From NCBI RefSeq assembly GCF_014205215.1, contig NZ_JACHNC010000001.1, forward strand, positions 8,552,501 through 8,616,500: 64,000 nucleotides of DNA. Reading direction: 5' to 3'. Shown here one piece after another: positions 1-64,000 of the stretch. The stretch's first letter is position 1. Each line of letters starts with the position of its first letter. A program made the translations under genes and the position numbers. Below the pieces are notes generated by a model. It worked only from the letters and a program-made list of their open reading frames with translations. It ran no database searches and was not told the DNA's origin. This DNA comes from Actinoplanes lobatus. GTDB lineage: Bacteria > Actinomycetota > Actinomycetes > Mycobacteriales > Micromonosporaceae.

Positions 1-1
1 G

Positions 2-457
2 CGGGCCGCCGTCGAGATCCGCCGCCGCTGGCCGGGCACCGCCGTCGTGGTGCTGTCCCAGTACGTCGAGAAGCGGTATGCCGCGCAGCTGCTGGCCGAC
101 CGTTCCGACGGCGTCGGCTACCTGCTCAAGGACCGGGTGGCACACGTCGGCGACTTCCTCGACGCGCTGGAACGGGTCGCGGGCGGGGCCACCGCCCTCG
201 ACCCGGAGGTGGTCCAGCAACTGATGTCCACGACCGCACACGGCGACCCGCTGCACGCCCTCACCCCACGCGAGCGGGAGGTGCTGCACGAGATGGCGCA
301 GGGCCACACGAACGCATCCGTCGCGGCCCGGCTGCACATCTCGCAGAGCGCCGTCGAGAAGCACGTGAACACCATCTTCGACCGGCTCGGCCTGTCCCAC
401 GTCACCGGCTACAGCCGCCGGGTACTGGCCATCCTGCGCTATCTCGGCGCGGGCTAG
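2..457 (+). CDS. LuxR/NarL-family response regulator, C-terminal part (5' end outside window)
   Basis: The reading frame is open from base 2, so the true start lies upstream. The visible part covers the end of a receiver domain, including beta-4 VVVLSQY and the conserved switch lysine in the stretch YLLKDRV. A LuxR-type helix-turn-helix follows, with LTPREREVLHEMAQG and the recognition-helix region ISQSAVEKHVNTIFDRL. By family it would be an Asp-phosphorylated transcription factor paired with a histidine kinase, probably encoded upstream. The phospho-acceptor Asp is not in the window. The gene is followed directly after its TAG stop by a non-coding repeat locus. Confidence 0.9.
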   Translation, partial: RAAVEIRRRWPGTAVVVLSQYVEKRYAAQLLADRSDGVGYLLKDRVAHVGDFLDALERVAGGATALDPEVVQQLMSTTAHGDPLHALTPREREVLHEMAQGHTNASVAARLHISQSAVEKHVNTIFDRLGLSHVTGYSRRVLAILRYLGAG

Positions 458-1515
458 AGATCTTTCGTGGTCGAGGTCCGTCTGTCGCTTCCGCCCCTTC
501 CCGGTACGCGTGACGTCGTCCCCGTCTCATCAGGGCCGTTCCGTCCGGTCGGCGCGCGCTTGCTGCCCGCTCCGGCCTGTGCCGCGCCCGCCGGGCGTAG
601 ATCGGTCGGATACTCCCGCAGGTGCCGCCCTGTCGCGCCGGGATGGGTCGTCGGGGTGGTGATCGCCAGGCAACCCGGGTGCTACTCCCTGCCGTCACGC
701 CAGTCACGCCCGGGTGGGTGGTTGCGGTGGTGATCGCCAGGCAACCCGGGTGCTACTCCCTGCCGTCACGCCGGTCACGCCCGGGTGGGTGGTTGCGGTG
801 GTGATCGCCAGGCAACCCGGGTGTTGCACCCGGCCGTCACGCCGGTCGCGCCGGGTGGGTGGTTGCGGTTGACGCGCGGTCGCGCCATGAGGGAGCCCGC
901 CGGGAGTCACTCACCGTGACCATGGCGGTGAGTGCGTGGAGGCGCGTGGTACATCGGTGTTGTTCTGCCCACCTCCATCTTCCACAAGGGCCGGTGACCG
1001 GGATCCCGCGCTCACACGGAGTTCCGGCCGGTCGGGTTTGTGGAGTGAGCGGGCACGAAAGCCGCCGAGTGGACGGCCGTCACGGCGATAGGCGGGTGGG
1101 CGCACACGCTGGCGATGTCGTGGTCGCCTACCTGCCCTACAACGGTGGTGGCGCACACGGCGACTTGCGTGTGCGGCCGCCGGGCCTGGTGGGACCGCGG
1201 ATGACGACCACCGTGACCGGCGCAACGGCCGAGAGCGGCAACCCGAGTGCCTGGCCAGCAACACCGCAACCACCCACCCGGCGGGACCCGGTCCGCCGAG
1301 GGCGAGAGCCGACGCCCCGGCCGTGACCGGCGGCAAGAAGGGGGCCGGGACGGCCTGCCCGGCCACCGATCTACGCCCGGCGGGCGCGGCAAAGGACGGA
1401 GCGGGCAGCAAGCGCGCGCCGACCGGACGGAACAGGACGGATAAGGCGGGACGACGTCACGCGTACAAGGAAGAAGGAGCCGGAAGCGGAACGCGGACCT
1501 TGACCACGAAGGTCT
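458..1515. repeat. Non-coding repeat locus A (about 1.06 kb), with terminal inverted units and a 71-bp array
   Basis: I see no credible gene between the two convergent regulators. The left end, from about 462, is a unit of about 140 bp that begins agatctttcgtggtcgaggt and contains gtccggtcggcgcg and gcccgccgggcgtagatcgg. The right end, about 1360-1512, carries the same unit inverted, so each unit starts just after the stop codon of its neighbouring gene. A 71-bp tandem array lies inside the left unit. The centre (about 900-1200) is similar to the locus at 37.95-39.70 kb. The reading frames that cross this region are low-complexity shadows of the repeats. Confidence 0.8.
661..873. repeat. Tandem array, three units of 71 bp
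   Basis: The landmark gatcgccaggcaacccgggt starts at 661, 732 and 803, giving an exact 71-bp period. Each unit also holds ctgccgtcacgcc (diverged in the third) and cgggtgggtggttgcggt. The third unit has drifted most. It lies inside repeat locus A and has counterparts at 38.2 and 39.4 kb. Confidence 0.9.
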
Positions 1516-2148
1516 TCAGGGGTCGGCCAGGCCGGCACGCCACGTCCAGGCGGCGACGGCGACCCGGTTGTGCAAGCCGAGTTTCGCCTGGATGTTGGCG
1601 ATGTGGGTCTTGGCCGTGCCGGGCGAGATGAACAGCTCGGCGCCGATCTGGGCGTTCGTCAGGCCCCGGGCGACCAGCCGGACGATGTCGGTCTCGCGGT
1701 TCGTCAGCGGGTGGGGCGCCTCCGGCCGGGCCGCCGCCGTCGCGGCCCGCAGCAGCCGGACGGTGACCTCCGGGCTGATCAGGGCGTCGCCGGCGACCGC
1801 CGCTCGGACACCCTCGACCAGCAGCGCCGGGCCCGACCGTTTGAGCAGGAAGCCGCATGCGCCGTTGCGCAGCGCGCCGTCGACGTACGCGTCGTGGTCG
1901 AAGGTCGTCACCACGACCACGCGCAGGCCGGCCTCGGTGAGCAGCCGGGTCAGTTCCAGGCCGTCGATGCCCGGCATGCGGATGTCGGTGAGCACGACGT
2001 CGGGCCGCAGGCGGCGGGCCAGGTCCAGGGCCGCCGTCCCGTCGGCGGCCTCACCGACGACCGTGATGTCCGGCTGGGAGTCCAGCACCAGGCGGAAGCC
2101 GCCGCGTACGTCCGGCTGATCGTCGGCGAGCAGGACACGGGTGGTCAC
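1516..2148 (-). CDS. NarL/FixJ-type response regulator
   Basis: 210 aa. The receiver domain comes first: acidic pair D9/D10, phospho-acceptor Asp55 in VVLTDIRMPG, Thr81 and Lys103. A C-terminal LuxR helix-turn-helix follows (about 148-205, with LTNRETDIVRLVARGLTNAQI). The start is the GTG at 2148, which overlaps the stop of the upstream kinase gene in a GTGA, so the pair is translationally coupled. It is probably the cognate regulator of that kinase. A 16-bp palindrome in the divergent intergenic region is a plausible target. Target genes cannot be read from sequence, but the divergently transcribed membrane protein is the obvious candidate. Confidence 0.93.
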   Translation of the reverse strand: MTTRVLLADDQPDVRGGFRLVLDSQPDITVVGEAADGTAALDLARRLRPDVVLTDIRMPGIDGLELTRLLTEAGLRVVVVTTFDHDAYVDGALRNGACGFLLKRSGPALLVEGVRAAVAGDALISPEVTVRLLRAATAAARPEAPHPLTNRETDIVRLVARGLTNAQIGAELFISPGTAKTHIANIQAKLGLHNRVAVAAWTWRAGLADP

Positions 2149-3122
2149 GAGCCGCCGCCGGGGAACACGGCGACGACCTCCCAGCCGCGGTCGGCCGGTC
2201 CGGCGGTCAGGGTGCCGCCGACGGCGGAGACCTGCTCCCGCAGGGCCGCCAGCCCTCGGCCACCGGCGCCGGGCGACCGCCGCTGCGGGGGTGTGGCGCC
2301 GGGTCCGTCGTCGCGTATCCGCACCTCGACACCGGTGGGTCCGCCGGTGACGGACACGTCGACCCGCCTCGCCGAGGCCGCGTGCCGGCGGACGTTGGTC
2401 AGCGCCTCGGTCACGACCCGGTACGCCACCGCCCCGGTGTCGCGTGGCGCCCGCACCGGGCGCGGGTCCTCGGTGAACCGGACGTCGGCATCGCCTCCGG
2501 CCCGGAACCGGTCGACAAGGCCGGGCAGGTCCACCAGTGTGGGCACCGGCCGGACCGCCGGACCGTCCGGCTCGTGCAGCATGCCGACCATGCGATCCAT
2601 CGTCGCCAGCGCGGCCAGCCCGGCGGCCTCGATGCGTTCCAGAGCCGCGCCGGCCGCCTCCGGGCGGCCGGGCGCCACGAAACGGGCCGCCTGCGCCTGG
2701 GCGACGATGCCGCTCACGTCGTGGGCCACGAAGTCGTGCAGGTCCCGCGCCCACCGCAGCCGCAACTCCTGCCGGGCCTGCTCCACCTCCACGGCCCGCT
2801 GGTGGGCGGTCAGCCGCGGATAGCCGCCGGCGACGAGCGCCATCCCCGCCGGAGCCGTCCACACCAGCGCGGCCGCCAGCCGCTCCACGATGGGCAGGTC
2901 GGCGGCGAGAAACCACAGCCAGGACGCCATCGCGCCGCCGGCGAGCAGCGCGGCCGCGGCGATGTGCCGGCGCGGGCCCCACCGCACCGCCACCGCGAGC
3001 AGCGCCGCGAGCGCCCCCGACACGGCGAAGTGGAGGCTCGGGGCGGTGCCGGCCAGCGGGCTCGCGCACAGCGAGAGGCCGCCGGCGGCCATGGTGATCC
3101 GGCCGAGCAGGGCACGCAGCAT
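2145..3122 (-). CDS. Sensor histidine kinase (HisKA_3/DesK-like)
   Basis: 325 aa from the ATG at 3122; longer in-frame starts add only Arg-rich sequence typical of non-coding DNA. Residues 1-100 contain about four hydrophobic segments and probably form a membrane sensor. The dimerisation/phosphotransfer domain carries His129 in RDLHDFVAHD. The C-terminal ATPase domain has the N-box region ALTNVRRHA and the G-box IRDDGPGA followed by GGRGLAALREQV. The gene ends in a 4-bp overlap with its response regulator. The ligand is not recognisable. Confidence 0.92.
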   Translation of the reverse strand: MLRALLGRITMAAGGLSLCASPLAGTAPSLHFAVSGALAALLAVAVRWGPRRHIAAAALLAGGAMASWLWFLAADLPIVERLAAALVWTAPAGMALVAGGYPRLTAHQRAVEVEQARQELRLRWARDLHDFVAHDVSGIVAQAQAARFVAPGRPEAAGAALERIEAAGLAALATMDRMVGMLHEPDGPAVRPVPTLVDLPGLVDRFRAGGDADVRFTEDPRPVRAPRDTGAVAYRVVTEALTNVRRHAASARRVDVSVTGGPTGVEVRIRDDGPGATPPQRRSPGAGGRGLAALREQVSAVGGTLTAGPADRGWEVVAVFPGGGS

Positions 3123-3158
3123 GGCCCGATCGTAGGCGGCCACCCGGTGCCGCCGCCC

Positions 3159-3174
3159 TCTGCCGATCGGCAGA
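3159..3174. promoter_or_regulatory. Perfect 16-bp palindrome in a divergent intergenic region
   Basis: TCTGCCGATCGGCAGA is a perfect palindrome between the kinase operon (minus) and the membrane-protein gene (plus). A second half-site, ATCGGCAGA, sits about 40 bp away near 3209-3217. Two similarly spaced elements suit a NarL-type dimer controlling both directions. That the neighbouring regulator binds here is inference. Confidence 0.6.
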
Positions 3175-3274
3175 GAAACCGCGGACCGGCCGGGCCCGGA
3201 TCGCCATATCGGCAGATGGTTCCGCGTACGCCGGCGGCCGAGGCTGAGAGACGACGGATCCCGGAAGGAGCGAC

Positions 3275-4399
3275 ATGTCTCGAACGACGGCACGGGTGGC
3301 GCAATGGTGGCGGCGGTGGCCGTTCTGGTCGGGATACGCGGCCGCCGGCTGGTCACTGATGTACGGCTCGCTGGGTCTGTACTGGACGGCCGGCGGCGGT
3401 GGGTTCCCGTTCGCGCCGGCCGTCGACGACCGCCGGTCCGGATCGGTGCTGGAGGGAAGCCCGGTCGAGGTGGTCGCCCCGGTCATGGCCGTGCTCGGGC
3501 TGCTCGGAGCGGTCGTCGCGCTGGCGATGGCCCGTGGCGCCGGCTCCCGGCGCACCGCGGTCGCGATGATCGTTTTCGGCTGGTTCACGGCGGCCGGGCT
3601 CGCCCTGGCCATCCCCGACTACACGATGATCGCCCTGGTCGCGTTCGCCCCGTTGCTGCTGGTCTTCGCGTTCACCGGCGTGCCCGGCCCCCAGGAGGGA
3701 ATCGGCGACATCCTGTACTGGCACCGCACCAATCTGATCATCCTGTTCGCCGGGGGTCTGCTGTGGGCCGCCGCCACGCTCGCCCACCAGCGCCGGGTGC
3801 GTGGCGAATGCCGGCACTGCGGCCGCCATCCCGCCACCGGCCCCGGCCCGTCCCGGCGCACCCTGCTGCGGTGGGGACGCTGGGCAGTGCTGGTCGCCTG
3901 CGTGGCGCCGCTGCCGTACGAGATCACCCGGGTGGCCTGGTTTCTCGGCCATCCCCTCGGCATCAGCCACGACTTCCTGCGGATGATGCAGGACACGCCG
4001 GGCATGCTGAGCATCGGCCTGGGCTGCGCGATCGCGTCCGCGGTCGGCGGTGTCCTCACGCACGGCCTGGTCAGCCGGTGGGGCGAGGTCTACCCACGGT
4101 GGATCTGGTTCCGGGCCGGGAAGCCGGTGCCGCCCGCCCTCGCGGTCGTGCCCGCGTCGATCGTCGCCGTCGTCCTGGTTCCGGCCGGGCTGATGATGGT
4201 CTGGGACCCGGACATCGGCGACGGGTGGGCGCTGCGGGCGCCCAGCATCCTCTGGCTGTTCTGGAGCGCCGGCCTGGCGGCCGCCACCTACGCCTACCAT
4301 CTGCGCCGTCGCGGTTTCTGCCGCGCCTGCGGCCGCGGTGGATGGCCGGAACCCGTCGAGGGTACGCGCGGCGGCGCACCCGCCACAGTTGCCGGCTGA
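3275..4399 (+). CDS. Uncharacterised multi-pass membrane protein with two CxxC motifs
   Basis: 374 aa. A good ribosome site (aaggag, 5 nt before the ATG) fixes the start. I count about eight hydrophobic segments. Two short cytosolic-looking loops carry Cys pairs: CRHCGRH between predicted segments 4 and 5 (about residue 178), and CRACGRG near the C-terminus (about residue 349). These could bind zinc or be redox-active. I recognise no catalytic motif. The gene is divergent from a two-component system whose palindrome lies in its promoter region, so it may be the target of that system. It converges on the synthase operon with only 3 bp between stop codons. Confidence 0.8.
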   Translation: MSRTTARVAQWWRRWPFWSGYAAAGWSLMYGSLGLYWTAGGGGFPFAPAVDDRRSGSVLEGSPVEVVAPVMAVLGLLGAVVALAMARGAGSRRTAVAMIVFGWFTAAGLALAIPDYTMIALVAFAPLLLVFAFTGVPGPQEGIGDILYWHRTNLIILFAGGLLWAAATLAHQRRVRGECRHCGRHPATGPGPSRRTLLRWGRWAVLVACVAPLPYEITRVAWFLGHPLGISHDFLRMMQDTPGMLSIGLGCAIASAVGGVLTHGLVSRWGEVYPRWIWFRAGKPVPPALAVVPASIVAVVLVPAGLMMVWDPDIGDGWALRAPSILWLFWSAGLAAATYAYHLRRRGFCRACGRGGWPEPVEGTRGGAPATVAG

Positions 4400-4402
4400 C
4401 GG

Positions 4403-6409
4403 TCAGCCCGCCGCTGGTTTGCGGGCCAGCAGGCGGTAGGTGTTGCCGCCCGCCGTGAACGCGATCGCCGCGCCGGCCAGACGGTCCAGGACCGCGGCCG
4501 GGATCACCAGCGGGATGACCGCACTCCAGGCCAGGGCTCGCCGAACCCGGGTCCAGCGGGTCGCCGGCCGGCCGGCCCAGGGGCGGTCCGGGTCGGGGAA
4601 GTGGCTGTTCATCCAGAGCAGGATCGCGGCGGACAGGTCGCACGGCTGGTGGGCCCGGCCGGTGTCGGTGGCGACCACGGTCAGGCCCCGGGCGGTGATC
4701 GCCTCCACGAGACGGGGCAGCGAGACGAGGTTCAGGTGCTGTGGCTGGAAGTACGGCAGCCACAGGCTGCGCAGCAGGCGGGCCGGGCCGAACCGCGGGT
4801 TCGGGACCTCGATGAGCAGGTGGCCGCCCGGTGGCAGGGCACGGGCCGCGGCCTCGATCTCGGCCCGCGGATCGAGCGTGTGCTCCAGGTAGTGGTGCAT
4901 GCTGATCACGTCGTACCGGCCGGCGAGACCGTCCGCCGCCTCGGGGAACATGCCCTGGTGGGCGGTGCCGATCCAACCGCGGCGCTGGGCCTCCAGGACG
5001 CCGTCGCCCATGTCGAGGCCGTCGAAGACGGTGTCGGGGAACTCGGGCGCCGCGTACCGGCAGAAGTGGCCCCAGCCGGTGCCGACGTCCAGCCACCTGC
5101 GCGGGTGGGTGTGGGCGCGGACCATGTCGACCCGGCCACGGTAGAAGTCGACGGTGCCGGCCAGGAGCTTCTCGCTGGAGGACTCGCCCAGCCCGTCGTA
5201 GACGTCGCGGTAGTAGAACTCCAGCCCGGCGCCGTTCAGCCGGGGGTTCTGGAAGGTGTGCCCGCAGTCCCGGCACTGGTCGAGCGAGAAGGAGCCGGGC
5301 TTGCTCATGATCCGGTCCGGGGAGGTGAGACGGTGGCGCAGATCGGTGCCGCCGCACCAGGGGCAGTCGTCGCGGCGGGGCTCGAAGAAGCGGCTCGTTC
5401 CGTCGGCCAGGTCCCGGGTGTAGCCGGTCCGGGCGTGGGCGCGGCGTTCGTCCATCTCCCGGTCGTACGGTGACCGCCACGTTCCCCGGGCGCACCGCCA
5501 CCAGCGCAGCGGGTCGCGGAACGGGCGCAGCCAGGCGGCCCGGGCACGGTCGGCCGGGCGCACGGCGGTGCCGGCCGTCACCAGGTAGGGCTGGGCGGCG
5601 TAGGCGGCGAGGGCGAGCAGTCCCCACGCCGGGTCGAGGACGACCGCGGTGGCCAGCAGCAGGTAGCCGTACAGGCGGCCGGCCAGGGTGGCATGCACCG
5701 ACGCGGTGGAGGCGCGCAGCCGGGCCCGGAACGTCGCCGGGTCGTCCGGAACGGCGGTGAGCGCCGGGGTCACGAGCAGGCCGGCGTCGGCCGCGGCGTA
5801 CTTCTTCAGCCGGTCGGCGATCCGGATCATGGTGGCCGGGTCATGGCCGCCGCCGGATTCCAGCCCTGCGCGGGCGGCCAGGGCCTCGTCGACCAGCAGG
5901 GCCTGGCCGGCGCCGCGGCCGGGCGCCAGCGGATCGGTCCGGTAGGTGGCCGGGTCGACCTGGCGGACCAGGGTGAACGTGTCGGACATCGGCAGGTCGG
6001 CGGGGACCAGGTCCAGGACGGCGAGGCCCTCCCGCACGGCGTGGGCCACCGCCTGCGCCCGGGTCCGCTCGTCGACAGTGACTCCGGCGGCGGTGATCAG
6101 GATGAAGCGGTCGGCCTCGTCCTCCGGAGGGTCGCCGCCGCCGGGCCGGGTGTCCGGCTCCCGAGCGGCCGGAACGTAGATGGCCTCGCCCGCCGGGGAA
6201 CCCGATGAACCGGTCGCGGACCCTGGGGTCCCGGCGGATGAGGCGGGCACGGAGACCGGCATCCGGGCGGGCGCGGCCGGCACGGTGACCGGGTTCCTGG
6301 CGGGAACCGGGGGAAGCGACGGGATGGCGCGGAGACGGGCGCGCAGGCGCAGCCCGTCCAGCAGCAGGACGGCGGCCGCGACGGCGGCGGGCAGCATCGA
6401 CCCGTTCAA
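4403..6409 (-). CDS. SAM-dependent methyltransferase with long membrane-associated N-terminal half
   Basis: 668 aa. The C-terminal half (about 335-580) is a class I methyltransferase: a Cys pair CPWCGG and a second CRDCGHTF precede motif I LDVGTGWGHF, then the SMHHYLEH stretch and LIEVPNP. The first 330 residues start with a hydrophobic helix and a Pro/Ala/Ser-rich linker. A region with two hydrophobic segments follows (about 225-275) that faintly resembles the end of a family-2 glycosyltransferase but lacks clear catalytic motifs. The TTG at 6409 is chosen because ggaggt lies 7 nt upstream and it overlaps the preceding stop (TTGA); the ATG at 6397 has no well-spaced site. It is the last gene of the synthase operon, probably methylating the sugar or the lipid (inference). 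Confidence 0.8.
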   Translation of the reverse strand: MNGSMLPAAVAAAVLLLDGLRLRARLRAIPSLPPVPARNPVTVPAAPARMPVSVPASSAGTPGSATGSSGSPAGEAIYVPAAREPDTRPGGGDPPEDEADRFILITAAGVTVDERTRAQAVAHAVREGLAVLDLVPADLPMSDTFTLVRQVDPATYRTDPLAPGRGAGQALLVDEALAARAGLESGGGHDPATMIRIADRLKKYAAADAGLLVTPALTAVPDDPATFRARLRASTASVHATLAGRLYGYLLLATAVVLDPAWGLLALAAYAAQPYLVTAGTAVRPADRARAAWLRPFRDPLRWWRCARGTWRSPYDREMDERRAHARTGYTRDLADGTSRFFEPRRDDCPWCGGTDLRHRLTSPDRIMSKPGSFSLDQCRDCGHTFQNPRLNGAGLEFYYRDVYDGLGESSSEKLLAGTVDFYRGRVDMVRAHTHPRRWLDVGTGWGHFCRYAAPEFPDTVFDGLDMGDGVLEAQRRGWIGTAHQGMFPEAADGLAGRYDVISMHHYLEHTLDPRAEIEAAARALPPGGHLLIEVPNPRFGPARLLRSLWLPYFQPQHLNLVSLPRLVEAITARGLTVVATDTGRAHQPCDLSAAILLWMNSHFPDPDRPWAGRPATRWTRVRRALAWSAVIPLVIPAAVLDRLAGAAIAFTAGGNTYRLLARKPAAG

Positions 6410-7617
6410 CGGGTGACCTCCGGGATCAGAATGGTGGAACGTGCGAGAGATTCCAGGTGGGTGACCGCCTCGTCCGCGCCACCGGCAGCGTGGAAGGCCG
6501 CGCGGATCCGGGCCGCCGCGTGGGCGTACCCCGGATCGCTGTGGATCGTGTCGACGGCCGCGCCGATGTGGGCGGCGGTGGCGTGCGCGAAGCGCAGCCG
6601 GACGCCCGCGCCCGCGTTCACCACCTGGCCGGCGACGATGCTCTGGTCGTCACGGATCGGGGCCACCACCAGCGGTCGGCCGTGCCACAGCGACTCGGCG
6701 ACCGTGTTGTGCCCGGCATGGCAGATCACCAGGTCGGCCCGCTTCAGTACGGCCTGCTGCGGCACCCACGGTGTCACGTGGACGTGGCCGGGGCACGGCC
6801 CGACCACCCGGCCGGGGTCGGTGATCACCGCGTGCAGGCCGGGGCGCGCGGCCAGGGCTTCGGCGCAGGCCCGCAGGAAGCGGGCCCCCGTCTCGGTGGA
6901 CTGGGTGCCGAGCGTCACCAGGACCAGCGGCCGGCCGGCGGGCGGATGGACCTCGGCCGGGCCGGGGGCCGCGGCGGAATCAGCGGGCCGACGGGGCCAG
7001 GGTGGAGTCCAGGTGCCGGGGTCGTCCAGCGGGGCCGGGCCGACCCAGCGCACCGAGGACGGCGCGGCGGTGGCGGGGCCGGTGAGCTCCGGGGTGGTGA
7101 ACGCCAGGATCAGGTGCGGCGACATGCGTGGATCGGCGACCGGCCGCGGGTGGGCGACCGCGGCGAAGCAGCCGGACAGCCAGTCGCGCAGGGCCGGCGG
7201 GTACGGGTCGAGCAGTTCCGCCGATGTGGAGGCGGAGGTGGCCCAGGGCAGTCCGGCTTCAGCGGCCGCGTAGGCACCGGCCCACGCCTGCTGGTCGGCG
7301 ACGACCACGTCGGGCCGGTGCCGGATGATCGCGGCGCGGAGACCGGGCAGCATCGCGGTCGCCAGCGGCACCAGGAAGTCCTCGACGAGGAACCGCAGCG
7401 CGGCGAGCCCGCGCAGGCCGGGTTCTCGGGCGCCGACGGTGAAGGACACCGGAACGCAGTCGTGGATCTCGGCGGTGGGCCCGAGGCGTTCCCGCAGCCA
7501 CCGGCCCGTCCCGGCCCACACCACGTGGTGGCCGCGGGCGGCGAGGCGGGCGGCGACCGCCCGCAGCGGGGCGAGGTGTCCGGTCAACGGCGGCACCACG
7601 ATCAGGAAACGGCTCAC
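6406..7617 (-). CDS. GT1 (UGT/MGT-like) glycosyltransferase
   Basis: 403 aa, the usual length for macrolide/UDP-glycosyltransferases. The N-terminus reads FLIVVPPLTGHLAPLRAVAARL, the typical acceptor-domain opening. The C-terminal donor-binding domain has LVTLGTQS, then WVPQQAVLKRADLVICHAGHN and WHGRPLVVAPIRDDQ, close to the family signature. The GTG start at 7617 overlaps the hydrolase stop as GTGA. By context it should glycosylate the product of the synthases upstream, which would make the end product a glycolipid or glycoside. The sugar donor is unknown, and no sugar-nucleotide genes are adjacent. Confidence 0.92.
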   Translation of the reverse strand: MSRFLIVVPPLTGHLAPLRAVAARLAARGHHVVWAGTGRWLRERLGPTAEIHDCVPVSFTVGAREPGLRGLAALRFLVEDFLVPLATAMLPGLRAAIIRHRPDVVVADQQAWAGAYAAAEAGLPWATSASTSAELLDPYPPALRDWLSGCFAAVAHPRPVADPRMSPHLILAFTTPELTGPATAAPSSVRWVGPAPLDDPGTWTPPWPRRPADSAAAPGPAEVHPPAGRPLVLVTLGTQSTETGARFLRACAEALAARPGLHAVITDPGRVVGPCPGHVHVTPWVPQQAVLKRADLVICHAGHNTVAESLWHGRPLVVAPIRDDQSIVAGQVVNAGAGVRLRFAHATAAHIGAAVDTIHSDPGYAHAAARIRAAFHAAGGADEAVTHLESLARSTILIPEVTR

Positions 7618-8423
7618 GGCGTCACGGCCCCGGCGAGGGCGCCCCGGCGGGCGGCCAGCCACGGCAGGACGACGGCGGCCACCTCCTGAGGCGCGGAGGC
7701 GAGCAGCGCGTGGCCGTGGCCGGGAATCACGGCGACGTCGCACGGTGGCAGCAGGCCGAGGACGGTGTCCAAGCGGGCGTGCAGGCCGGAACCGCCGCCG
7801 ACGACCATCAGCAGGGGGCACCGCAGCCAGCCGTCCGGATAGCGGTCGGCGAGACCGGTCCGGTCCAGGACCTCGGCGGCCAGCGTGGTGGCCTGGAGCG
7901 CCCGCGCCGTCGCGGTGAACCGCCGGGCCAGGACGGGCAGGGCGGATTCGCGTTCGGCCCGGGCGATCCACTCGGGGTCGGCGAGGTAGGCGGCCAGCCC
8001 GGCCAGTTCGCCGGCGGTCCGCTCGGCCCAGCCGGGGGTCGGCGGCTCGGATTCGATGACGACCAGGGAGGCGACGCCGTCCGGGAAGCGGTGGGCGTAC
8101 CGGAAGGCGACCGTGCCGCCCCACGAGTAGCCGACCAGGTGCACCGGCCCGGTGATCCTCAACTCGGCGAGGAGCCCGGCCAGGTCGCCGGTGGCGTAGT
8201 CGACGCCGTACCCGTGCGGTGGACGGTCACTGCGGCCGTGTCCGCGCAGGTCGTAGGCGGTGACGTCGAAGCCGAGGGCGGCGACCGGCCCGGCCAGGGT
8301 GAAGTAGTAGCAGGCCATGCTGTCGCCCAGGCCGTGGACGAAGACGAGCGGTGGCGCGCCCGGATCGGCCTGCCGCATCCGCTGGACGTGCAGGCGTACC
8401 CCGTTGGTGTTGATGTGGGCCAT
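7614..8423 (-). CDS. Alpha/beta hydrolase (probable chain-release or editing thioesterase)
   Basis: 269 aa. The oxyanion loop is in LVFVHGLGDS, the nucleophile elbow is GYSWGG (Ser100), YDLRGHGRSD is typical of the fold, and the C-terminal catalytic His is in IPGHGHALL. The ATG at 8423 follows the ACP stop by 4 bp. Neither synthase carries a thioesterase domain, so this enzyme may release the acyl chain from an ACP. Esterase or lactonase activity on the finished product is equally compatible with the sequence. Confidence 0.88.
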   Translation of the reverse strand: MAHINTNGVRLHVQRMRQADPGAPPLVFVHGLGDSMACYYFTLAGPVAALGFDVTAYDLRGHGRSDRPPHGYGVDYATGDLAGLLAELRITGPVHLVGYSWGGTVAFRYAHRFPDGVASLVVIESEPPTPGWAERTAGELAGLAAYLADPEWIARAERESALPVLARRFTATARALQATTLAAEVLDRTGLADRYPDGWLRCPLLMVVGGGSGLHARLDTVLGLLPPCDVAVIPGHGHALLASAPQEVAAVVLPWLAARRGALAGAVTP

Positions 8424-8427
8424 CGGC

Positions 8428-8709
8428 TCAGGCGTGTTCCAGGCGGGCCGTCACGTACTCGGCGAGGTCGCCGACCCGCAACGTGATGATCTCCGGAAGC
8501 GTCCGGGTGGACAGGAAACCGGCCAGGTCGATACCGGGGCCGTAGCGTTCGGTGAGCAGGGTGCCGAGCACCACCAGGTCGATGCTCTCGAAGGCGAGGT
8601 CGGCGTCGAACGACGTGTCCGGGGTGATCGGCACGGCGTTCAGGTCGTACCCGTCGAGGACCTCGCGGATCAGGTCACCGATCTCGGCGAGAACGGTTTC
8701 GGTGGTCAC
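8428..8709 (-). CDS. Discrete acyl carrier protein
   Basis: 93 aa, acidic and helical. The phosphopantetheine site is Ser42 in DLAFESIDLVVL, which fits the carrier consensus with E in place of the more usual D before Ser. The GTG at 8709 overlaps the stop of the upstream synthase (GTGA). The PPTase domain at the end of that synthase could activate it. It may present a starter, an extender or the finished chain to the hydrolase. Confidence 0.92.
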   Translation of the reverse strand: MTTETVLAEIGDLIREVLDGYDLNAVPITPDTSFDADLAFESIDLVVLGTLLTERYGPGIDLAGFLSTRTLPEIITLRVGDLAEYVTARLEHA

Positions 8710-11700
8710 GGCAGCACCTCTCGGTCGGTGGTCCAGGCGACGACGTGCCGTCGTCCTTCGTGATGCAGATCGGTCAGGCGTACGCGCAGATCGCCCGCCG
8801 TGGTCGCGACGGTGGCCTCCGTGTCACTCGCGGCGATGACGCGCAGCGTGTGCGGGTTGCCGCCGAGGCCGGTGCCGAGCGCCTTGCCGGCGGCCTCCTT
8901 GGCGGCGAAGAAGCGGGTGAACCAGACGGCCCGGTCGCCGCCGAGCAGGTCCCGTTCGGCCGGGGTGAGCGCCGCGGCGACGGTGGCGTCGTCGCGGTCG
9001 GCGACCTCGAGGACGTCGATGCCGACCGGCCCGGACGGACGGGCCAGGGCGACGCCGATCGATCCGTGGTGGGCGATCGAGACGGCCAGCGGCGGTAACC
9101 GGCGCCCGTGCCGTCCGGTGATCCACGGCCGTCCGGCCTCGTCGTTGCCGGTGTCGAGCTCGATCGGGAAGACCTCGGGGTCGGTGAGCATGGCGCGGAC
9201 CGCGTCCTTGAGGGCGATCCGGCCGAGCAGCCACGGGTCCCGGCCGCGGGCCGGCCGCCGCTGGTAGAGGGCCCATTCGGCGGGGGTGAGGTAGGTACGG
9301 GCGATCAGGTCGCGGCTGGCCTGGTCGGCCCAGTGGGTGGTGGCCCAGTGCCAGCCGGCCTCGTGGCGGCGGGCCAGCCGGGCGGTGGCGGGCGACCGGT
9401 CCACGGCCCGGACCGCGTCGTCGCTGGTGAACCGGTGCAGCCGCCAGCCGTGCATCTCGGCCCGCACCGTGCCGTCGTGGACCAGTTGCAGGTCGGCGGT
9501 GACCGTGCCGCCGGTGACGGCGACGATCCGGACATGGCAGGTGAGCGTGTCGCCGGGGGCCGGGTCGGGGCCGTACAGGCGCAGCGCGGTGAGGGCGACC
9601 GGGAAGGCCCGGTTGTCGCCGTCCAGCTCCTCCGTCATCCAGTAGCCGACAAGTTGGGCGGCGCTGTCCAGCAGGGCGCCACCGGCGGCCGGGGTGGTCA
9701 GGGTGCCGTGCACGTGCCGGGCGCCGATCCCGTCGATGCCGGTCACGCCCTGGTAGGCGGGGCCGTGGAACATCCAGCGGCCGGCGTACATCTGGGTCGC
9801 GGTCAGGCGTGGCGTGCGGCCCGGTTCGGCGGGTTGCGGCCACACCGCCGGGGCGGGCGGGTAGGCGCCGCTGAACTCGACGGTGGCGCGGGCGTACCCC
9901 TGTGCCGTGACGCGGCGGCGGTCCGGCGTGTCGGCGTCGATCGCGAAGGTGACGGTGACCGGCGGCGCGACCGCGAGCCAGCGGTCGAACCCGGCGTCGT
10001 GCACACCGGTCACCACGCCGCTCGCGGTGGGCCGGGCCGCGTCGCACAGGTGCCGGATCAGGTCGGTGGCCGGGACCACCGGGAAGCCGTCGCCGGGTTC
10101 CGGCCAGCCGAGCGGCAGCTGCACGAACGTGTGGTCACGCAGATAGGGCAGCCGGTCCAGGGACAGGTGGCGGCGGACCGTGGTGGTGGGCACGGCGCGC
10201 CGCCGGACGGCGGCGACGACGTCGGCCGCGGCCCGGGCGGTCTCGGCGGCGACGGCGGCGGCCCGGTGGTCACCGGATTCGACGGGTACGGCGACGCGGC
10301 CCAGGAGCGCGGCGGCGTCCTCGCCGAGCGACACCACGGGGTTGCCCAGCGACAGCCGGACCGTCGCCCCGGAGGACGACCGGGGGTTCCGTGGCGCGAG
10401 CAGGTCCCCGCCGGGCTCGGCGCCCTCGGCCCACAGCGCGGCGAGCACCCGGGTGAGCTGCCCGGTCCCGGTCTGCCGGGGGGTGGTGGCGGCGATCGCC
10501 AGGTGGTCGTGGCCGCGCAGCACGTCGTGCACCAGCGAGGCGAGCCCGCCCGGCCCGACCTGGACGAAGGCGCGGACCCCTTCGGCGTGCAGCCGTTCGA
10601 CGAGTGGCCGGAACCGGACCGGTTCGAGCAGGTGGCGGACGAACAGCTCGCGGATCGCGCCGGGCTCGTCCGGGTACGGCGCCAGCGTCGTCGCCGACCA
10701 CAGCGGCGTCCGCCACGGCCTGGCGTCGAGGAGTTCGGCGGCGGCGGTGAGGCGGTGCACGTACGGCCGCAGCCGGGACGTGTGGAACCCGGACCGGAAC
10801 GGCAGCACCTGCCCGGTGATCCCGTTCCCGGCCAGGGCGAGCAGCAGCTTCCCGACCTCGCCGGACGGGCCGCAGACCACGCACTGGTGGGGCGCGTTGT
10901 CGTGCGAGACGGTGACGCCGGTCCCGCCCAGGAACGGCTCGACGGTGCCGGCGCCGGCGCCGACCGCGGCGAACACCACGTCGGGCACCTGCCGGACGGC
11001 GTCGGCGAACGCCTCCAGCACGGGTTCCAGTTCGCCGTCGTGGTAGCCGGCCGCCACCGCCATGGCGGTCCACTCCCCCAGTGAGTGCCCGGCCAGCACG
11101 TCCGGGCGTACCCCCTGGTCGCGCAGCGCGGCGTCGAGCAGCCGGCTGGCCCGGGAGACCGACACGCCGTGCCGGTGCAGGCCGTCGGCTCCGGGCAGCG
11201 GCACGTCCCGGCCCATCCGGGCGGCGACGTCGGCGACCCGGGGCTCGAACTCGCCCTCCAGGCCCGGGTAGAGGAACGCGATCCGGCCCTGCCCGCCGGC
11301 CAGCAGCGGCCGTGGGCTGAACCAGATGTCCTGGCGTCCCCGCCACGGTTGCCCGGCCGCGACCACCTTGCGGGCGGTGGCCAGGGTGCGGGCGGTGGGC
11401 GCGACGATCGCGAGCCGCATACGGCCGGTCCCGGACGGTACGGGCGGCGGCCGGTCCAGCAGCGCCGCCAGCTCGTCGGTGGTGTCGGCGGCCAGCCGCA
11501 GCAGCGGCACCGGCTCCCGGACCCGCGGCGGGCGGCCGGCGGCCGGGGCCGCTTCCAGGACGGCGTGGGCGTTGACGCCGCCGAACCCGAACGCGTTGAC
11601 GGCGGCCCGCCGGGTGTGACCGAACCAGGCGCGGGCCACCGGGATCGGCCGGAACCGGGTGGCGGCCAGCCCGGGGTGCGGGTCCTCGCAGGCGGGCATC

Positions 11701-12878
11701 GGTGGCAGCACGCCGTGGTGGACGGCGAGGGCGGCCTTGACGAATCCGGCGATCCCGGCGGCCGGCATGGTGTGGCCGATCAGTGCCTTCACCGAGCCGA
11801 GGACGGCGGGCCGGCCGGGACCGAACACGGCGTGCAGGGTGGCCAGCTCGCAGGCGTCGCCGGCCGCCGTGGCGGTGCCGTGCGCCTCGATCAGGCCGAT
11901 CGCGTCCGGGTCGGTGGGGTCGAGTCCCGCGGCCGACCAGGCCTGGCGCAGCGCGGCGGCCTGACCGGCGGAGACCGGGTTCATCAGGCTGGCCGCGCCG
12001 GCGTCGCCGGACACCCCGGTGCCGCGGACCACGGCGTAGACCCGGTCGCCGTCGCGGCGCGCGTCGGCCAGCCGTTTGAGCACCACGATGCCGCTGCCCT
12101 CGCCGATGACCAGACCGTCGGCGGCGCCGGTGAAGGGGCGGCTGCGGCCGGTCGGGCTGACCGCGCCGAGCCCGGCGAAGACGCTCCACAGGGTGGTGTC
12201 GTGGGCGTGGTGGACGCCGCCGGCGAGCACCACGTCGCAGCGGTCGCGGGCGAGTTCGGCGACGGCCTGGTCGACGGCGAGCAGCGACGAGGCGCAGGCG
12301 CCGTCGACGGTGTACGCGGGGCCGCCGAACCCGTGCCGGTGGGCGATCCGGGCGGCCGCGAGGTTGGGCACCAGGCCGATCTCGGCGCCCGGCGACACCG
12401 GGCCGAGCCGGTCGGTGAACGCGTCGCGGATCCGGGCCGCGGTGTCCGGGTCCAGGCCGGGCAGCAGCTCGGTGAGGGTGTGGGCGAGCTGGTGGGCGCC
12501 GCGTACCCGCTGGTCGAACCGGGACAGGGCGGGGGTGAGGTAGCCGCCGCGGCCGAGGATCACACCGATCCGGCCGGGGTCGCACATGCCGGGTTCGAGG
12601 CCGGCGTCGGCGAGCGCGGCGCCGGCCACGTGCAGGGCGATCAGCTGATCGGGTTCGGTCAGCGGCAGCGCGGCCGGCATCACCCCGAGGGCGGCCGGGT
12701 CGACGGTGGCCAGGTCGCCGAGGAAGCCGCCGCGCCGGCCGGCGGGCAGCCCGTACCCGGGTGGGGCCTCGGTGACGCTGTCGGTGCCGGTGACGATGTT
12801 GCGCCAGTAGGTGTCCAGGTCGGGGGCGCCGGGGAACAGCACCGCCATGCCGACGACGGCGACCGGTTCCACGGTCAC
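8706..12878 (-). CDS. Iterative type I synthase, KS-AT-DH-PPTase
   Basis: 1,390 aa. KS (about 5-430): Cys195 in DGACASS, then EAHGTAT and IGHTMPAAG, so all three catalytic residues are present and this is not a chain-length factor. AT (about 500-790): Ser599 in GHSLGEW. A hot-dog dehydratase-like region has the candidate His915 in PYLRDH. The C-terminus (about 1180-1390) is a Sfp-type PPTase with VSIAHHGS, VGIDV and FFAAKEAAGKALG. I find no ACP. The GTG start at 12878 overlaps the previous stop (GTGA). The PPTase placed after DH recalls enediyne synthases; the two-protein split recalls PUFA synthases. With the preceding protein it gives a complete KS/AT/KR/DH/ER set plus one ACP and its activating enzyme. 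Confidence 0.93.
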   Translation of the reverse strand: MTVEPVAVVGMAVLFPGAPDLDTYWRNIVTGTDSVTEAPPGYGLPAGRRGGFLGDLATVDPAALGVMPAALPLTEPDQLIALHVAGAALADAGLEPGMCDPGRIGVILGRGGYLTPALSRFDQRVRGAHQLAHTLTELLPGLDPDTAARIRDAFTDRLGPVSPGAEIGLVPNLAAARIAHRHGFGGPAYTVDGACASSLLAVDQAVAELARDRCDVVLAGGVHHAHDTTLWSVFAGLGAVSPTGRSRPFTGAADGLVIGEGSGIVVLKRLADARRDGDRVYAVVRGTGVSGDAGAASLMNPVSAGQAAALRQAWSAAGLDPTDPDAIGLIEAHGTATAAGDACELATLHAVFGPGRPAVLGSVKALIGHTMPAAGIAGFVKAALAVHHGVLPPMPACEDPHPGLAATRFRPIPVARAWFGHTRRAAVNAFGFGGVNAHAVLEAAPAAGRPPRVREPVPLLRLAADTTDELAALLDRPPPVPSGTGRMRLAIVAPTARTLATARKVVAAGQPWRGRQDIWFSPRPLLAGGQGRIAFLYPGLEGEFEPRVADVAARMGRDVPLPGADGLHRHGVSVSRASRLLDAALRDQGVRPDVLAGHSLGEWTAMAVAAGYHDGELEPVLEAFADAVRQVPDVVFAAVGAGAGTVEPFLGGTGVTVSHDNAPHQCVVCGPSGEVGKLLLALAGNGITGQVLPFRSGFHTSRLRPYVHRLTAAAELLDARPWRTPLWSATTLAPYPDEPGAIRELFVRHLLEPVRFRPLVERLHAEGVRAFVQVGPGGLASLVHDVLRGHDHLAIAATTPRQTGTGQLTRVLAALWAEGAEPGGDLLAPRNPRSSSGATVRLSLGNPVVSLGEDAAALLGRVAVPVESGDHRAAAVAAETARAAADVVAAVRRRAVPTTTVRRHLSLDRLPYLRDHTFVQLPLGWPEPGDGFPVVPATDLIRHLCDAARPTASGVVTGVHDAGFDRWLAVAPPVTVTFAIDADTPDRRRVTAQGYARATVEFSGAYPPAPAVWPQPAEPGRTPRLTATQMYAGRWMFHGPAYQGVTGIDGIGARHVHGTLTTPAAGGALLDSAAQLVGYWMTEELDGDNRAFPVALTALRLYGPDPAPGDTLTCHVRIVAVTGGTVTADLQLVHDGTVRAEMHGWRLHRFTSDDAVRAVDRSPATARLARRHEAGWHWATTHWADQASRDLIARTYLTPAEWALYQRRPARGRDPWLLGRIALKDAVRAMLTDPEVFPIELDTGNDEAGRPWITGRHGRRLPPLAVSIAHHGSIGVALARPSGPVGIDVLEVADRDDATVAAALTPAERDLLGGDRAVWFTRFFAAKEAAGKALGTGLGGNPHTLRVIAASDTEATVATTAGDLRVRLTDLHHEGRRHVVAWTTDREVLP

Positions 12879-15800
12879 CAGCCCGGGGCCGCGTAGACGA
12901 CGCTGGTCAGCGCCGGGTCGCCGTGGGTCAGCTCGTCCAGCAGGGCGGCGGCGCCGGCGGCCGGGTCGATCAGCTGGACGCCCCGTGCGGCGTACCGGCC
13001 GGCGAGTTCGGCGGTCACCATGCCGCCGTGCCTGCGGTCCGGCGCCCACGGCCCCCAGTGGACGGTGAGGCAGCGCCGTCCGGTGCGGGCCGCCCAGCGG
13101 CGGCCGCAGTCGTCGAGGGCGTCGTTGGCGGCCGCGTAGTCGCACTGTCCCCGGCTGCCGCGGACCGCCGCGACGCTGCCGAACAGGGTCACGAACCCGG
13201 GCGCGTCCGGCAGGTGGTCGAGGGCGTCCAGCACGTTGCGGGCGCCGTCGACCTTGGTGCCGAAGACGCGCCGGAACGAGTCGGTGGTCTTGTCGGCCAG
13301 CAGCCGGTCCTCGATCACCCCGGCCGCGAACACCACCCCGTCGAGCCGCCGGTACGCGGCGTGCACCGTCTTCACCAGCCCGTGGACCGCTTCGGCGTCG
13401 GTCACGTCGAGGGTGCGGTACTCGACGGTCCGGCTCAGGGCGCGCAGCTCGGCGACGGTGGCGGCCACCTCCCGCCGGGCCAGCACGGCACGGGCCCGCC
13501 GGTCGACGCCGGCCGGGTCGCGGCCGGCAAGGACGCGCCGCAGCGCGGTCAGGTCGGTGGCGGCGGCCAGTTCGGCGTCCTCCGGCTCGCCGTCCGGCGC
13601 GGTCCGGCCGGCCAGCACGATCCGGCAGCCGGTACGGGCCGCGAACTCACCCGCCACGGTCGCGGTGATCCCACGCCCGCCGCCGATCAGGAGCACCACG
13701 GAGTCCCGGTTCAGTTCGGTGGTGGCCCGTCCGGCGGACCGGGACGGTGGCACGGGCCGTACCGACGGCGCCAGCCGGTTCGTGCCGTGCCGGACGACCG
13801 GCTCACCGTCGCGGTCGGCGAGTTCGGCGGTCAGCAGCGCGGCGACGGTCGCCGTGTCCACCCCGGACGGCACGCTGACCAGCCTGGTCAGGACGCCGGG
13901 CCGCTCCTGCCGCATCGACCGGACGAAGCCCGGCAGCCCGTCGGCGCGGGCGTCGCCGTCGACTGCGGCGACCAGCACCCCACGGCCGGTCGCGGCGGCC
14001 GCCCGCAGCTCCTCGAACAGCACCGGAAGCCACGGCTGCTCGTCGTCGCCGTCGCCCAGCGGCCCGGCCAGGACGAGGTCGTCGCCGCCGTCGGCCACGA
14101 CCGGGACGCCCTGCTCGCGCAGCGCCCGGACCAGCTCGTCCGGCCCGTCGACGGTGACCGTGCGCCCGGCCGGTACGGCGTCCGCGGCCGGCGGGGCCGG
14201 CGCCCATTCGCAAAGGAACCGTTGCGGCGCGACGGCCGGTGGCCCGCCGTCGAGCAGCGCCGCCATCTCCCCCGCGGTGCGGGCGCGGCCCAGCCGTTCC
14301 AGGGCGGGCCCGGTGCCGCCGGTCAGCTCGCCGACGATCTCGGTGCGTTTGATCGAGTCGATGGAGAGGTCGGCTTCCAGGTCGACGTCCGCGCCGATCA
14401 GGTCGACCGGGTAGCCGGTACGGGTGCTGATCACCGCCCGTACCCGGTCGAGGGTGTCCACCGGCTCGGCCGGGGCCGTGGCCGCGCCGGTGACCGCCGG
14501 CGCCGCCGTGGGCTCCGGGGCGTGGGCCGGCTCGACCGCGGCCGGCGGTGGCGTACCCAGGTAGGCGAGCATGACGTCGCGCTGGGTGGCCACGAACTCC
14601 CGGGTGGTGCGCAGGTAGTCCTCGATGAGCCGGTCGGGGTCGCCGGGCAGGGCGGCGGCCGGAACCGGGCGGGCGGCGGCGATCCCGCCGGTCAGGTAGG
14701 CGCCGTCGGCGGTCCGGACCGCGTGCCCGTCGACGGTCCAGCGCGGCGGTGGCGCCGGGACCGTGTCGGTGAGGTCGGTGGCGTCCCGGCCCCGGTAGAG
14801 CGGGTCGAGGTGCACCGGCACCCCGGCCAGGGCGAGTTCGGCGACCGCGGACAGGGCGCCGGCCAGTCCTCCGCCGGCCTGCTCGAAGTTCACCACCCGG
14901 TGCGGGCGGTCGGCGAGGATGGCGCCGACCAGGTTGCTGAGGGTGGTTCCGGGGCCGCATTCGGCGAAGACGCGGGCGCCGGCGGCGTACATCGCCTCGA
15001 TCTGGTCGGCGAAGCGGACCGGGGCGCCGATCTGGTCGCCCAGTTCGACGGCGATCAGGGCGGGCCGGTCCGGGTACGGCCGGGCGGTGCGGTTGGCGTA
15101 CACCGGGATCCGGGGCGCCTGCGGCGACAGCCCGGCGACCGCCGCGGTGAACCCGGGCCCGGCCGCGGTCACGAGCGGACTGTGGAAGGCGCAGGCCACG
15201 TCCAGGGCGGTGACGGTGTGGCCGAGCGCCCGCAGCCGCGCGGTGGCCTGCTCGACGGCGCCGGGAACGCCCGCGATGACCGTCTGGGTGGGGCTGTTGT
15301 GGTTGGCCAGCACCACCCCGTCGACGGCGGCGACCTCGGCGGCGATCTCGTCGGGCGGGCCGGTGACCGCGGCCATCGTGCCGGGCTGGGATCCGGCGGC
15401 CGCGAGGATCTCCTCGGCCCGCCGCAGGCTCAGCGCGGACAGGGCGGTGGCCGGCAGCGCGCCGGCGGCGGTGAGGGCGACGAGTTCGCCGTAGCTGTGC
15501 CCGCCGGCCATGTCGGCGGTGACGCCGAGCAGGGTGAGGAAGCGGTGGGCGGCCAGGCCGGTGAGCCCGAGGGCGGGCTGGGCGTTGCGGGTGTCGCGCA
15601 GCCGGTTCCGCTGGCGGTGGGCGCTGTCCGGGTCGAAGGCCGCGCCGGGGTAGAGGGCCCGTACCCAGTCGCCGCCGTGCTCGGCGGGTTCCCGCAGTTC
15701 GGGGAAGGTGATCAGCAGCGACGCGAACATGTCGACGCGCTGGCTGCCCTGGCCGGGGAAGAGCAGTGCCAGTTTCGGGCGCTCGGTGGCCCGTACCCCG

Positions 15801-18800
15801 TCGTGGTCGAGGTTTTCCAGGCGGGACCGCAGGTCGTCGATCGAGGTGGCGAGCACCGAGTGGGTGGGCGCCGCCGCGGTACGCGACAGCCGGGCGGCCG
15901 CGGTCCGGGCGAGGTCCCGCAGCCGGGCCCGTGGGTGGGTGTCGAGCAGCCCGCGCAGCCAGGCGGCGTCGGCCGGTGAGGCGAACAGGAACAGTTCCAC
16001 CGGCCACTGGTCGAGGCCGTGCCGTGGTTCCGGCCCGCGATGGCCGGTCAGCACGGCGTGGAAGTTGGTGCCGCCGAACCCGAACCCGCTGACCGCGCCG
16101 ACCCGTCGTTCCAGGGTGTCCGGCCAGGGTCGCGCCACCTTGTCGAAGGCGAACGGGCTGTCCTCGGACCAGTCGTCGTGCGGGCGGGTGAGGTGCGTGG
16201 TGGGCGGGCGGATGCCGGTGTGGATGGACAGTGCCGTCTTGATCAGACCGGCCATGCCGGCCGCGCACTTGGTGTGGCCGATCTGCGACTTCACCGAGCC
16301 GAGCGCCGCCGAGCCGGGAGCCGCGCCGGCCTCGGTGTACACCCCGGTGAGGGTGGCCAGCTCGGTACGGTCGCCGACCACCGTTCCGGTGCCGTGCGCC
16401 TCGACCAGCCCCACCTCGGCCGGTGACACCCCGGCCTGCCGGTAGGCGCGCAGCAGCGCCGCCCGCTGGCCCTCCGGCCGGGGCGCGGTCAACCCGCGGG
16501 CCCGGCCGTCGCTGGCGCTGCCGACGCCGCTGATCACCGCGTACACCCGGTCGCCGTCGCGTTCGGCGTCGGCCAGCCGTTTGAGCACCAGGCAGCCGAC
16601 GCCCTCGCCGAGCGCGATGCCGTCGGCCGCGGCGTCGAACGGGCGGGACCGGCCGGTCGGCGACAGCGCCCCGGCGGCCGCGAAGTGCCGGTAGTCGAGC
16701 AGGCTGTTGTGGGTGTCGGCGCCGCCGCACAGCACCAGGTCGGCGCTGCCGGTGACCAGTTCGCGGCAGGCGGCGTCGAGGGCGGCCAGCGAGGAGGCGC
16801 AGGCGGCGTCGACGATGTAGTTGGCGCCGCCGAGGTCCATCCGGTTGGCGATCCGGCCGGTGATCACGTTGGCGAGGACACCGGGGAAGGTGTCCTCGGT
16901 GAAGCCGGGCAGCTGCGCGTCCAGGGCCTCGGGCACCCGGTCCAGGTAGGCGGGCAGCACGGCCCGCAGGGTGAGCGCGTGCGCCAGTTCGCCGCCGGAC
17001 TCGGCGCCGAAGACCACCGCGGTACGGGACCGGTCGAACGGCCGCCCGCTGTCGGCGGCGTCCGGGAACGGCTGGTAGCCGGCGTCGGCGAGGGCCCGCC
17101 CGGCCGCCTCCAGGGCGAGCAGCTGCACCGGCTCGATGGCGGCCAGCGACGCCGGCGGGATGCCCCAGGCGACCGGGTCGACCGGCACCCGGGGCAGGAA
17201 TCCGCCCCACCGCGACGGAACGTCGTGCCGGTCCGGGTCCCACCGGTCGGCCGGCACCTCGGTGATGGCGTCGGCGCCGGCGACCACCTGCGACCAGAAG
17301 GCGGCGGTGTCCCCGGCGCCGGGGAAGATGCCGGCCAGGCCGACGATCGCCACGTCCAGCGGTGCGGCGGCGCGGTCCGGTTCCGGGCGCGCCACGGCGT
17401 CGGCCGGGGGCACGGCCAGCCACGCGGCGGCGCCGGCGGTCACCTCGGCGTGCAGTTCGGCCACGGTGGTGACGGCGTCGCGCAGCACCGCCACCTGACC
17501 GGCCATGAACAGGCCACCGTCGCGCTGCACCCGCTCGTCGACCGGTTCCAGATCCCCGCCGGTACGCCGCAGGCCCTTGCTGGCCAGTCGCAGCCGGCCC
17601 AGGTTGAGGCGTTCCAGCGCGTCCCAGATCTCCCGGTCCGGTGTTCCGGCGGCACGCAGCCGGTCCCGGGCCGCGGTGAACTCGGCGGCGTACGGGCTGG
17701 CCACGCAGCGGGTCAGGTGGCCGGGCGCGGTCTCCAGGACGGTGGTGGCCCGGGCCCGCAGGATCTCCTGCTGGAACACCGGCCCGATCGCGCCCGAGCC
17801 GACCGCCTCCGCGGTGAACAGGTACGCCGTGCCCATGAGCAGGCCCACCCCGGCGCCGCGGGCGGCCAGCGGCGCCGCGGCGGCGGTCGCCATGGCGGCC
17901 GAGCGGGCGTCGTGCACGCCACCGGCGAACAGTACGTCGAGGTGGTCGCCGGGGTGCTCGTCCAGCCAGTCGAGCAGCACCGGGATCTGCGCCTGCCAGA
18001 GCGCGAAGCTGCTGGCCGGGCCGATGTGCCCGCCGCATTCGGCGCCCTCGAAGACGAACCGGCGGGCCCCGGCGCCGAGGAACTGCCGCAGCAGGCCGGG
18101 CGACGGCACGTGCAGGAACGCGGCGACGCCCGCCGACTCCAGCCGGGCCGCCTGGTCGGGCCGGCCACCGGCGATGATCACGGCGGCCGGGCCGGCCTCG
18201 AGGATGGCGTCGAGCTGGGCGGCGCGGGTCTCCTCCGGGGCGAAGCCGAGGATGCCGGCCGCCCACGGTTGTCCGGCCACCGCCCGCGCCGTCGCCCGCA
18301 GCAGGGAGTGGCTGGTCTTGCCGTCGGCGAGCGACAGCGCGACACAGGGCAGCCCGCCTCCGGCGGCGACGGCGGCCGCCAGCTCGGGACGGTCGCTGAC
18401 CCGGGTCATCGGTCCCTGGACCACCGGAAGGGTGGTGCCGAGCCGCCGGGCGAGCGGGGCACCCGGGCCGAGGGCGGGAGCGGTGCGCCCGGATTCGACG
18501 GCCGCCCGGATCGCCCGGATCACGCCGGGCACGTCGCGGTGGCGGCGGGCGAGGTCGGCGGCCAGGTACGCGTCCAGGCCGGCGCCCGAGGTCTGCCGGG
18601 TCAGCGCGGCGGCCATCGCCGGTGGCGGGCAGGCTTCCGGCAGCAGCGCCAGAGCCGTGTCGAGGACGACGCCGGCCGCTCCCCCGGCGACCGCGGCCGC
18701 CGCGGTGTGCGGGCCGATGCCGCCCCACGCCCACACCGGCACGCCCAGTTCGGCGAGCAGTTGCTGGAGCAGGACGAAGACGGACAGTCCGGCGTCCGGG

Positions 18801-19165
18801 TCACCGGTCTCGGCGCCCCGGGCGAGCAGGCCGTCGGCGCCGTCGGTGATCGCGGCGCGGGCCTGGACGAGGCCGGTGACCTCGGCTAGTACGGTCCGGC
18901 CGCCCCACACCCCGGCACTGATCCCGGCCGGCACGACCACGGTGTCCACCTGTTCCGGCAGGTCCGCGGCCGTCAGGGTCGCGTTCACCCGTACCCCGAA
19001 CCGGCCCGGCACCCATCGCGCCGCCCGCCGCAGTTCGGCGGCCGCCGGACCGTCGTGTCCGCTGAGATCCAGCACACCCTGCACCCCGGCCCGGCAGCAG
19101 GCGGCCAGCAGCCGCCCGTCCGGGAGCCCGAAGGGGGTGACGGCCATGATCGTTGCAGTGTTCAC
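12875..19165 (-). CDS. Iterative type I synthase, NMO-NMO-KS-AT-ACP-KR (PUFA/secondary-lipid type)
   Basis: 2,096 aa from the GTG at 19165 (the ATG at 19147 and GTG at 19189 are alternatives). Residues about 1-200 and 215-590 each resemble the TIM barrel of nitronate monooxygenases and of the PfaD enoyl reductase; the second has the typical EGAECGGHIGP stretch, the first does not. KS starts about 603 (Cys788 in DAACASS, EAHGTGT, IGHTKCAAG). AT: Ser1223 in GGHSYGEL. A single ACP has Ser1603 in DLSIDSIKRTEI, the form seen in PUFA-synthase carriers. The KR has GGGRGITATVA near 1828 and YAAAND near 2009. It is first in a six-gene operon. An ER domain fused to the N-terminus, rather than encoded separately as PfaD, is unusual. 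Chemistry is inferred from domains only. Confidence 0.92.
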   Translation of the reverse strand: MNTATIMAVTPFGLPDGRLLAACCRAGVQGVLDLSGHDGPAAAELRRAARWVPGRFGVRVNATLTAADLPEQVDTVVVPAGISAGVWGGRTVLAEVTGLVQARAAITDGADGLLARGAETGDPDAGLSVFVLLQQLLAELGVPVWAWGGIGPHTAAAAVAGGAAGVVLDTALALLPEACPPPAMAAALTRQTSGAGLDAYLAADLARRHRDVPGVIRAIRAAVESGRTAPALGPGAPLARRLGTTLPVVQGPMTRVSDRPELAAAVAAGGGLPCVALSLADGKTSHSLLRATARAVAGQPWAAGILGFAPEETRAAQLDAILEAGPAAVIIAGGRPDQAARLESAGVAAFLHVPSPGLLRQFLGAGARRFVFEGAECGGHIGPASSFALWQAQIPVLLDWLDEHPGDHLDVLFAGGVHDARSAAMATAAAAPLAARGAGVGLLMGTAYLFTAEAVGSGAIGPVFQQEILRARATTVLETAPGHLTRCVASPYAAEFTAARDRLRAAGTPDREIWDALERLNLGRLRLASKGLRRTGGDLEPVDERVQRDGGLFMAGQVAVLRDAVTTVAELHAEVTAGAAAWLAVPPADAVARPEPDRAAAPLDVAIVGLAGIFPGAGDTAAFWSQVVAGADAITEVPADRWDPDRHDVPSRWGGFLPRVPVDPVAWGIPPASLAAIEPVQLLALEAAGRALADAGYQPFPDAADSGRPFDRSRTAVVFGAESGGELAHALTLRAVLPAYLDRVPEALDAQLPGFTEDTFPGVLANVITGRIANRMDLGGANYIVDAACASSLAALDAACRELVTGSADLVLCGGADTHNSLLDYRHFAAAGALSPTGRSRPFDAAADGIALGEGVGCLVLKRLADAERDGDRVYAVISGVGSASDGRARGLTAPRPEGQRAALLRAYRQAGVSPAEVGLVEAHGTGTVVGDRTELATLTGVYTEAGAAPGSAALGSVKSQIGHTKCAAGMAGLIKTALSIHTGIRPPTTHLTRPHDDWSEDSPFAFDKVARPWPDTLERRVGAVSGFGFGGTNFHAVLTGHRGPEPRHGLDQWPVELFLFASPADAAWLRGLLDTHPRARLRDLARTAAARLSRTAAAPTHSVLATSIDDLRSRLENLDHDGVRATERPKLALLFPGQGSQRVDMFASLLITFPELREPAEHGGDWVRALYPGAAFDPDSAHRQRNRLRDTRNAQPALGLTGLAAHRFLTLLGVTADMAGGHSYGELVALTAAGALPATALSALSLRRAEEILAAAGSQPGTMAAVTGPPDEIAAEVAAVDGVVLANHNSPTQTVIAGVPGAVEQATARLRALGHTVTALDVACAFHSPLVTAAGPGFTAAVAGLSPQAPRIPVYANRTARPYPDRPALIAVELGDQIGAPVRFADQIEAMYAAGARVFAECGPGTTLSNLVGAILADRPHRVVNFEQAGGGLAGALSAVAELALAGVPVHLDPLYRGRDATDLTDTVPAPPPRWTVDGHAVRTADGAYLTGGIAAARPVPAAALPGDPDRLIEDYLRTTREFVATQRDVMLAYLGTPPPAAVEPAHAPEPTAAPAVTGAATAPAEPVDTLDRVRAVISTRTGYPVDLIGADVDLEADLSIDSIKRTEIVGELTGGTGPALERLGRARTAGEMAALLDGGPPAVAPQRFLCEWAPAPPAADAVPAGRTVTVDGPDELVRALREQGVPVVADGGDDLVLAGPLGDGDDEQPWLPVLFEELRAAAATGRGVLVAAVDGDARADGLPGFVRSMRQERPGVLTRLVSVPSGVDTATVAALLTAELADRDGEPVVRHGTNRLAPSVRPVPPSRSAGRATTELNRDSVVLLIGGGRGITATVAGEFAARTGCRIVLAGRTAPDGEPEDAELAAATDLTALRRVLAGRDPAGVDRRARAVLARREVAATVAELRALSRTVEYRTLDVTDAEAVHGLVKTVHAAYRRLDGVVFAAGVIEDRLLADKTTDSFRRVFGTKVDGARNVLDALDHLPDAPGFVTLFGSVAAVRGSRGQCDYAAANDALDDCGRRWAARTGRRCLTVHWGPWAPDRRHGGMVTAELAGRYAARGVQLIDPAAGAAALLDELTHGDPALTSVVYAAPGW

Positions 19166-19349
19166 TTCGGTGCAGTCCCCCCGAATCACCCGGCGGTGCC
19201 GCCCACGACCACCGATACTGCATTCAACGATCTTAACTTTGTCCAGTTATGCCCCGCTTTGACCGGATTTCGATCACGGGTGGTCACGGGCCACCGACGC
19301 GGCCTAGGTTCGATACACGCAACGACGGACGTCGAAGGGGAAGCGCCGA
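19166..19349. promoter_or_regulatory. Divergent promoter region of the synthase operon and a hydrolase gene
   Basis: About 180 bp between divergent starts. It includes a noticeably AT-richer patch (about 19215-19255, with cttaactttgtccagttatg), unlike the flanking coding DNA, where promoters are likely. I could not assign confident -10/-35 boxes or an operator. Confidence 0.45.
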
Positions 19350-20222
19350 ATGTCGAAACAGGTCACGTTCACCGCCGACGGGATCACCCTGGCCGGAAAC
19401 CTGTCGGTCGCCGCGGACGGCGCGCCGGGCGTGGTGCTCACCGGGCCGTTCACCGGAGTCAAGGAACAGGTCGTGGGCACCTACGCGGCACTGCTGCACG
19501 AACGGGGGTTCACCACGCTGGCGTTCGACCACCGCGGGTTCGGGGAGAGCGGCGGCCGCCGGGCGCATGAGGACAGCCAGGGCAAACTGTCCGACCTGCG
19601 GGCCGCCGTGAGCCTGCTCGGCGAGCACACCGACCGGGTGGCGGTGGTCGGGGTGTGCCTCGGCGGCGGCTACGCGGTGCGGGCCGCCGCCACCGATCCG
19701 CGCATCCGGGCGGTGGTGGGGATCGCCGGGGCGTACAACAGCCCGGCCCGGTTCAGCGCCGGGAACCCGGAGGGCTACCGCGCGGCGATCCGGTCCTTCA
19801 TCGACCGGTACGACGAGGAGCTGCCCGCCGTCGCGCCCGGCGGTGGCACGGCGGCGATGGGCGGCGACGAGCCGTACGCCTACTACGGCACCGCCCGGGG
19901 CGCCGCCGAGCGCTGGGAGAACCGGGTCACCTACGGCTCCCTGCACTCGCTGATGACCCTGGACGCCCTCGGCGCCGCCCCGCTACTCGGGCCGGCCCCG
20001 CTGCTGATCGTGCACGGCCGCGTCGACGCCTACTGCTCACCGGAGCTGGCCCAGGCGGCCCACGACGCGGCGCCCGGCCCGAAGGAGCTGGTCTGGCTGG
20101 ACGCGCAAGAGCACATCGATCTGTACGACGTGGAGCCGCACGTCACCCGGGCGGCCGAGTCGGCGGCGTCGTTCCTGCATCGGCACCTTTCTTCCCCGGC
20201 ATCGACGTCCACGTCGGCGTAG
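19350..20222 (+). CDS. Dienelactone-hydrolase-like alpha/beta hydrolase with Cys nucleophile
   Basis: 290 aa. The start is supported by gaaggggaag upstream of the ATG. The core reads LAFDHRGFGES, then the nucleophile elbow GVCLGGGY with Cys103 in the nucleophile place, then IVHGRVDAYC and QEHIDLYD, which supply the acid and His. A Cys nucleophile is characteristic of dienelactone hydrolases and some acyl-transfer relatives. It is divergent from the synthase operon, so a role in that pathway is possible but unproven. Its 3' end overlaps the convergent lipoprotein gene by 80 bp. Confidence 0.85.
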   Translation: MSKQVTFTADGITLAGNLSVAADGAPGVVLTGPFTGVKEQVVGTYAALLHERGFTTLAFDHRGFGESGGRRAHEDSQGKLSDLRAAVSLLGEHTDRVAVVGVCLGGGYAVRAAATDPRIRAVVGIAGAYNSPARFSAGNPEGYRAAIRSFIDRYDEELPAVAPGGGTAAMGGDEPYAYYGTARGAAERWENRVTYGSLHSLMTLDALGAAPLLGPAPLLIVHGRVDAYCSPELAQAAHDAAPGPKELVWLDAQEHIDLYDVEPHVTRAAESAASFLHRHLSSPASTSTSA

Positions 20223-20829
20223 GCGACTCCGCCCGCGGCGGGCACCACCGGTCGGCCTCGGCCACGTAGTCGTCGGCGATCGGGGAGCCGCACGCGTGCA
20301 CCCCGGACCGCTTCTCCGTCCAGGCCCTGAAGGTGCCCTCGGAGTACTCACCACAGGAGAGCTTGAAGTCGGCGGTCACCACCTTGAGCGCGTCGTAGGT
20401 GATGTACGCCGGGACGTCCGCGTCGTACCTCAAGCTCTTGCCCGCGTTCTTGGCGGTGTCGGCGGGCAGGCCGATCCGCACCGGTGAGCCGAGGTGCTCC
20501 CCGAGCGAGGCGGCGAGCACCGGGTCCCATGTCGCATGGTCCATCCGGATCCAGTTCAGGCCCATGACGACCGTCGCCGGATGGACCGAGTCCGGATCGG
20601 GCCCCAGGACGCGAGGCTCCGGCTGCTCCTCGACCATGTGGTAGTAGCTGTGCAACAGGAGCGCCCGTTGATCCACGTTCGACCAGGTGATCGTGGTCCC
20701 CTCCGGGACGCAGTCGGCCGGCAGCGACTGTATGCACCCGCAGCTGCTGATACTGCTACAGCCGGACGTCGCGAGCAGTGCCAGCAGAGCCACCGGCACG
20801 GCGTTCTGCCGCCATCGATGAATCGACAT
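20143..20829 (-). CDS. Putative secreted lipoprotein of unknown function
   Basis: 228 aa. A signal sequence with a hydrophobic core (VALLALLA) ends in a lipobox-like TSGC, so Cys23 or so should be lipidated. The mature part is rich in Trp and contains several Cys (CGC, DCVP, SCGEY, HACG, WCPP), suggesting disulfides outside the membrane. I recognise no family. The last 26 codons are Pro/Thr-rich and lie antisense to the end of the hydrolase gene, with an 80-bp tail-to-tail overlap. This C-terminus may have been acquired by stop-codon read-out. Confidence 0.7.
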   Translation of the reverse strand: MSIHRWRQNAVPVALLALLATSGCSSISSCGCIQSLPADCVPEGTTITWSNVDQRALLLHSYYHMVEEQPEPRVLGPDPDSVHPATVVMGLNWIRMDHATWDPVLAASLGEHLGSPVRIGLPADTAKNAGKSLRYDADVPAYITYDALKVVTADFKLSCGEYSEGTFRAWTEKRSGVHACGSPIADDYVAEADRWCPPRAESPTPTWTSMPGKKGADAGTTPPTRPPG

Positions 20830-20848
20830 GGGCACATCATGGCGTAGA

Positions 20849-20881
20849 AGCGGCCACCGCCGGGGTACGACGGTGGCCGCT
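20849..20881 (-). terminator. Hairpin downstream of the nuclease gene
   Basis: Perfect 11-bp arms (agcggccaccg / cggtggccgct) with an 11-nt loop lie 26 bp after the stop of the minus-strand nuclease gene and just upstream of the lipoprotein start. There is no U-tract, which is common for actinomycete terminators. Confidence 0.7.
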
Positions 20882-20906
20882 CGGGGGGCCGGGCTCAGCT
20901 CTCGGC

Positions 20907-22091
20907 TCAGCCGAAGATCGACGCCGCCCACTCGGGGTGGTCGATGAACGGGTTCCGGTTGTGCTGGTAGTTCGAGTAGATGACCTGGTTGCGGGTGCGC
21001 TCGGCCGCCGTCGGCGGGTCGGCCGTGTTCCACGCCAGCAGGGTGGAGAGCTTTCCGAGGTACGGGTTCGAGCCGTTCGCGGTCGAGTTGTTGAGCTCCA
21101 GGTTCGCCCAGGAGTCGTCGCCCTCGTAGCGCACCGCCATGTAGAACACCATCCGGGCCACGTCGCCCTTGATCGCGGCCCGGGGCTCCCACGAGTCGGC
21201 GTCGGTGTAGTTGCCGGTGGCGCCGGAGACCGCGGTGCCGCCCGTGTCGAAGTCCTTGTTGCCGCGCAGCGCGTTGATCGTGACGTCCTCCGGCCGCAGG
21301 TGGTGCAGGTCGGTGCCGGGGCCGTTGGCGGTGCCGAAGTCACCGTGCGACTGCGGCCACACGTGCTCCCGGTTCCAGTTGCCGGTCGCCCCGCCGTTGA
21401 GCGTCTTGGACCGGCTGATCCCGGAGTACAGCAGGATCACATTCGCCGAGTTCGCCGGGTCCTGGTCGGTGACCATCAGGGCGTTCCACACCGCGTCGTA
21501 CGAGATCGAGGTGTCCCCGGTCGTGATGATCGTGTGCAGCGCCGACTTGAGACTGGCTCCGGACTTGCCGAGCGCCGACGCGTAGTAGGTGTCGGTGGTG
21601 CTGGTCGCCGTCGGGGTGGCGGTGGCCGTGGCGGTCGGGCTGGTCGTGGCCGTGGTGCCGAACGCCATGGCGGTCGGCGACTTGAGCCCGGCGTGCGCGA
21701 AGTAGGCGGTGAGCGTGCCGGTGACGGTGATCGCCCGGCCGACGTTCGACGGGTTGGTGGCCAGCCCGAACGCCGAGCGGTAGGAGCTGGTGATCTGGAC
21801 GTACAGCATGCTGCTCGTGCTGGTCTGGGTCGGGCTGTCGGCGATGGCGAGCGCCGTGTCGCCGGTGAAGGAGCTGAACCGGACGGTGTCGGTGGCGGTC
21901 GGTTCGCCGACGATGTAGCCGACGACCGTCCCGCTGCCACCGGTCTGGCCGCTGATCGCCTGGGCGACCGTCAGCGGCGTGGCCGCGGCCGCCGACGGCG
22001 CCCGGAGCACCGTGACGGAGGCGACCAGCAGGCCGGCGAGGACCGGTATCAGCAGCGCGACGATGCGCCGATGGACTATGGGAGCGGGCAT
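20907..22091 (-). CDS. Secreted endonuclease I-family nuclease with N-terminal OB-fold-like domain
   Basis: 394 aa from the ATG at 22091, chosen because ggag lies 8 nt upstream. A signal peptide ends near residue 36. The next ~110 residues (TVVGYIVG, VQITSSYRSAFG, ITVTGTLTAYF) look like the nucleic-acid-binding OB/DUF6359 module found in YhcR-like nucleases. A Thr/Ala/Pro linker (TATATATPTAT) follows, then the endonuclease I domain with NREHVWPQSHGDFG and DLHHLRPEDVTINALRGN. It is expected to degrade extracellular DNA or RNA, for nutrient scavenging or competition. A hairpin terminator follows. Confidence 0.92.
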   Translation of the reverse strand: MPAPIVHRRIVALLIPVLAGLLVASVTVLRAPSAAAATPLTVAQAISGQTGGSGTVVGYIVGEPTATDTVRFSSFTGDTALAIADSPTQTSTSSMLYVQITSSYRSAFGLATNPSNVGRAITVTGTLTAYFAHAGLKSPTAMAFGTTATTSPTATATATPTATSTTDTYYASALGKSGASLKSALHTIITTGDTSISYDAVWNALMVTDQDPANSANVILLYSGISRSKTLNGGATGNWNREHVWPQSHGDFGTANGPGTDLHHLRPEDVTINALRGNKDFDTGGTAVSGATGNYTDADSWEPRAAIKGDVARMVFYMAVRYEGDDSWANLELNNSTANGSNPYLGKLSTLLAWNTADPPTAAERTRNQVIYSNYQHNRNPFIDHPEWAASIFG

Positions 22092-22172
22092 GGGGGGAGC
22101 TCCGTTCACCAGGCTGTATAGACAGCTTTAATTGTGAACGAACGGGCCCCCGCCGGATCCATACCACTTCGG

Positions 22173-23186
22173 TCATCCCAGCGTGACCACCACCTTCTCG
22201 GCGGCGCCGGGGGTGGAGCCGAGCTCCAGCGCCCGCCGCACGTCGGCGTGCGGGATGCGGTCGCTGATCAGCAGCTCGTAGCGCTGCCAGTGCTCGACCA
22301 GGTCCCGGGTGACCTCGAAGATCTCGGTGGGGTAGCCCATCGAGAGCACCAGGGTCAGCTCGGTGGTGAGCAGCGCGCCGAAGTCGACCGGGACCGGCTT
22401 CTTGTGCACGGCCACCACACCGACCGTGGCGCCGTGCTTGGCGGCGGCCAGCGCCGTCTCCAGCACCACCGGGGCGCCCGCCGCGTCCAGGTAGATGTCG
22501 GTGTCCGGGCGCACCCCGCGGACGAAGCTGCGCGGGGCCTCGCCGTGGATCTCGACGAGCCGCTGGAGCACGTCCTCCTCGGCCGAGTTGATCACCGCGT
22601 GGGCGCCCACCCGGAGGGCCTTCTCCAGCCGGTTCGCCACGATGTCGACCACCACGACGTGGGCGCCGCGCAGCTCGTACGCGATCGCCGCCCCGAGCCC
22701 GACCGGCCCGGCGCCGAAGACCACCACCTTGTCGCCGGGTTTCGGCGCGGTCCGGTTGACGGCGTGGCCGGCCACCGCCATCGGCTCGTTGAGCGCCGCC
22801 ACCTCGAACGGGATGTGCTTGGGCACGGTCACCAGGTGCACGCCCACGCGCGCGTCCCGGAGCAGCACGAACTCGGACAGGCCGCCCTGCGCGCCGCCGC
22901 TGCCGATGATGCCGTCGCCGGACGCCATCGGGTTGAGCACCACGTGGTCGCCCACGCTCAGGCCCTCGACCTCGGCGCCCACCTCGGCGATCTCGCCGGC
23001 CGGCTCGTGGCCGAGCGGGGTGGCGCCCTGCCGCGGCGGGATGCCGCCGACCGCGATGTACAGCCCGTCCGAGCCGCAGATCCCGCACGCCCGGATGCGG
23101 ACCAGCACGTCGGACGGCCCGCAGACCGGCTTCTCCACCTCGACGACCGCGGTCCGGCCGGGGCCGGTCACCAGTACCGATTTCAT
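22173..23186 (-). CDS. Zn-dependent medium-chain dehydrogenase lacking the structural-zinc lobe
   Basis: 337 aa. The ATG at 23186 has gaggtga 6 nt upstream. The catalytic zinc ligands are present (GICGSD and GHEPAGE), as is the Rossmann motif VFGAGPVGLG followed by VVVDI. The usual four-Cys structural-zinc loop is absent: the stretch after VVLNP reads MASGDGIIGSGG. Members of this group act on polyols, threonine or sugars; the substrate is not evident. It is divergent from a LacI regulator with an operator-like palindrome between them, suggesting a sugar-type inducer. Confidence 0.88.
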   Translation of the reverse strand: MKSVLVTGPGRTAVVEVEKPVCGPSDVLVRIRACGICGSDGLYIAVGGIPPRQGATPLGHEPAGEIAEVGAEVEGLSVGDHVVLNPMASGDGIIGSGGAQGGLSEFVLLRDARVGVHLVTVPKHIPFEVAALNEPMAVAGHAVNRTAPKPGDKVVVFGAGPVGLGAAIAYELRGAHVVVVDIVANRLEKALRVGAHAVINSAEEDVLQRLVEIHGEAPRSFVRGVRPDTDIYLDAAGAPVVLETALAAAKHGATVGVVAVHKKPVPVDFGALLTTELTLVLSMGYPTEIFEVTRDLVEHWQRYELLISDRIPHADVRRALELGSTPGAAEKVVVTLG

Positions 23187-23200
23187 CGCCACTCACCTCG

Positions 23201-23215
23201 CTAATACGTATAAGT
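23201..23215. promoter_or_regulatory. Operator-like palindrome between dehydrogenase and LacI regulator
   Basis: The core ATACGTAT is a perfect 8-bp palindrome within ctaatacgtataagt, and flanking bases are nearly symmetric. It lies in the 47-bp gap between the two divergent starts, a natural position for a LacI-family operator repressing both genes. Confidence 0.65.
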
Positions 23216-23233
23216 GACCGGTACGGTAGCCCG

Positions 23234-24139
23234 GTGACCGGGAAAACGCGAGTGACGATGCGGGACGTGGCCGCGGCCAGCGGAGTGTCCCAGGCGACCG
23301 TGAGCTTCGTGCTCAACGACGCGCCCGGCCAGACCATCCCGGCGGCCACCCGCGACCGGGTGCGGCGGGCCGCCGCCGAACTCGGGTACCGGCCGCACTC
23401 CATCGCCCGGGCGCTGCGCGAGGGCGCGTCCCGGATCGTGGTGCTGGAGGCGGGCGGGCTGCCCCGCGGCCACAACCTGTCCAGCTTCATCGCCGGACTC
23501 GACGAGGAACTGGGGGCGGCCGGCTTCGGCCTGCTCGTGGCGTACGGGGAAGGGGTGTCGGCGCAAGCCGCGATCACCGCGATCGAACCCCGCGCGGTGA
23601 TCGACCTCCCGGCCGTCTATGCCGGCCCGGACCGTGACGTCGCCGACGGCGGCTGGATCGACGGCATGGTCGCGCACCGCCTCGTCCAGTTGCGGCACCT
23701 GATGGAACGCGGGCACCGGGCCATCGCGGTCGCCGTCCCGGCCGACGACGACCCGTTCCTGGCGCTGATGGCCGGGCAGGTGCGCGACGCCGCCGGGGAG
23801 CTGGGCCTGCCGTCACCGCTCCCCCTGGTCGTCGACGGCGACCCGGAGAAGCCGGCCGGCCTGCTGAAGGCCGGAGTCACGGCGGTGGCGGCGCTCACCG
23901 ACGACCTGGCCCTCAGCGTGCTGGCGGCGCTCGCCGACACCGGCCTGAGCGCCCCCGGCGACCTCGCGGTGATCGGTTTCGACGACACCCCGCACGGCGC
24001 CCTGTGGCGGCCCGCGCTGACCACCGTCCGGCTGGACGCCCGCGCCTACGGCCGGCGCACCGCCCGCACCCTGCTCGGCCTCCCGATCGGCGACGCCCGG
24101 CCGGCCCCCGCCCGCGTCATCTCGCGCGCCTCCGCCTGA
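23234..24139 (+). CDS. LacI-family transcriptional regulator
   Basis: 301 aa from a GTG. The N-terminal helix-turn-helix reads VTMRDVAAASGVSQATVSFVLN, followed by the hinge region ELGYRPHSIARALREG. The periplasmic-binding-like effector domain has the family's late motif LAVIGFDDTP and ends shortly after TTVRLDARAYG. It is somewhat short in the effector domain compared with the usual ~335 aa. It probably represses the divergent dehydrogenase gene and itself. Confidence 0.93.
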   Translation: MTGKTRVTMRDVAAASGVSQATVSFVLNDAPGQTIPAATRDRVRRAAAELGYRPHSIARALREGASRIVVLEAGGLPRGHNLSSFIAGLDEELGAAGFGLLVAYGEGVSAQAAITAIEPRAVIDLPAVYAGPDRDVADGGWIDGMVAHRLVQLRHLMERGHRAIAVAVPADDDPFLALMAGQVRDAAGELGLPSPLPLVVDGDPEKPAGLLKAGVTAVAALTDDLALSVLAALADTGLSAPGDLAVIGFDDTPHGALWRPALTTVRLDARAYGRRTARTLLGLPIGDARPAPARVISRASA

Positions 24140-24152
24140 GGATGTTCAAGAC

Positions 24153-24755
24153 CTAGATCCAGCCCTGCTGCCAGGCGTGGTGGGCGGCCGCGTGGCGGGT
24201 GTCGGCGCCGAGCTTGGCCATCGCGGCGGAGAGGTAGTTGCGAACCGTGCCGGGGGCCAGGTGCACGGTGGCGGCCACCTCGGCGATCGGCGCGCCACCG
24301 CGGACCACGGCCAGGATCTCCAGCTCACGGTCGGTGAGAGGGCACTCGTCCTCGGTGAGGGCGCTCGCCGCGATCTCCGGGTCCACGTAGCGGCGGCCGG
24401 AGTGCACGGTCCGGATGATCTCGGCGAGGCGGGCGGCAGGCGTGGTCTTCGGGACGAAACCGGCGACCCCGGCGGCCAGGGCGCGGCGCAGCACGGCCGG
24501 GCGGGCGTGGCGGGTCACCAGGACCACCGGGATGCCGAGCCTTGACCGGATCTCGGTGGCCGCCCGCAGACCGTCACCGGGCGGCATCTCCAGGTCGAGA
24601 ACCGCCAGGTCGGGGCGCTCGCGCAGGGCCACCTGGACGGCGGTCACGCTGTCGGCGGCCTCACCCACCACGGTCAGGTCCGGTTCCAGGGCGAGCAGGG
24701 CGGCGAGGGCGCCCCGGATCAGGCTCTCGTCGTCGGCGAGAAGCAGCCGGATCAC
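24153..24755 (-). CDS. DesR-like response regulator
   Basis: 200 aa from the GTG at 24755, which overlaps the kinase stop (GTGA). Receiver: D8/D9, phospho-acceptor Asp54 in LAVLDLEMPPGDG, and Lys in FVPKTTP. The C-terminal LuxR HTH has LTDRELEILAVVRGGAPIAE and LAPGTVRNYLSAAMAKLGA. Gene order and sequence match DesK/DesR-type systems that commonly control an adjacent ABC exporter. Confidence 0.93.
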   Translation of the reverse strand: MIRLLLADDESLIRGALAALLALEPDLTVVGEAADSVTAVQVALRERPDLAVLDLEMPPGDGLRAATEIRSRLGIPVVLVTRHARPAVLRRALAAGVAGFVPKTTPAARLAEIIRTVHSGRRYVDPEIAASALTEDECPLTDRELEILAVVRGGAPIAEVAATVHLAPGTVRNYLSAAMAKLGADTRHAAAHHAWQQGWI

Positions 24756-25831
24756 CGGGCCGCCGCCACCGGGAGGGCCGCCGTCACGGTGAACTCGCCG
24801 TCCGTACGCCGGAATCGCAGGCTGCCACCGGCGGCCGTGAGCCGGTCGCGGAGCCCGGCCAGGCCGCCCTCCGGTCCGTCCGGGCCGTCGAACGGGTTGT
24901 CGTTGACGAAACGCAGCGCCCCGTCGCCGGTCAGCGTGATCTCGCAGCGGGCAGCCGTGCTGTGCCGCAGCACGTTGGTGGTGCACTCGCGCACGACCAG
25001 GCCGAACAGGTTCTCCACGGCCGGCGGGAGGACCGGCGGATCGGGCGGCAGCGAGATCGACGACCGGATTCCGGCCGCTCCGAGGACCCGGGCCGCGTTG
25101 GCGATCTCGGTGTCCAGGGACACCGACCGGTAGCCGCGGACCAGCTCCCGGGTGTCGCCCAGCGCCTGCCGGGCCAGTTCCTGCACCTCGCCCATCAGTT
25201 CGGCGGCACGGGCCGGGTCGGTGGCGGCGAGCCGTTCGGCCAGCTCGCTCTTCAGCGCGATGACCTGGAGGTTGTGGCCCTGGATGTCGTGCAGTTCAGC
25301 GGCGAACCGGCGCCGCTCGCCGGTGACCGCCGTGGCCCGCTCGGTGTGCCGGGCCCGGTCGAGGCGTTCCGCGACGGCGCACATCCAGATCTGGGCGTAG
25401 ATCCCGGCGGTGCACAGCGCGGTGACGGCCAGGTCGGAGAGGGCGCCGCCGAGGTGCCGGCCGCCGGCCAGGGAGGCGGCGAACGCCAGCGCCGCACCGG
25501 CCGGCCACAGCCTCCAGGCCGGCCGGGGCAGGCCCGCGAGCACGACGGCCAGCGACAGCACCCACGCGAATCCGCCATCGCCGGTGGTCCGCGAGTACAG
25601 CAGCAACCCGGCCGCGGCCAGCGCGGCGATGATCGTCATGGCGGCCGGCGGCGGTGGCGTGCCGAGCGCCGGTACGGCCATGAGCCGGCCGGCGACCAGG
25701 CACACCGGGACGACCACGGCGAACACGGCGGCCCGCGCGGCGGTGGTCCCCGCCTGGGTCACGGTGAGCACCACGATGCCGGTCAGGCAGGCGATCAGCG
25801 TGTACCAGTTGAGGCGGCGCAGGGATGTCAC
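24752..25831 (-). CDS. DesK-like sensor histidine kinase
   Basis: 359 aa. About five to six hydrophobic segments (residues 10-155) form the membrane sensor. The phospho-accepting His181 is in FAAELHDIQGHNLQV, the HisKA_3 signature. The ATPase domain has VVRECTTNVLRHS and FVNDNPFDG, then GGLAGLRDRL. Systems of this type sense membrane fluidity or membrane-active compounds. It is divergent from an ABC transporter it probably regulates. Confidence 0.93.
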   Translation of the reverse strand: MTSLRRLNWYTLIACLTGIVVLTVTQAGTTAARAAVFAVVVPVCLVAGRLMAVPALGTPPPPAAMTIIAALAAAGLLLYSRTTGDGGFAWVLSLAVVLAGLPRPAWRLWPAGAALAFAASLAGGRHLGGALSDLAVTALCTAGIYAQIWMCAVAERLDRARHTERATAVTGERRRFAAELHDIQGHNLQVIALKSELAERLAATDPARAAELMGEVQELARQALGDTRELVRGYRSVSLDTEIANAARVLGAAGIRSSISLPPDPPVLPPAVENLFGLVVRECTTNVLRHSTAARCEITLTGDGALRFVNDNPFDGPDGPEGGLAGLRDRLTAAGGSLRFRRTDGEFTVTAALPVAAAR

Positions 25832-25873
25832 GCCACCATGATGCGGTTCGATCCGGCCGGGACGCGAAAGTTG

Positions 25874-25887
25874 ATGACATCTGTCAT
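25874..25887. promoter_or_regulatory. 14-bp palindrome in the DesK/ABC intergenic region
   Basis: ATGACATCTGTCAT is a perfect palindrome in the gap between the kinase operon and the ABC transporter genes. It is a likely binding site for the neighbouring NarL-type regulator, controlling both directions; this assignment is inference from position and symmetry. Confidence 0.65.
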
Positions 25888-25946
25888 GCGGGCTCGTGTG
25901 CGCCTGACACTACGAGCCGGGCGGGCCTGCGCTGATAGTCGACGGC

Positions 25947-26558
25947 ATGAATGCTGTTTCGTGCCGGGGGCTGCGGTTCGCGTACGGCCCCCGAGGTGTT
26001 GATCTCGAAGTTGCCGCCGGGGAGATGGTCGCCCTGGTGGGTGTGAACGGCGCCGGGAAGACCACCACCATGGAGCTGCTGATCGGGCACCGGCGGCCGG
26101 CCGGTGGCACGATCCGGGTGCTGGGCCGGGATCCGTACGCCGAACGCCGCCGTCTCGCCACCGAGGTGGGCGTGGTCCCGCAGGACAGTGGCCTGGCGCC
26201 GGACCTCACCGTGACCGAGACGCTGCGGTTGTGGCTGCGCCTGCACCGCCGCCCGGTGGCGACGGAACTGCTCGGCGCGGTGGACCTGGAGCACCGGGCC
26301 GGGATGCGGGTGCGGCAGCTGTCCGGCGGCGAGCGGCGGCGCCTGGATCTGGCCGTCGCCCTGTGCGGGCGGCCGCGGCTGCTGCTGCTCGACGAGCCGA
26401 CCTCCGGACTCGACCCGGACTCCCGGGCCCGGACCTGGAAGCTGCTCCGGGAACACCGCGACGCGGGCACCTCGGTCCTGGTCAGCACCCACTATCCGGA
26501 GGAGGCGGAAGGGCTCGCCGACCGCATCGTGGTGATGGACGGCGGGATGCTGCGATGA
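25947..26558 (+). CDS. ABC transporter ATP-binding protein (drug-export type)
   Basis: 203 aa. Walker A is GVNGAGKT (32-39), the Q-loop region is VVPQDSG, the signature is LSGGE (125-129), Walker B and D-loop are LLLLDEPTSGLD, and the H-loop His is in STHYPEEAE. It is shorter than typical DrrA-like ATPases because the C-terminal extension is missing. Its stop overlaps the permease start (ATGA), so they form one exporter. Confidence 0.94.
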   Translation: MNAVSCRGLRFAYGPRGVDLEVAAGEMVALVGVNGAGKTTTMELLIGHRRPAGGTIRVLGRDPYAERRRLATEVGVVPQDSGLAPDLTVTETLRLWLRLHRRPVATELLGAVDLEHRAGMRVRQLSGGERRRLDLAVALCGRPRLLLLDEPTSGLDPDSRARTWKLLREHRDAGTSVLVSTHYPEEAEGLADRIVVMDGGMLR

Positions 26559-27268
26559 GGGCCTGGCTGCTGCTCGCCGGCGCCGAGTTCACCATGCTGC
26601 GCCGCAGCGCGTTCACGCTGGCGATGGGCGCGGTGCTGCCGCTGGCGCTCGGCGGGCTGATCCTGTGGGCGGAGGCGGACACCGGGCGGGCCGGCCCGGG
26701 AACGGCCGCCGGGTTGCTGCTGGTCACGCTGGTCACGCTCACCGCGTACGTCTCCGGCACCACCACCCTGGCGTCGCGCCGGCAGCAGAACGTGCTGCGC
26801 CGGTGGCGTGGCAGCGGCGCCTCCGACCCGGCGATCCTGGCCGCCGCCCTGACCCCGCCCGCGGTGCTGACCCTGGCCCAGGTGCTGCTGCTGTCCGTCG
26901 CCCTCGACCTGCGCGGCGTCCGGCCCGGCCCGCTGCTGCTGGCCGTACTGGCCGGAATCGTGGCGGCCTGCGCGCTGGCCGCCCTGACCGCGGCGTTCAC
27001 CTCGGCGCCCGAGCTGGCGCAGCTGACGACCACGCCGATCGCGCTGGCGTTCCTCGGTGGCGCGTTCTGGGTGGCCCGCACCCCACCGGCCGAGGTCGGC
27101 TGGGCCATGACGTTGCTGCCCGGGGCCGCGATCACCCAGCTGACCCGGATCGCCTGGGAGGTTCCCGGCACGGACGGCTCGCTGGTGGCGGTGGCGCTGC
27201 TGCTCGTCACGGCCGTGGCGGCGGTCGCGGCGGCCACCCGGGTCTTCGTCTGGGATCTCCGCCGCTGA
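26555..27268 (+). CDS. ABC transporter permease (ABC-2 type)
   Basis: 237 aa, six predicted transmembrane segments, with a conserved-looking ABC-2 core (TSAPELAQLTTTPIALAFLGGAFW). It starts inside the ATPase stop (ATGA). A half-size permease of this kind usually dimerises. With the divergent DesK/DesR pair it suggests a stress- or antibiotic-responsive exporter; the substrate is unknown. Confidence 0.9.
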   Translation: MRAWLLLAGAEFTMLRRSAFTLAMGAVLPLALGGLILWAEADTGRAGPGTAAGLLLVTLVTLTAYVSGTTTLASRRQQNVLRRWRGSGASDPAILAAALTPPAVLTLAQVLLLSVALDLRGVRPGPLLLAVLAGIVAACALAALTAAFTSAPELAQLTTTPIALAFLGGAFWVARTPPAEVGWAMTLLPGAAITQLTRIAWEVPGTDGSLVAVALLLVTAVAAVAAATRVFVWDLRR

Positions 27269-27308
27269 ACGGGTGGGGTCACCGGTCGGTCGGCAGGAAT
27301 CCGTCGCG

Positions 27309-28778
27309 TCAGATGGCGATGAAGCCGGTCCAGAGGCCGATCACGCCGATGATTCCGGAGGCCACGATCAGGATGCAGAGGACGGTTTCGGTGGGTGTGA
27401 ACAGTCGGCGGCCTCGTTCGCTGCGTGCCTTGACGTAGAGCAGGGTGGCGGGGGCGAGGAGTACCGAGCACAGCAGCAGGAACTTCAGGCCCGCGGCCTC
27501 GAACAGGAACAGTGTGTAGGCGGTCGCGATGCCGGCGATGATCGTCTCTTTGCGGCGGGTCCCGGCGGGCACGTTCTGGTAGGAGTCGCCGGTGAGCCCG
27601 AGCTTCAGCGCGTATGCGGCGGCGAGGAAGTAGGGGATCAATGCCAGGCTGGTGCACAGGTCGAGCATGAAGTTGAGCGCATCGGTCAGCACGAGGGTGA
27701 CGGCGAGCAGCAGTTGGACGGCCAGTGAGGTGACGACGAGCGCGGTGATCGGGGTCGCCTTGTCGTTCTCCTTGCCGAGGAAGGCGGGGAAGTCCTCGTT
27801 GTGGGCCGGGATGTACATCACCTCGGCGGCCATCAGGGTCCAGGCGAGGTAGGCGCCGAGGACGGAGATGATGACCCCGGCACTGATGAACCAGCTTCCC
27901 CAGTCGCCGACGACGTGTTCGAACACGCCGATCATCGAGGGCTGGCGGGTTGCGGCGATCTCCGGCTGGGTCATCACCGCGTAGCTCGACAGGGTCACCA
28001 GGGCGAAGATCGACAGCACCGCCAGGAAGCCCAGGACGGTGGCCTTGCCGACGTCTTCGCGTCGTTTGGCGTAGCGGGAGTAGACGCTGGCGCCCTCGAT
28101 GCCCAGGAACACGAACGTCGTGATGATCATCGTGTTGCGGACCTGCTCGTTGAGCGATCCGAGGTCGCCGTAGCCGGTGGCGGTCCAGTTGTCGGCGAAG
28201 ATGCCGGCGTCGAACGACAGGAACAGCACGACGATGAAGACCAGGATCGGCACGATCTTGAGGATCGTCACGATCCGGTTGATGATGGCCGCGTCACGGA
28301 CGCCGCGCGCGATGACGTAGTGGAACAGCCAGACGCCGGCGGTGGACAGCGCCAGTGCCACGACGGTGTCGCCGTCGCCGAAGGCGGGGAAGAACGCGCC
28401 GAGGGTCGCGCTGATGAACACCCAGTAGAAGGCGTTGCCGGCGACCGAGCTGGCCCAGAAGCCGATCGCGGAGTTGAAGCCGGCGTAGTCGCCGAAGCCG
28501 GCCTTGGCGTAGATGAAGACTCCGGAGTCCAGCTCGGGTTTGCGGATGGCGAGGTTCTGGAAGACGAAGGCGAGCATCAGCATCCCGGTGCCGGCGATCG
28601 CCCAGGCGATCAGCGCCCCGAGGATTCCGGTGGCCACACCGAAGCGCGCGGGTAGGGAGAACACGCCGGCGCCGACCATCCCGCCGACCACCATCGCGGT
28701 GAGGGTGGGCAGGCTCATCTTGGCCGGTGTCACGACCGGGGGGTCGGCAACCGGGGTGTGAGCGGCGGTGTCGGCCAT
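27309..28778 (-). CDS. APC-superfamily amino acid antiporter (ArcD-like arginine/ornithine type)
   Basis: 489 aa, about 12 transmembrane segments. The first helix has MVVGGMVGAGVFSLPA, the substrate-binding motif of the basic amino acid/polyamine antiporter family, and later FVFLGIEGASVYSRYAKRREDVG. The start is 2 bp after the preceding stop, with ggagtg upstream. It is third in an operon led by arginine deiminase, so arginine uptake in exchange for ornithine or citrulline is the likely role. Confidence 0.9.
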   Translation of the reverse strand: MADTAAHTPVADPPVVTPAKMSLPTLTAMVVGGMVGAGVFSLPARFGVATGILGALIAWAIAGTGMLMLAFVFQNLAIRKPELDSGVFIYAKAGFGDYAGFNSAIGFWASSVAGNAFYWVFISATLGAFFPAFGDGDTVVALALSTAGVWLFHYVIARGVRDAAIINRIVTILKIVPILVFIVVLFLSFDAGIFADNWTATGYGDLGSLNEQVRNTMIITTFVFLGIEGASVYSRYAKRREDVGKATVLGFLAVLSIFALVTLSSYAVMTQPEIAATRQPSMIGVFEHVVGDWGSWFISAGVIISVLGAYLAWTLMAAEVMYIPAHNEDFPAFLGKENDKATPITALVVTSLAVQLLLAVTLVLTDALNFMLDLCTSLALIPYFLAAAYALKLGLTGDSYQNVPAGTRRKETIIAGIATAYTLFLFEAAGLKFLLLCSVLLAPATLLYVKARSERGRRLFTPTETVLCILIVASGIIGVIGLWTGFIAI

Positions 28779-28780
28779 GG

Positions 28781-30268
28781 TCAGTCACTCCGTTCTGGTG
28801 ACGGGTCGACCACGGCTGGCTCGACCCTCTCGATCTTGAAACCGGTGATGCCGTACAGCACGCTCAGCGCGGGGCTGGCGTAGCAGAAGATGGCGTACGG
28901 CAGGTAGAGCAGGGTGGAGACGCCGAGGGTGGCGCCCATGAACGCCCCGCACGAGTTCCACGGCACCAGCGGGGAGGTGACCGTGCCGCTGTCCGCGGTC
29001 AGCCGGGACAGGTTCGTCGGGGCGAGACCGCGGCGGGCGAACTCGACTCGGAAGACACGGGCGGGCAGGATCAGGGCGATGTACTGGTCGCCGGCGACGA
29101 CGTTCAGGCCGAAGGCGCACGCGAACACGGTGAAGAACAGCCGGCCGGTGCTCTTCGCGGAGGCGATCATCGGGTCGACCAGTCGCGCGATCAGCCCGAA
29201 CTTCTCCAGCAGGACGCCGAAGGTCACGGCTCCGAAGATCAGCCACAGGGTGAACAGCATGCTCGACATGCCGCCGCGGGAGACGAGCCGGTCCACGTCG
29301 GCGATGCCGGTCTCGGCGTGGAACCCGGTCGCCATCGCCAGCCAGGTCGCCTTGATCGATTCCACCAGCATGTTGCCCTGCCCGGCGATGAAGTCGGCGA
29401 TGACCTGCCGCTGGGTGAATGCGGCGAGCACGCCGGCGAACAGCGCCGAGGCGAGCAGGGAGAGTGACGCCGGCGCCTTGCGCACCGACAGCACGATCAG
29501 CAGCAACAGTGGCAGCAGGTTTACCGGGCTGATCCAATACAGTTGGTCGAGGTCGGCCAGTTCGGTCGCTGTCGCCACGGCGTCCTGCACGTCCGGGGCC
29601 CGGACCAGGCCCACGATGAAGAAGACGGCCAGCGCGATCAAGAAGGCCGGCCCGGAGGTCCACACCTGGCGTTTGATGTGCTCGCGTGGGTCGACCCCGG
29701 CCATCTGCGCGGTCAGGATGGTCGTCTCCGACAGCGGTGAGGTCTTGTCGCCGAGGTAGGCGCCCGAGATCACCGCCCCCGCGGTGATCGCGGGCGAGAC
29801 GTCGAGCAGGGTGGCGATCCCGACCAGGCCCACGCCGATCGTCGCCGCGGTGGTCCAGGAGCTGCCGATGCTCAGCGCGACGATCCCGCAGATGATCGCC
29901 GTGGCCGCGTAGAACCACGACGGCGACAGCACCTGAATGCCGTAGTAGACCAGTGTGGGGATGGTGCCGGACAGGTTCCAGGTGCCGATCAGCGCCCCCA
30001 CGGCCAGCAGGATGAACATGGCGCTGGTCACCGAGGCGAGCGCCTCCTGCCCGGCGCCTTGCACCTCCTGCCAGGTGTGCCCGTTCTTCAGCGCGATCAA
30101 CGCCGCGATCGCGGCGCACATCACCAGAGCCACCTGCAGCGGCCCGTCCAGCGCATCCAGACCGAACAGCGCCAGGGAACTCGCGATCAGCGCCGCCAGC
30201 GCGACCAGGGGGATGACCGCATCGATCAGCGACGGTCTCCTGACCGTAGGCCCTCCGGGTTCTGCCAT
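28781..30268 (-). CDS. NhaC-family Na+/H+ antiporter-like transporter
   Basis: 495 aa with 11-12 hydrophobic segments. Motifs such as SIGSSWTTAATIGVGLVGIA and ISGAYLGDKTSPLSETT are characteristic of NhaC. The later helix region FGLNVVAGDQYIALILPAR also fits. It lies between arcA and the APC antiporter on the same strand. NhaC-type proteins are frequently found with arginine catabolism genes and may exchange ions or arginine-related solutes. Substrate assignment is inference. Confidence 0.9.
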   Translation of the reverse strand: MAEPGGPTVRRPSLIDAVIPLVALAALIASSLALFGLDALDGPLQVALVMCAAIAALIALKNGHTWQEVQGAGQEALASVTSAMFILLAVGALIGTWNLSGTIPTLVYYGIQVLSPSWFYAATAIICGIVALSIGSSWTTAATIGVGLVGIATLLDVSPAITAGAVISGAYLGDKTSPLSETTILTAQMAGVDPREHIKRQVWTSGPAFLIALAVFFIVGLVRAPDVQDAVATATELADLDQLYWISPVNLLPLLLLIVLSVRKAPASLSLLASALFAGVLAAFTQRQVIADFIAGQGNMLVESIKATWLAMATGFHAETGIADVDRLVSRGGMSSMLFTLWLIFGAVTFGVLLEKFGLIARLVDPMIASAKSTGRLFFTVFACAFGLNVVAGDQYIALILPARVFRVEFARRGLAPTNLSRLTADSGTVTSPLVPWNSCGAFMGATLGVSTLLYLPYAIFCYASPALSVLYGITGFKIERVEPAVVDPSPERSD

Positions 30269-30298
30269 CGCGTACCTTCCAGGACACGGGACGCGTTG

Positions 30299-31543
30299 TC
30301 AGAAGTCCACGGCGTCGCGAATCAGTGGGCAGGTCATGCAATGCCCGCCGCCCCGGCCGCGGCCGAGTTCGGCGCCGACGATCGTGATGACCTCGACGCC
30401 GGCGCGGCGCAGCAGCGTGTTCGTCTGGGTGTTGCGGTCGTAGGTGAACACCACGCCGGGCTCGACCGCGACCGCGTTGTTGCCGCTGTCCCATTGCTGG
30501 CGTTCCGAGGCGTACACGTCGCCGCCGGTCTCGATGACCCGCAACTGTTTGAGGTTCAGCGATGCGGCGACCACGTCGACGAACCTGCGGTCGCCCTCGT
30601 CGACCACGTCGACGCCAGGGTCCTTGTCACTGGGCAGCAGGGAGAACGTGTGGATGCCGTCCACGATGGCCGGATAGACCGTGACGATGTCACGGTCGGC
30701 GAAGGTGAGTACGGTGTCCAGGTGCATCGCGGCCCGCAGTTTCGGCATTCCGGCCACGATGACACGTTCGGCCGCGCCCGCCGCGAAAAGCGCCGCCGCC
30801 ACCTGGGTGATGGCTTGCCGTGACGTACGCTCGCTCATTCCCACGAGCACCACGCCGTTACCGACCGGCATGACGTCGCCGCCCTCGAACGTCGACAGAC
30901 CCCAGTCCTGTTCGGGGTCACCCCACCAGACCGTCGCGCCGGCGAAGTCGGGGTGGAACTGATAGATGGCCTTCATCAGCAGGGTCTCGTCATGCCGGGC
31001 CGGCCAGTACAGCGGGTTGAGGGTCACCCCGCCGTACAGCCAGCAGGTGGTGTCCCGGGTGTAGAGCGTGTTCGGCAGCGGCGGCATCAGGTATTCCCGG
31101 GTGCCGGTCTGCTCCCTCGCGAGGGACACGTACCCGGAGCGGAAGTCGTCCGGCAGGTCCGAGGTGGCCAGCCCGCCGATCAGGAACTCGCTGAGCTCAC
31201 GGGGTTTGAGTTCGCCGAGGAACGCCCGGGTTTCAGTGAGCAGGCCGAGTCCCACCTCGTTGGCGATGATCTTGCGGTCCAGCAGCCACTTCTTGGCTTC
31301 CGGAATCGCCATGGTGTCGGCCAGCAACTCGTGCAACTCGACCACCTCGACACCGCGGTTGCGCAGCTTGTTCACGAAGTCCAGATGATCGCGCTGTGCG
31401 TTCTCCACCCACATGACGTCGTCGAACAGCAGGTCGTCGGCGTTGGTGGGGGTGAGCCGGCGATGCGCCAGGCCAGGCGCGCAGACCAGGACCTTGCGCA
31501 GCCGACCGACCTCCGAATGGACCCCGAAGTTGTTGGCGGGCAT
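30299..31543 (-). CDS. arcA: Arginine deiminase
   Basis: 414 aa, close to the family norm. The C-terminal catalytic Cys402 lies in GGGHCMTCP. Other hallmark stretches are [15 protein letters not shown] at the N-terminus, NTLYTRDTT and [15 protein letters not shown]. The start is supported by ccggaggtacgtc before the ATG. It converts arginine to citrulline plus ammonia. Carbamoyltransferase (arcB) and carbamate kinase (arcC) genes are not in the window, so only the first step and two transporters are encoded here. A role in ammonia production or acid/low-oxygen stress is plausible. Confidence 0.97.
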
Positions 31544-31846
31544 GACGTACCTCCGGTCAGGGTTGACTGACGGTTACGGCTGCCCGCTGCGAGGAGCGCC
31601 GCGCGCCTGTCCGAATTTTTGCTTAACGCCCTATTATGTCCGAGTATCCCAGATTGAAGGGGTTACGGCTTGGAAGGACGATTTCCAGCGCATTCAAGGC
31701 CTGCCTCCGGCCGCGCGCCGACCTCACTGAAGATGACGCCAGAACAAGGGCGCCGACCTGCGTGAACAACACGGGCCCGTGGCCCGGCCGCGTCGTGCGC
31801 CCGGCAGCCCGGATGCTCGGTCAGTGACGCGAGACATCCATGGCGG
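31544..31846. promoter_or_regulatory. Intergenic region upstream of arcA
   Basis: 303 bp without a gene. The stretch 31600-31660 is AT-rich for this genome (aatttttgcttaacgccctattatg) and contains two direct tgtccga motifs 29 bp apart. It should contain the arcA operon promoter, reading leftward. I cannot assign a specific regulator. Confidence 0.45.
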
Positions 31847-32332
31847 TCATTCCGTGTCGAGCTCGTCGGCCAGTTCCTTCTCCTGCTCGTGCGACAGCGA
31901 CGTCTTGAGGACCTGGCCGCCGAACGGCTTGAGCGCATCGATGAACTTGTCCTCGGTCCGCTGCCCGCTCATGATCACAACAGCGGCCTTGCCAGGGCCC
32001 AACAGGGACTGCACCCGATCCCGGAACGACCTGTCGATACCGACCTTGCCCAACACGCCGAACAGGGCGCCGAGAGCGCCGCCGAGCACGACCCCGGCGA
32101 CCGGAACCAGGAACAGCAGCCCGAACAACGCCCCCCACAGCGCCCCACCCGCCGCAGACCCCGACACAACCCTGGTAGGCGTGTCCACATGGCTCTCTCC
32201 ATCCGAGTCGACGGTAACCACCGCCAAACCGGTCAGGTCGACGATCCGGTCCTTCTGTAACTCGATCACCTGCGCGTAGCAGCGCTTGGCGGTGTCGTGG
32301 TCGTCGTACCCGATGATGATCAAATCTGACAT
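31847..32332 (-). CDS. DUF1269-family membrane protein
   Basis: 161 aa. The start ATG at 32332 is preceded by gggggct. The N-terminal half is a small alpha/beta domain (LIIIGYDDHDTAKRCYAQV). A Gly/Ala-rich double-hairpin membrane segment follows (GSAAGGALWGALFGLLFLVPVAG and GGALGALFGVLG; about 78-118), then a short soluble tail ending in acidic residues. This is the layout of the DUF1269 family, often induced by stress. Function unknown. Confidence 0.85.
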   Translation of the reverse strand: MSDLIIIGYDDHDTAKRCYAQVIELQKDRIVDLTGLAVVTVDSDGESHVDTPTRVVSGSAAGGALWGALFGLLFLVPVAGVVLGGALGALFGVLGKVGIDRSFRDRVQSLLGPGKAAVVIMSGQRTEDKFIDALKPFGGQVLKTSLSHEQEKELADELDTE

Positions 32333-32608
32333 GTCACAGCCCCCGTTCCCGGCATGCTCGGCATCGCACCCCGCCCAAGCCCTGAGCAGGGGCGGATCAG
32401 CCGCCGGTGTCACTGGAACCCTAGGCAGCGGCCGGCGACGACGTCCTCATCCGCCAAGAATGATCATCAAGCGGCCGGGAACGTGACCTCCGGCCCGCAT
32501 CCGGGTGCCGCCGGCCCTGGCCGGAGCGGTGGCGCCCGGCGCAGAGTGCACGGGAGCCGGTCACCAACCCGCGACGGGCCCGGCCCATCCACCCCGGGGA
32601 GCTTTCTC

Positions 32609-33766
32609 ATGCGACCGAGCACGGCGACCGGGGTCCGGATCCCCCGGCAGGACAGCACCGACCGCCCTTTCATCGTGATCTGGGAGGCCACCCAGGCCTG
32701 TCCGCTGGCCTGCCGGCACTGCCGCGCCGAGGCCCGGCCGGAACGCGACACCGGGGAACTGTCCACCGACGAGGCCGTCGGCCTGATGCGCCAGATCGCC
32801 GACTTCGGCCGCCCGTCACCGCTGTTCGTCATCACCGGCGGCGACCCGTTCCAGCGTCCGGACCTGAACACCCTGGTCGCTGCGGGCACCGACCTGGGCC
32901 TGGCGGTGTCGGTGTCGCCGTCCGGAACCCCGACCCTGACCCGCGACGCCCTGGCCGGCCTCCGCGACGCGGGCGCCCGGGCGATCTCGCTCAGCGTCGA
33001 CGCGGCCGAACCCACCGGCCACGACGGGTTCCGGGGCGTGCCCGGCGTCTTCGCCGCGACGCTGCGCGCCTGGGAGGACGCCCGGGAACTCGGGCTCAAG
33101 GTACAGATCAACACCACGGTCACCGCGGACACCGTGACCGGCCTGCCGCGCATCGCCGCCCTGGTGCGCGACCGCGGCGCCCTGCTCTGGAGCGTGTTCT
33201 TCCTGGTCCAGACGGGCCGCGGATCCGCCCTGCGAGCCCTGGGCGCGGACGCCACCGAGGACGTCCTGCACGCGCTGTACGACATCGGCGAGACCGTTCC
33301 GGTCAAGACCACCGAGGCCCACCACTTCCGCCGGGTCTGCATCCAGCGCGGCAGCGGTCAGGGGCCGGACGGTCGTGGCGCCCTCTACCGGCGGCTCCAC
33401 CGCGACCTGGCCGCCCTCGGCCTGCTCGACGGCGGCCGCCGGTCCCGCCGCCCACCGCTGCGGGTGAGCGCCGCCAACGGTTTCGTCTTCGTCTCGCACC
33501 GCGGCGACGTGTTCCCGAGCGGCTTCCTGCCGATGGCCGCCGGCAACGTCCGCGATCAGCCGCTGACCGACATCTATCGCTCATCGCCGCTGTTCACGGC
33601 ACTGCGCGACCCGGACCGGCTGGGCGGCCGGTGCGGGGTGTGCGAGTTCCGCACGGTCTGCGGCGGCTCACGGGCCCGGGCGTACGCGACGACCGGTGAC
33701 GTCTTCGCCGAAGAACCCACATGTTCCTACCAGCCGGGATCCTGGCATGACGGGAAGCGCCTCTGA
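32609..33766 (+). CDS. Radical SAM/SPASM protein (TIGR04053-like)
   Basis: 385 aa. The radical SAM cluster motif is Cys31-Cys35-Cys38 in ACPLACRHCRAEA, with GGDPF (the GGE-like motif) following. The C-terminal SPASM-type region contains CGVCEFRTVCGG and a final Cys in EPTCSY. The start is fixed by ggggag before the ATG at 32609. It belongs to the group of SPASM proteins related to heme-tailoring enzymes (AhbD-like); the substrate is unknown. The 3' end is duplicated 2.4 kb downstream. The stop codon is followed immediately by gatcttt, the same start as the interspersed 3'-end repeat. Confidence 0.88.
   Translation: MRPSTATGVRIPRQDSTDRPFIVIWEATQACPLACRHCRAEARPERDTGELSTDEAVGLMRQIADFGRPSPLFVITGGDPFQRPDLNTLVAAGTDLGLAVSVSPSGTPTLTRDALAGLRDAGARAISLSVDAAEPTGHDGFRGVPGVFAATLRAWEDARELGLKVQINTTVTADTVTGLPRIAALVRDRGALLWSVFFLVQTGRGSALRALGADATEDVLHALYDIGETVPVKTTEAHHFRRVCIQRGSGQGPDGRGALYRRLHRDLAALGLLDGGRRSRRPPLRVSAANGFVFVSHRGDVFPSGFLPMAAGNVRDQPLTDIYRSSPLFTALRDPDRLGGRCGVCEFRTVCGGSRARAYATTGDVFAEEPTCSYQPGSWHDGKRL
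33511..33754 (+). repeat. Copy 1 of a 244-bp duplication (within the radical SAM gene)
   Basis: Matches 35956-36199 in direct orientation with 8 differences over 244 bp, about 97% identity. Six of the eight differences are synonymous in the shared frame. Confidence 0.95.
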
Positions 33767-35330
33767 GATCTTTGGTTTTGTTCAGTCCGGGGTGCTGGCC
33801 GGTCGCGTGGTGTCACGGGTGTGGCGGTCACGTGCCGGTGGAATCCTCGGCTGACGGCCCGGCCGCGATCGTGGTTGCGGCTGGGCGGGTTGTTTGATCT
33901 CGTGGTCGGCCTCTGGCCCGGCCTGGTGGGCCGGGTCTGGGAGGGTCGTCCCGCCGGACGCTGTCCCACCGCACCGGTCGGGGCGGGGGCGGGGCGGGAA
34001 CCCGGTGTCGCGAGGGCGCCGGGCTGGAAACTCGGAAACCCCGCGATTGTTGCCGTGGTGGGCGGGGTGGGGTGGGTCGGGTCTTGTCCCGCACCGCGCG
34101 GACCGGTCCGTCGATGGTGGCGCGGATGGCGAGGGTCCCGGCGCGGGTGCCGGTGGTGTGCTGCTGGCCGAGCAGCCCGCGGGCGACGATCCGCTGCGAC
34201 GCGGCATGATCCCGGTCGGCCGACAGGCGGCAGTGCGGGCAGTGGGCCCATTTGTGACCGCGGCTGGTGACCCGGTCGGGAGCTTTCACATGCCGCAGGA
34301 GGTGTCCGCAGCGGGGGCAGCCGGCACTGGTGCCGCGGGCGGGGACGGTGACCACCGCGATCCCGGCCTTGCCGGCCAAATGCCGCAGGGCGTCGAAGAT
34401 CTGGCCGCGGACGTGGGCGCCGAACCTACGGTTCATACTCCGTCCGAGCCCGCGGGTCTCCAGGGTGGCGAGGTCCTCGATGTAGATGACACTCACCTGG
34501 GCGGTGATGGCGTGGTCGACGGCCCAGCGGGCGGCGGCCCAGGCGAGACTGCCGTTCAGGTGACGGATCTTCGCCTGCACCCGCTGATGTTCGCGTTCCA
34601 GCAGGTCGTGGCGGGTTTGCAGGACCGGGTCGGGACGGCCGGTAAGCAGCCTGGCGTGCTGGTCGGTTTTCGCCCGGACCTGTTCGGCGATGGTCCGCAG
34701 CCGCAACAGTTTCGCGCTGACACCGGCCGCGTCGAAGCTCAGGGGTGTGTTGTCGGCCAGGACTCGGCGGCGGCCCTGCCGATCGGTGCCGAGGCGGGCG
34801 ATGCTGCCGGTGAGCAGGGTGGTGTTCCCCCAGTCCAGGCCCAAAGCGTGCACATGCCCGGCCGGTTCGGCGGCGGGTACCGGGATCCGCCACGGCACAT
34901 CCACCCGCACCCGGCCCTCGACCAGCCGCAGCGTCGGGGTGTGCACACTCGCCTGGGCGGGCACGGTCGGCGGGATGCGGACCGGCAGGGTCAGCCACTG
35001 CCAGTCCCGGTGGCTGCGCGGGTGTGCACAGGCGGGTAGCAGGATCCGCAGCTGCAGGTGGGTGTCGGGCCGGTCGGGGTCGCGTTCGACGGTGACCTGC
35101 TGCCGGTCGCAGGCGGCGAGCAGGATCTGCCCCGACACCCGCGGCGCGGCCTCCACCTCGGTCACCGACCCCGGCAGCCTGCACGTGGCGGTAGCGGTCA
35201 ACCCGGCCGTCCGGTCCTGGCCCACACTGCCAGCCGCCCCGGAAGCCGCCATCACGCCCGAAACCGTACCTCCAACATGGAGGAAACTGCACCTTCCCTA
35301 AAGAACTCAATCAACTGTCGGCAGACCCTT
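33767..35330 (-). mobile_element. Putative TnpB-only (IS200/IS605- or IS607-like) element
   Basis: The region between the radical SAM stop and about 35.3 kb holds only a TnpB-type gene and non-coding flanks. No tnpA partner is present, as in the many IS1341-like solo elements. The boundaries are not defined by target duplications. The right end would lie near 33767-33830 (3' of tnpB, where guide-RNA scaffolds usually sit). At the other end a hairpin (cctccaacatggagg) and a TTGAT on the minus strand near 35310-35314 are possible end signals. Confidence 0.5.
33828..35255 (-). CDS. tnpB: TnpB-like RNA-guided nuclease / transposon accessory protein
   Basis: 475 aa. The RuvC-like catalytic triad is visible: Asp141 in ALGLDWGN, Glu260 in VIYIEDLATL, and Asp349 in SADRDHAASQRI. 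The zinc ribbon is Cys313/316 (GCPRCG) and Cys339/342 (HCPHC). By family it cleaves DNA guided by RNA transcribed from the element's end. The N-terminal recognition part looks short and starts in low-complexity sequence, so the gene may be truncated at its 5' end. A Pro/Arg-rich tail of about 100 residues after the RuvC domain is unusual and may be read-through into the element's non-coding end. Whether it is active is uncertain. Confidence 0.85.
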   Translation of the reverse strand: MMAASGAAGSVGQDRTAGLTATATCRLPGSVTEVEAAPRVSGQILLAACDRQQVTVERDPDRPDTHLQLRILLPACAHPRSHRDWQWLTLPVRIPPTVPAQASVHTPTLRLVEGRVRVDVPWRIPVPAAEPAGHVHALGLDWGNTTLLTGSIARLGTDRQGRRRVLADNTPLSFDAAGVSAKLLRLRTIAEQVRAKTDQHARLLTGRPDPVLQTRHDLLEREHQRVQAKIRHLNGSLAWAAARWAVDHAITAQVSVIYIEDLATLETRGLGRSMNRRFGAHVRGQIFDALRHLAGKAGIAVVTVPARGTSAGCPRCGHLLRHVKAPDRVTSRGHKWAHCPHCRLSADRDHAASQRIVARGLLGQQHTTGTRAGTLAIRATIDGPVRAVRDKTRPTPPRPPRQQSRGFRVSSPAPSRHRVPAPPPPRPVRWDSVRRDDPPRPGPPGRARGRPRDQTTRPAATTIAAGPSAEDSTGT

Positions 35331-35502
35331 CGATGGACCAGTCCGTCTAGGTCAGCACCCTGATTTTCGCGGTGCCAGATCGCCATCTCCAGCACGTCGC
35401 GGTGAGAAGAACAGGTTTAGCCCACAGTTTGGTGCCGAGCCGCCATCACGGCAGCCCGGCACAGTCTTCTTCACACTCACTTTTGAACAAACCCGCCCCA
35501 TG

Positions 35503-35706
35503 CTAGTCCCACGGGAAGTTCCCGTACCTGTAGACGTACGGGTAGTTCCAGTCGTACGGGTAGTCCCCGTAGTTGTAGGCGTACGGGTAGTACCCGTAAC
35601 AGTCCCACGCCGGGCAATCGTCGGCGGCAGACGCCGGCATCACTCCGAGTGTCGCACCTGCTACGAGTCCGACACCCACTGACAACATCTTCTTCACTGC
35701 ACTCAT
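35503..35706 (-). CDS. Tiny secreted Tyr/Pro-rich peptide
   Basis: 67 aa. The ATG at 35706 has ggaggg 6 nt upstream. The signal peptide (KKMLSVGVGLVAGATLG, cleavage after PASA near residue 27) leaves about 40 residues. Of these 12 are Tyr, arranged in YPY repeats (YPYAYNYGD, YPYDWN, YPYVYRYG), preceded by two Cys in DDCPAWDCYG. At DNA level tacccgtacg recurs at each repeat. I recognise no family. It could be a surface-adhesive or structural peptide. A role as a substrate for a modifying enzyme is speculative, although a radical SAM gene and a fragment of one lie nearby. Confidence 0.7.
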   Translation of the reverse strand: MSAVKKMLSVGVGLVAGATLGVMPASAADDCPAWDCYGYYPYAYNYGDYPYDWNYPYVYRYGNFPWD

Positions 35707-35954
35707 GGCCTGCCCTCCTCGCTGGCCGAGACTCCTTGTCCTTCGAGCCCACCACACGCTTCCGGGCGCCGTGCCGTCTTGCCCGGCTCCTGCCCGATCC
35801 GCCGAACCTGCCTGACCGAACAGATACTCCGTCCGCAGTCAGCCCCATCACCGCGACCACGGCGTACAATGCGCTCCGATCCGCGCCATCCGGGCGCTCG
35901 CACGCACCGGGCCGCTCTCCCCACACGGCCATGCGACCGGTCGGGTCTATGTCC

Positions 35955-36226
35955 TGTTCCCGAGCGGCTTCCTGCCGATGGCCGCCGGCAACGTCCGCGA
36001 TCAGCCGCTGACCGACATCTACCGCTCCTCGTCGCTGTTCACGGCCCTGCGCGACCCGGACCGGCTGGGCGGCCGGTGCGGGGTGTGCGAGTTCCGCACG
36101 GTCTGCGGCGGCTCACGGGCCCGGGCGTACGCGACGACCGGTGACGTCTTCGCCGAAGAACCCACGTGTTCGTACCGGCCGGGATCCTGGCATGATGGGA
36201 GGCCTTCGATGACCACTGTGGACTAG
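35955..36226 (+). pseudogene. Remnant of a second radical SAM/SPASM gene (C-terminal 90 codons)
   Basis: The frame from 35955 encodes the same C-terminus as the gene at 32.6 kb (FPSGFLPMAAGNVRDQPL ... CGVCEFRTVCGG) without the catalytic radical SAM part. It diverges from copy 1 after about 36199 and ends at the TAG at 36226. An in-frame ATG at 35978 exists, but no ribosome site supports it. Most differences from copy 1 are silent, so this looks like the remains of a once-functional paralogue. It sits 11 bp before a methyltransferase gene. Confidence 0.8.
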
Positions 36227-36237
36227 AGGAGCCGCTC

Positions 36238-37032
36238 GTGGCGGACACGGCCGGGCAGAACCTGGACACCAGCATCCCGCACTCGGCACGGCTGTGGAAC
36301 TACTGGCTCGGCGGCAAGGACAACTTCCAGGCGGACCGGGATGCCGGTGACGCCATCGCCGGGATGCTGCCGTCGATCGTCACCCTGGCCCGGGAGGACC
36401 GCCGGTTCCTGCGCCGCTCGGTCGAGCACATGGTCCGCGACGGTGGCATCCGCCAGATTCTGGACATCGGCACCGGCCTGCCGACCGCCGACAACACCCA
36501 TCAGGTGGCGCAGGAGGTCGCGCCGGAGACCAGGGTGGTCTACGTCGACAACGATCCGCTGGTGCTGGTGCACGCCCGGGCGCTGCTGTCCGGCACGGCG
36601 GAAGGCGAGACCAACTACGTCGAGGCCGATCTGAACGACCCGGATGCGATCCTGCGGGCCGCCCGGCAGACCCTCGACTTCTCCCGGCCGGTCGCGCTGA
36701 CCCTGCTCGGCATCGTGCACTTCCTGCGCGACGACGATCTTGCGTACGAGGTGGTGCGCCGCCTGGTCGACGCGGTGCCGCCGGGCAGCTACCTGGCGAT
36801 CGCGCACGGCTGCTACGACATCAACACGGCCGAGGCGAACCGCATCGTCGACTTCTGGAACGAGCGCGGCACCCCGAAGATCAAGTACCGCAGCGCCAAG
36901 GAGATCACCGCCTTCTTCGACGGTCTGCGGCTGCTGGAGCCGGGCGTCGTCCCGTGCAACCGGTGGCAGCCGGACGCCCACACCGGCGACGTCGACGTGA
37001 ACCAGTACTGCGGCGTCGCCGTCAAGCAGTGA
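36238..37032 (+). CDS. SAM-dependent methyltransferase, DUF574/SAV2177 family
   Basis: 264 aa from the GTG at 36238, with gaggag 7 nt upstream. Typical features of this actinomycete family are the opening HSARLWNYWLGGKDNF, motif I-like ILDIGTGLPTADN, the acidic strand VVYVDNDPLVLVHARALL and LTLLGIVHFLRDD. The substrate is not known for most members. Many actinomycete genomes encode dozens of these, often next to regulators. Immediately 3' lies the 34-bp tandem array. Confidence 0.93.
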   Translation: MADTAGQNLDTSIPHSARLWNYWLGGKDNFQADRDAGDAIAGMLPSIVTLAREDRRFLRRSVEHMVRDGGIRQILDIGTGLPTADNTHQVAQEVAPETRVVYVDNDPLVLVHARALLSGTAEGETNYVEADLNDPDAILRAARQTLDFSRPVALTLLGIVHFLRDDDLAYEVVRRLVDAVPPGSYLAIAHGCYDINTAEANRIVDFWNERGTPKIKYRSAKEITAFFDGLRLLEPGVVPCNRWQPDAHTGDVDVNQYCGVAVKQ

Positions 37033-37041
37033 CCCTGCCCA

Positions 37042-37211
37042 AATCGGTGAACACCCGCTCCCGGAGTGCCTGCCCAATCGCTGAGCACCCGCTCCCGGAG
37101 TGCCTGCTCAATCGCTGAGCACCCGCTCCCGGAGTGCCTGCTCAATCGCTGAGCACCCGCTCCCGGAGCGCCTGCTCAATCGGCGAGCAGGCGCTCCCGG
37201 AGCGCCGCGAG
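37042..37211. repeat. Five tandem 34-bp units derived from a gene's 3' end
   Basis: Units start at 37042, 37076, 37110, 37144 and 37178, an exact 34-bp period around the core cacccgctcccggag. The last unit is the real end of the phosphatase gene on the minus strand. The others repeat its final codons: each, read on the minus strand, encodes LRERVLSD or a close variant followed by a stop. The array has thus grown out of the coding terminus, leaving four extra copies downstream of the stop. Confidence 0.95.
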
Positions 37212-37877
37212 GTCGCCGGGCATGAGCCCGGCGGCCAGCAGGCACGCCTCCACGTCGATGGCGCCGAGCAGTTCGTTCAGTGCCTCGGCGATGGTCGTGC
37301 CGCGCGACGCCAGCCGGGCCGCCACCGGATCGTCGTCGTCCTCGAAATACCGCCGCAGGCGCTCCTCACTCACCGTGTAGTCGTCGATGATCGCCTCGGC
37401 GCCGACCCCGGCCAGCGCGAGCAGCAGCAGCGAGACGAGTCCGGTCCGGTCGCGCCCGATCCCGCAGTGCACCACCACTCCGCCGGGAACGGCCCGCGCC
37501 ACCACGGTCACCGCGGCCACGCAGCGTGCCGCCTTCCGCTCGAGAAACGGCCGATAGTAGAGCGGCGTCCCGTCCACGTCATCGTCGATGATGCTGTACC
37601 AGAACTCGGCGTCGTCGTTGTCGTCCAACGGCACCCGGACCACCGTGATCCCCTCCGGACGGGTCACCGCCGCCGTCCACTCGTCGGGCTCACGGAGGTC
37701 GACAACCGTACGAATGCCGTGGTCGTGCAGGGAGACCCACCCGGCGGGAGAGAGCCGGTCGAGGCTGTCGGCCCGGACGACAGCGCCGTGCCGGACGGCG
37801 CGGCCGTCGCCGGCCGGGAGTCCGCCGAGGTCACGGACGTTCCAGCAGCCGTCCCAGTCCAGATGCCGATCGATCAC
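37176..37877 (-). CDS. Tyrosine-specific protein phosphatase (Tyr_phosphatase_3)
   Basis: 233 aa from the GTG at 37877; the ATG at 37922 would add 15 residues. The N-terminal LDWDGCWNVRDLGGLP and the P-loop VVHCGIGRDRTG (CxxGxxR) are diagnostic for this family of tyrosine/lipid phosphatases. The Asp-rich stretch DDNDDAEF is unusual. The physiological substrate is unknown. Its last codons have been amplified into a 34-bp tandem array beyond the stop. Confidence 0.9.
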   Translation of the reverse strand: MIDRHLDWDGCWNVRDLGGLPAGDGRAVRHGAVVRADSLDRLSPAGWVSLHDHGIRTVVDLREPDEWTAAVTRPEGITVVRVPLDDNDDAEFWYSIIDDDVDGTPLYYRPFLERKAARCVAAVTVVARAVPGGVVVHCGIGRDRTGLVSLLLLALAGVGAEAIIDDYTVSEERLRRYFEDDDDPVAARLASRGTTIAEALNELLGAIDVEACLLAAGLMPGDLAALRERLLAD

Positions 37878-38200
37878 CGCCACAGTCTGCCAGCATGCAC
37901 CGGCCGGAATCGCCGCCGACATGCGCCCGCCGTTTCTCTCTACAGAACCTGTGTGGCCGAGGTCCGCGTCTCACTTCCGGTTCTTTTCCTTGTACGCGTG
38001 TCCCCGTCCCGTCCTATCAGGGCAGTCCCGTCCGGTCGGCGCGATCTCGCTGCCCACTCCGGCCTGTGCCGCCCCCGCCGGGCTGAGATCGGTCGAACAC
38101 CCCCGCATGTGCTGCCGCTCGCTCCAGGTGGGTGGTTGCGGTCGTGGCCCGCCAGGCAACCGGGGCGCCGCTCCCTCTGGGCGGGTGGTTACGGTCGTGC

Positions 38201-38400
38201 TCGCCAAGCACCCGAGGCGCCACTCCCGACCGTCACGCCACTCCCGCCAGGCGGGTGATTGCGGTCGTGCTCGCCAAGCACCCGAGGCGCCACCCCCGGC
38301 CGTCACGCCACTCCCGCCAGGCGGGTGGTTACGGTCGTGCTCGCCAAGCACCCGAGGCGCCACCCCCGGCCGTCACGCCACTCGCGTCGGGTGGGTGGTG
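38201..38400. repeat. Tandem 70-bp array
   Basis: tcgccaagcacccgaggcgc starts at 38201, 38271 and 38341, a 70-bp period; each unit continues with ccgtcacgccactcccgcc or a variant. A more diverged unit precedes it from about 38140. It corresponds to the 71-bp array in locus A. Confidence 0.9.
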
Positions 38401-38741
38401 GCGCTTGGTGCCGGTCGCGCCACGGGGAACCCGTCGGAAGTCACTCACCGTGACCGTGATGGGGCGCATGAGGTTGCGTGGTTCATCCGTGCTGTTCTGG
38501 AGTCTCTTTCTAGGCTGTCGCCGGGTGGATGCCAAGTCGCCTCTTCGCGTGTTTCCCGTCTTCGCCGCGAGGTTTGGCCGGTCGCCGTCGGCCGCGCGAG
38601 TCATCCGCAGGCATCGATGTAGATCTTGGGTGATCGTCACCGAACGTGCGATCTTGCGCCATTGTGGCCATCCGGGAGTCGTCTTCTTGGTCGCCCACGG
38701 CCGAATCCGCAATCCCTCGACGGCAGGACGCGTCACCCGGA

Positions 38742-38793
38742 GCGATCTTGAACGATTTACCACCCGAGGCGGTGGTAAATCGTTCAAGATCGC
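38742..38793. other. Perfect 23-bp-stem hairpin of unknown role
   Basis: Arms 38742-38764 and 38771-38793 are exact reverse complements (left arm begins gcgatcttgaacgattt) around the 6-nt loop cgaggc. The arms are AT-richer than the surroundings. It is far from both neighbouring genes (about 0.9 kb on each side), so a terminator for them is unlikely. A second small hairpin (ggcgaaa/tttcgcc, 38837-38857) follows. Confidence 0.85.
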
Positions 38794-39360
38794 ACAACAG
38801 CGGCACGCAAAGCGGGCGAAACGGGCACCTGTTTCCGGCGAAAGCCTCATTTTCGCCTAGCGAGGCGGACGGCGCCCCCGTTTGGCGGTTCGCCCGACCG
38901 GGCGCTTGACGTAGAACCGCGAACGCCCATGAAGGAGACTCCCGGATGTATCCGATAGCCCAAGGTCTTCCAGCGGAAATGGATCATGGGCGATGGTTGG
39001 CCGCTGGACAACAGCCAGGAATCAAGATCGGCCCGACAGCCGCCATCGCCCAAGATCGCCGGTGAGTCGGGGTGACACCGCAGCCATCCGAATGCGCGAC
39101 TCGACATCGCGGCCACCCACAACCAAGAAACAGGCTCTCTGGCTACCCCTATCCTCCACAAAGGGCTGGTGAACCGGGTTCCCCGCTCACGCGAAGTGCC
39201 GGCCGGCCAGGCTTTCGGCGGTGAACGCACACGAAAGCCGCCACGTGAGCGGCCATCGCCGCGATAGGCCACGTAGGCGACCACGACACCGCCGCCGTGC
39301 GCGCCCACCGTCGTGAAAGCAGGACCACCCACCTCGGGCGACCGGCGTAACGGCCGAAAG

Positions 39361-39573
39361 CAGGCAACCCCGATGCCTGGGAAGCAAAACCGCTACCACC
39401 CACCCAGACGGAGCGGAGTGACGGCCGGGACCAGGCAACCCCGATGCCTGGGAAGCAAAACCGCGACCACCCACCCAGACGGAGCGGAGTGACGGCCGGG
39501 AGCAGGCAACCCCGATGCCTGGGAAGCAAAACCGCGACCACCCGCCCAGCGTGACCAAAGTGGTGACGACCAC
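39361..39573. repeat. Tandem 71-bp array, inverted relative to the left array
   Basis: caggcaaccccgatgcctgg starts at 39361, 39432 and 39503 (period 71). Each unit contains a small perfect hairpin (ccaggca/tgcctgg) and, in the first two units, cccacccagacggagcggag. The last unit is incomplete. Confidence 0.9.
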
Positions 39574-39694
39574 CGATCTCAGCCCGGCGGGCGCGGCACA
39601 GGCCGGAGCAGGCAGCAAGCACGCGCCGACCGGACGGGACGGCCCTGATCAGGCGGGGACGAGGGCACTCGTACAAGAAGGCCTTGAAAGATCT

Positions 39695-42274
39695 TCAGCC
39701 AGCAGCCGCCGGGCGAATGGTGACGGTGATGCCGGGCGGAGCGTTCACCTCGATCTCGGGCGCGCCGCCGGTTCGGCGCCACGAAACGGAGAGGCGGCCG
39801 TACGGGGTGCCGACGTGGGCGCGCACCCACTCGACACCGCACGAAAGGTCGGGGTCGATCGTCACGGTGCGGTAGCCGGGTGAGGTGGGCTGGATGCCGG
39901 CCACCCGCCGGTACAGCCAGTCGTCGACGCAGCCGAAGGCGTAGTGGTTGAGTGACACCGGCCGGACCGTCCCGTCCGGGGCTATCGCGTCCCAGGATTC
40001 CCAGACGGTGGTGGCGCCGCGGTCCACCTCGTACAGCCAGGACGGCATCTCGGACTGCCACAGCACCCGCCGGGCGAGGTCGCGGTGGCCGTGGTCCCAG
40101 AGCACGTCGAGCAGGTACGGCACGGACAGGAACCCGGTGTCGAGGCGGCCGCCGCGGGCTTCGACGAGGGCGGCGAGCCGGGCCGCCGCCTCGGTCCGCA
40201 ACGGTGGAGGGAGCATGTCGAAGGCGAGGGCGAGCACGTACATGCCCTGGAGGTCGACGTCGAAGCAGCGGGACGGGTCGAAGGACGCGCGTACGGCGGC
40301 GGCGCGCCGGTCGAGGTCGTCGGCGAGTTCGGTCCGGCCGAGGACGCGGGCGGCACGGGCCGTGACGGTGAGTGTCTGCGCCCGGAACATCGGCGCGACG
40401 ACCGGCCCGGTCAGTGTCGGCGCGATGCCGATGGCCTCGTGCAGCGGCCGGCCTTCCATGGTGCTGGGTGTCAGCCAGTCGCCGAAGTGGTCGCCGTCGT
40501 CGTAGCCGGGTGACGACTGGTGTTCGATCCAGGCGAGCATGGCGTCCAGGTTGCCGGCGAGGATCCGGCGGTCGCCGGTGCGCTCGTAGAGGGTCCACGG
40601 GACGAGGGCGATCGCGTCGCTCCAGCCGGCCGCCGCCACGATGCCGCCGATCCCGGACGCGGTGGCGGCGTGTTCGGCGTCCCACGGCGTGTAGGGCGAC
40701 ATGATCGGGATCCGGCCGTCGGGCATCTGGTCGGCGCGCAGGTTCGCCAGCCAGCGGTTCAGGAACGGCACCACCTGCGCGTTGTTGGTCGCGGCGGCGG
40801 CGAACACCTGGATGTCGCCGGTCCAGCCGGCGCGTTCGCGTTGCGGGCAGTCGGTCGGTACGGACAGGAAGTTGCCGCGCTGGCTCCACACCACGTTGCG
40901 GTGCAGCCGGTCGAGGCGGGTGTCGGAGGTCTGGAAGGAGCCGGTCCACTCGATGTCGCTGGAGAGCACGACCGCCTGGATCTCGTCGACGGCCACGGCG
41001 CCACGGATTCGGGCGTAACGGAATCCGTGGAAGGTGAACTCCGGCTCGTACGTCTCAGGACCGGGTCCGCCTGTCACGTACACGTCGGTCTGCTCTTTGT
41101 TGATCCCGGTGATGTTGGTGAACCACGAGCCGTCCGCGGCGAGGGCCTCGGTGTGTTCGATGGTGACCGCCTGCCCGGCGCCCGCGGCTCGCAGGGTGAG
41201 GCGCACCCGGCCGGCGAGAACCTGGCCGAAGTCGGCGATCCAGCCGGCCTCGGCGTCGCCGGTGACCGTGACGGCCGGGAGGGTGAGCACCCGTCGCACC
41301 GGTTCGCCGGTGAACGGCCGCAGCGTGCCGGTGTCCTCTTCGGTGACGGTCACCGGTTTCCAGTCGCCGTCGTCGAAGCCGGGCGCGTCCCATCCTGGCA
41401 GTTCCCGACGACGGTCGTAGTGTTCGCCGACGAACAGGTCGGCGTACGCCCACGGGCCGGCGGCACTGCGCACGTCGGCGCCGGAGACGATCAGTTCGGT
41501 GCCGCCGTCGGCGTGGTCGAGGTGGAGTTGCCAGGTGGCGCTGGTCTCGGCGCCGAACTGGGCGCTCGATCCGGTGACGCCGATCCGCCCGGCCCACCAG
41601 CCGTCGGCCAGCGCGACGCCGAGCACGTTGTCGCCGTCGGCGAGCAGGGCGGTGACGTCGTAGCACTGCACCGAGACCCGGTGCCGGTAGCTGTCGAAAC
41701 CGGGTGCGAGCACCTGGTCGCCGACCGGCCGGCCGTTGATCCGCGCGGTGTAGACGCCGTGCGCGGTGGCGTAGAGGCGGGCCCGGACGAGGCCGTCGCG
41801 GACCCGGAACCGCTGGCGCATCAGCCGCACCGGGCGTAGTCGCTGCTCGACCGGGCTGTCCGGCCGCTTGCCGGCGATCCAGTCGAAGAGGCTCCATCGT
41901 TCGAGCGCGGTGGGCTCCTGCTCCGGCCGGATCCAGGCGGCCCGCCAGTCGCTCGCCTCCAGCAGTCCGGTCTCGAAGGCCGCGGTGGTCCAGCCGGTCG
42001 GTTCGGCGGCGGCGTCGAGCCACGCCCGGACCCGCCACCGGTACGCCCGGTTCGAACCGAGTGCGGCGCCCGCGTACTCGATGGCGGGAAATCCGTCCTC
42101 GCTCGTGATCCGGCCACTGCGCCAGACCGGTTCGCCGTCCGCACGGTCGACCTCGATCTCGCACGCGTCCATCACGCCGGCGGCGGTCCAGCTGAGCCGG
42201 GGCCGGCGCACGCCGATGCCGAGGGGCTGGTCCAGGTATTCGACGCGCAGGTCACGGCACCGCTGATCAGGCAT
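39695..42274 (-). CDS. Alpha-L-rhamnosidase (GH78)
   Basis: 859 aa without a signal peptide, so probably cytoplasmic. N-terminal beta domains (YLDQPLGIGVRRPRLSW; LYATAHGVYTARINGRPVG) precede the (alpha/alpha)6 catalytic barrel, which has VPTDCPQRERAGWTGDIQVF and later DHFGDWLTP and TVWESWD; Asp/Glu residues in these stretches are the usual catalytic and binding positions. The C-terminal beta-sandwich starts about GYRTVTIDPDL. It would release terminal rhamnose from plant glycosides or polysaccharide fragments. No sugar transporter or regulator is adjacent. Confidence 0.95.
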   Translation of the reverse strand: MPDQRCRDLRVEYLDQPLGIGVRRPRLSWTAAGVMDACEIEVDRADGEPVWRSGRITSEDGFPAIEYAGAALGSNRAYRWRVRAWLDAAAEPTGWTTAAFETGLLEASDWRAAWIRPEQEPTALERWSLFDWIAGKRPDSPVEQRLRPVRLMRQRFRVRDGLVRARLYATAHGVYTARINGRPVGDQVLAPGFDSYRHRVSVQCYDVTALLADGDNVLGVALADGWWAGRIGVTGSSAQFGAETSATWQLHLDHADGGTELIVSGADVRSAAGPWAYADLFVGEHYDRRRELPGWDAPGFDDGDWKPVTVTEEDTGTLRPFTGEPVRRVLTLPAVTVTGDAEAGWIADFGQVLAGRVRLTLRAAGAGQAVTIEHTEALAADGSWFTNITGINKEQTDVYVTGGPGPETYEPEFTFHGFRYARIRGAVAVDEIQAVVLSSDIEWTGSFQTSDTRLDRLHRNVVWSQRGNFLSVPTDCPQRERAGWTGDIQVFAAAATNNAQVVPFLNRWLANLRADQMPDGRIPIMSPYTPWDAEHAATASGIGGIVAAAGWSDAIALVPWTLYERTGDRRILAGNLDAMLAWIEHQSSPGYDDGDHFGDWLTPSTMEGRPLHEAIGIAPTLTGPVVAPMFRAQTLTVTARAARVLGRTELADDLDRRAAAVRASFDPSRCFDVDLQGMYVLALAFDMLPPPLRTEAAARLAALVEARGGRLDTGFLSVPYLLDVLWDHGHRDLARRVLWQSEMPSWLYEVDRGATTVWESWDAIAPDGTVRPVSLNHYAFGCVDDWLYRRVAGIQPTSPGYRTVTIDPDLSCGVEWVRAHVGTPYGRLSVSWRRTGGAPEIEVNAPPGITVTIRPAAAG

Positions 42275-42333
42275 GGCGACACGCTAGAAGCCAAAAACCG
42301 AGAAGACAAGGTTTTTGTACGCGCGGCGCACGG

Positions 42334-42939
42334 TCAGTGGGTGCCCTCCATTCGCCGCATCCGATAGATGACGTCCCCGGCCAGATCCTCGCGCCGCCGC
42401 CGGGCCTCCTCGCCGAGCTCCTCGATCCGGGCCAGCGCCGTGGCCCGCTTGTCGTCCAGGCTGTTGACCCGTTCGGCATGCGCGTGCCGGGCGTCGGCGA
42501 CGACCGTGGAGGCCCGCAGCTCCGCATCGCTGACCAGCAGGCTCGCCTCGACGGACGCCTTCTTCAGCAGTTCGTCCGCCTCCCGCCGGGCCTCGGCGAG
42601 ACGCTCGTCGGCGGTGCGCTGGGCCAGCCGCATCAGCCGCGGCGAGACCGGGGTGGGCGACGCCCGTACGGCCGCGGCCCGCGCCTGTTCCAGTTCGGCT
42701 CGCAGGGCGGCGGCCCGTTCCTGCGCGCGGGCGCACTTGCGTTCCAGTTTGCGCAGGTGCCCGACCAGGTCGTCGTATTCGAGCCGTTCCGCGAGCGCCC
42801 GGTTCTCGGCGGCGAGCCGCTGCATCTCCCCGGCCACGTCGTCGAGGAACCGGTTGACCTCACCCTCGTGATATCCGCGCGCGCCGACCGGGGGCTCCCG
42901 GAACTCGACCTTGCCGACGTCGGCGGGGGTGAATGACAC
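42334..42939 (-). CDS. DivIVA-domain coiled-coil protein
   Basis: 201 aa. The GTG at 42939 is chosen because the protein then opens VSFTPADVGKVEFREPP, the DivIVA/Wag31 consensus start, and aaggtgg lies 9 nt upstream. The membrane-binding DivIVA part ends with GYHEGEVNRFLDDV. A long charged coiled coil follows (about 45-190, with AARLRAE-type heptads and many Ala/Arg/Glu). Such proteins mark curved membrane or poles and can scaffold growth or septation complexes. It is shorter than the essential Wag31 and likely a paralogue. Confidence 0.85.
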   Translation of the reverse strand: MSFTPADVGKVEFREPPVGARGYHEGEVNRFLDDVAGEMQRLAAENRALAERLEYDDLVGHLRKLERKCARAQERAAALRAELEQARAAAVRASPTPVSPRLMRLAQRTADERLAEARREADELLKKASVEASLLVSDAELRASTVVADARHAHAERVNSLDDKRATALARIEELGEEARRRREDLAGDVIYRMRRMEGTH

Positions 42940-43009
42940 GGAGGGGTCCACCTTTCTTACCGGAAGCACGTGGACGACATTCAGATGCTGGGTGTGCACG
43001 TTCCCATAG

Positions 43010-43024
43010 GACCGTTGAACGGTC
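43010..43024. promoter_or_regulatory. Palindrome upstream of the DivIVA-like gene
   Basis: GACCGTTGAACGGTC has perfect 7-bp arms around one central base. It lies about 70 bp upstream of the gene's start. A second inverted pair, acgacgcgt/acgcgtcgt (43076-43084 and 43104-43112), is further up and could be a terminator or operator. The remaining intergenic DNA up to 43220 shows no gene. Confidence 0.5.
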
Positions 43025-43220
43025 GCTTCAGATCGTGCGCAACTCATGCCTCCGGAGGGGCGCCAAGGTGTCCGAACGACGCGTAGTGACGAAGCCCACC
43101 AAAACGCGTCGTCAGGAAGTAGACGCGACCCTCCCATCAATGTCAACACCACGTATCCGAAAGGGCTCCTCACAGTGATCGCGGGCCGAACCGACCCCCG
43201 CTGACCGTGGGTTTCGCCGC

Positions 43221-44792
43221 CTATCGGTCGAGGGTGAACGCTCCGACCAGGGCCCGTAGCTCCTCGGCCGTACGGGCCACCTCCGAGCTGGCCTGCCTGG
43301 TCTGGCCGGTGCCGTCCACCGACACCGCGCTGGCCCGTGCCACCTCGGCGATGCTGATCGCGATCCGGCTGCTGCCGCCCGCCACCTCGCTGATGCTGCG
43401 GCTCATCTCCGCCGTGGTGGCGGTCTGCTCCTCCACCGCGCTGGCGATGGTGGTCTGGTAGTCGTTGATCCGGGCGATCACCGCGCTGATCCGGGTGATC
43501 GCCTCCACCACGCCACCGGTCTCCTGCTGGATGGTCGCGACCCGGCTGCTGATGTCATCGGTAGCCCGGGCGGTCTCCTGGGCCAGGTCCTTGACCTCGC
43601 TGGCCACCACCGCGAAACCCTTGCCCATCTCACCGGCCCGGGCCGCCTCGATGGTCGCGTTCAGCGCCAGCAGGTTCGTCTGCTCGGCGATCGACGTGAT
43701 CAGGTTGACCACGTTGCCGATCTCCACCGAGGAGGCGCCGAGCTGCTCGATGCGCTGGGTGGCGGCGGCCGCCTCGCCGACGGCCTCACCGGCGACCTGC
43801 ACGGCCCGGTTCGTGTTCTCCGAGATCTCCCGGATCGACACGCCCATCTCCTCGCTGCCCGCCGCGACGGTCTGCACGTTGCGGGAGATCTCCTCCGCCT
43901 CGCCGGAGGCCGCCGATGTCTGCTCGTCCGTCCGGTGCGCCGCCTCCGCGATCTCGTGGCTGGTGGCGGAGAGCTCGGTGGCGGCGCCGGCCAGGGTGTC
44001 GGCGTTCTCCGCCATCCGCTTCATCGTGGTGCGGATGCTCTCCACCGCGGCGTCCAGCTCGGCGGCCATCGTGCCGAGCTCGTCGCGGGTGGTGATCCCG
44101 GTCCGCCGGGTCAGGTCGCCCTGCGCGAGCGCGGCCACCACCGCGCCGACCTGGCGCACCGGCCGGAGGATCGACCGGACCAGCGGCACCGACAGCAGCA
44201 CCAGCAGGACGAGCCCGGCGGCGGCCACGCCGAGCATCCACCACCGGGCCTCGGTCTTGGTGGTCTCCATCTCCCCCTGGTGCTCGGTGATCTCGCCGTC
44301 CACCGTCTCGTGGATGGCGCTGATCTGATCGTCGACCAGGCCGTTCTGTTCGGCGACCGACGCGTACCGCTCGCGGGTCACGCTGCGCGGGTCGGCCTTC
44401 GCGTCGGTGACGAAATCGGTGACGAACGAGTTGAACGCCGCCACGTTGTCACTCAGGCCGTCGATCGCCTCGCTGACCCCGCTCTCCTCCAGGTCGTAGG
44501 AGCTCGCCGCGGCCAGCGCCTCGTCGGCCGACGCCACGTCGTCGGCGGCGTCCCCGGTCACGTCGTCGCCGTGGGCCGCCCGGTAGGCGTCGACCTTGAG
44601 CTCGGACTCCCGGGTGTCGAGGTGGTTGAGGGCGGCCTTGGTGGCGGTGTATCCGGTGAGGGCCGTCTGCTGCTCGGAGAGCTGCCGCTGCGACCAGATG
44701 CCGATGCCGGTGAGCACGAACGCCACGAGCAGCCCGGCCACCACCATCGACGACAGCCGGCGGCCCACGCTGAGGTCGGCGAGTCTGGGCAT
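43221..44792 (-). CDS. Methyl-accepting chemotaxis protein
   Basis: 523 aa from the ATG at 44792, with gggaga 5 nt upstream. Transmembrane helix 1 (about 18-37), an extracytoplasmic four-helix-type sensor rich in Asp/Glu (about 40-190), transmembrane helix 2 (about 188-208), a HAMP domain, then the signalling domain. The highly conserved hairpin tip is present: [20 protein letters not shown] followed by [15 protein letters not shown]. Ligand unknown. It implies flagellar motility or another chemosensory output, consistent with motile-spore actinomycetes. Confidence 0.96.
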
Positions 44793-44865
44793 GTGTTCTC
44801 CCACGGCAGCTCGGCGGAGTCCTTTCACCTACCGGTTCGACCCTTTTGGGCCAGAACTGAGGGAC

Positions 44866-45918
44866 TCAGCCGATCATGTCGGCCACCACGCAGGCGATGT
44901 TGTCGGGGGCGCCGGCCGCGTACGCCAACTCGATCAGCCGGTCCACCGCCGGCCCGCAGCCGGGCTCCGCGGCCAGGGTGTCGCGCAGCGCGGCCGGGGA
45001 CACGACGCTGGACAGGCCGTCCGAGCAGAGCAGGTAGCGGTCGCCGGGCCGAGCGGTCCGCAACGCCAGGTCGGCCTCGACCGGACGGCCGCCGCCGAGG
45101 GCCCGGCTGAGCAGGGCCCGCCGCGGGTGGCTCGCGGCCTGCACCGGGGTGAGCCGGCCGCGGTCCACCTCGTCGCGGACCCACGTGTGGTCCCGGGTCA
45201 GCAGGCTGAGCTCGCCACCGCGCAGCAGGTAGGCCCGGGTGTCGCCGATGTGCACGAGGGCCAGCCGATCGCCGTGCCGCAGCATCGCGGTCAGGGTGGT
45301 GGCCGGCCGGTCGTCACCGGCGCCGAGCCCGCGTACCGTCTCGTCGATGCCGTCGATCGCCGCGGCCAGGACGGCGAGCAGCTCACCGGCCGGCCGGTCC
45401 AGCGCTTCGAGCGCCTCGAGGGCGCCGACGGCGGCCCGTGCGGCGGCCGCCCCGCCGGATCCGCGGATGCCGTCGGCGACGGCCAGCAGCCGGTCACCGG
45501 CGTAGGCGACGTCCTCGTCGCTGTCCCGGACGGCGCCCCGATCGGTACGGGCGGCGCGGCGGATCGCCGGGGCGCCCGCGGCGTGTTCGGCCCCGGACAG
45601 CTCGCCGACGAGGGCGGTGACCTCCCGGGCCCGGTCCGCGGTGTCGGCGGTGACCCCGCCCCAGTAGGCGGCGACGGCCTCGGCCACCGCCCGCGGGTCC
45701 CGGTCGCACACCGTGCGGATGGCGGCCAGGGGCATGCCGATGCGGCGCAACCGGGCGATCAGTCGCGCCCGTTCCCGCTGGTCCGGGTGGTAGAACCGGT
45801 ATCCGGACTCGGGGTCGACCGCGGCCGGCGGGAGCAGGCCCAGCTCGTCGTAGAGCCGCAGCGCCTTCGGCGTCATCCGGACGGCACGGGCGAACGCCCC
45901 GATCGCCAGCAGCCCCAC
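44866..45918 (-). CDS. MerR-type HTH fused to a PP2C-like Ser/Thr phosphatase
   Basis: 350 aa from the GTG at 45918, preceded by a near-ideal agaggaggac. Residues 1-75 form a MerR helix-turn-helix and wing (IGAFARAVRMTPKALRLYDELGLLPP, SGYRFYHPDQ). After a short helix comes a PP2C domain (about 118-350): RGAVRDSDED, LLAVADGIRG, VHIGDTRAYLL, LLCSDGLSSVV and GAPDNIACVV, so the metal-binding Asp residues are present. This joins DNA binding to phosphatase activity in one chain; it may be a regulator whose promoter activity depends on a phospho-signal (inference). Confidence 0.88.
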   Translation of the reverse strand: MGLLAIGAFARAVRMTPKALRLYDELGLLPPAAVDPESGYRFYHPDQRERARLIARLRRIGMPLAAIRTVCDRDPRAVAEAVAAYWGGVTADTADRAREVTALVGELSGAEHAAGAPAIRRAARTDRGAVRDSDEDVAYAGDRLLAVADGIRGSGGAAAARAAVGALEALEALDRPAGELLAVLAAAIDGIDETVRGLGAGDDRPATTLTAMLRHGDRLALVHIGDTRAYLLRGGELSLLTRDHTWVRDEVDRGRLTPVQAASHPRRALLSRALGGGRPVEADLALRTARPGDRYLLCSDGLSSVVSPAALRDTLAAEPGCGPAVDRLIELAYAAGAPDNIACVVADMIG

Positions 45919-46046
45919 GTGTCCTCCTCTGCACACCGGCCCTTCCCGGCCATCTTTTCCCCTCTCCCGGCGCTTCCGCTTTGACAAGATTGTCGTGGAC
46001 ACTCGTGCGCCCGCCGTGAGTGCCGAGACGACAGAGGTGAGCTGCG

Positions 46047-48056
46047 GTGGCGGACCGGAACGACAACCTCCCCCCGCTCGCGACCCTGGACAGCGCGGCT
46101 CTGCTGGACAGCGTTCAGGAGGCGGTCTTCGCCGTCGATCCGCAGGGCTTGGTGCGCGGCTTCAACCGGGCCGCCGAGGAACTGCTCGGGATGACCGCGG
46201 CCGAGGTGTGCGGCCGCCACCTGGACGACACCCCGTTCCGGCCGGAGTACGGTGACCAGCCGATCGGCACCGCCCTGGGCCGGCTCTTCACCGCCCGGCC
46301 GACCCGCCCGGTCGTCCGTAGGCTCACCGTCCGGCACCGCGACGGGCGACGCCTGGAGACCCGGGCCGCGATGTCCGTGGTGCACGGCTCGGCCGGGCCG
46401 CTGGCCTGCGTCTTCGTGACGGATCTGTCCTCGCTGGCGGCCGCCGAGGACGCCGTGGAACGGCACAACGCGTTCCTGACCGCCCTGCTCGACAGCCTCT
46501 CGGTCGGGGTGATCGCCTGCGACGACACCGGCCGGGTCATCCTGGTCAACCGGGAGATGCGCCGGGTGCACAACGACCCCGAGGACGGTCCGGTGCCCGC
46601 CGACGTGTCCGCGACCCACCCGAAGCACCTCTTCGACCTGAACATGGATCAGCTGCCCTGGGAGAGGACGCCGCTCATCCGGGCCTGGCGCGGCGAACGG
46701 CTCGCCGCCGAGGACGTCGTGATCCGGGTTCCGGGCCGGCGCAGCCGCGTCTTCGCCACCACCGCCCAGCCGATCACCGGCCGCGACAGCCGCCGGCTCG
46801 GCGCGGTCGCCGTCGCGCACGAGATCACCGTGCAACGGCATGCCGACCGGTTCCGGGCCTGCCACCGTGAGGTGGAGCAGGCGCTGCGCCGTTCGGCGTC
46901 GATCGCCGAGGCGGCGCCGGCCATCCTGCGGGCCATCACCGGCGCGCTCGGCTGGCCGAGGGCCGAACTGTTCCTGGTCGACGAGCCGTCCGGCAGCCTG
47001 CGGTCGGTGGCCGGCTACAGCACCTCCGGCACGGACACGGACGACTTCTTCGGGCACGACCCGGTCCGCGGCCGCGGCATCAGCGGCCGGGTCTGGGAGT
47101 CCGGCGAGCCCCTCTGGGTCGCCGACATCAGCCGGTACACCAAGCTGGTCACCGCCCACGAGCGGGAACGGGTCGAGATGTGCGCACGGCACGGCATCCG
47201 TACCATCCTGGCCGTCCCGGTCCGCGACGGCGGCATCGTGCTCGGCGTGCTGACCTGCTACGCCGCGTCGCCCGAGGTGCACGAGGACCTGTTCACCCTG
47301 CTGCTCGACGGCATCGCCGCACAGATCGGCGTCTACGTGGCCCTGCGCCGCGCCGAGGAGCTGGCCCGGCAGCTCACCCGCTCGCAGGACGACTTCCTCG
47401 ACCTGGTCGGCCACGAGCTGCGGACCCCGCTCACGTCGATCACCGCCAACGCCACGATGCTGGCCGAGGAGGCGACCGGGCTCGACGACGAGCAGCGGCA
47501 GATGCTGGCCGCCGTCTCCCGTAACACCACGGTGCTCCAGCAGATCGTCGATGCCCTGCTCGACCTGGCCGCGCTGGACTCCGGCCATCAGGAACTCCAC
47601 CGGGCGACGATCGACCTGGTGACGGTGGTGGCCGAGGCGGTGGCGGTGTGCCGGCCACGCGCCGTCGGCGCCGGGGTCCGGCTGTACGCCGACCTGCCGG
47701 AGCGGCTGCGGGCCGACGGTGACGCCGTCCGGTTGCGGCAGGTCGTCGACGACCTGCTCTCCAACGCGCTGAAGTTCAGCCCGGCCGGTGGCGACGTGCA
47801 GGTGACCCTGCGGGCCGTCGACCACCTCGCCGAGCTGTGCATCGCCGACAACGGCATCGGCACCCCGGAACCGGAACGGGACCAGCTCTTCAACCGCTTC
47901 TACCGGGCGGGCAACGTCCGCCATCAGGGCATCCCGGGCTTCGGGCTGGGGCTGCCCCGGGCCCGTACCATCGTCCGGCTGCACGGCGGCGAGATCAGCC
48001 TGCGCCAGCGCCGGCCCGCCGGCACCGTCGTCTGTGTACGCCTCCCGGCCCTCTAG
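46047..48056 (+). CDS. Soluble PAS-PAS-GAF sensor histidine kinase
   Basis: 669 aa from a GTG with gaggtgag upstream. Two PAS-like domains (about 15-125, and 145-265 with VGVIACDDTGRVILVN), a GAF domain (about 290-435, with GRGISGRVWESGEPLWVAD), then HisKA with His455 in LVGHELRTPLTSI and an ATPase domain (LLSNALKFSPAGG, IADNGIGTP, GFGLGL). There is no membrane segment, so it senses an intracellular cue such as redox or a small ligand. No partner regulator is adjacent. It ends in a shared CTAG with the convergent gene. Confidence 0.94.
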   Translation: MADRNDNLPPLATLDSAALLDSVQEAVFAVDPQGLVRGFNRAAEELLGMTAAEVCGRHLDDTPFRPEYGDQPIGTALGRLFTARPTRPVVRRLTVRHRDGRRLETRAAMSVVHGSAGPLACVFVTDLSSLAAAEDAVERHNAFLTALLDSLSVGVIACDDTGRVILVNREMRRVHNDPEDGPVPADVSATHPKHLFDLNMDQLPWERTPLIRAWRGERLAAEDVVIRVPGRRSRVFATTAQPITGRDSRRLGAVAVAHEITVQRHADRFRACHREVEQALRRSASIAEAAPAILRAITGALGWPRAELFLVDEPSGSLRSVAGYSTSGTDTDDFFGHDPVRGRGISGRVWESGEPLWVADISRYTKLVTAHERERVEMCARHGIRTILAVPVRDGGIVLGVLTCYAASPEVHEDLFTLLLDGIAAQIGVYVALRRAEELARQLTRSQDDFLDLVGHELRTPLTSITANATMLAEEATGLDDEQRQMLAAVSRNTTVLQQIVDALLDLAALDSGHQELHRATIDLVTVVAEAVAVCRPRAVGAGVRLYADLPERLRADGDAVRLRQVVDDLLSNALKFSPAGGDVQVTLRAVDHLAELCIADNGIGTPEPERDQLFNRFYRAGNVRHQGIPGFGLGLPRARTIVRLHGGEISLRQRRPAGTVVCVRLPAL

Positions 48057-48988
48057 CCGACCAAGGGCTTGAGGGCCGCTCCGACCTGGGCGATCATGCC
48101 CGGGCGGTGGCCGTTGCGGATCAGGTTGATGGTGATGCCGTCGATGCCGGCGCCCAGCACCCGCTCGTGCAGCTGCTCGGCGACCTGCTCGACGGTGCCC
48201 ACGATGGCGCGCTTGCGGCGGTCGTCGGGGATGCTCTCGGCCAGCTCCTTGACCTCCTGCTCGGTCTCACCGACCATCCCCATCACCAGGTAGCTGGTGG
48301 CCAGGGTGGCCGGGTCGCGGCCGATCTCGTCGCAGCGCTCGCGCAGCACGGCGACCTTGCGGGGCAGGTCGTCGGTCTCGCAGATGATGTTCATGTGGTC
48401 GGCGAAGCGCGCGGCCAGCCGGAACGTCTTGCGCTCGCCCCCGCCGCCCAGCATGACCGGGATGTGCGGCCGGACCCGCGGGTTGTTCATGGCGCCCCGG
48501 GCCTGGTACCACTTCCCGTCGAGGGTGGCCGGCTCGCCTTCCAGCATCGGCGTGATGATCAGCAGCGCCTCCTCGAGCCGCTCGAACCGCTCGGTGTAGG
48601 TGCCGAACTCGAAGCCGTAGTCGTGGTGCTCGCGCTCGAACCAGCCGGCCCCGATGCCGAGCACGGCCCGGCCCTTGGAGACCACGTCGAGCGTGGTCAC
48701 GGTCTTGGCGAGAAGAGCGGGATTACGGTACGTGTTCCCGGTGACCAGCGTGGACAGCTGGACCGTGGAGGTGGCCGTGGCCAGCGCGCCGAGGGTGGTG
48801 TAGGCCTCCAGCATCGCGTTCTCCGCGGGGCCGATGCCCGGCAGCTGGTAAAGGTGGTCCATCACCAGAACCGTGTCGAAGCCGGACGCCTCGGCCTCGC
48901 GGGCCTGCGCCACGACCGTGTCGAACAGCTCCCCGGCCGGTCCGGGATAGGTGAAGTTGGGAATCTGGTAGCCGAGCCGGATGCTCAC
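48053..48988 (-). CDS. LLM-class (luciferase-like) F420-dependent oxidoreductase
   Basis: 311 aa. The luciferase-like TIM barrel is clear: the opening LGYQIPNFTYPG, DTVLVMDHLYQLPGIG, TSTVQLSTLVTGNTYRNPALLAK and GRAVLGIGAGWFEREH. The last residues are typical of the actinomycete F420-dependent subgroup (annotated in the literature as LLM class F420 enzymes). It is divergent from a TetR regulator with a palindrome between; the regulator's effector is probably its substrate or a related compound. Confidence 0.92.
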   Translation of the reverse strand: MSIRLGYQIPNFTYPGPAGELFDTVVAQAREAEASGFDTVLVMDHLYQLPGIGPAENAMLEAYTTLGALATATSTVQLSTLVTGNTYRNPALLAKTVTTLDVVSKGRAVLGIGAGWFEREHHDYGFEFGTYTERFERLEEALLIITPMLEGEPATLDGKWYQARGAMNNPRVRPHIPVMLGGGGERKTFRLAARFADHMNIICETDDLPRKVAVLRERCDEIGRDPATLATSYLVMGMVGETEQEVKELAESIPDDRRKRAIVGTVEQVAEQLHERVLGAGIDGITINLIRNGHRPGMIAQVGAALKPLVG

Positions 48989-49000
48989 GCCATCTCCAAT

Positions 49001-49016
49001 GTAAGTGGTCTCTTAC
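49001..49016. promoter_or_regulatory. Operator-like inverted repeat between oxidoreductase and TetR gene
   Basis: GTAAG and CTTAC are separated by 6 bp (gtaagtggtctcttac), and a further gtaag copy follows at 49025-49029. The region lies immediately upstream of both starts. This is a plausible TetR site repressing both directions. Confidence 0.6.
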
Positions 49017-49040
49017 TTGCTAATGTAAGAGCCTACTCAC

Positions 49041-49682
49041 ATGGAGGCAAGGGTGTCGGCGAATCGCGGTTACCACCACGGCGATCTCCGCGCGGCCCTG
49101 ATCTCGGCCAGTTTCGACGTGCTCGCCGAGTGCGGGCTCCAGCGCTTCTCGGTCGCCGCCGTGGCCCGCCGCCTGGGGGTCAGCTCGGCCGCGCCGTACC
49201 GGCACTTCCCCGACCGCGGCCACCTGCTCAGCGCGGTCTCCGCCGCCGCGGCACGCGACCTGCGTACCGCGATCGTGGCCGCCGCCGACGACGCCGGGAC
49301 CGACCCGGCCGACCGGCTGGCCGCCGCGGCCGGCGCCTATGTGCGCTATGTCGCCCGCACCGGCGCCGGACTCCAGGTGATCTACGCCCCCGAGCTGTAC
49401 CCGCTGGCCGACGACGACCGCCGCGAGCACACCCGGGCTCTGATGACCACCATGCTCGACCTGGCCTCGGCCACCGGCACCACCTCGTACGCGGACGCCG
49501 TCCTGCTGGTGGAGGCGATGATCGCGGTGGCGCACGGCTACACCACGCTGTGGTCGGACGGCTTCTTCTCCCGCAACGACATCGGCGCCGACCAGATCGC
49601 GGCCCGGGCCGCCGAGGCCGCCCGGATGGTCTTGACCACGCCGGAAACCGGGTGTTCGAATCAGAAGGTCCAGATCGACTGA
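49041..49682 (+). CDS. TetR-family transcriptional regulator
   Basis: 213 aa. The N-terminal HTH region reads GYHHGDLRAALISASFDVLAECG and RFSVAAVARRLGVSSAAPYRHFPDRGHLL, typical of the TetR-WHG subfamily. The ligand domain has a C-terminal helical part around FFSRNDIG. It is divergent from the LLM oxidoreductase and is probably its local repressor. Confidence 0.92.
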   Translation: MEARVSANRGYHHGDLRAALISASFDVLAECGLQRFSVAAVARRLGVSSAAPYRHFPDRGHLLSAVSAAAARDLRTAIVAAADDAGTDPADRLAAAAGAYVRYVARTGAGLQVIYAPELYPLADDDRREHTRALMTTMLDLASATGTTSYADAVLLVEAMIAVAHGYTTLWSDGFFSRNDIGADQIAARAAEAARMVLTTPETGCSNQKVQID

Positions 49683-49706
49683 TCTCACTGCGGCGGACGG
49701 GGTCGG

Positions 49707-52700
49707 ATGGCTGCCTCTCCCTACAGTCTGGAAGGCGCGCGCACGATCCTGTCCGGCCCGGACGACGGCTGGATCGGCACCCTCGGCACCCTGCTCGGCG
49801 TGGGCGTGATCGCCTCCGGCCCGGCCGGGCTCGCCGCCTGGGGCTGGGTCGACCAGAAGAACGAGGTGGTCGGCCTGCTCGCCAAACTGGTTGCGGCGGG
49901 CCGCGAACGGCTGCGCGCCGGCCGCTCCCCGGAACGCGCCGACGTCCTCGCCGCGACACACACCGCGCTGGTGTACGGGGCGTTCTTCGCCGCCGTCCGG
50001 GAGACCGTCGGTGCGGTGTACGACCGGGTCGGGCTGACCGAGCAGGACAAGCGCCGCCTCACCGACCGGGCCGCCGCCGGACCGGCCCAGGAGCAGCTGA
50101 CCCAGATCGTCACCACCGTTCCGGTCCCGCTGCCGTGGGCCGGCTGCGGATTCCGGGCCACCCGGGACACCGTGATCGCCCCGCGCTACCGGGACCTGGC
50201 CGTGCTGTGCGTCCGGTTCTTCCAGAACTTCGCCGTCTGGGAGCGCGCCGAGGTGCTGAGCCCGGTCCAGCCGCTGATCGAGGACATCGTCGGCCGGGCG
50301 GTCCGCCGGTACGACGCCGAGTACAAACTGCTGGCCGCCGACGTCCGTGAGTTCGAGATCTGGGCGATGCTCGGCGAACACCACGCCACCCAGGCCACCG
50401 CCGGACAGGCCGTGGAGTCGCTGGCCCGGCTGGAGCGCCTGATGGTGTCGCTGGCCGGGGCCGGCCGGGAGCAGGCCGGTCAGGTGCGCCGGTTCGTGGC
50501 CGAGTTCAACCGGGCGGCGCTGCGTGAGCCGCTGGTCGCCGCCGGGGTGTCCGACGATCTGCCGGCGCTGCGGGTGCCGGCCATCGAGGACGGATACCTC
50601 AGCCCGGCGTACCGGTGGATGGTGATGACCGACGCGGCGGCCCCGGCCGACGAGTCGTGGTGGGAGAAGCGCACCCCACTCGGCGGTGACCTGGACGCCT
50701 TCCTGGCCGCCTACTTCTCCTCCCCGCGCAGCCACGAACGCCCGCTCGTGGTGCTCGGCCACCCCGGCTCGGGCAAGAGCATGTTCACCAAGGTGTGCGC
50801 GGCCCGGCTCTCCGGCAGCGACGCCTTCACCGCCGCCCGGATCCCGCTGCGCCAGGTGCCGGACCCGAGCGCCCCCGTCTACCAGCAGGTCGCCGCGGTG
50901 CTCGGCAAGGCCACCAACGGGCGGGTCTCCTGGGCCGAGCTGAGCGACGCGTCCGCCGACGCGACCCGGGTGCTGTTCATCGACGGGCTCGACGAGTTCA
51001 TGCAGGCGTCCGGCACCGCCGAGTCGAACTATCTGCAGAACGTCGTCGAGTTCCAGCGGATCGAGCGGCTCGCGTCCCGGCCGGTCGCGGTCATCGTCAC
51101 CTCCCGCACCCTGGTGGCCGACCTGGCCCGGATCCCGGAGGGCTGCCTGGTCATCAAGCTGGAGGACTTCAGCACCGGGCAGGTCGGGTCGTGGCTGGAG
51201 ATCTGGGAGCGGGCCAACCCGTACCTGGGGCACAGCGGGCTGGCCGGCATCCCGTCGGCCGCGTCCGTGCTGTCCTACGGCGACATCGCCCACCAGCCGC
51301 TGCTGTTGCTGCTGCTGGTGCTGCACGGCGCCGCCAACGGGCTGCCGCCCATGCAGCAGGACTCCACTCCGGCGCAGATCTACGGCGCCATCCTGCGGCG
51401 GTTCATCGAGCGGGAGCTGAACAAGCCGGACAGCCCGGCGCGCGCCGACCACGAGGCCGGGATCCAGGCCGAGCTGTGGCGGCTCGGCATCGCGGCGTTC
51501 GGCATGTTCAACCGGGGCAAGCACTACATCGAGGAGCAGACCCTCCTGGAGGACCTCCAGGCTCTCGACCCGGCGCCCCGCCAGCGGCAGAACGTCCGGC
51601 GCGGCGGGGCGCTGAGCGCGGCCCGGCGGGTCCTCGGCAGGTTCTTCTTCATCCACGCCTCCGAGGTCGACGAGGGGGTGGAGGGGCGCAGCTACGAGTT
51701 CCTGCACGCCACCTTCGGCGAGTACCTGACCGCCTACTTCGTGATGACCGAGCTCGCCGAGCTGTGGCGCTCCCGGGACCGCCCGTCCTCCCAGAACTGG
51801 GACGACGACCGCCTGTACGCGCTGCTGTCGCACCAGACGCTGAACTCCGGCGGCTCGTCGGTGCTGCCGTTCATCGAGCAACTGCACGCCGGCCCGGAGA
51901 GCGCCCGGCGCGCCGGCGACATCCTGCGCGTGCTGCTGCGCGAGGCCGAGGACCGCTGGGACCGCGGCCGCTACGGCACCTACTCGCCGTCCACCGGCAC
52001 GTACATGGAGCGGTACGCGATCTACACGGCCAACCTCCTGCTGCTCCTGCTGCACGTGGAGAGAGACCCGGTGACGCTCGCCTCGATCGTGCCGCCGCCG
52101 GAGGACTCGAACGACTGGTGGACCCGGCTGGTCCGGCTCTGGCAGGGCTACCTGGACGTCGACTTCCTGGACACCATCTCCCCGGAGAACGAGCCGGACT
52201 GGGCCGTCACCCGGGGCGGCGCGACCGCCGCACAGCCCGCCGTGCACACCGAGTGGCTGGCCCTGTCCCGCATCGACGCGGTGGTCCTCAACGCCGGCCA
52301 CGGCGCGGTCGGCAACGAGTACGCGATCGCCAGCTCGGACCGCGAGATCGAGGCGCTCGGGCAGGCGGCCCGCGCCTACGTCGACCCGGAGGCGTTCTGG
52401 GACGGCCGCCGTACCGTCGGCGACCTGATCCACGCCGACGAGACCGGCCGCGCCCACCACTACAGCCGGGCGCTGCTGGCCGCGCACGTCGCGCACAGCC
52501 CGGAGCTGTTCCGCGTCGCCGACGTGACCGCGCTCGACCCGTTCGCCCTGGAGGCCCGGGTGTCACCGGACTGGTGGCCGCGTTCCCTGCTGGCCGCCCA
52601 GTACCCGGAGCTGGGCGACCGGCCGGAGACCACGGCGTACCTGGCCCAGGTCCCGGTGGAGAGCCCCGGTTTCGCGGCCCTGCTGGCCGGGGCGCTGATC

Positions 52701-52886
52701 TGGGGCGACCGCTGGCCGGCCGGCACGGACGTCCTGGCCCGCACCCCCGGGGTGCTGCACGAGGTCGCCGCCGGACTGCGCCCCTGGATCGACGGGATGG
52801 CCGGGCTGACCGACGAGCGGCGGCAGGTCCTGGTCATCGCCGGTCACCTGGTGGTGGCGATGCGGCGGCTGCTGGTCGCGGACTAG
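49707..52886 (+). CDS. NACHT-domain STAND NTPase (candidate anti-phage defence protein)
   Basis: 1,059 aa. The N-terminus (about 1-330) is a helical region with one hydrophobic segment (LGTLLGVGVIASGPAGLAAWGW), resembling actinomycete NACHT N-terminal helical domains. The NTPase follows: Walker A LGHPGSGKS (about 350), Walker B VLFIDGLDEF (about 424) and VIVTSR. Helical STAND regions continue to about 680. The remaining ~380 residues contain no repeats I recognise. NACHT proteins of this size sense phage proteins and trigger cell death or dormancy in other bacteria; here function is inferred. The gene stands alone, between a TetR gene and a PPOX gene, and no effector domain is evident. Confidence 0.85.
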   Translation: MAASPYSLEGARTILSGPDDGWIGTLGTLLGVGVIASGPAGLAAWGWVDQKNEVVGLLAKLVAAGRERLRAGRSPERADVLAATHTALVYGAFFAAVRETVGAVYDRVGLTEQDKRRLTDRAAAGPAQEQLTQIVTTVPVPLPWAGCGFRATRDTVIAPRYRDLAVLCVRFFQNFAVWERAEVLSPVQPLIEDIVGRAVRRYDAEYKLLAADVREFEIWAMLGEHHATQATAGQAVESLARLERLMVSLAGAGREQAGQVRRFVAEFNRAALREPLVAAGVSDDLPALRVPAIEDGYLSPAYRWMVMTDAAAPADESWWEKRTPLGGDLDAFLAAYFSSPRSHERPLVVLGHPGSGKSMFTKVCAARLSGSDAFTAARIPLRQVPDPSAPVYQQVAAVLGKATNGRVSWAELSDASADATRVLFIDGLDEFMQASGTAESNYLQNVVEFQRIERLASRPVAVIVTSRTLVADLARIPEGCLVIKLEDFSTGQVGSWLEIWERANPYLGHSGLAGIPSAASVLSYGDIAHQPLLLLLLVLHGAANGLPPMQQDSTPAQIYGAILRRFIERELNKPDSPARADHEAGIQAELWRLGIAAFGMFNRGKHYIEEQTLLEDLQALDPAPRQRQNVRRGGALSAARRVLGRFFFIHASEVDEGVEGRSYEFLHATFGEYLTAYFVMTELAELWRSRDRPSSQNWDDDRLYALLSHQTLNSGGSSVLPFIEQLHAGPESARRAGDILRVLLREAEDRWDRGRYGTYSPSTGTYMERYAIYTANLLLLLLHVERDPVTLASIVPPPEDSNDWWTRLVRLWQGYLDVDFLDTISPENEPDWAVTRGGATAAQPAVHTEWLALSRIDAVVLNAGHGAVGNEYAIASSDREIEALGQAARAYVDPEAFWDGRRTVGDLIHADETGRAHHYSRALLAAHVAHSPELFRVADVTALDPFALEARVSPDWWPRSLLAAQYPELGDRPETTAYLAQVPVESPGFAALLAGALIWGDRWPAGTDVLARTPGVLHEVAAGLRPWIDGMAGLTDERRQVLVIAGHLVVAMRRLLVAD

Positions 52887-52892
52887 CCGCCG

Positions 52893-53330
52893 CTAGTCGG
52901 CGACGCCGCCGAAGGCCACCACGTGCTCGATCCGCAGGCGGACCAGCAGCTCACCCTCGACGGCGTTGCGGGCGCCGTAGCTGTCGGCCAGGTCGGCGCC
53001 CATGTAGCGGTGCGCGATCCGGGTCGACCAGACCCGCATGTCGGCCAGGTCCGCGCTGAGGGTCGCGCTGCCACGGACGGTGACGAACGCGTACGGTGGG
53101 GTCTCCTCGTCCACGCTGAGTGACGCCCGCGGATCCCGGGCCAGATTCCGGCCCTTCACCGTCGACGCGCCGGTGTTGAACACCAGGTCGTCACCGTCGA
53201 GCACGAACCACACCGGCACCACGTGCGGTGACCCGTCGGCCCGTACCGTCGCCAGCTTCCCGGTCCGCGTCCCCGCGCCGAGGAACTCCCGCCACTCCGG
53301 CTCGCTCATCGTCTGTGCCACAACCCGCAT
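52893..53330 (-). CDS. PPOX-class F420-dependent oxidoreductase-like protein
   Basis: 145 aa from the ATG at 53330; a second ATG at 53309 fits almost as well. The split-barrel flavin/F420 fold shows TGKLATVRADGSPHVVPVWFVLDGDDLVFNTG and then KGRNLARDPRASLSVDEETPPYAFVTVRG. By family it binds F420 or FMN and reduces small aromatic or heme-related compounds. It is head-to-head with the GT2 gene and convergent with the NACHT gene. Confidence 0.9.
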   Translation of the reverse strand: MRVVAQTMSEPEWREFLGAGTRTGKLATVRADGSPHVVPVWFVLDGDDLVFNTGASTVKGRNLARDPRASLSVDEETPPYAFVTVRGSATLSADLADMRVWSTRIAHRYMGADLADSYGARNAVEGELLVRLRIEHVVAFGGVAD

Positions 53331-53453
53331 TCTGCCCGGAAGATCGCCGTGGCGTGGGTCAGGCACACGCAGCCGGACGACCCGCTGACGATTCCCCTCC
53401 GATCCCCGGTTCGCCCGCCGATGGTGGCCCGACGATCGAGAACGGGGAGTCAT

Positions 53454-55334
53454 ATGACCGAACCACTGGTGGAGAGACGAATACCCGGTGCCCTCTACGG
53501 CCGAACGGCCACCGAGATCACCGGGCCTCTGCGGCCGACCGGGGGGCGGGTCCTGTACCGGCCCGCCTATTCGCGGCGCGACGACTGGATCCTGCGCTCG
53601 CTCGGTGTGGCGCACGTCGTCGTGGCCGTGGTGCTCGGGGTGTACCTGCTGCTGCCGGGCAACCTGCCGGTGGTCGACGGGCTGAACCCGGTGATGGCCG
53701 CGCTCACCGTGGCCGGTCTCGCGGTGATGGTGATCATGCAGGTCATCGTCGGGCTGCGGACCTGCGTGCTGACGTTCTTCGCGGCCCGGGCGCGTGACCC
53801 GATCCCGATGACGCCGCCACGCGGCATGCGGGTGGCCGTACTCACCACGATCGTCCCCGGCAAGGAACCGGTCGAGCTGGTCATGGCCACTTTGCGGGCG
53901 ATGAAGCGGATCCGGCACGACGGCGTGCTCGACGTCTGGCTGCTCGACGAGGGCGACGACCCGGAGGTACGGCGCCGGTGCGCGCGGCTCGGCGTACGCC
54001 ACTTCAGCCGCAAGGGGCACCCGGAGTGGAACCAGGCGTCCGGCCCGTACAAGGCGCGCACCAAGCACGGCAACCACAACGCCTGGCGGTCGGCGCACGA
54101 GAGTGACTACGACGTGGTCGCGCAGATGGACCCGGACCACGTGCCGTACCCGAACTTCCTGGAGCGCACGCTCGGCTACTTCGCCGACCCGGACACCGCG
54201 TTCGTGGTCGCCCCGCAGGTGTACGCGAACCTCACCGAGTCGTTCGTGGCCCGGGGCGCGGCCGAGCTGGCCTACCTGTTCCACGGGGTGATCCAGCGTG
54301 GCGGCAACGGGCGCGGCGCGCCGCTGCTGATCGGCACCAACCACCTGTACCGGCCGGCCGCGTTCAAGCAGATCGACGGCTACCAGGACTCGATCATCGA
54401 GGACCACCTCACCTCGATGGTGATCTTCGGGGCGGTCAACCCGGTGACCGGCAGCACCTGGCGTGGCGTCTACACGCCGGACATCATCGCGGTCGGCGAG
54501 GGCCCGGCGACGTACTCGGACTTCTTCAGCCAGCAGAAGCGGTGGGCGTACGGGATCTGGGAGATCGCCCGCGGCCACTCGCCGGCCGTCCTGCGCCGGC
54601 TGCCGAGGGTGAGCCAGCGGCTGTCCTTCGCCGCGTTGCAGACCCACTACCCCACCACCGCGATCTCCTGGGTCAGCGGCATCTTCCTGACCGGCCTCTA
54701 CCTGGTCGGCGGGATCACCATCACCCGGCTGCCCGGTGTGCTGTGGGCCGCCCTGTTCCTGGCCAACATCGCGTTCGGGCTGGCGTTCATCCAGTTCACC
54801 CGCCGGTTCAACCTGGTCGCCCACGAGCGCCGCTCGTGGGGTCTGTCCGGGATGGCTCTGGAACTGGCCACCGCGCCGGTCTACCTGGCCGCGGCGGCCG
54901 CCCAACTGGCCGGACGGCCGCTGGCCTATGTGGTCACCCCGAAGGGCAAGGCGGCGACCGGTGACACCTGGCGCACCTTCCGGCCGCACCTGGGCTGGGC
55001 GGTGCTGAGCGCCGTCTTCATGGTGGCCGGAATCGCGCTGGGTCACACGTTCCTGTCGCTGTACCTGTGGGCGCTGCTGACCATCGTCACCTGCCTGGCC
55101 CCGGTGGCCCATCTGGTCCTGGGCCGGCGGTCGCAGGGCCGGCCGGTCACCGCGCGCAAGCACGTCGGCGAGCGGCTGATGGCCGCCGGCCTGCTCAACG
55201 AGTCGCAGCTCGGCGAGCTGCTGGACCGGCAGATCATCACCGAGGGCCCGTGGCAGAAACTCGGCGACCTGGCCGTCGAGGCCGGCTACGTGACGCCTGT
55301 CCAGCTGGACGAGGCGGTCCGGGTCGCCGCCTAG
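53454..55334 (+). CDS. BcsA-like GT2 glycosyltransferase with C-terminal MshEN-like domain
   Basis: 626 aa. The ATG at 53454 has ggggagt upstream. Two transmembrane helices (about 45-105) precede a GT-A domain: VWLLDEGDD, QMDPDH (DxD, about 223), GTNHLYRP, EDHLTS and QQKRWAYG (about 359), the D,D,D,QxxRW set of processive synthases. Four or more helices follow. The last 60 residues (about 567-626) read VGERLMAAGLLNESQLGELLDRQ and LGDLAVEAGYVTPVQLDEAV, matching MshEN/GspE-N repeats, a known c-di-GMP-binding fold. No PilZ domain is seen. It probably makes a surface polysaccharide under second-messenger control (inference). Confidence 0.88.
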   Translation: MTEPLVERRIPGALYGRTATEITGPLRPTGGRVLYRPAYSRRDDWILRSLGVAHVVVAVVLGVYLLLPGNLPVVDGLNPVMAALTVAGLAVMVIMQVIVGLRTCVLTFFAARARDPIPMTPPRGMRVAVLTTIVPGKEPVELVMATLRAMKRIRHDGVLDVWLLDEGDDPEVRRRCARLGVRHFSRKGHPEWNQASGPYKARTKHGNHNAWRSAHESDYDVVAQMDPDHVPYPNFLERTLGYFADPDTAFVVAPQVYANLTESFVARGAAELAYLFHGVIQRGGNGRGAPLLIGTNHLYRPAAFKQIDGYQDSIIEDHLTSMVIFGAVNPVTGSTWRGVYTPDIIAVGEGPATYSDFFSQQKRWAYGIWEIARGHSPAVLRRLPRVSQRLSFAALQTHYPTTAISWVSGIFLTGLYLVGGITITRLPGVLWAALFLANIAFGLAFIQFTRRFNLVAHERRSWGLSGMALELATAPVYLAAAAAQLAGRPLAYVVTPKGKAATGDTWRTFRPHLGWAVLSAVFMVAGIALGHTFLSLYLWALLTIVTCLAPVAHLVLGRRSQGRPVTARKHVGERLMAAGLLNESQLGELLDRQIITEGPWQKLGDLAVEAGYVTPVQLDEAVRVAA

Positions 55335-55341
55335 CGGTACG

Positions 55342-55394
55342 CGGACAGCACGAAGGCGGTGACCCGGTCCGGGTCACCGCCTTCGTGCTGTCCG
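55342..55394. terminator. Bidirectional hairpin between GT2 and amidohydrolase genes
   Basis: A perfect 25-bp stem (arms 55342-55366 and 55370-55394) with the 3-nt loop gtc begins 8 bp after the GT2 stop and contains the stop codon of the convergent amidohydrolase gene. It should terminate both transcripts. Confidence 0.85.
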
Positions 55395-56555
55395 GCGCAG
55401 CCGCGGCAGGTCGAGACCGGCGAGCTCGCCGTCGCGTTTCACGATCCGGCCGTCGATGATCACGGTACGGACGTCGCCCGGCCCCACGGTGGCGACGACC
55501 GCGCCGGCCAGCCCCGGCCCGTCCGGCAGGTGCGCCAGGCCGTCGATCAGGATCAGATCGGCCCGGCGGCCCGGCGCGATCGTGCCGACCCGGTCGGCGA
55601 GACCGATGGCGGCCGCGCTGTCGGCGGTGGCCGCGGTCAGGACGCCGGCGGCCGGATGCATGACGCCGGTGGTGAGCCGGTGCGACCGGAGCGTGTCCCG
55701 CAACGGCTCGAACAGGTCCACCGGCGCGTTCACCACGACGTCGGTGCCCAGCCCGGCCCGCCCGCCGGCCGCCGCGAACGTGCTGTACGCCGACACGCCG
55801 TGCCCCATGGTCGCCTCCACCAGCGGGGTGACCGTGACCCCGGTCCCGGTGCCGGCCAGCAGTTTCGCCTCCTCGCCGGTCAGCCCGTTGACGTGCACCA
55901 GGTGCAGGTGCGGGCCGAGCAGGCCCTCGTCGTGGAGCCGGCGCAGCGGTGAGCCGGGGCCGCCGCCCGCGTGCAGGGTCACCAGCATGCCCAGCTTTCG
56001 GCCCATTTCGATCTCGCGGACGGTGTCGTCCCAGTCGCCGAACCCGGGGCCGTTGATCGCCAGCGCGCCGGTGACCCGCCCGCGCAGCCCGGCCAGCCGC
56101 CGGACGTCGGCCTCGTCGGCCGGGTTGTTGTGCCCGAGCACGGCCCGGATGCCGGCCGTCTGGTAGGCGGCCAGGACCGCGTCGGTGTGCTCCGGTGTCC
56201 GGGTGACGTTGCCGAAGTCGAGGACGGTGGTGATGCCCGCGTTCAGGGCTTCGGCCGCGCCGAGCAGGGTGGCGTGGTGGGCGTCGTCCGGCCCGTACGC
56301 GGGAAGGAGCCGGCCGAGCACGGTGGCGAGATAGTCGGCGAGCGTCATGTCCGCGCCGATGCCGCGCAGCGGCGCCTGTGCGACGTGCCGGTGGCCGTCG
56401 ACCAGGCCGGGCGCGACGACGAGCCCGGTCGCGTCGAGCACCTCGTCCGCTCCGGCAGCCGGGAACCGGCCGACCGCCACGATCCGGCCGTCGTCCACGA
56501 GCACGTCGGCGCGCTCGCCGGAGACCAGGCGGCCGCCACTGATCACAAGATCCAT
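55374..56555 (-). CDS. Metal-dependent amidohydrolase (ATZ/TRZ/cytosine-deaminase-like)
   Basis: 393 aa. The metal-binding residues are visible: HRH (55-57) in GLVDGHRH, His in TLHAGGGPG, His in LHLVHVNG, and Asp in AGLGTDVV. The small beta-sandwich parts at both ends (RADVLVDDGRIVAVG; GRRADLILID, RTVIIDGRIV) are standard. The family deaminates or dechlorinates aminated heterocycles. Divergent MarR regulation suggests an inducible catabolic or detoxifying role. The stop codon lies inside the terminator stem. Confidence 0.92.
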   Translation of the reverse strand: MDLVISGGRLVSGERADVLVDDGRIVAVGRFPAAGADEVLDATGLVVAPGLVDGHRHVAQAPLRGIGADMTLADYLATVLGRLLPAYGPDDAHHATLLGAAEALNAGITTVLDFGNVTRTPEHTDAVLAAYQTAGIRAVLGHNNPADEADVRRLAGLRGRVTGALAINGPGFGDWDDTVREIEMGRKLGMLVTLHAGGGPGSPLRRLHDEGLLGPHLHLVHVNGLTGEEAKLLAGTGTGVTVTPLVEATMGHGVSAYSTFAAAGGRAGLGTDVVVNAPVDLFEPLRDTLRSHRLTTGVMHPAAGVLTAATADSAAAIGLADRVGTIAPGRRADLILIDGLAHLPDGPGLAGAVVATVGPGDVRTVIIDGRIVKRDGELAGLDLPRLRRTARRR

Positions 56556-56567
56556 GTCTCCCCCTAG

Positions 56568-56599
56568 AAAGCTTTTCCGAAAGGTATCCAGAAAGCTTT
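56568..56599. promoter_or_regulatory. Pair of AAAGCTTT palindromes, likely MarR operators
   Basis: The 8-bp palindrome AAAGCTTT, each preceded by g, occurs at 56568-56575 and 56592-56599, 24 bp apart. Both lie in the 68-bp gap between the divergent amidohydrolase and MarR genes. Two sites on roughly the same helix face suit two MarR dimers. Confidence 0.7.
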
Positions 56600-56623
56600 G
56601 TTCGGCGCAAGTAGGATGACCCG

Positions 56624-57124
56624 GTGGCCAGGGACGTGGTGGACGACATCGCCGGGGCGTGGGACGCCGAACTCCCCGGCGTGGTCGGCGCGGAACTCGA
56701 GATCAGCAAGCGGGCGGCCCGGCTGTCCGCCCTGCTCAACGCCCCGGTCGAGGCGAAACTGGCGAAGCTCGGCCTGACCAGGGCGGAGTACGACATCCTC
56801 GCCGTGCTGCGCGCCGCCGGCGAGCCCTACCGGCTACGGCCGTCCGCCCTCACCCAGCGGCTCGCCCTCACCTCCGGCGGCACCAGCAACGTGCTGCGCC
56901 GCCTCACCCTGGCCGGCCTCATCGAACGCGACCCCGACCCGTCCGACGCCCGCAGCTCCTGGGTGCGCCTCTCCCCCACCGGCGCGACCAGGGCCGAGGA
57001 GGCGGTCCGCGCGGCCAGCGCCGCCCAGGCGGCCCTGCTGCGGGACGTGCCCCCGGAGGCGACCCGCGCCGCCATCGACGCGCTGCGCACGGTCCTGATC
57101 GCGCTCGGCGACACGGCCGGCTAG
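56624..57124 (+). CDS. MarR-family transcriptional regulator
   Basis: 166 aa from a GTG. The winged helix shows LTRAEYDILAVLRAAG, LALTSGGTSNVLRRLTLAGLIERDPDPSDARSSWVRLSPTG, typical of MarR including the Asp/Arg of the wing. It probably represses itself and the divergent amidohydrolase, releasing DNA on binding an aromatic or heterocyclic ligand. A unit of the 3'-end repeat family starts right after its TAG stop. Confidence 0.93.
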   Translation: MARDVVDDIAGAWDAELPGVVGAELEISKRAARLSALLNAPVEAKLAKLGLTRAEYDILAVLRAAGEPYRLRPSALTQRLALTSGGTSNVLRRLTLAGLIERDPDPSDARSSWVRLSPTGATRAEEAVRAASAAQAALLRDVPPEATRAAIDALRTVLIALGDTAG

Positions 57125-57127
57125 AGA

Positions 57128-57278
57128 GCCATTTCGGTCAAGGTCCGCGTTCCGCTTCCGCTTCTTTCCCGGTACGCGTGACGTCGTCCCGCCTTGTTCG
57201 CCCCGTCCCGTCCGGTCGGCGCGATCTCGCTGCCCGCTCCGGCCTTTGCCGCGCCCGCCGGGCGTAGATCGGTGGCCG
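57128..57278 (+). repeat. Solo unit of the interspersed 3'-end repeat
   Basis: After the MarR stop, cggtcaaggtccgcgttccg, gtccggtcggcgcg and gcccgccgggcgtagatcgg repeat the terminal unit of loci A and B. Here there is one unit only, with no tandem array or inverted partner. Confidence 0.85.
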
Positions 57279-57388
57279 GGCGGGAGCGGAACCGGCCCGG
57301 TGACCGCGATCGGGACGTGGCGGGCCGATCACCCCCGTCCGGGTGACACCGCGCGCCCCGGGATCTCGGCATCGGGCAGGATGATCGG

Positions 57389-58906
57389 ATGAGTCCAGTC
57401 AGCCGTGGCCGCAGGAAGAGATCCCGGAGCACCGGACAGCGCGTCGTGCGCCAGGTCCAGGCCGGCCCGGTCACGTGCGACTGCCCGGACTGCTCCGGCG
57501 GGCAACTCGAACCGCTCGCTCTCGTCGCGGACCTGCTCGACGACGGCGGCCCCCTCCTCGACATCGAGGAGGCCGTCGAGGCGGAGCTGTTCGCCGCCGG
57601 CCTGCTGGCCATGGGTGAACTGGCCGGTGCGGGTTTCGCCGAGGCGGTCGCCGCCGTCATCGTCCCGGAGCTGGAGCGGACCGCCACCCCCGCCGCGCTC
57701 GCCGTGCTGCACGCGATAGCCCTGGTCGACGACGGCACGGCCGCCGCCGAGGCCGTCGCCCGCCTGGAACCTGCCGGCCTGCGCGCGCCACGGTGGCTGG
57801 CCGAGGCACGCATGCCGGTGAGGCCCGGCCTCTACCGGTGCTTCGCCGAACCGTCGGGGCAGGCGTCGTCGGTGCTGCTCGGCACGTTCGAGCGGGCCGG
57901 GCGCATCGACGGTTTCGCTGTCAACGTCGACGACAGCGACTGTCACGCCGCCGTCGACGTGGTGCTGTTCCCCGGCGAGGCCCTCGATCAGGTCGTCGCC
58001 ACGATCGAGGACAACGCCCGCGAGCACGGGCTGCCGATCACCGCCGACCACCTGGATCCTGCCGAGTTCCGCTGGCAGGCCGAGCGGGCCCTGTCCGCAC
58101 GCGCCGCCCATGACGCCGGCCTCGACCCGGACGAGATCGCCGCGGGGTGGGAGGACGGCGACGAACCCGGCTACCACCAGCTCGCCGTGCTCCTGCTGGC
58201 GCGGGTGCGGACCCTGCCCCAGCCGTCGCGCCCGCCGGCCGAGCACCTCGACGACGAGATCGAGCTGTTCACCCGCATCGCCACGGAGACGTCGCCGCGA
58301 CGGCGGGCGCCGGGGGCGAAGCTGCCGGCGAAACGGAAGAAGTCCGACGGCCCGGCGCCGCTCTTCCAGCTCAAGGTGGGCCTGCGGGGCGCGAAACCGC
58401 CGATCTGGCGACGCCTGGAGGTCCCGGCGGACACCGGCCTGGCCGACCTGCACACGATCATCCAGATCGCCTTCGACTGGGACGACAGCCATCTGCACGC
58501 CTTCGAGACCGGGTACGGCACGTTCGGCGCCGCCGACCCGGAACTGGGTCATCAGGCCGAACGGCCGGTGACCCTGGAGCAGGTGGCGGCCGGCGCCGGT
58601 GGCCGGATCCGGTACACCTACGACTTCGGTGACGGCTGGGAGCACGACATCCTGGTGGAGAAGGTGCTGGAACGGGGCTCGGAGGCGTACCCGCGATGCA
58701 CCGGCGGGCGTCGTGCCGCCCCGCCGGACGACTGCGGCGGCATCTGGGGCTACCAGCGACTGGTCGAGATCCTCGGCGATACCGCCCACCCGGAACACGC
58801 AGAGCTGCGCGAGTGGCTGGGTCTCGACCATGCCGACGAGTTCCGGCCGGACCGATTCGACGCCGCGGAGGTGACCCGCTCCCTGGCCACCCGGTTCAAG
58901 CGCTGA
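57389..58906 (+). CDS. pRiA4b ORF-3-family protein
   Basis: 505 aa. The C-terminal part (about 330-500) has the hallmark sequences of plasmid pRiA4b ORF-3 proteins: LKVGLRGAKPPIWRRLEVP, DLHTIIQIAFDWDDSHLHAF, YDFGDGWEHDI and CTGGRRAAPPDDCGG. The N-terminal 300 residues include a CDCPDC motif that may bind zinc and are acidic and Ala-rich. Family members are found on plasmids and mobile elements and have no established biochemical role. No transposase is adjacent here. Confidence 0.9.
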   Translation: MSPVSRGRRKRSRSTGQRVVRQVQAGPVTCDCPDCSGGQLEPLALVADLLDDGGPLLDIEEAVEAELFAAGLLAMGELAGAGFAEAVAAVIVPELERTATPAALAVLHAIALVDDGTAAAEAVARLEPAGLRAPRWLAEARMPVRPGLYRCFAEPSGQASSVLLGTFERAGRIDGFAVNVDDSDCHAAVDVVLFPGEALDQVVATIEDNAREHGLPITADHLDPAEFRWQAERALSARAAHDAGLDPDEIAAGWEDGDEPGYHQLAVLLLARVRTLPQPSRPPAEHLDDEIELFTRIATETSPRRRAPGAKLPAKRKKSDGPAPLFQLKVGLRGAKPPIWRRLEVPADTGLADLHTIIQIAFDWDDSHLHAFETGYGTFGAADPELGHQAERPVTLEQVAAGAGGRIRYTYDFGDGWEHDILVEKVLERGSEAYPRCTGGRRAAPPDDCGGIWGYQRLVEILGDTAHPEHAELREWLGLDHADEFRPDRFDAAEVTRSLATRFKR

Positions 58907-58909
58907 CCG

Positions 58910-59269
58910 TCAGCTCTCGGCGACCGGCCGGAGCCAGGCGGGCGCCGCGCCGCCGCACTCCATCGCCGCGATGCCGTCCAGCATCTCGGTGAGCCGGCCG
59001 GGGGTCAGCCCGGTCTCCCGGCCGGTGTGGACGCCGTCCTCCTTCGCGGAGAACCACACCACGGTGACCTCGGCGCGGGCGCCGCGGAAGAGGGTCACGA
59101 CGGCTTCGAGGTGGTCACCGGAGATGGTCAGCATCCAGAGGTGTTCCAGCTCGTCGCCGTTGCGCGGTCCGTCGAGCTCGGTCCGGATCGGACTGTCCCG
59201 GGTCGAGGCCCAGGAGCCCATGGCGGCCCCGAGCTGAAGGTCCCGGCTGTAATGTGAATCACCGCGCAT
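58910..59269 (-). CDS. Small uncharacterised protein
   Basis: 119 aa from the ATG at 59269; a TTG at 59299 overlapping the upstream stop would add 10 residues. The central stretch LWMLTISGDHLEAVVTLFRGARAEVTVVWFSAKEDGV and the C-terminal LTEMLDGIAAME suggest a small alpha/beta fold. No family recognised. It follows the membrane-protein gene on the same strand with almost no gap, so the two are probably cotranscribed. Confidence 0.6.
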   Translation of the reverse strand: MRGDSHYSRDLQLGAAMGSWASTRDSPIRTELDGPRNGDELEHLWMLTISGDHLEAVVTLFRGARAEVTVVWFSAKEDGVHTGRETGLTPGRLTEMLDGIAAMECGGAAPAWLRPVAES

Positions 59270-59295
59270 GATCGAGAAGTTAGACCCTCCGCTGC

Positions 59296-60342
59296 TCAAA
59301 CCGGTCGCCCCATCGGCGTGTCGTTATCAACCGGAACCACATCGTCCGGCAACACGTCACCGGGGACCACATCGTCGGGAACCACGTCTTCGGCGATCAC
59401 GTCATCGGGCACCGGCTCCGGCCTCCGGAACCGGTCGATGCAGTTCACCCGGATCGCGACGGGCAGTGGCAGGTACATCGCCAGGAGCAGCAGCCCGGCC
59501 ACGCTGATGCCGGGGTTGGTGGGCAACGCGGTGGTCTCGTCGGCGGAGTACGGGTAGAGCGGCGGCTCCTCGACGGTGTCGAACATGATCAGGTAGAAGG
59601 CGGCGAGGGAGCAGGCCGCCACGATCGTGCCCCACGCGACGGCGCCGGGCTGTCCCGCCCGCAGCCGCAGGCTCACGGCGAACATCAGGACGAGCACGGC
59701 CAGGACGACGACCGTCAACCGCCCGGTGAACCAGCCGTCCGGCCAGCTCCCGGCGACCTCGGCCGTCCCCGGCCCGCTCGTGACCCACTCCCGCACCCGG
59801 GCGGTCAGGACGGCGGCCACGGCACAGACCATGGTGGCGACGATCAGGATCGTCCGCTCGTGCCGCTGGCTGAAAACCAGCAGGCACCCGATCAGCGCCA
59901 GCAGGCCCAGCACCACGATCGCCGAGTTGAAGCCGTCGGCGCCGGTCTCCGCCAGCATCCGGCCGGACACATCGGACCGTCGCTCCCACACCCGCGGGGC
60001 CCAGCCCTGATGCGTCTGCTCCTCGCGGCTCAGCACCCGCAGCAGCAGCACCGTCCAGACGATCAGGGTGCCGGCCGAGGCGACCAGACCCGCGACGGTC
60101 GCCGCCCGGCGGAACCGCACCGGCCAGGTCGCGACCGCGTACGCCAGCAGCGCCGCACCGGCGAGCCACAGGAACGAGACGCCCCCGATATCGGTCAGGC
60201 TCTCCTCGACGAGCGTGTATCCGGTGGCGTCGGTGCGTGACCGCCACCAGTCGGCCTGGGCCAGCGGCCAGAGCAACCCACCCGTGACCAGAATCGTGAT
60301 CAGGACGCCGTAACGGAACGTGCGGGGATCTTCACGGACCAT
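59296..60342 (-). CDS. Uncharacterised membrane protein with acidic repeat tail
   Basis: 348 aa from the ATG at 60342. About eight hydrophobic segments, with a loop (about 45-70) and a large loop between segments 3 and 4 (RMLAETGADGFNS). The last ~30 residues are an imperfect DVVPDD repeat (DDVIAEDVVPDDVVPGDVLPDD), which at DNA level is a tandem of roughly 15 bp (about 59325-59410). I recognise no family. It lies between the small gene and a MacB-like permease. Confidence 0.7.
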   Translation of the reverse strand: MVREDPRTFRYGVLITILVTGGLLWPLAQADWWRSRTDATGYTLVEESLTDIGGVSFLWLAGAALLAYAVATWPVRFRRAATVAGLVASAGTLIVWTVLLLRVLSREEQTHQGWAPRVWERRSDVSGRMLAETGADGFNSAIVVLGLLALIGCLLVFSQRHERTILIVATMVCAVAAVLTARVREWVTSGPGTAEVAGSWPDGWFTGRLTVVVLAVLVLMFAVSLRLRAGQPGAVAWGTIVAACSLAAFYLIMFDTVEEPPLYPYSADETTALPTNPGISVAGLLLLAMYLPLPVAIRVNCIDRFRRPEPVPDDVIAEDVVPDDVVPGDVLPDDVVPVDNDTPMGRPV

Positions 60343-60391
60343 GCCGGACACGGTAGCGGTGCATCGCCAGCATCCGATACCGGGACCTGAC

Positions 60392-62212
60392 TCAGTCCCG
60401 CATCGCCGCGGTGACCGGCCGCCGCCCACCGAGCCGCGCCGGAACCGCGGTGAGTGCACCCACCACCAGCACCGTTCCGATCACCACCATCGCCAGCTGC
60501 GGAAACGACGGCGGCGTGGCCCGGTCCCCGTCGCCACCGGTGGCCCGCATGATCGCGGCGAAAAGCAGGTATCCACAGGGGAAGACGCCAAGGATCGCGC
60601 CGCCGAGCGCGGGCAGCACCTGGGCCGTCCCGAGCGCCGCGCTCACGTCACCGGGCGTGGCGCCGAGCGCGCGGGCCAGCGCCGACGAGCGCCGGTTGTC
60701 GAGCACGGTCGCCCAGGTGATCACGACGGCGTTGACCGCGGTGAGGCAGAGCAGCATCACCGTCCACACCAGCAGTACCCGGCGCAACGCCGCCACCTGG
60801 AACTCGGTGTATCCGGCGACCATCGCGTCCCCGGTGAGGAACCCGTCCAGGATCAGCGCCACGTAGATGCCGCTCACGGTGACGGCGACGGCGGCGACGG
60901 CCAGGAGCGCCCGTCGCGGTCGCCGGGCGGTCACCCGCAGGGCGAGGAGCAGGGGTACGGGCATGCGCGCCGAAATCCTGATCAGCCAGCCGATCCGGCG
61001 CGGTGGCCGGGGCGTGTCCGCGAGCGCGCCGACCGTGCTGGTTCTCGCCGCCCGCAGTGCCGGGACGGCGGTGGCCAGAACCGCCACACCCATGGCCACG
61101 GCCGTCACCACGGCAGCCGTCGTCACGGTGAGTGACGGCGTTCCGGCGGTGCCGAGCAACCCGGCGCCCGGTTCGGCGAGCAGCGGCGCGGCCAGGGATC
61201 CGATCGCCAGCCCGGCCGCAGCCGCGATCAGGGCGACCAGCAGGTACTCGGCCAGCAGCACGGCCGCGACCAGGCCCGGGGTGCCGCCGACCGCCTTGAG
61301 CAGGCCCACCCGACGGGTCTGGTCGGCCATCCGCCCGCCGACCAGCACCGCGAGACTGGCCGTGGCGAGCAGGCCGAGCAGCCAGGCGCCGATCATCAGC
61401 AGGATCTGCGAGTCACGGGCCAGCTCGGTGGCCTCGTCACGGATCTCCGTCCACGACGCCATGCCGACCGGGGCGGGTACGCCGTCGAGATGCCGGTCCA
61501 TGAACGCAGCCGTCTGCTCCGGGTCGGCCAGGCGCGCGCTCACCACGTACCGTGATGATTCTGTCTCGGTGGTGAGGCCGCGCGCGTCCGCCCGGGTGAC
61601 CCAGACCAGGCCCGGATTGCGCAGCAATCCCTCCGGCAACGATCGGTCCTCCGGGACGGCGCCGTGCAGGCATCCCTCGTCGACCAGGCAGGTCACGGCC
61701 GGATACGGCGCCATCGCGGCGGTGACCGCGGTTCCGGCCACCCGGAACCGCCGGCCGCCGAGGGTGACCTGATCGCCGGGCCGGACTCCCAGGGTGTCGG
61801 CGAAGGCCGCCTCCAGGACGGCTCCGCCGTCGCTCACCCAGGCGCCCTCGACGACGGCGGGTTGATCGACTGCCGCGGCTTCCGCGTCGCGGCCGATGAC
61901 CTGCACATCAGAGGTACGCCCGGAGGCGTCCAGCCGTGACGCGACGACGGGGTACGGGCCGCTGGTCGCCACGATCGCCGGATCCCGCACGAGTTCGGTG
62001 ACGGCGGCCAGATCCGCGAAGACGACGACATCCGGACCGTGGGTCGCCTCCCGGGTCTGCCGGTAGGGGTCGCTTGCGGCGTCCCGCAGCACCAGCCCCA
62101 GGGTGAGTGTGCTGGTGGCGGCGAGGATGGCGAGGAGCAGGAGGACGGCCTCGGCGGGGCGGCGGCGCAGATCCCGGACGGCGAGGCGGGTGACGAGAAG
62201 CAGGCGGCCCAC
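60392..62212 (-). CDS. ABC transporter permease (MacB/FtsX-like, two FtsX domains)
   Basis: 606 aa from the GTG at 62212, with ggagg 9 nt upstream. A signal-anchor helix (LLLLAILAATSTLTLGLVL), a large periplasmic MacB-type domain (about 50-240), then a first FtsX block (RRVGLLKAVGGTPGLVAAVLLAEYLLVALIAA) and a second FtsX-like block near the end (RRSSALARALGATPGDVSAALG). It follows its ATPase by 5 bp. Such exporters move peptides, lipoproteins or drugs, or act mechanically on the envelope. Confidence 0.92.
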   Translation of the reverse strand: MGRLLLVTRLAVRDLRRRPAEAVLLLLAILAATSTLTLGLVLRDAASDPYRQTREATHGPDVVVFADLAAVTELVRDPAIVATSGPYPVVASRLDASGRTSDVQVIGRDAEAAAVDQPAVVEGAWVSDGGAVLEAAFADTLGVRPGDQVTLGGRRFRVAGTAVTAAMAPYPAVTCLVDEGCLHGAVPEDRSLPEGLLRNPGLVWVTRADARGLTTETESSRYVVSARLADPEQTAAFMDRHLDGVPAPVGMASWTEIRDEATELARDSQILLMIGAWLLGLLATASLAVLVGGRMADQTRRVGLLKAVGGTPGLVAAVLLAEYLLVALIAAAAGLAIGSLAAPLLAEPGAGLLGTAGTPSLTVTTAAVVTAVAMGVAVLATAVPALRAARTSTVGALADTPRPPRRIGWLIRISARMPVPLLLALRVTARRPRRALLAVAAVAVTVSGIYVALILDGFLTGDAMVAGYTEFQVAALRRVLLVWTVMLLCLTAVNAVVITWATVLDNRRSSALARALGATPGDVSAALGTAQVLPALGGAILGVFPCGYLLFAAIMRATGGDGDRATPPSFPQLAMVVIGTVLVVGALTAVPARLGGRRPVTAAMRD

Positions 62213-62217
62213 GGTTC

Positions 62218-62940
62218 TCAGTCCTCCAGGCCGACGAGACTGCCGAGCCGCCCACCGGTGCCGCCGGTGAGCCGGGTCTCGTCGATGAGCACGCCGTCCC
62301 GCATCGACAGGAGCCGGTCGGCGGTGGCCGCGATCCGCGCGTCGTGGGTGACGATGACCAGGGTCTGCCCGGCCTCGTGCAGGCTGTCGAAGAGTCGCAG
62401 CACATCGAGGGTGGCGGCACTGTCCAGATTGCCGGTCGGTTCGTCGGCGAGCACCACCGCGGGCTCGTTGGACAGCGCCCGGGCCACCGCGACCCGCTGC
62501 CGCTGACCGCCGGAGAGCTGCGCCGGCAGCGCCCCGGCCCGCCCGGCGAGACCGACCCGGTCCAGCAACTCGGTGGCGCGACGGCGTGCGGCCCGCGGGG
62601 AACGGCCGGCCAGCAGGGCGGGCATCTCCACGTTCTCCACCGCGGTCAGCTCGTCCAGCAGGTGGAAGGACTGGAAGACGAAACCGATGCCGGTACGCCG
62701 GAGCCGGGCCAGCGCCTTCTCGCCGAGATCGTCGATCCGGCGGCCGTGCAGCTCGATCCGGCCACCGGACGGCCGGTCCAGGCCGCCGAGCAGGTGCAGC
62801 AGGGTCGACTTGCCGCAACCGCTGGGGCCCATGACGGCCACCGTCTCGCCGGCCATCACGTCCAGATCCACCCCGTCCACCGCCCTCTCGCCACCGCCGT
62901 AATGCCGGCGCAGGTCACGGGCGCTCAATACGACGGTCAC
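62218..62940 (-). CDS. ABC transporter ATP-binding protein (MacB/LolD-like)
   Basis: 240 aa from the GTG at 62940, with aaggag 7 nt upstream and overlapping the PadR stop (GTGA). Walker A GPSGCGKS (38-45), Q-loop FVFQSFHLLDELTAVENV (typical of LolD/MacB), signature LSGGQRQR, Walker B VVLADEPTGNLDS and the H-loop His in VTHDARIA. It is coupled to the PadR gene and the permease, forming one autoregulated exporter operon. Confidence 0.95.
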   Translation of the reverse strand: MTVVLSARDLRRHYGGGERAVDGVDLDVMAGETVAVMGPSGCGKSTLLHLLGGLDRPSGGRIELHGRRIDDLGEKALARLRRTGIGFVFQSFHLLDELTAVENVEMPALLAGRSPRAARRRATELLDRVGLAGRAGALPAQLSGGQRQRVAVARALSNEPAVVLADEPTGNLDSAATLDVLRLFDSLHEAGQTLVIVTHDARIAATADRLLSMRDGVLIDETRLTGGTGGRLGSLVGLED

Positions 62941-63512
62941 GATCCGCTCCTTCGACCGGCCCAGGTCCCGCTTGCCGGGTCGGTCCAGGTCCCGCCTCTG
63001 TGGTGGGTCCAGGTCCGTTCGCACGCCTCCAGCCAGCGCAGGTCCGCCTGCAACCGGAGGACGACGCCCTCGAGCAGCAGTGCCGCGGCCGAGTGCTCCG
63101 GCTCGGCCATCGCGGCCCGCTGGGCGTCGCGCAGCCGGCGCAGCAGCTCACGGCGCTGGGTGTCGACGATGGTCAGCGGGTCGGCCAGCCCGGCGGCTGC
63201 CGCCGCGATCAGCTTCAGGTGGAACTCGGCCAGGTCGGGCTTGGGCCAAGTCGTCTCGGCGATCCACGCGGCGACCCGCTGCTGGCCGTCGGGGGTCAGC
63301 GCGTACACCTTGCGATCCGCCCGGTCGGCGCCGTCGGCGGACCGCTCCGCGGTGAGCAGGCCGGCCCTTTCGAGGCGGGTGAGCGTGACATAGACCTGAC
63401 CGGCGTTCATCGCCTCGCCGAGCGGCCCGAGCGCGTCGCGCAGCCGGGCGCGCAGCTCGTAACCGTGGGAGGGCTCCTTGGCGAGCATCGCCAGAACCAC
63501 TTCCTGTTGCAT
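62937..63512 (-). CDS. PadR-family transcriptional regulator
   Basis: 191 aa. The N-terminal winged helix shows VVLAMLAKEPSHGYELRARLRDALG and MNAGQVYVTLTRLERAGLL, the PadR signature. The C-terminal helical dimerisation part is Ala/Leu/Arg-rich, and the last residues (TWTHHRGGTWTDP) are unusual. It is first in an operon with an ABC exporter. A long palindrome just upstream is very probably its operator; induction by an exported compound is likely. Confidence 0.93.
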   Translation of the reverse strand: MQQEVVLAMLAKEPSHGYELRARLRDALGPLGEAMNAGQVYVTLTRLERAGLLTAERSADGADRADRKVYALTPDGQQRVAAWIAETTWPKPDLAEFHLKLIAAAAAGLADPLTIVDTQRRELLRRLRDAQRAAMAEPEHSAAALLLEGVVLRLQADLRWLEACERTWTHHRGGTWTDPASGTWAGRRSGS

Positions 63513-63523
63513 GCCACCCCCTA

Positions 63524-63560
63524 GGGATAACCGTTAGCCATAGTGTCTAACGGTTATCCC
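63524..63560. promoter_or_regulatory. Long palindrome upstream of padR, likely its operator
   Basis: Perfect 14-bp arms GGGATAACCGTTAG / CTAACGGTTATCCC flank a 9-bp spacer, starting 11 bp upstream of the padR ATG and 30 bp before the divergent gene. This is among the longest exact palindromes in the window; such sites are typical of PadR-type autoregulators. Confidence 0.8.
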
Positions 63561-63590
63561 CCACCTCCGTCAATACGCTAGGCTCGGCGC

Positions 63591-64000
63591 GTGTCGCATG
63601 TGGAGACGCAGGGCGTGCTCGCGCACCACGGAGGCCTGATCGTCGACCGGTCCGAGATGACCGTCGGCGTGGTGCGCGCGATCTCCCGCCCCACCGGCCT
63701 GGAGCTGGACCTTCTGGCGCGCCGCCCGCTCGACCGGCGCAGCGGCCCCGAACGGCAGGCCGACATCAGGGCCGGCCGGTTCACCCCGCCCGCCCCGCGC
63801 CGGCTGCTGCCGGAGCACGACGAGGGCATGGAGCTGCGGATCGCCTGGCTCGACCCGTCCGGGCGGGCGCACTGGCAGTTCGGCGGCTCGCGGTCGTCCT
63901 GGAGCGGCGACCACTACGAGGGCGTCGACGGGCCGAGCATCCGCACCGGTCTGATCCTGCCGCCGCTGTTCGACCGGGCGCCGCTCGTGTTCGCGTGGCC
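63591..64000 (+). CDS. Uncharacterised protein, N-terminal part (runs off the window)
   Basis: The frame from the GTG at 63591 stays open to the window end, giving at least 136 residues. The protein opens SHVETQGVLAHHGGLIVDR. It has a beta-rich look, with TVGVVRAISRPTGLELDLLARRP and MELRIAWLDPSGRAHWQFGG. I recognise no family. It is divergent from padR and shares its palindrome region, so it may be co-regulated. Confidence 0.6.
   Translation, partial: MSHVETQGVLAHHGGLIVDRSEMTVGVVRAISRPTGLELDLLARRPLDRRSGPERQADIRAGRFTPPAPRRLLPEHDEGMELRIAWLDPSGRAHWQFGGSRSSWSGDHYEGVDGPSIRTGLILPPLFDRAPLVFAW

What the first reader, a model, noticed from the sequence alone, without database searches (positions are those of the whole stretch)
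4403..19165. Six-gene operon encoding a two-protein iterative lipid synthase with glycosylation and methylation genes
All catalytic functions for an iterative, reducing chain (KS, AT, KR, DH, ER-like, ACP, PPTase) lie in two proteins followed by ACP, hydrolase, GT1 and methyltransferase. Five of the junctions are 4-bp overlaps or gaps. The architecture shares features of PUFA synthases (SIDSIKR carrier, PfaD-like ER) and of enediyne synthases (PPTase after DH), but has only one in-chain ACP and an N-terminal ER. Product inferred: a glycosylated secondary lipid.
Basis: partly seen in the sequence, partly recalled or inferred. Interest (0 to 1): 0.85.

Follow-up and report, generated by a model that had tools for sequence, protein, structure and literature searches.

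The report
Type M lipid operon, swappable head
An Actinoplanes genome carries six tightly packed genes, kept in the same order in other actinobacteria, that are predicted to build a long fatty chain on a two-protein synthase and likely cap it with a sugar and a methyl group; in related bacteria the sugar-adding gene's place is taken by a predicted sulfate-adding one, which hints at what the still unknown product would look like.

Summary
The operon is as described: A (ER-KS-AT-ACP-KR), B (KS-AT-DH-PPTase), ACP, alpha/beta-hydrolase, GT1, methyltransferase; its five junctions are four 4-bp overlaps and one 4-bp gap. It is not a new PUFA/enediyne mosaic. Both KS domains fall in actinobacterial clades, the A clade with Actinosynnema mirum, and the PPTase motifs fit the 'Type M' secondary-lipid synthases of Shulse and Allen (2011), a class without known product. 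The nearest characterised machine is the phenolic-lipid ArsA/ArsD type, whose Beijerinckia relative has the same ER-KS-AT-ACP-KR plus DH-PPTase order. New here: all 78 loci annotated keep A-B-ACP-hydrolase; a glycosyltransferase follows in 44 and a sulfotransferase in 34, never both, and the sulfotransferase form is one clade. Full-length methyltransferases of this family occurred only in genomes with the synthase (38 of 38 such genomes among 394; 5 of 5 among 67 Actinoplanes). Best reading: a very-long-chain glycolipid pathway with an exchangeable head-group enzyme. Product, acceptor hydroxyl and sugar are inferred. HglE and enediyne references were not compared, and structure prediction did not run.

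The parts
12875..19165 (-). Synthase A, 2096 aa from GTG 19165 (or 2090 aa from ATG 19147): ER (NMO type), KS, AT, ACP (LSIDSIK), KR
   Evidence: Pfam; catalytic residues; KS clade
8706..12878 (-). Synthase B, 1390 aa: KS with catalytic Cys, AT, PS-type DH, PPTase
   Evidence: Pfam; residues; PPTase motifs AGRP and VSIAH
8428..8709 (-). Free acyl carrier protein, 93 aa
   Evidence: PP-binding; Ser kept in 78 of 78 aligned rows
7614..8423 (-). Alpha/beta-hydrolase, 269 aa, predicted release or transfer enzyme
   Evidence: Abhydrolase_6; Ser100 kept in 76 of 78 (Cys in 2), His238 in 78 of 78
6406..7617 (-). GT1-type glycosyltransferase, 403 aa (the head-group slot)
   Evidence: UDPGT, EryCIII-like_C; MGT family below cut-off, 146 of 260 bits
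4403..6409 (-). Methyltransferase, 668 aa: hydrophobic start, N-terminal region without Pfam match, four invariant Cys, SAM methyltransferase
   Evidence: Methyltransf_23; first 363 aa without Pfam match; invariant columns of 54 relatives; hydropathy

Best explanation
The six genes form a secondary-lipid operon of the Type M kind whose two synthase proteins are predicted to build a long, largely reduced acyl chain iteratively, which the downstream enzymes likely release, glycosylate and methylate into a membrane-associated glycolipid. Proposed steps, all inferred from homology: the PPTase of B primes the ACPs; AT and KS of A load and condense malonyl units on the in-chain ACP; KR (A), DH (B) and the NMO-type ER (A) reduce them, as in ArsA/ArsD; the second, catalytically complete KS-AT of B works with the free ACP in priming or in a last step; the hydrolase takes the chain off; the GT adds a sugar to a hydroxyl; the methyltransferase acts last, at the membrane. 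Shown: gene content, presence of catalytic residues, conserved order, and that the gene after the hydrolase is a GT or a sulfotransferase, never both, in the loci examined. Inferred from that swap: the lipid carries a hydroxyl that either enzyme can cap.
For: Domains and residues. A-B-ACP-hydrolase in 78 of 78 loci annotated, then GT in 44 or sulfotransferase in 34, none with both. Sulfotransferase form is one clade of 32 rows, support 100, in a tree of 71 loci. Both KS clades and PPTase motifs fit Type M. Beijerinckia Type P proteins read ER-KS-AT-ACP-KR and DH-PPTase, the latter 28% identical to the end of B; ArsA of Azotobacter is reported to make C23-C25 fatty acids (PMC4824345, passages). 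Full-length methyltransferases: 38 of 38 genomes that have one also have the synthase, among 394, and 5 of 5 among 67 Actinoplanes, all five of the GT form. Named Streptomyces plasmid with the same six genes.
Against: No product is known, and GT, hydrolase and MT functions are by homology only. Shared gene position does not prove a shared acceptor for GT and sulfotransferase. The three nearest relatives outside Actinoplanes (G550, G531, G537) have the GT but no MT in the stretch read, so methylation is not a fixed part. The operon is patchy: 22 of 67 Actinoplanes. The PPTase Asp is replaced in 8 and the Lys in 6 of 78 aligned rows, 3 more rows are gaps at each (window intact). HYD and MT have the highest dN/dS, 0.66 and 0.62. 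Type M membership rests on one named sequence (A. mirum) and motifs; the paper's domain figure is not held.
Confidence: 0.65

Rival explanations
1. It is a polyunsaturated fatty acid synthase (Pfa type) that makes an EPA- or DHA-like membrane lipid, with GT and MT as unrelated neighbours.
For: PfaA model is the best NCBIfam hit of A, 810.5 bits; SIDSIK-type ACP; PfaD-like ER.
Against: 810.5 bits is below the curated cut-off of 1010.1, while Persicobacter reaches 2170 and R. opacus 1706; Type P Beijerinckia also passes (1156), so the cut-off is not specific to PUFA. KS of A lies outside the PUFA-like clade. The second KS has its Cys, so it is not a chain length factor. GT or sulfotransferase follows in 78 of 78 loci.
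Confidence: 0.08
2. It makes a polyene or enediyne-like polyketide, as the PPTase behind the DH suggests.
For: DH followed by PPTase in B.
Against: ER domain in A and a two-protein layout; the same DH-PPTase pair occurs in the Type P system. No PKSE sequence was compared in the tree, so this is open.
Confidence: 0.06
3. The hydrolase transfers the chain to another acceptor (lipid, peptidoglycan or polysaccharide), and GT or sulfotransferase works on that acceptor instead of on the lipid.
For: Hydrolase has Cys in place of Ser in 2 of 78 rows; weak match to the O-acyltransferase OlsI, E 1.4e-7, 31 bits against a cut-off of 385.
Against: No gene for another acceptor was seen among the first five positions of the loci annotated; most hydrolase hits are to ordinary hydrolases.
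Confidence: 0.12
4. It makes a bioactive polyketide, and the GT is a self-protection enzyme like the macrolide-inactivating GTs.
For: GT is nearest to the MGT family.
Against: 146 bits against a cut-off of 260 for MGT and 88.5 against 700 for the macrolide-inactivating family; a sulfotransferase takes the same place in 34 loci; no transporter or resistance gene is part of the conserved core.
Confidence: 0.05

Closest known systems
Type M secondary-lipid synthases (Shulse and Allen 2011, PMC3098273)
   Same: KS of A clades with the A. mirum homologue; PPTase P1a and P1b' motifs, no P0 motif; actinobacterial, product unknown in 2011
   Different: Hydrolase, GT, sulfotransferase and MT slots are not mentioned in the parts read ('glycosyl' occurs 0 times in the main text); the domain figure could not be seen
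ArsA/ArsD phenolic-lipid fatty acid synthase (Type P; Azotobacter, Beijerinckia)
   Same: ER-KS-AT-ACP-KR in one protein, DH-PPTase in another (Beijerinckia)
   Different: Here a KS-AT is fused before the DH, and ACP, hydrolase and GT stand where Type P has type III PKS genes; the KS is outside the Type P pair
PfaA-D polyunsaturated fatty acid synthases (Types A, B)
   Same: KS-AT-ACP-KR order and NMO-type ER
   Different: Below the PfaA cut-off, one ACP instead of 4-6, second KS catalytic rather than a chain length factor
HglE/HglC heterocyst glycolipid synthase (Type F)
   Same: Lipid synthase whose product is a glycolipid
   Different: Type F lacks the DH domains typical of pfaC, a DH is present here; no HglE sequence was compared
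Enediyne PKS (PKSE)
   Same: DH followed by PPTase
   Different: PKSE is one protein without ER (recalled); not compared by sequence

Membership tests
Type M secondary-lipid synthase | KS groups with Type M members | tested here: met
   A-KS clade of 32 rows, support 98, holds Actinosynnema mirum P0119.
Type M secondary-lipid synthase | PPTase motifs: x(G/D)xP and hShxH present (Types M-T), P0 hRxhLS not reported | tested here: met
   AGRP, VSIAH found; hRxhLS and (F/S)NxSH not found. These motifs mark Types M-T together, not M alone.
Type M secondary-lipid synthase | Domain order of the Type M figure | not testable with these tools
   Figures are not held
PfaA (TIGR02813) | Score above the curated cut-off | tested here: not met
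   810.5 of 1010.1 bits
PfaA (TIGR02813) | Tandem ACPs, 4-6 in Type A | tested here: not met
   One PP-binding match and one motif in A
Type P (ArsA/ArsD) | ER-KS-AT-ACP-KR plus DH-PPTase | tested here: met
   Window and Beijerinckia
Type P (ArsA/ArsD) | Type III PKS genes in the cluster | tested here: not met
   None of the six operon proteins; neighbours only partly scanned
Type P (ArsA/ArsD) | KS groups with Type P | tested here: not met
   Beijerinckia and Methylosinus form their own pair, support 100
HglE heterocyst glycolipid synthase | KS groups with HglE | not tested
   No HglE sequence was fetched
Enediyne PKS (PKSE) | All domains in one protein without ER (recalled) | tested here: not met
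   Two proteins and an ER domain
Enediyne PKS (PKSE) | KS groups with PKSE | not tested
   No PKSE sequence was fetched

The most novel reading that the evidence does not exclude
Operons of this kind are a general actinobacterial amphiphile factory: a conserved four-gene core makes a very long hydroxy-lipid, and one exchangeable slot gives it its head, a sugar in most lineages and a sulfate in Micromonosporaceae. The methyltransferase with the unknown N-terminal region is a dedicated membrane enzyme of the sugar form. In Frankia and other spore- or vesicle-formers the product would be an envelope lipid not yet assigned to genes.
Probability: 0.45. Interest if true: 0.72.

Novelty: new member of a known kind. 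Interest (0 to 1): 0.5.

Why it matters
The class was listed in 2011 without a product, and ten searches of an open-licence library (eight shown, with 22 and 92 on neighbouring questions) brought up none; subscription journals are largely outside that library. The head-group slot tells a chemist what to look for, a lipid with a sugar or a sulfate, and gives a natural comparison: Actinoplanes species of the GT form against those of the sulfotransferase form. A lipid shared by Frankia, Streptomyces, Actinoplanes and Micromonospora-type bacteria would bear on how these bacteria build specialised envelopes.

Tried and rejected
New mosaic of PUFA and enediyne synthases: rejected, since nearly all of the 120 listed homologues of A carry the same Pfam domains (7576 of 7988 scored candidates pass E 0.001, but only 120 are listed) and the KS tree places it with A. 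mirum.

Link to Frankia vesicle lipids: followed through papers. The two PKS reported overabundant in F. alni nodules (FRAAL5096, FRAAL4072; passages of PMC8951365) were not matched to these loci. No passage seen links this operon to the envelope; kept as an idea only.

Insertion into an empty site: the genes at 3275-4399 and 19350-20222 were searched in 67 Actinoplanes genomes. Only the window's genome and A. flavus show them about 15 kb apart; seven other genomes with close homologues of both (G010, G022, G026, G027, G080, G086, G090) have them on different contigs or more than 0.3 Mb apart. No empty site was found.

N-terminal half of the methyltransferase: no Pfam match, PDB profile hits only in the methyltransferase part, and structure prediction did not run.

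Rows dropped. Four of the first 20 fetched regions (L048-L051: G009, G010, G042, G013) held other PKS genes and were left out of the count of 78 loci. Seven of the 78 were left out of the tree because one KS was not found whole. The 78 come from 72 genomes or records (two loci each in G126, G141, G173, G188, G199, G220). Of the 54 genomes matched I fetched loci from 29, of the 37 from all but three (G577, G585, G633). In one search I used 75 of the 139 KS domains extracted. A phage-collection search gave 35 weak partial matches, not followed.
Full report
Host. The window lies in a 10.4-Mb genome. Its closest relative with this operon, G019, holds it on a contig of 39,663 bases, the same length as the named Actinoplanes flavus contig; the genus group of 67 genomes is therefore taken as Actinoplanes. 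P0002 from Actinoplanes sp. NPDC049802 is 85% identical to A over its full length.

Observation. The six genes, their domains and their packing are confirmed. Catalytic residues were checked in an alignment of 78 rows per protein. In A the KS Cys and the KR Tyr are kept in 76, the AT Ser in 75, the ACP Ser in 74 (Ala in 2, gaps in 2). In B the KS Cys, DH His and DH Asp are kept in 76 and the AT Ser in 77. The free ACP Ser and the hydrolase His are kept in 78, the hydrolase Ser in 76 (Cys in 2). Most departures at the KS, AT, DH and KR sites are gaps in rows that are cut or broken; there are three real or unreadable letters (G403 X, G049 T and S). The PPTase Asp and Lys are kept in 67 and 69. 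The window keeps every one of these residues.

Which class. Shulse and Allen (PMC3098273; abstract, sections 7 and 8 whole, passages elsewhere) sorted secondary-lipid synthases into Types A-T. Type M holds Actinosynnema mirum, three Frankia, Renibacterium salmoninarum and Streptomyces avermitilis and had no known product. A tree of 75 KS domains (quick method, SH-aLRT only) puts A-KS in one clade (32 rows, support 98) with A. mirum P0119 and B-KS in another (27 rows, support 99). Beijerinckia and Methylosinus form a pair of their own; Persicobacter, Rhodococcus opacus and Streptomyces NBC_00503 form a clade; modular PKS lie outside. Several reference rows have long branches, so the deep order is unsure. 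The PPTase motifs agree with Types M-T. The end of B is found in 22 of 67 Actinoplanes, 37 of 200 genomes of the family and 54 of 394 of the class. Two of the class genomes have the lengths that I recall for Frankia alni ACN14a and Frankia CcI3 (G126, G176).

Nearest characterised machine. On plasmid pBIND02 of Beijerinckia indica, a Type P species, one protein reads ER-KS-AT-ACP-KR and another DH-PPTase, with two genes annotated as ketoacyl synthase III-like between them, which I take for the type III PKS genes that the paper describes for Type P. In Azotobacter vinelandii ArsA is reported to make C23-C25 fatty acids and ArsD to be a PPTase (PMC4824345, passages). A plus the end of B resembles this machine; the DH-PPTase parts are 28% identical. 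Different here are the KS-AT fused before the DH, the free ACP, and the hydrolase and GT. The predictions on chain length and reduction rest on this comparison alone.

Head-group slot. I annotated 78 loci (the window, one named Streptomyces plasmid, 76 stretches from genomes held without names) with tblastn. All 78 have A, B, ACP and hydrolase; 44 have the GT and 34 the sulfotransferase after them, none both. Of the 44, 27 also have the methyltransferase within the stretch. Of the 34, 30 are followed by one or more proteins of about 550 aa without Pfam match and with a hydrophobic start. The sulfotransferase of G023 matches PF13469. On a tree of 71 loci the sulfotransferase form (32 rows) is one clade, support 100, and needs one change. 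All 34 are in the window's family. The window's operon groups with A. flavus and then with G550, G531 and G537, whose contig lengths equal those of the Virgisporangium and Longispora proteins P0003, P0004 and P0007. In Actinoplanes the operon occurs in at least three separate lineages (window and A. flavus; G025, G028, G065; the sulfotransferase clade), with one match per genome, which suggests repeated acquisition or replacement. Loci were picked by a match to synthase B, so operons without it were not sampled.

The methyltransferase. It has a hydrophobic start, an N-terminal region without Pfam match, four invariant Cys and a SAM methyltransferase. Full-length relatives occur in 38 of 394 class genomes (36 as one match, 2 in split pieces), and all 38 are among the 54 with the synthase (Fisher p 1.6e-40). 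With the shorter form counted, 49 of 59 coincide; the ten exceptions are all in genus group g46. Only three candidates per genome were scored in those searches. The p value treats genomes as independent, which they are not; one family (f32) supplies many of them. In G441, G329, G180 and G273 the full-length gene lies on another contig or at least 80 kb from the synthase, so this is not linkage alone. In Actinoplanes the family is found in 5 of 67 genomes, exactly the five with a GT+MT operon, and in none of the 16 with the sulfotransferase form.

A divergence step. Between the window and A. flavus the synthase half is 91-98% identical per 500 bases, the block 8500-4500 (hydrolase, GT, MT) 82-91%, and the flanks 91-97%, two windows there being only partly aligned. 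dS is 0.107, 0.106 and 0.128 for A, B and ACP against 0.292, 0.187 and 0.173 for hydrolase, GT and MT. Exchange of the tailoring block by recombination is one explanation, faster change another; I did not test between them.

Verdict. A sound observation with a partly superseded interpretation. The class is known, the product is not, and the swap at the head-group slot gives a concrete prediction to test.

Noticed in passing
window 4403-8500: The hydrolase-GT-MT block is less like A. flavus (82-91% per 500 bases) than the synthase (91-98%) or the flanks.
   Followed up: partly
L035 1-5026 and other sulfotransferase-form loci: One to three tandem proteins of about 550 aa with hydrophobic start and no Pfam or NCBIfam match follow the sulfotransferase in 30 of 34 loci.
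   Followed up: partly
L046, L047, L135, L136, L137, L178: The PPTase domain at the end of B has lost the catalytic Asp and Lys in these relatives (G018, G049, G199b, G126b, G220b, G537).
   Followed up: no
L144 9001-23975 (Streptomyces sp. NBC_01243): The same six genes, annotated, lie on an 869-kb linear plasmid typed as mobilizable, next to an IS3 transposase.
   Followed up: no
window 49707-52886 (+): 1059-aa protein with a NACHT N-terminal helical domain (NNH7), a possible NLR-like defence protein.
   Followed up: no
window 33828-35255 (-): 475-aa protein with a Cas12f1-like TNB domain, likely a TnpB-type transposon gene.
   Followed up: no
window 27309-31543 (-): Arginine deiminase with an antiporter-family gene and an amino-acid permease gene behind it, apparently an arginine deiminase cluster.
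   Followed up: no
window 20907-22109 (-): Endonuclease I domain joined to DUF6359, near the operon's divergent neighbour.
   Followed up: no
phages collection: 35 phage records give weak partial matches to synthase A; possibly bacterial DNA in phage records.
   Followed up: no
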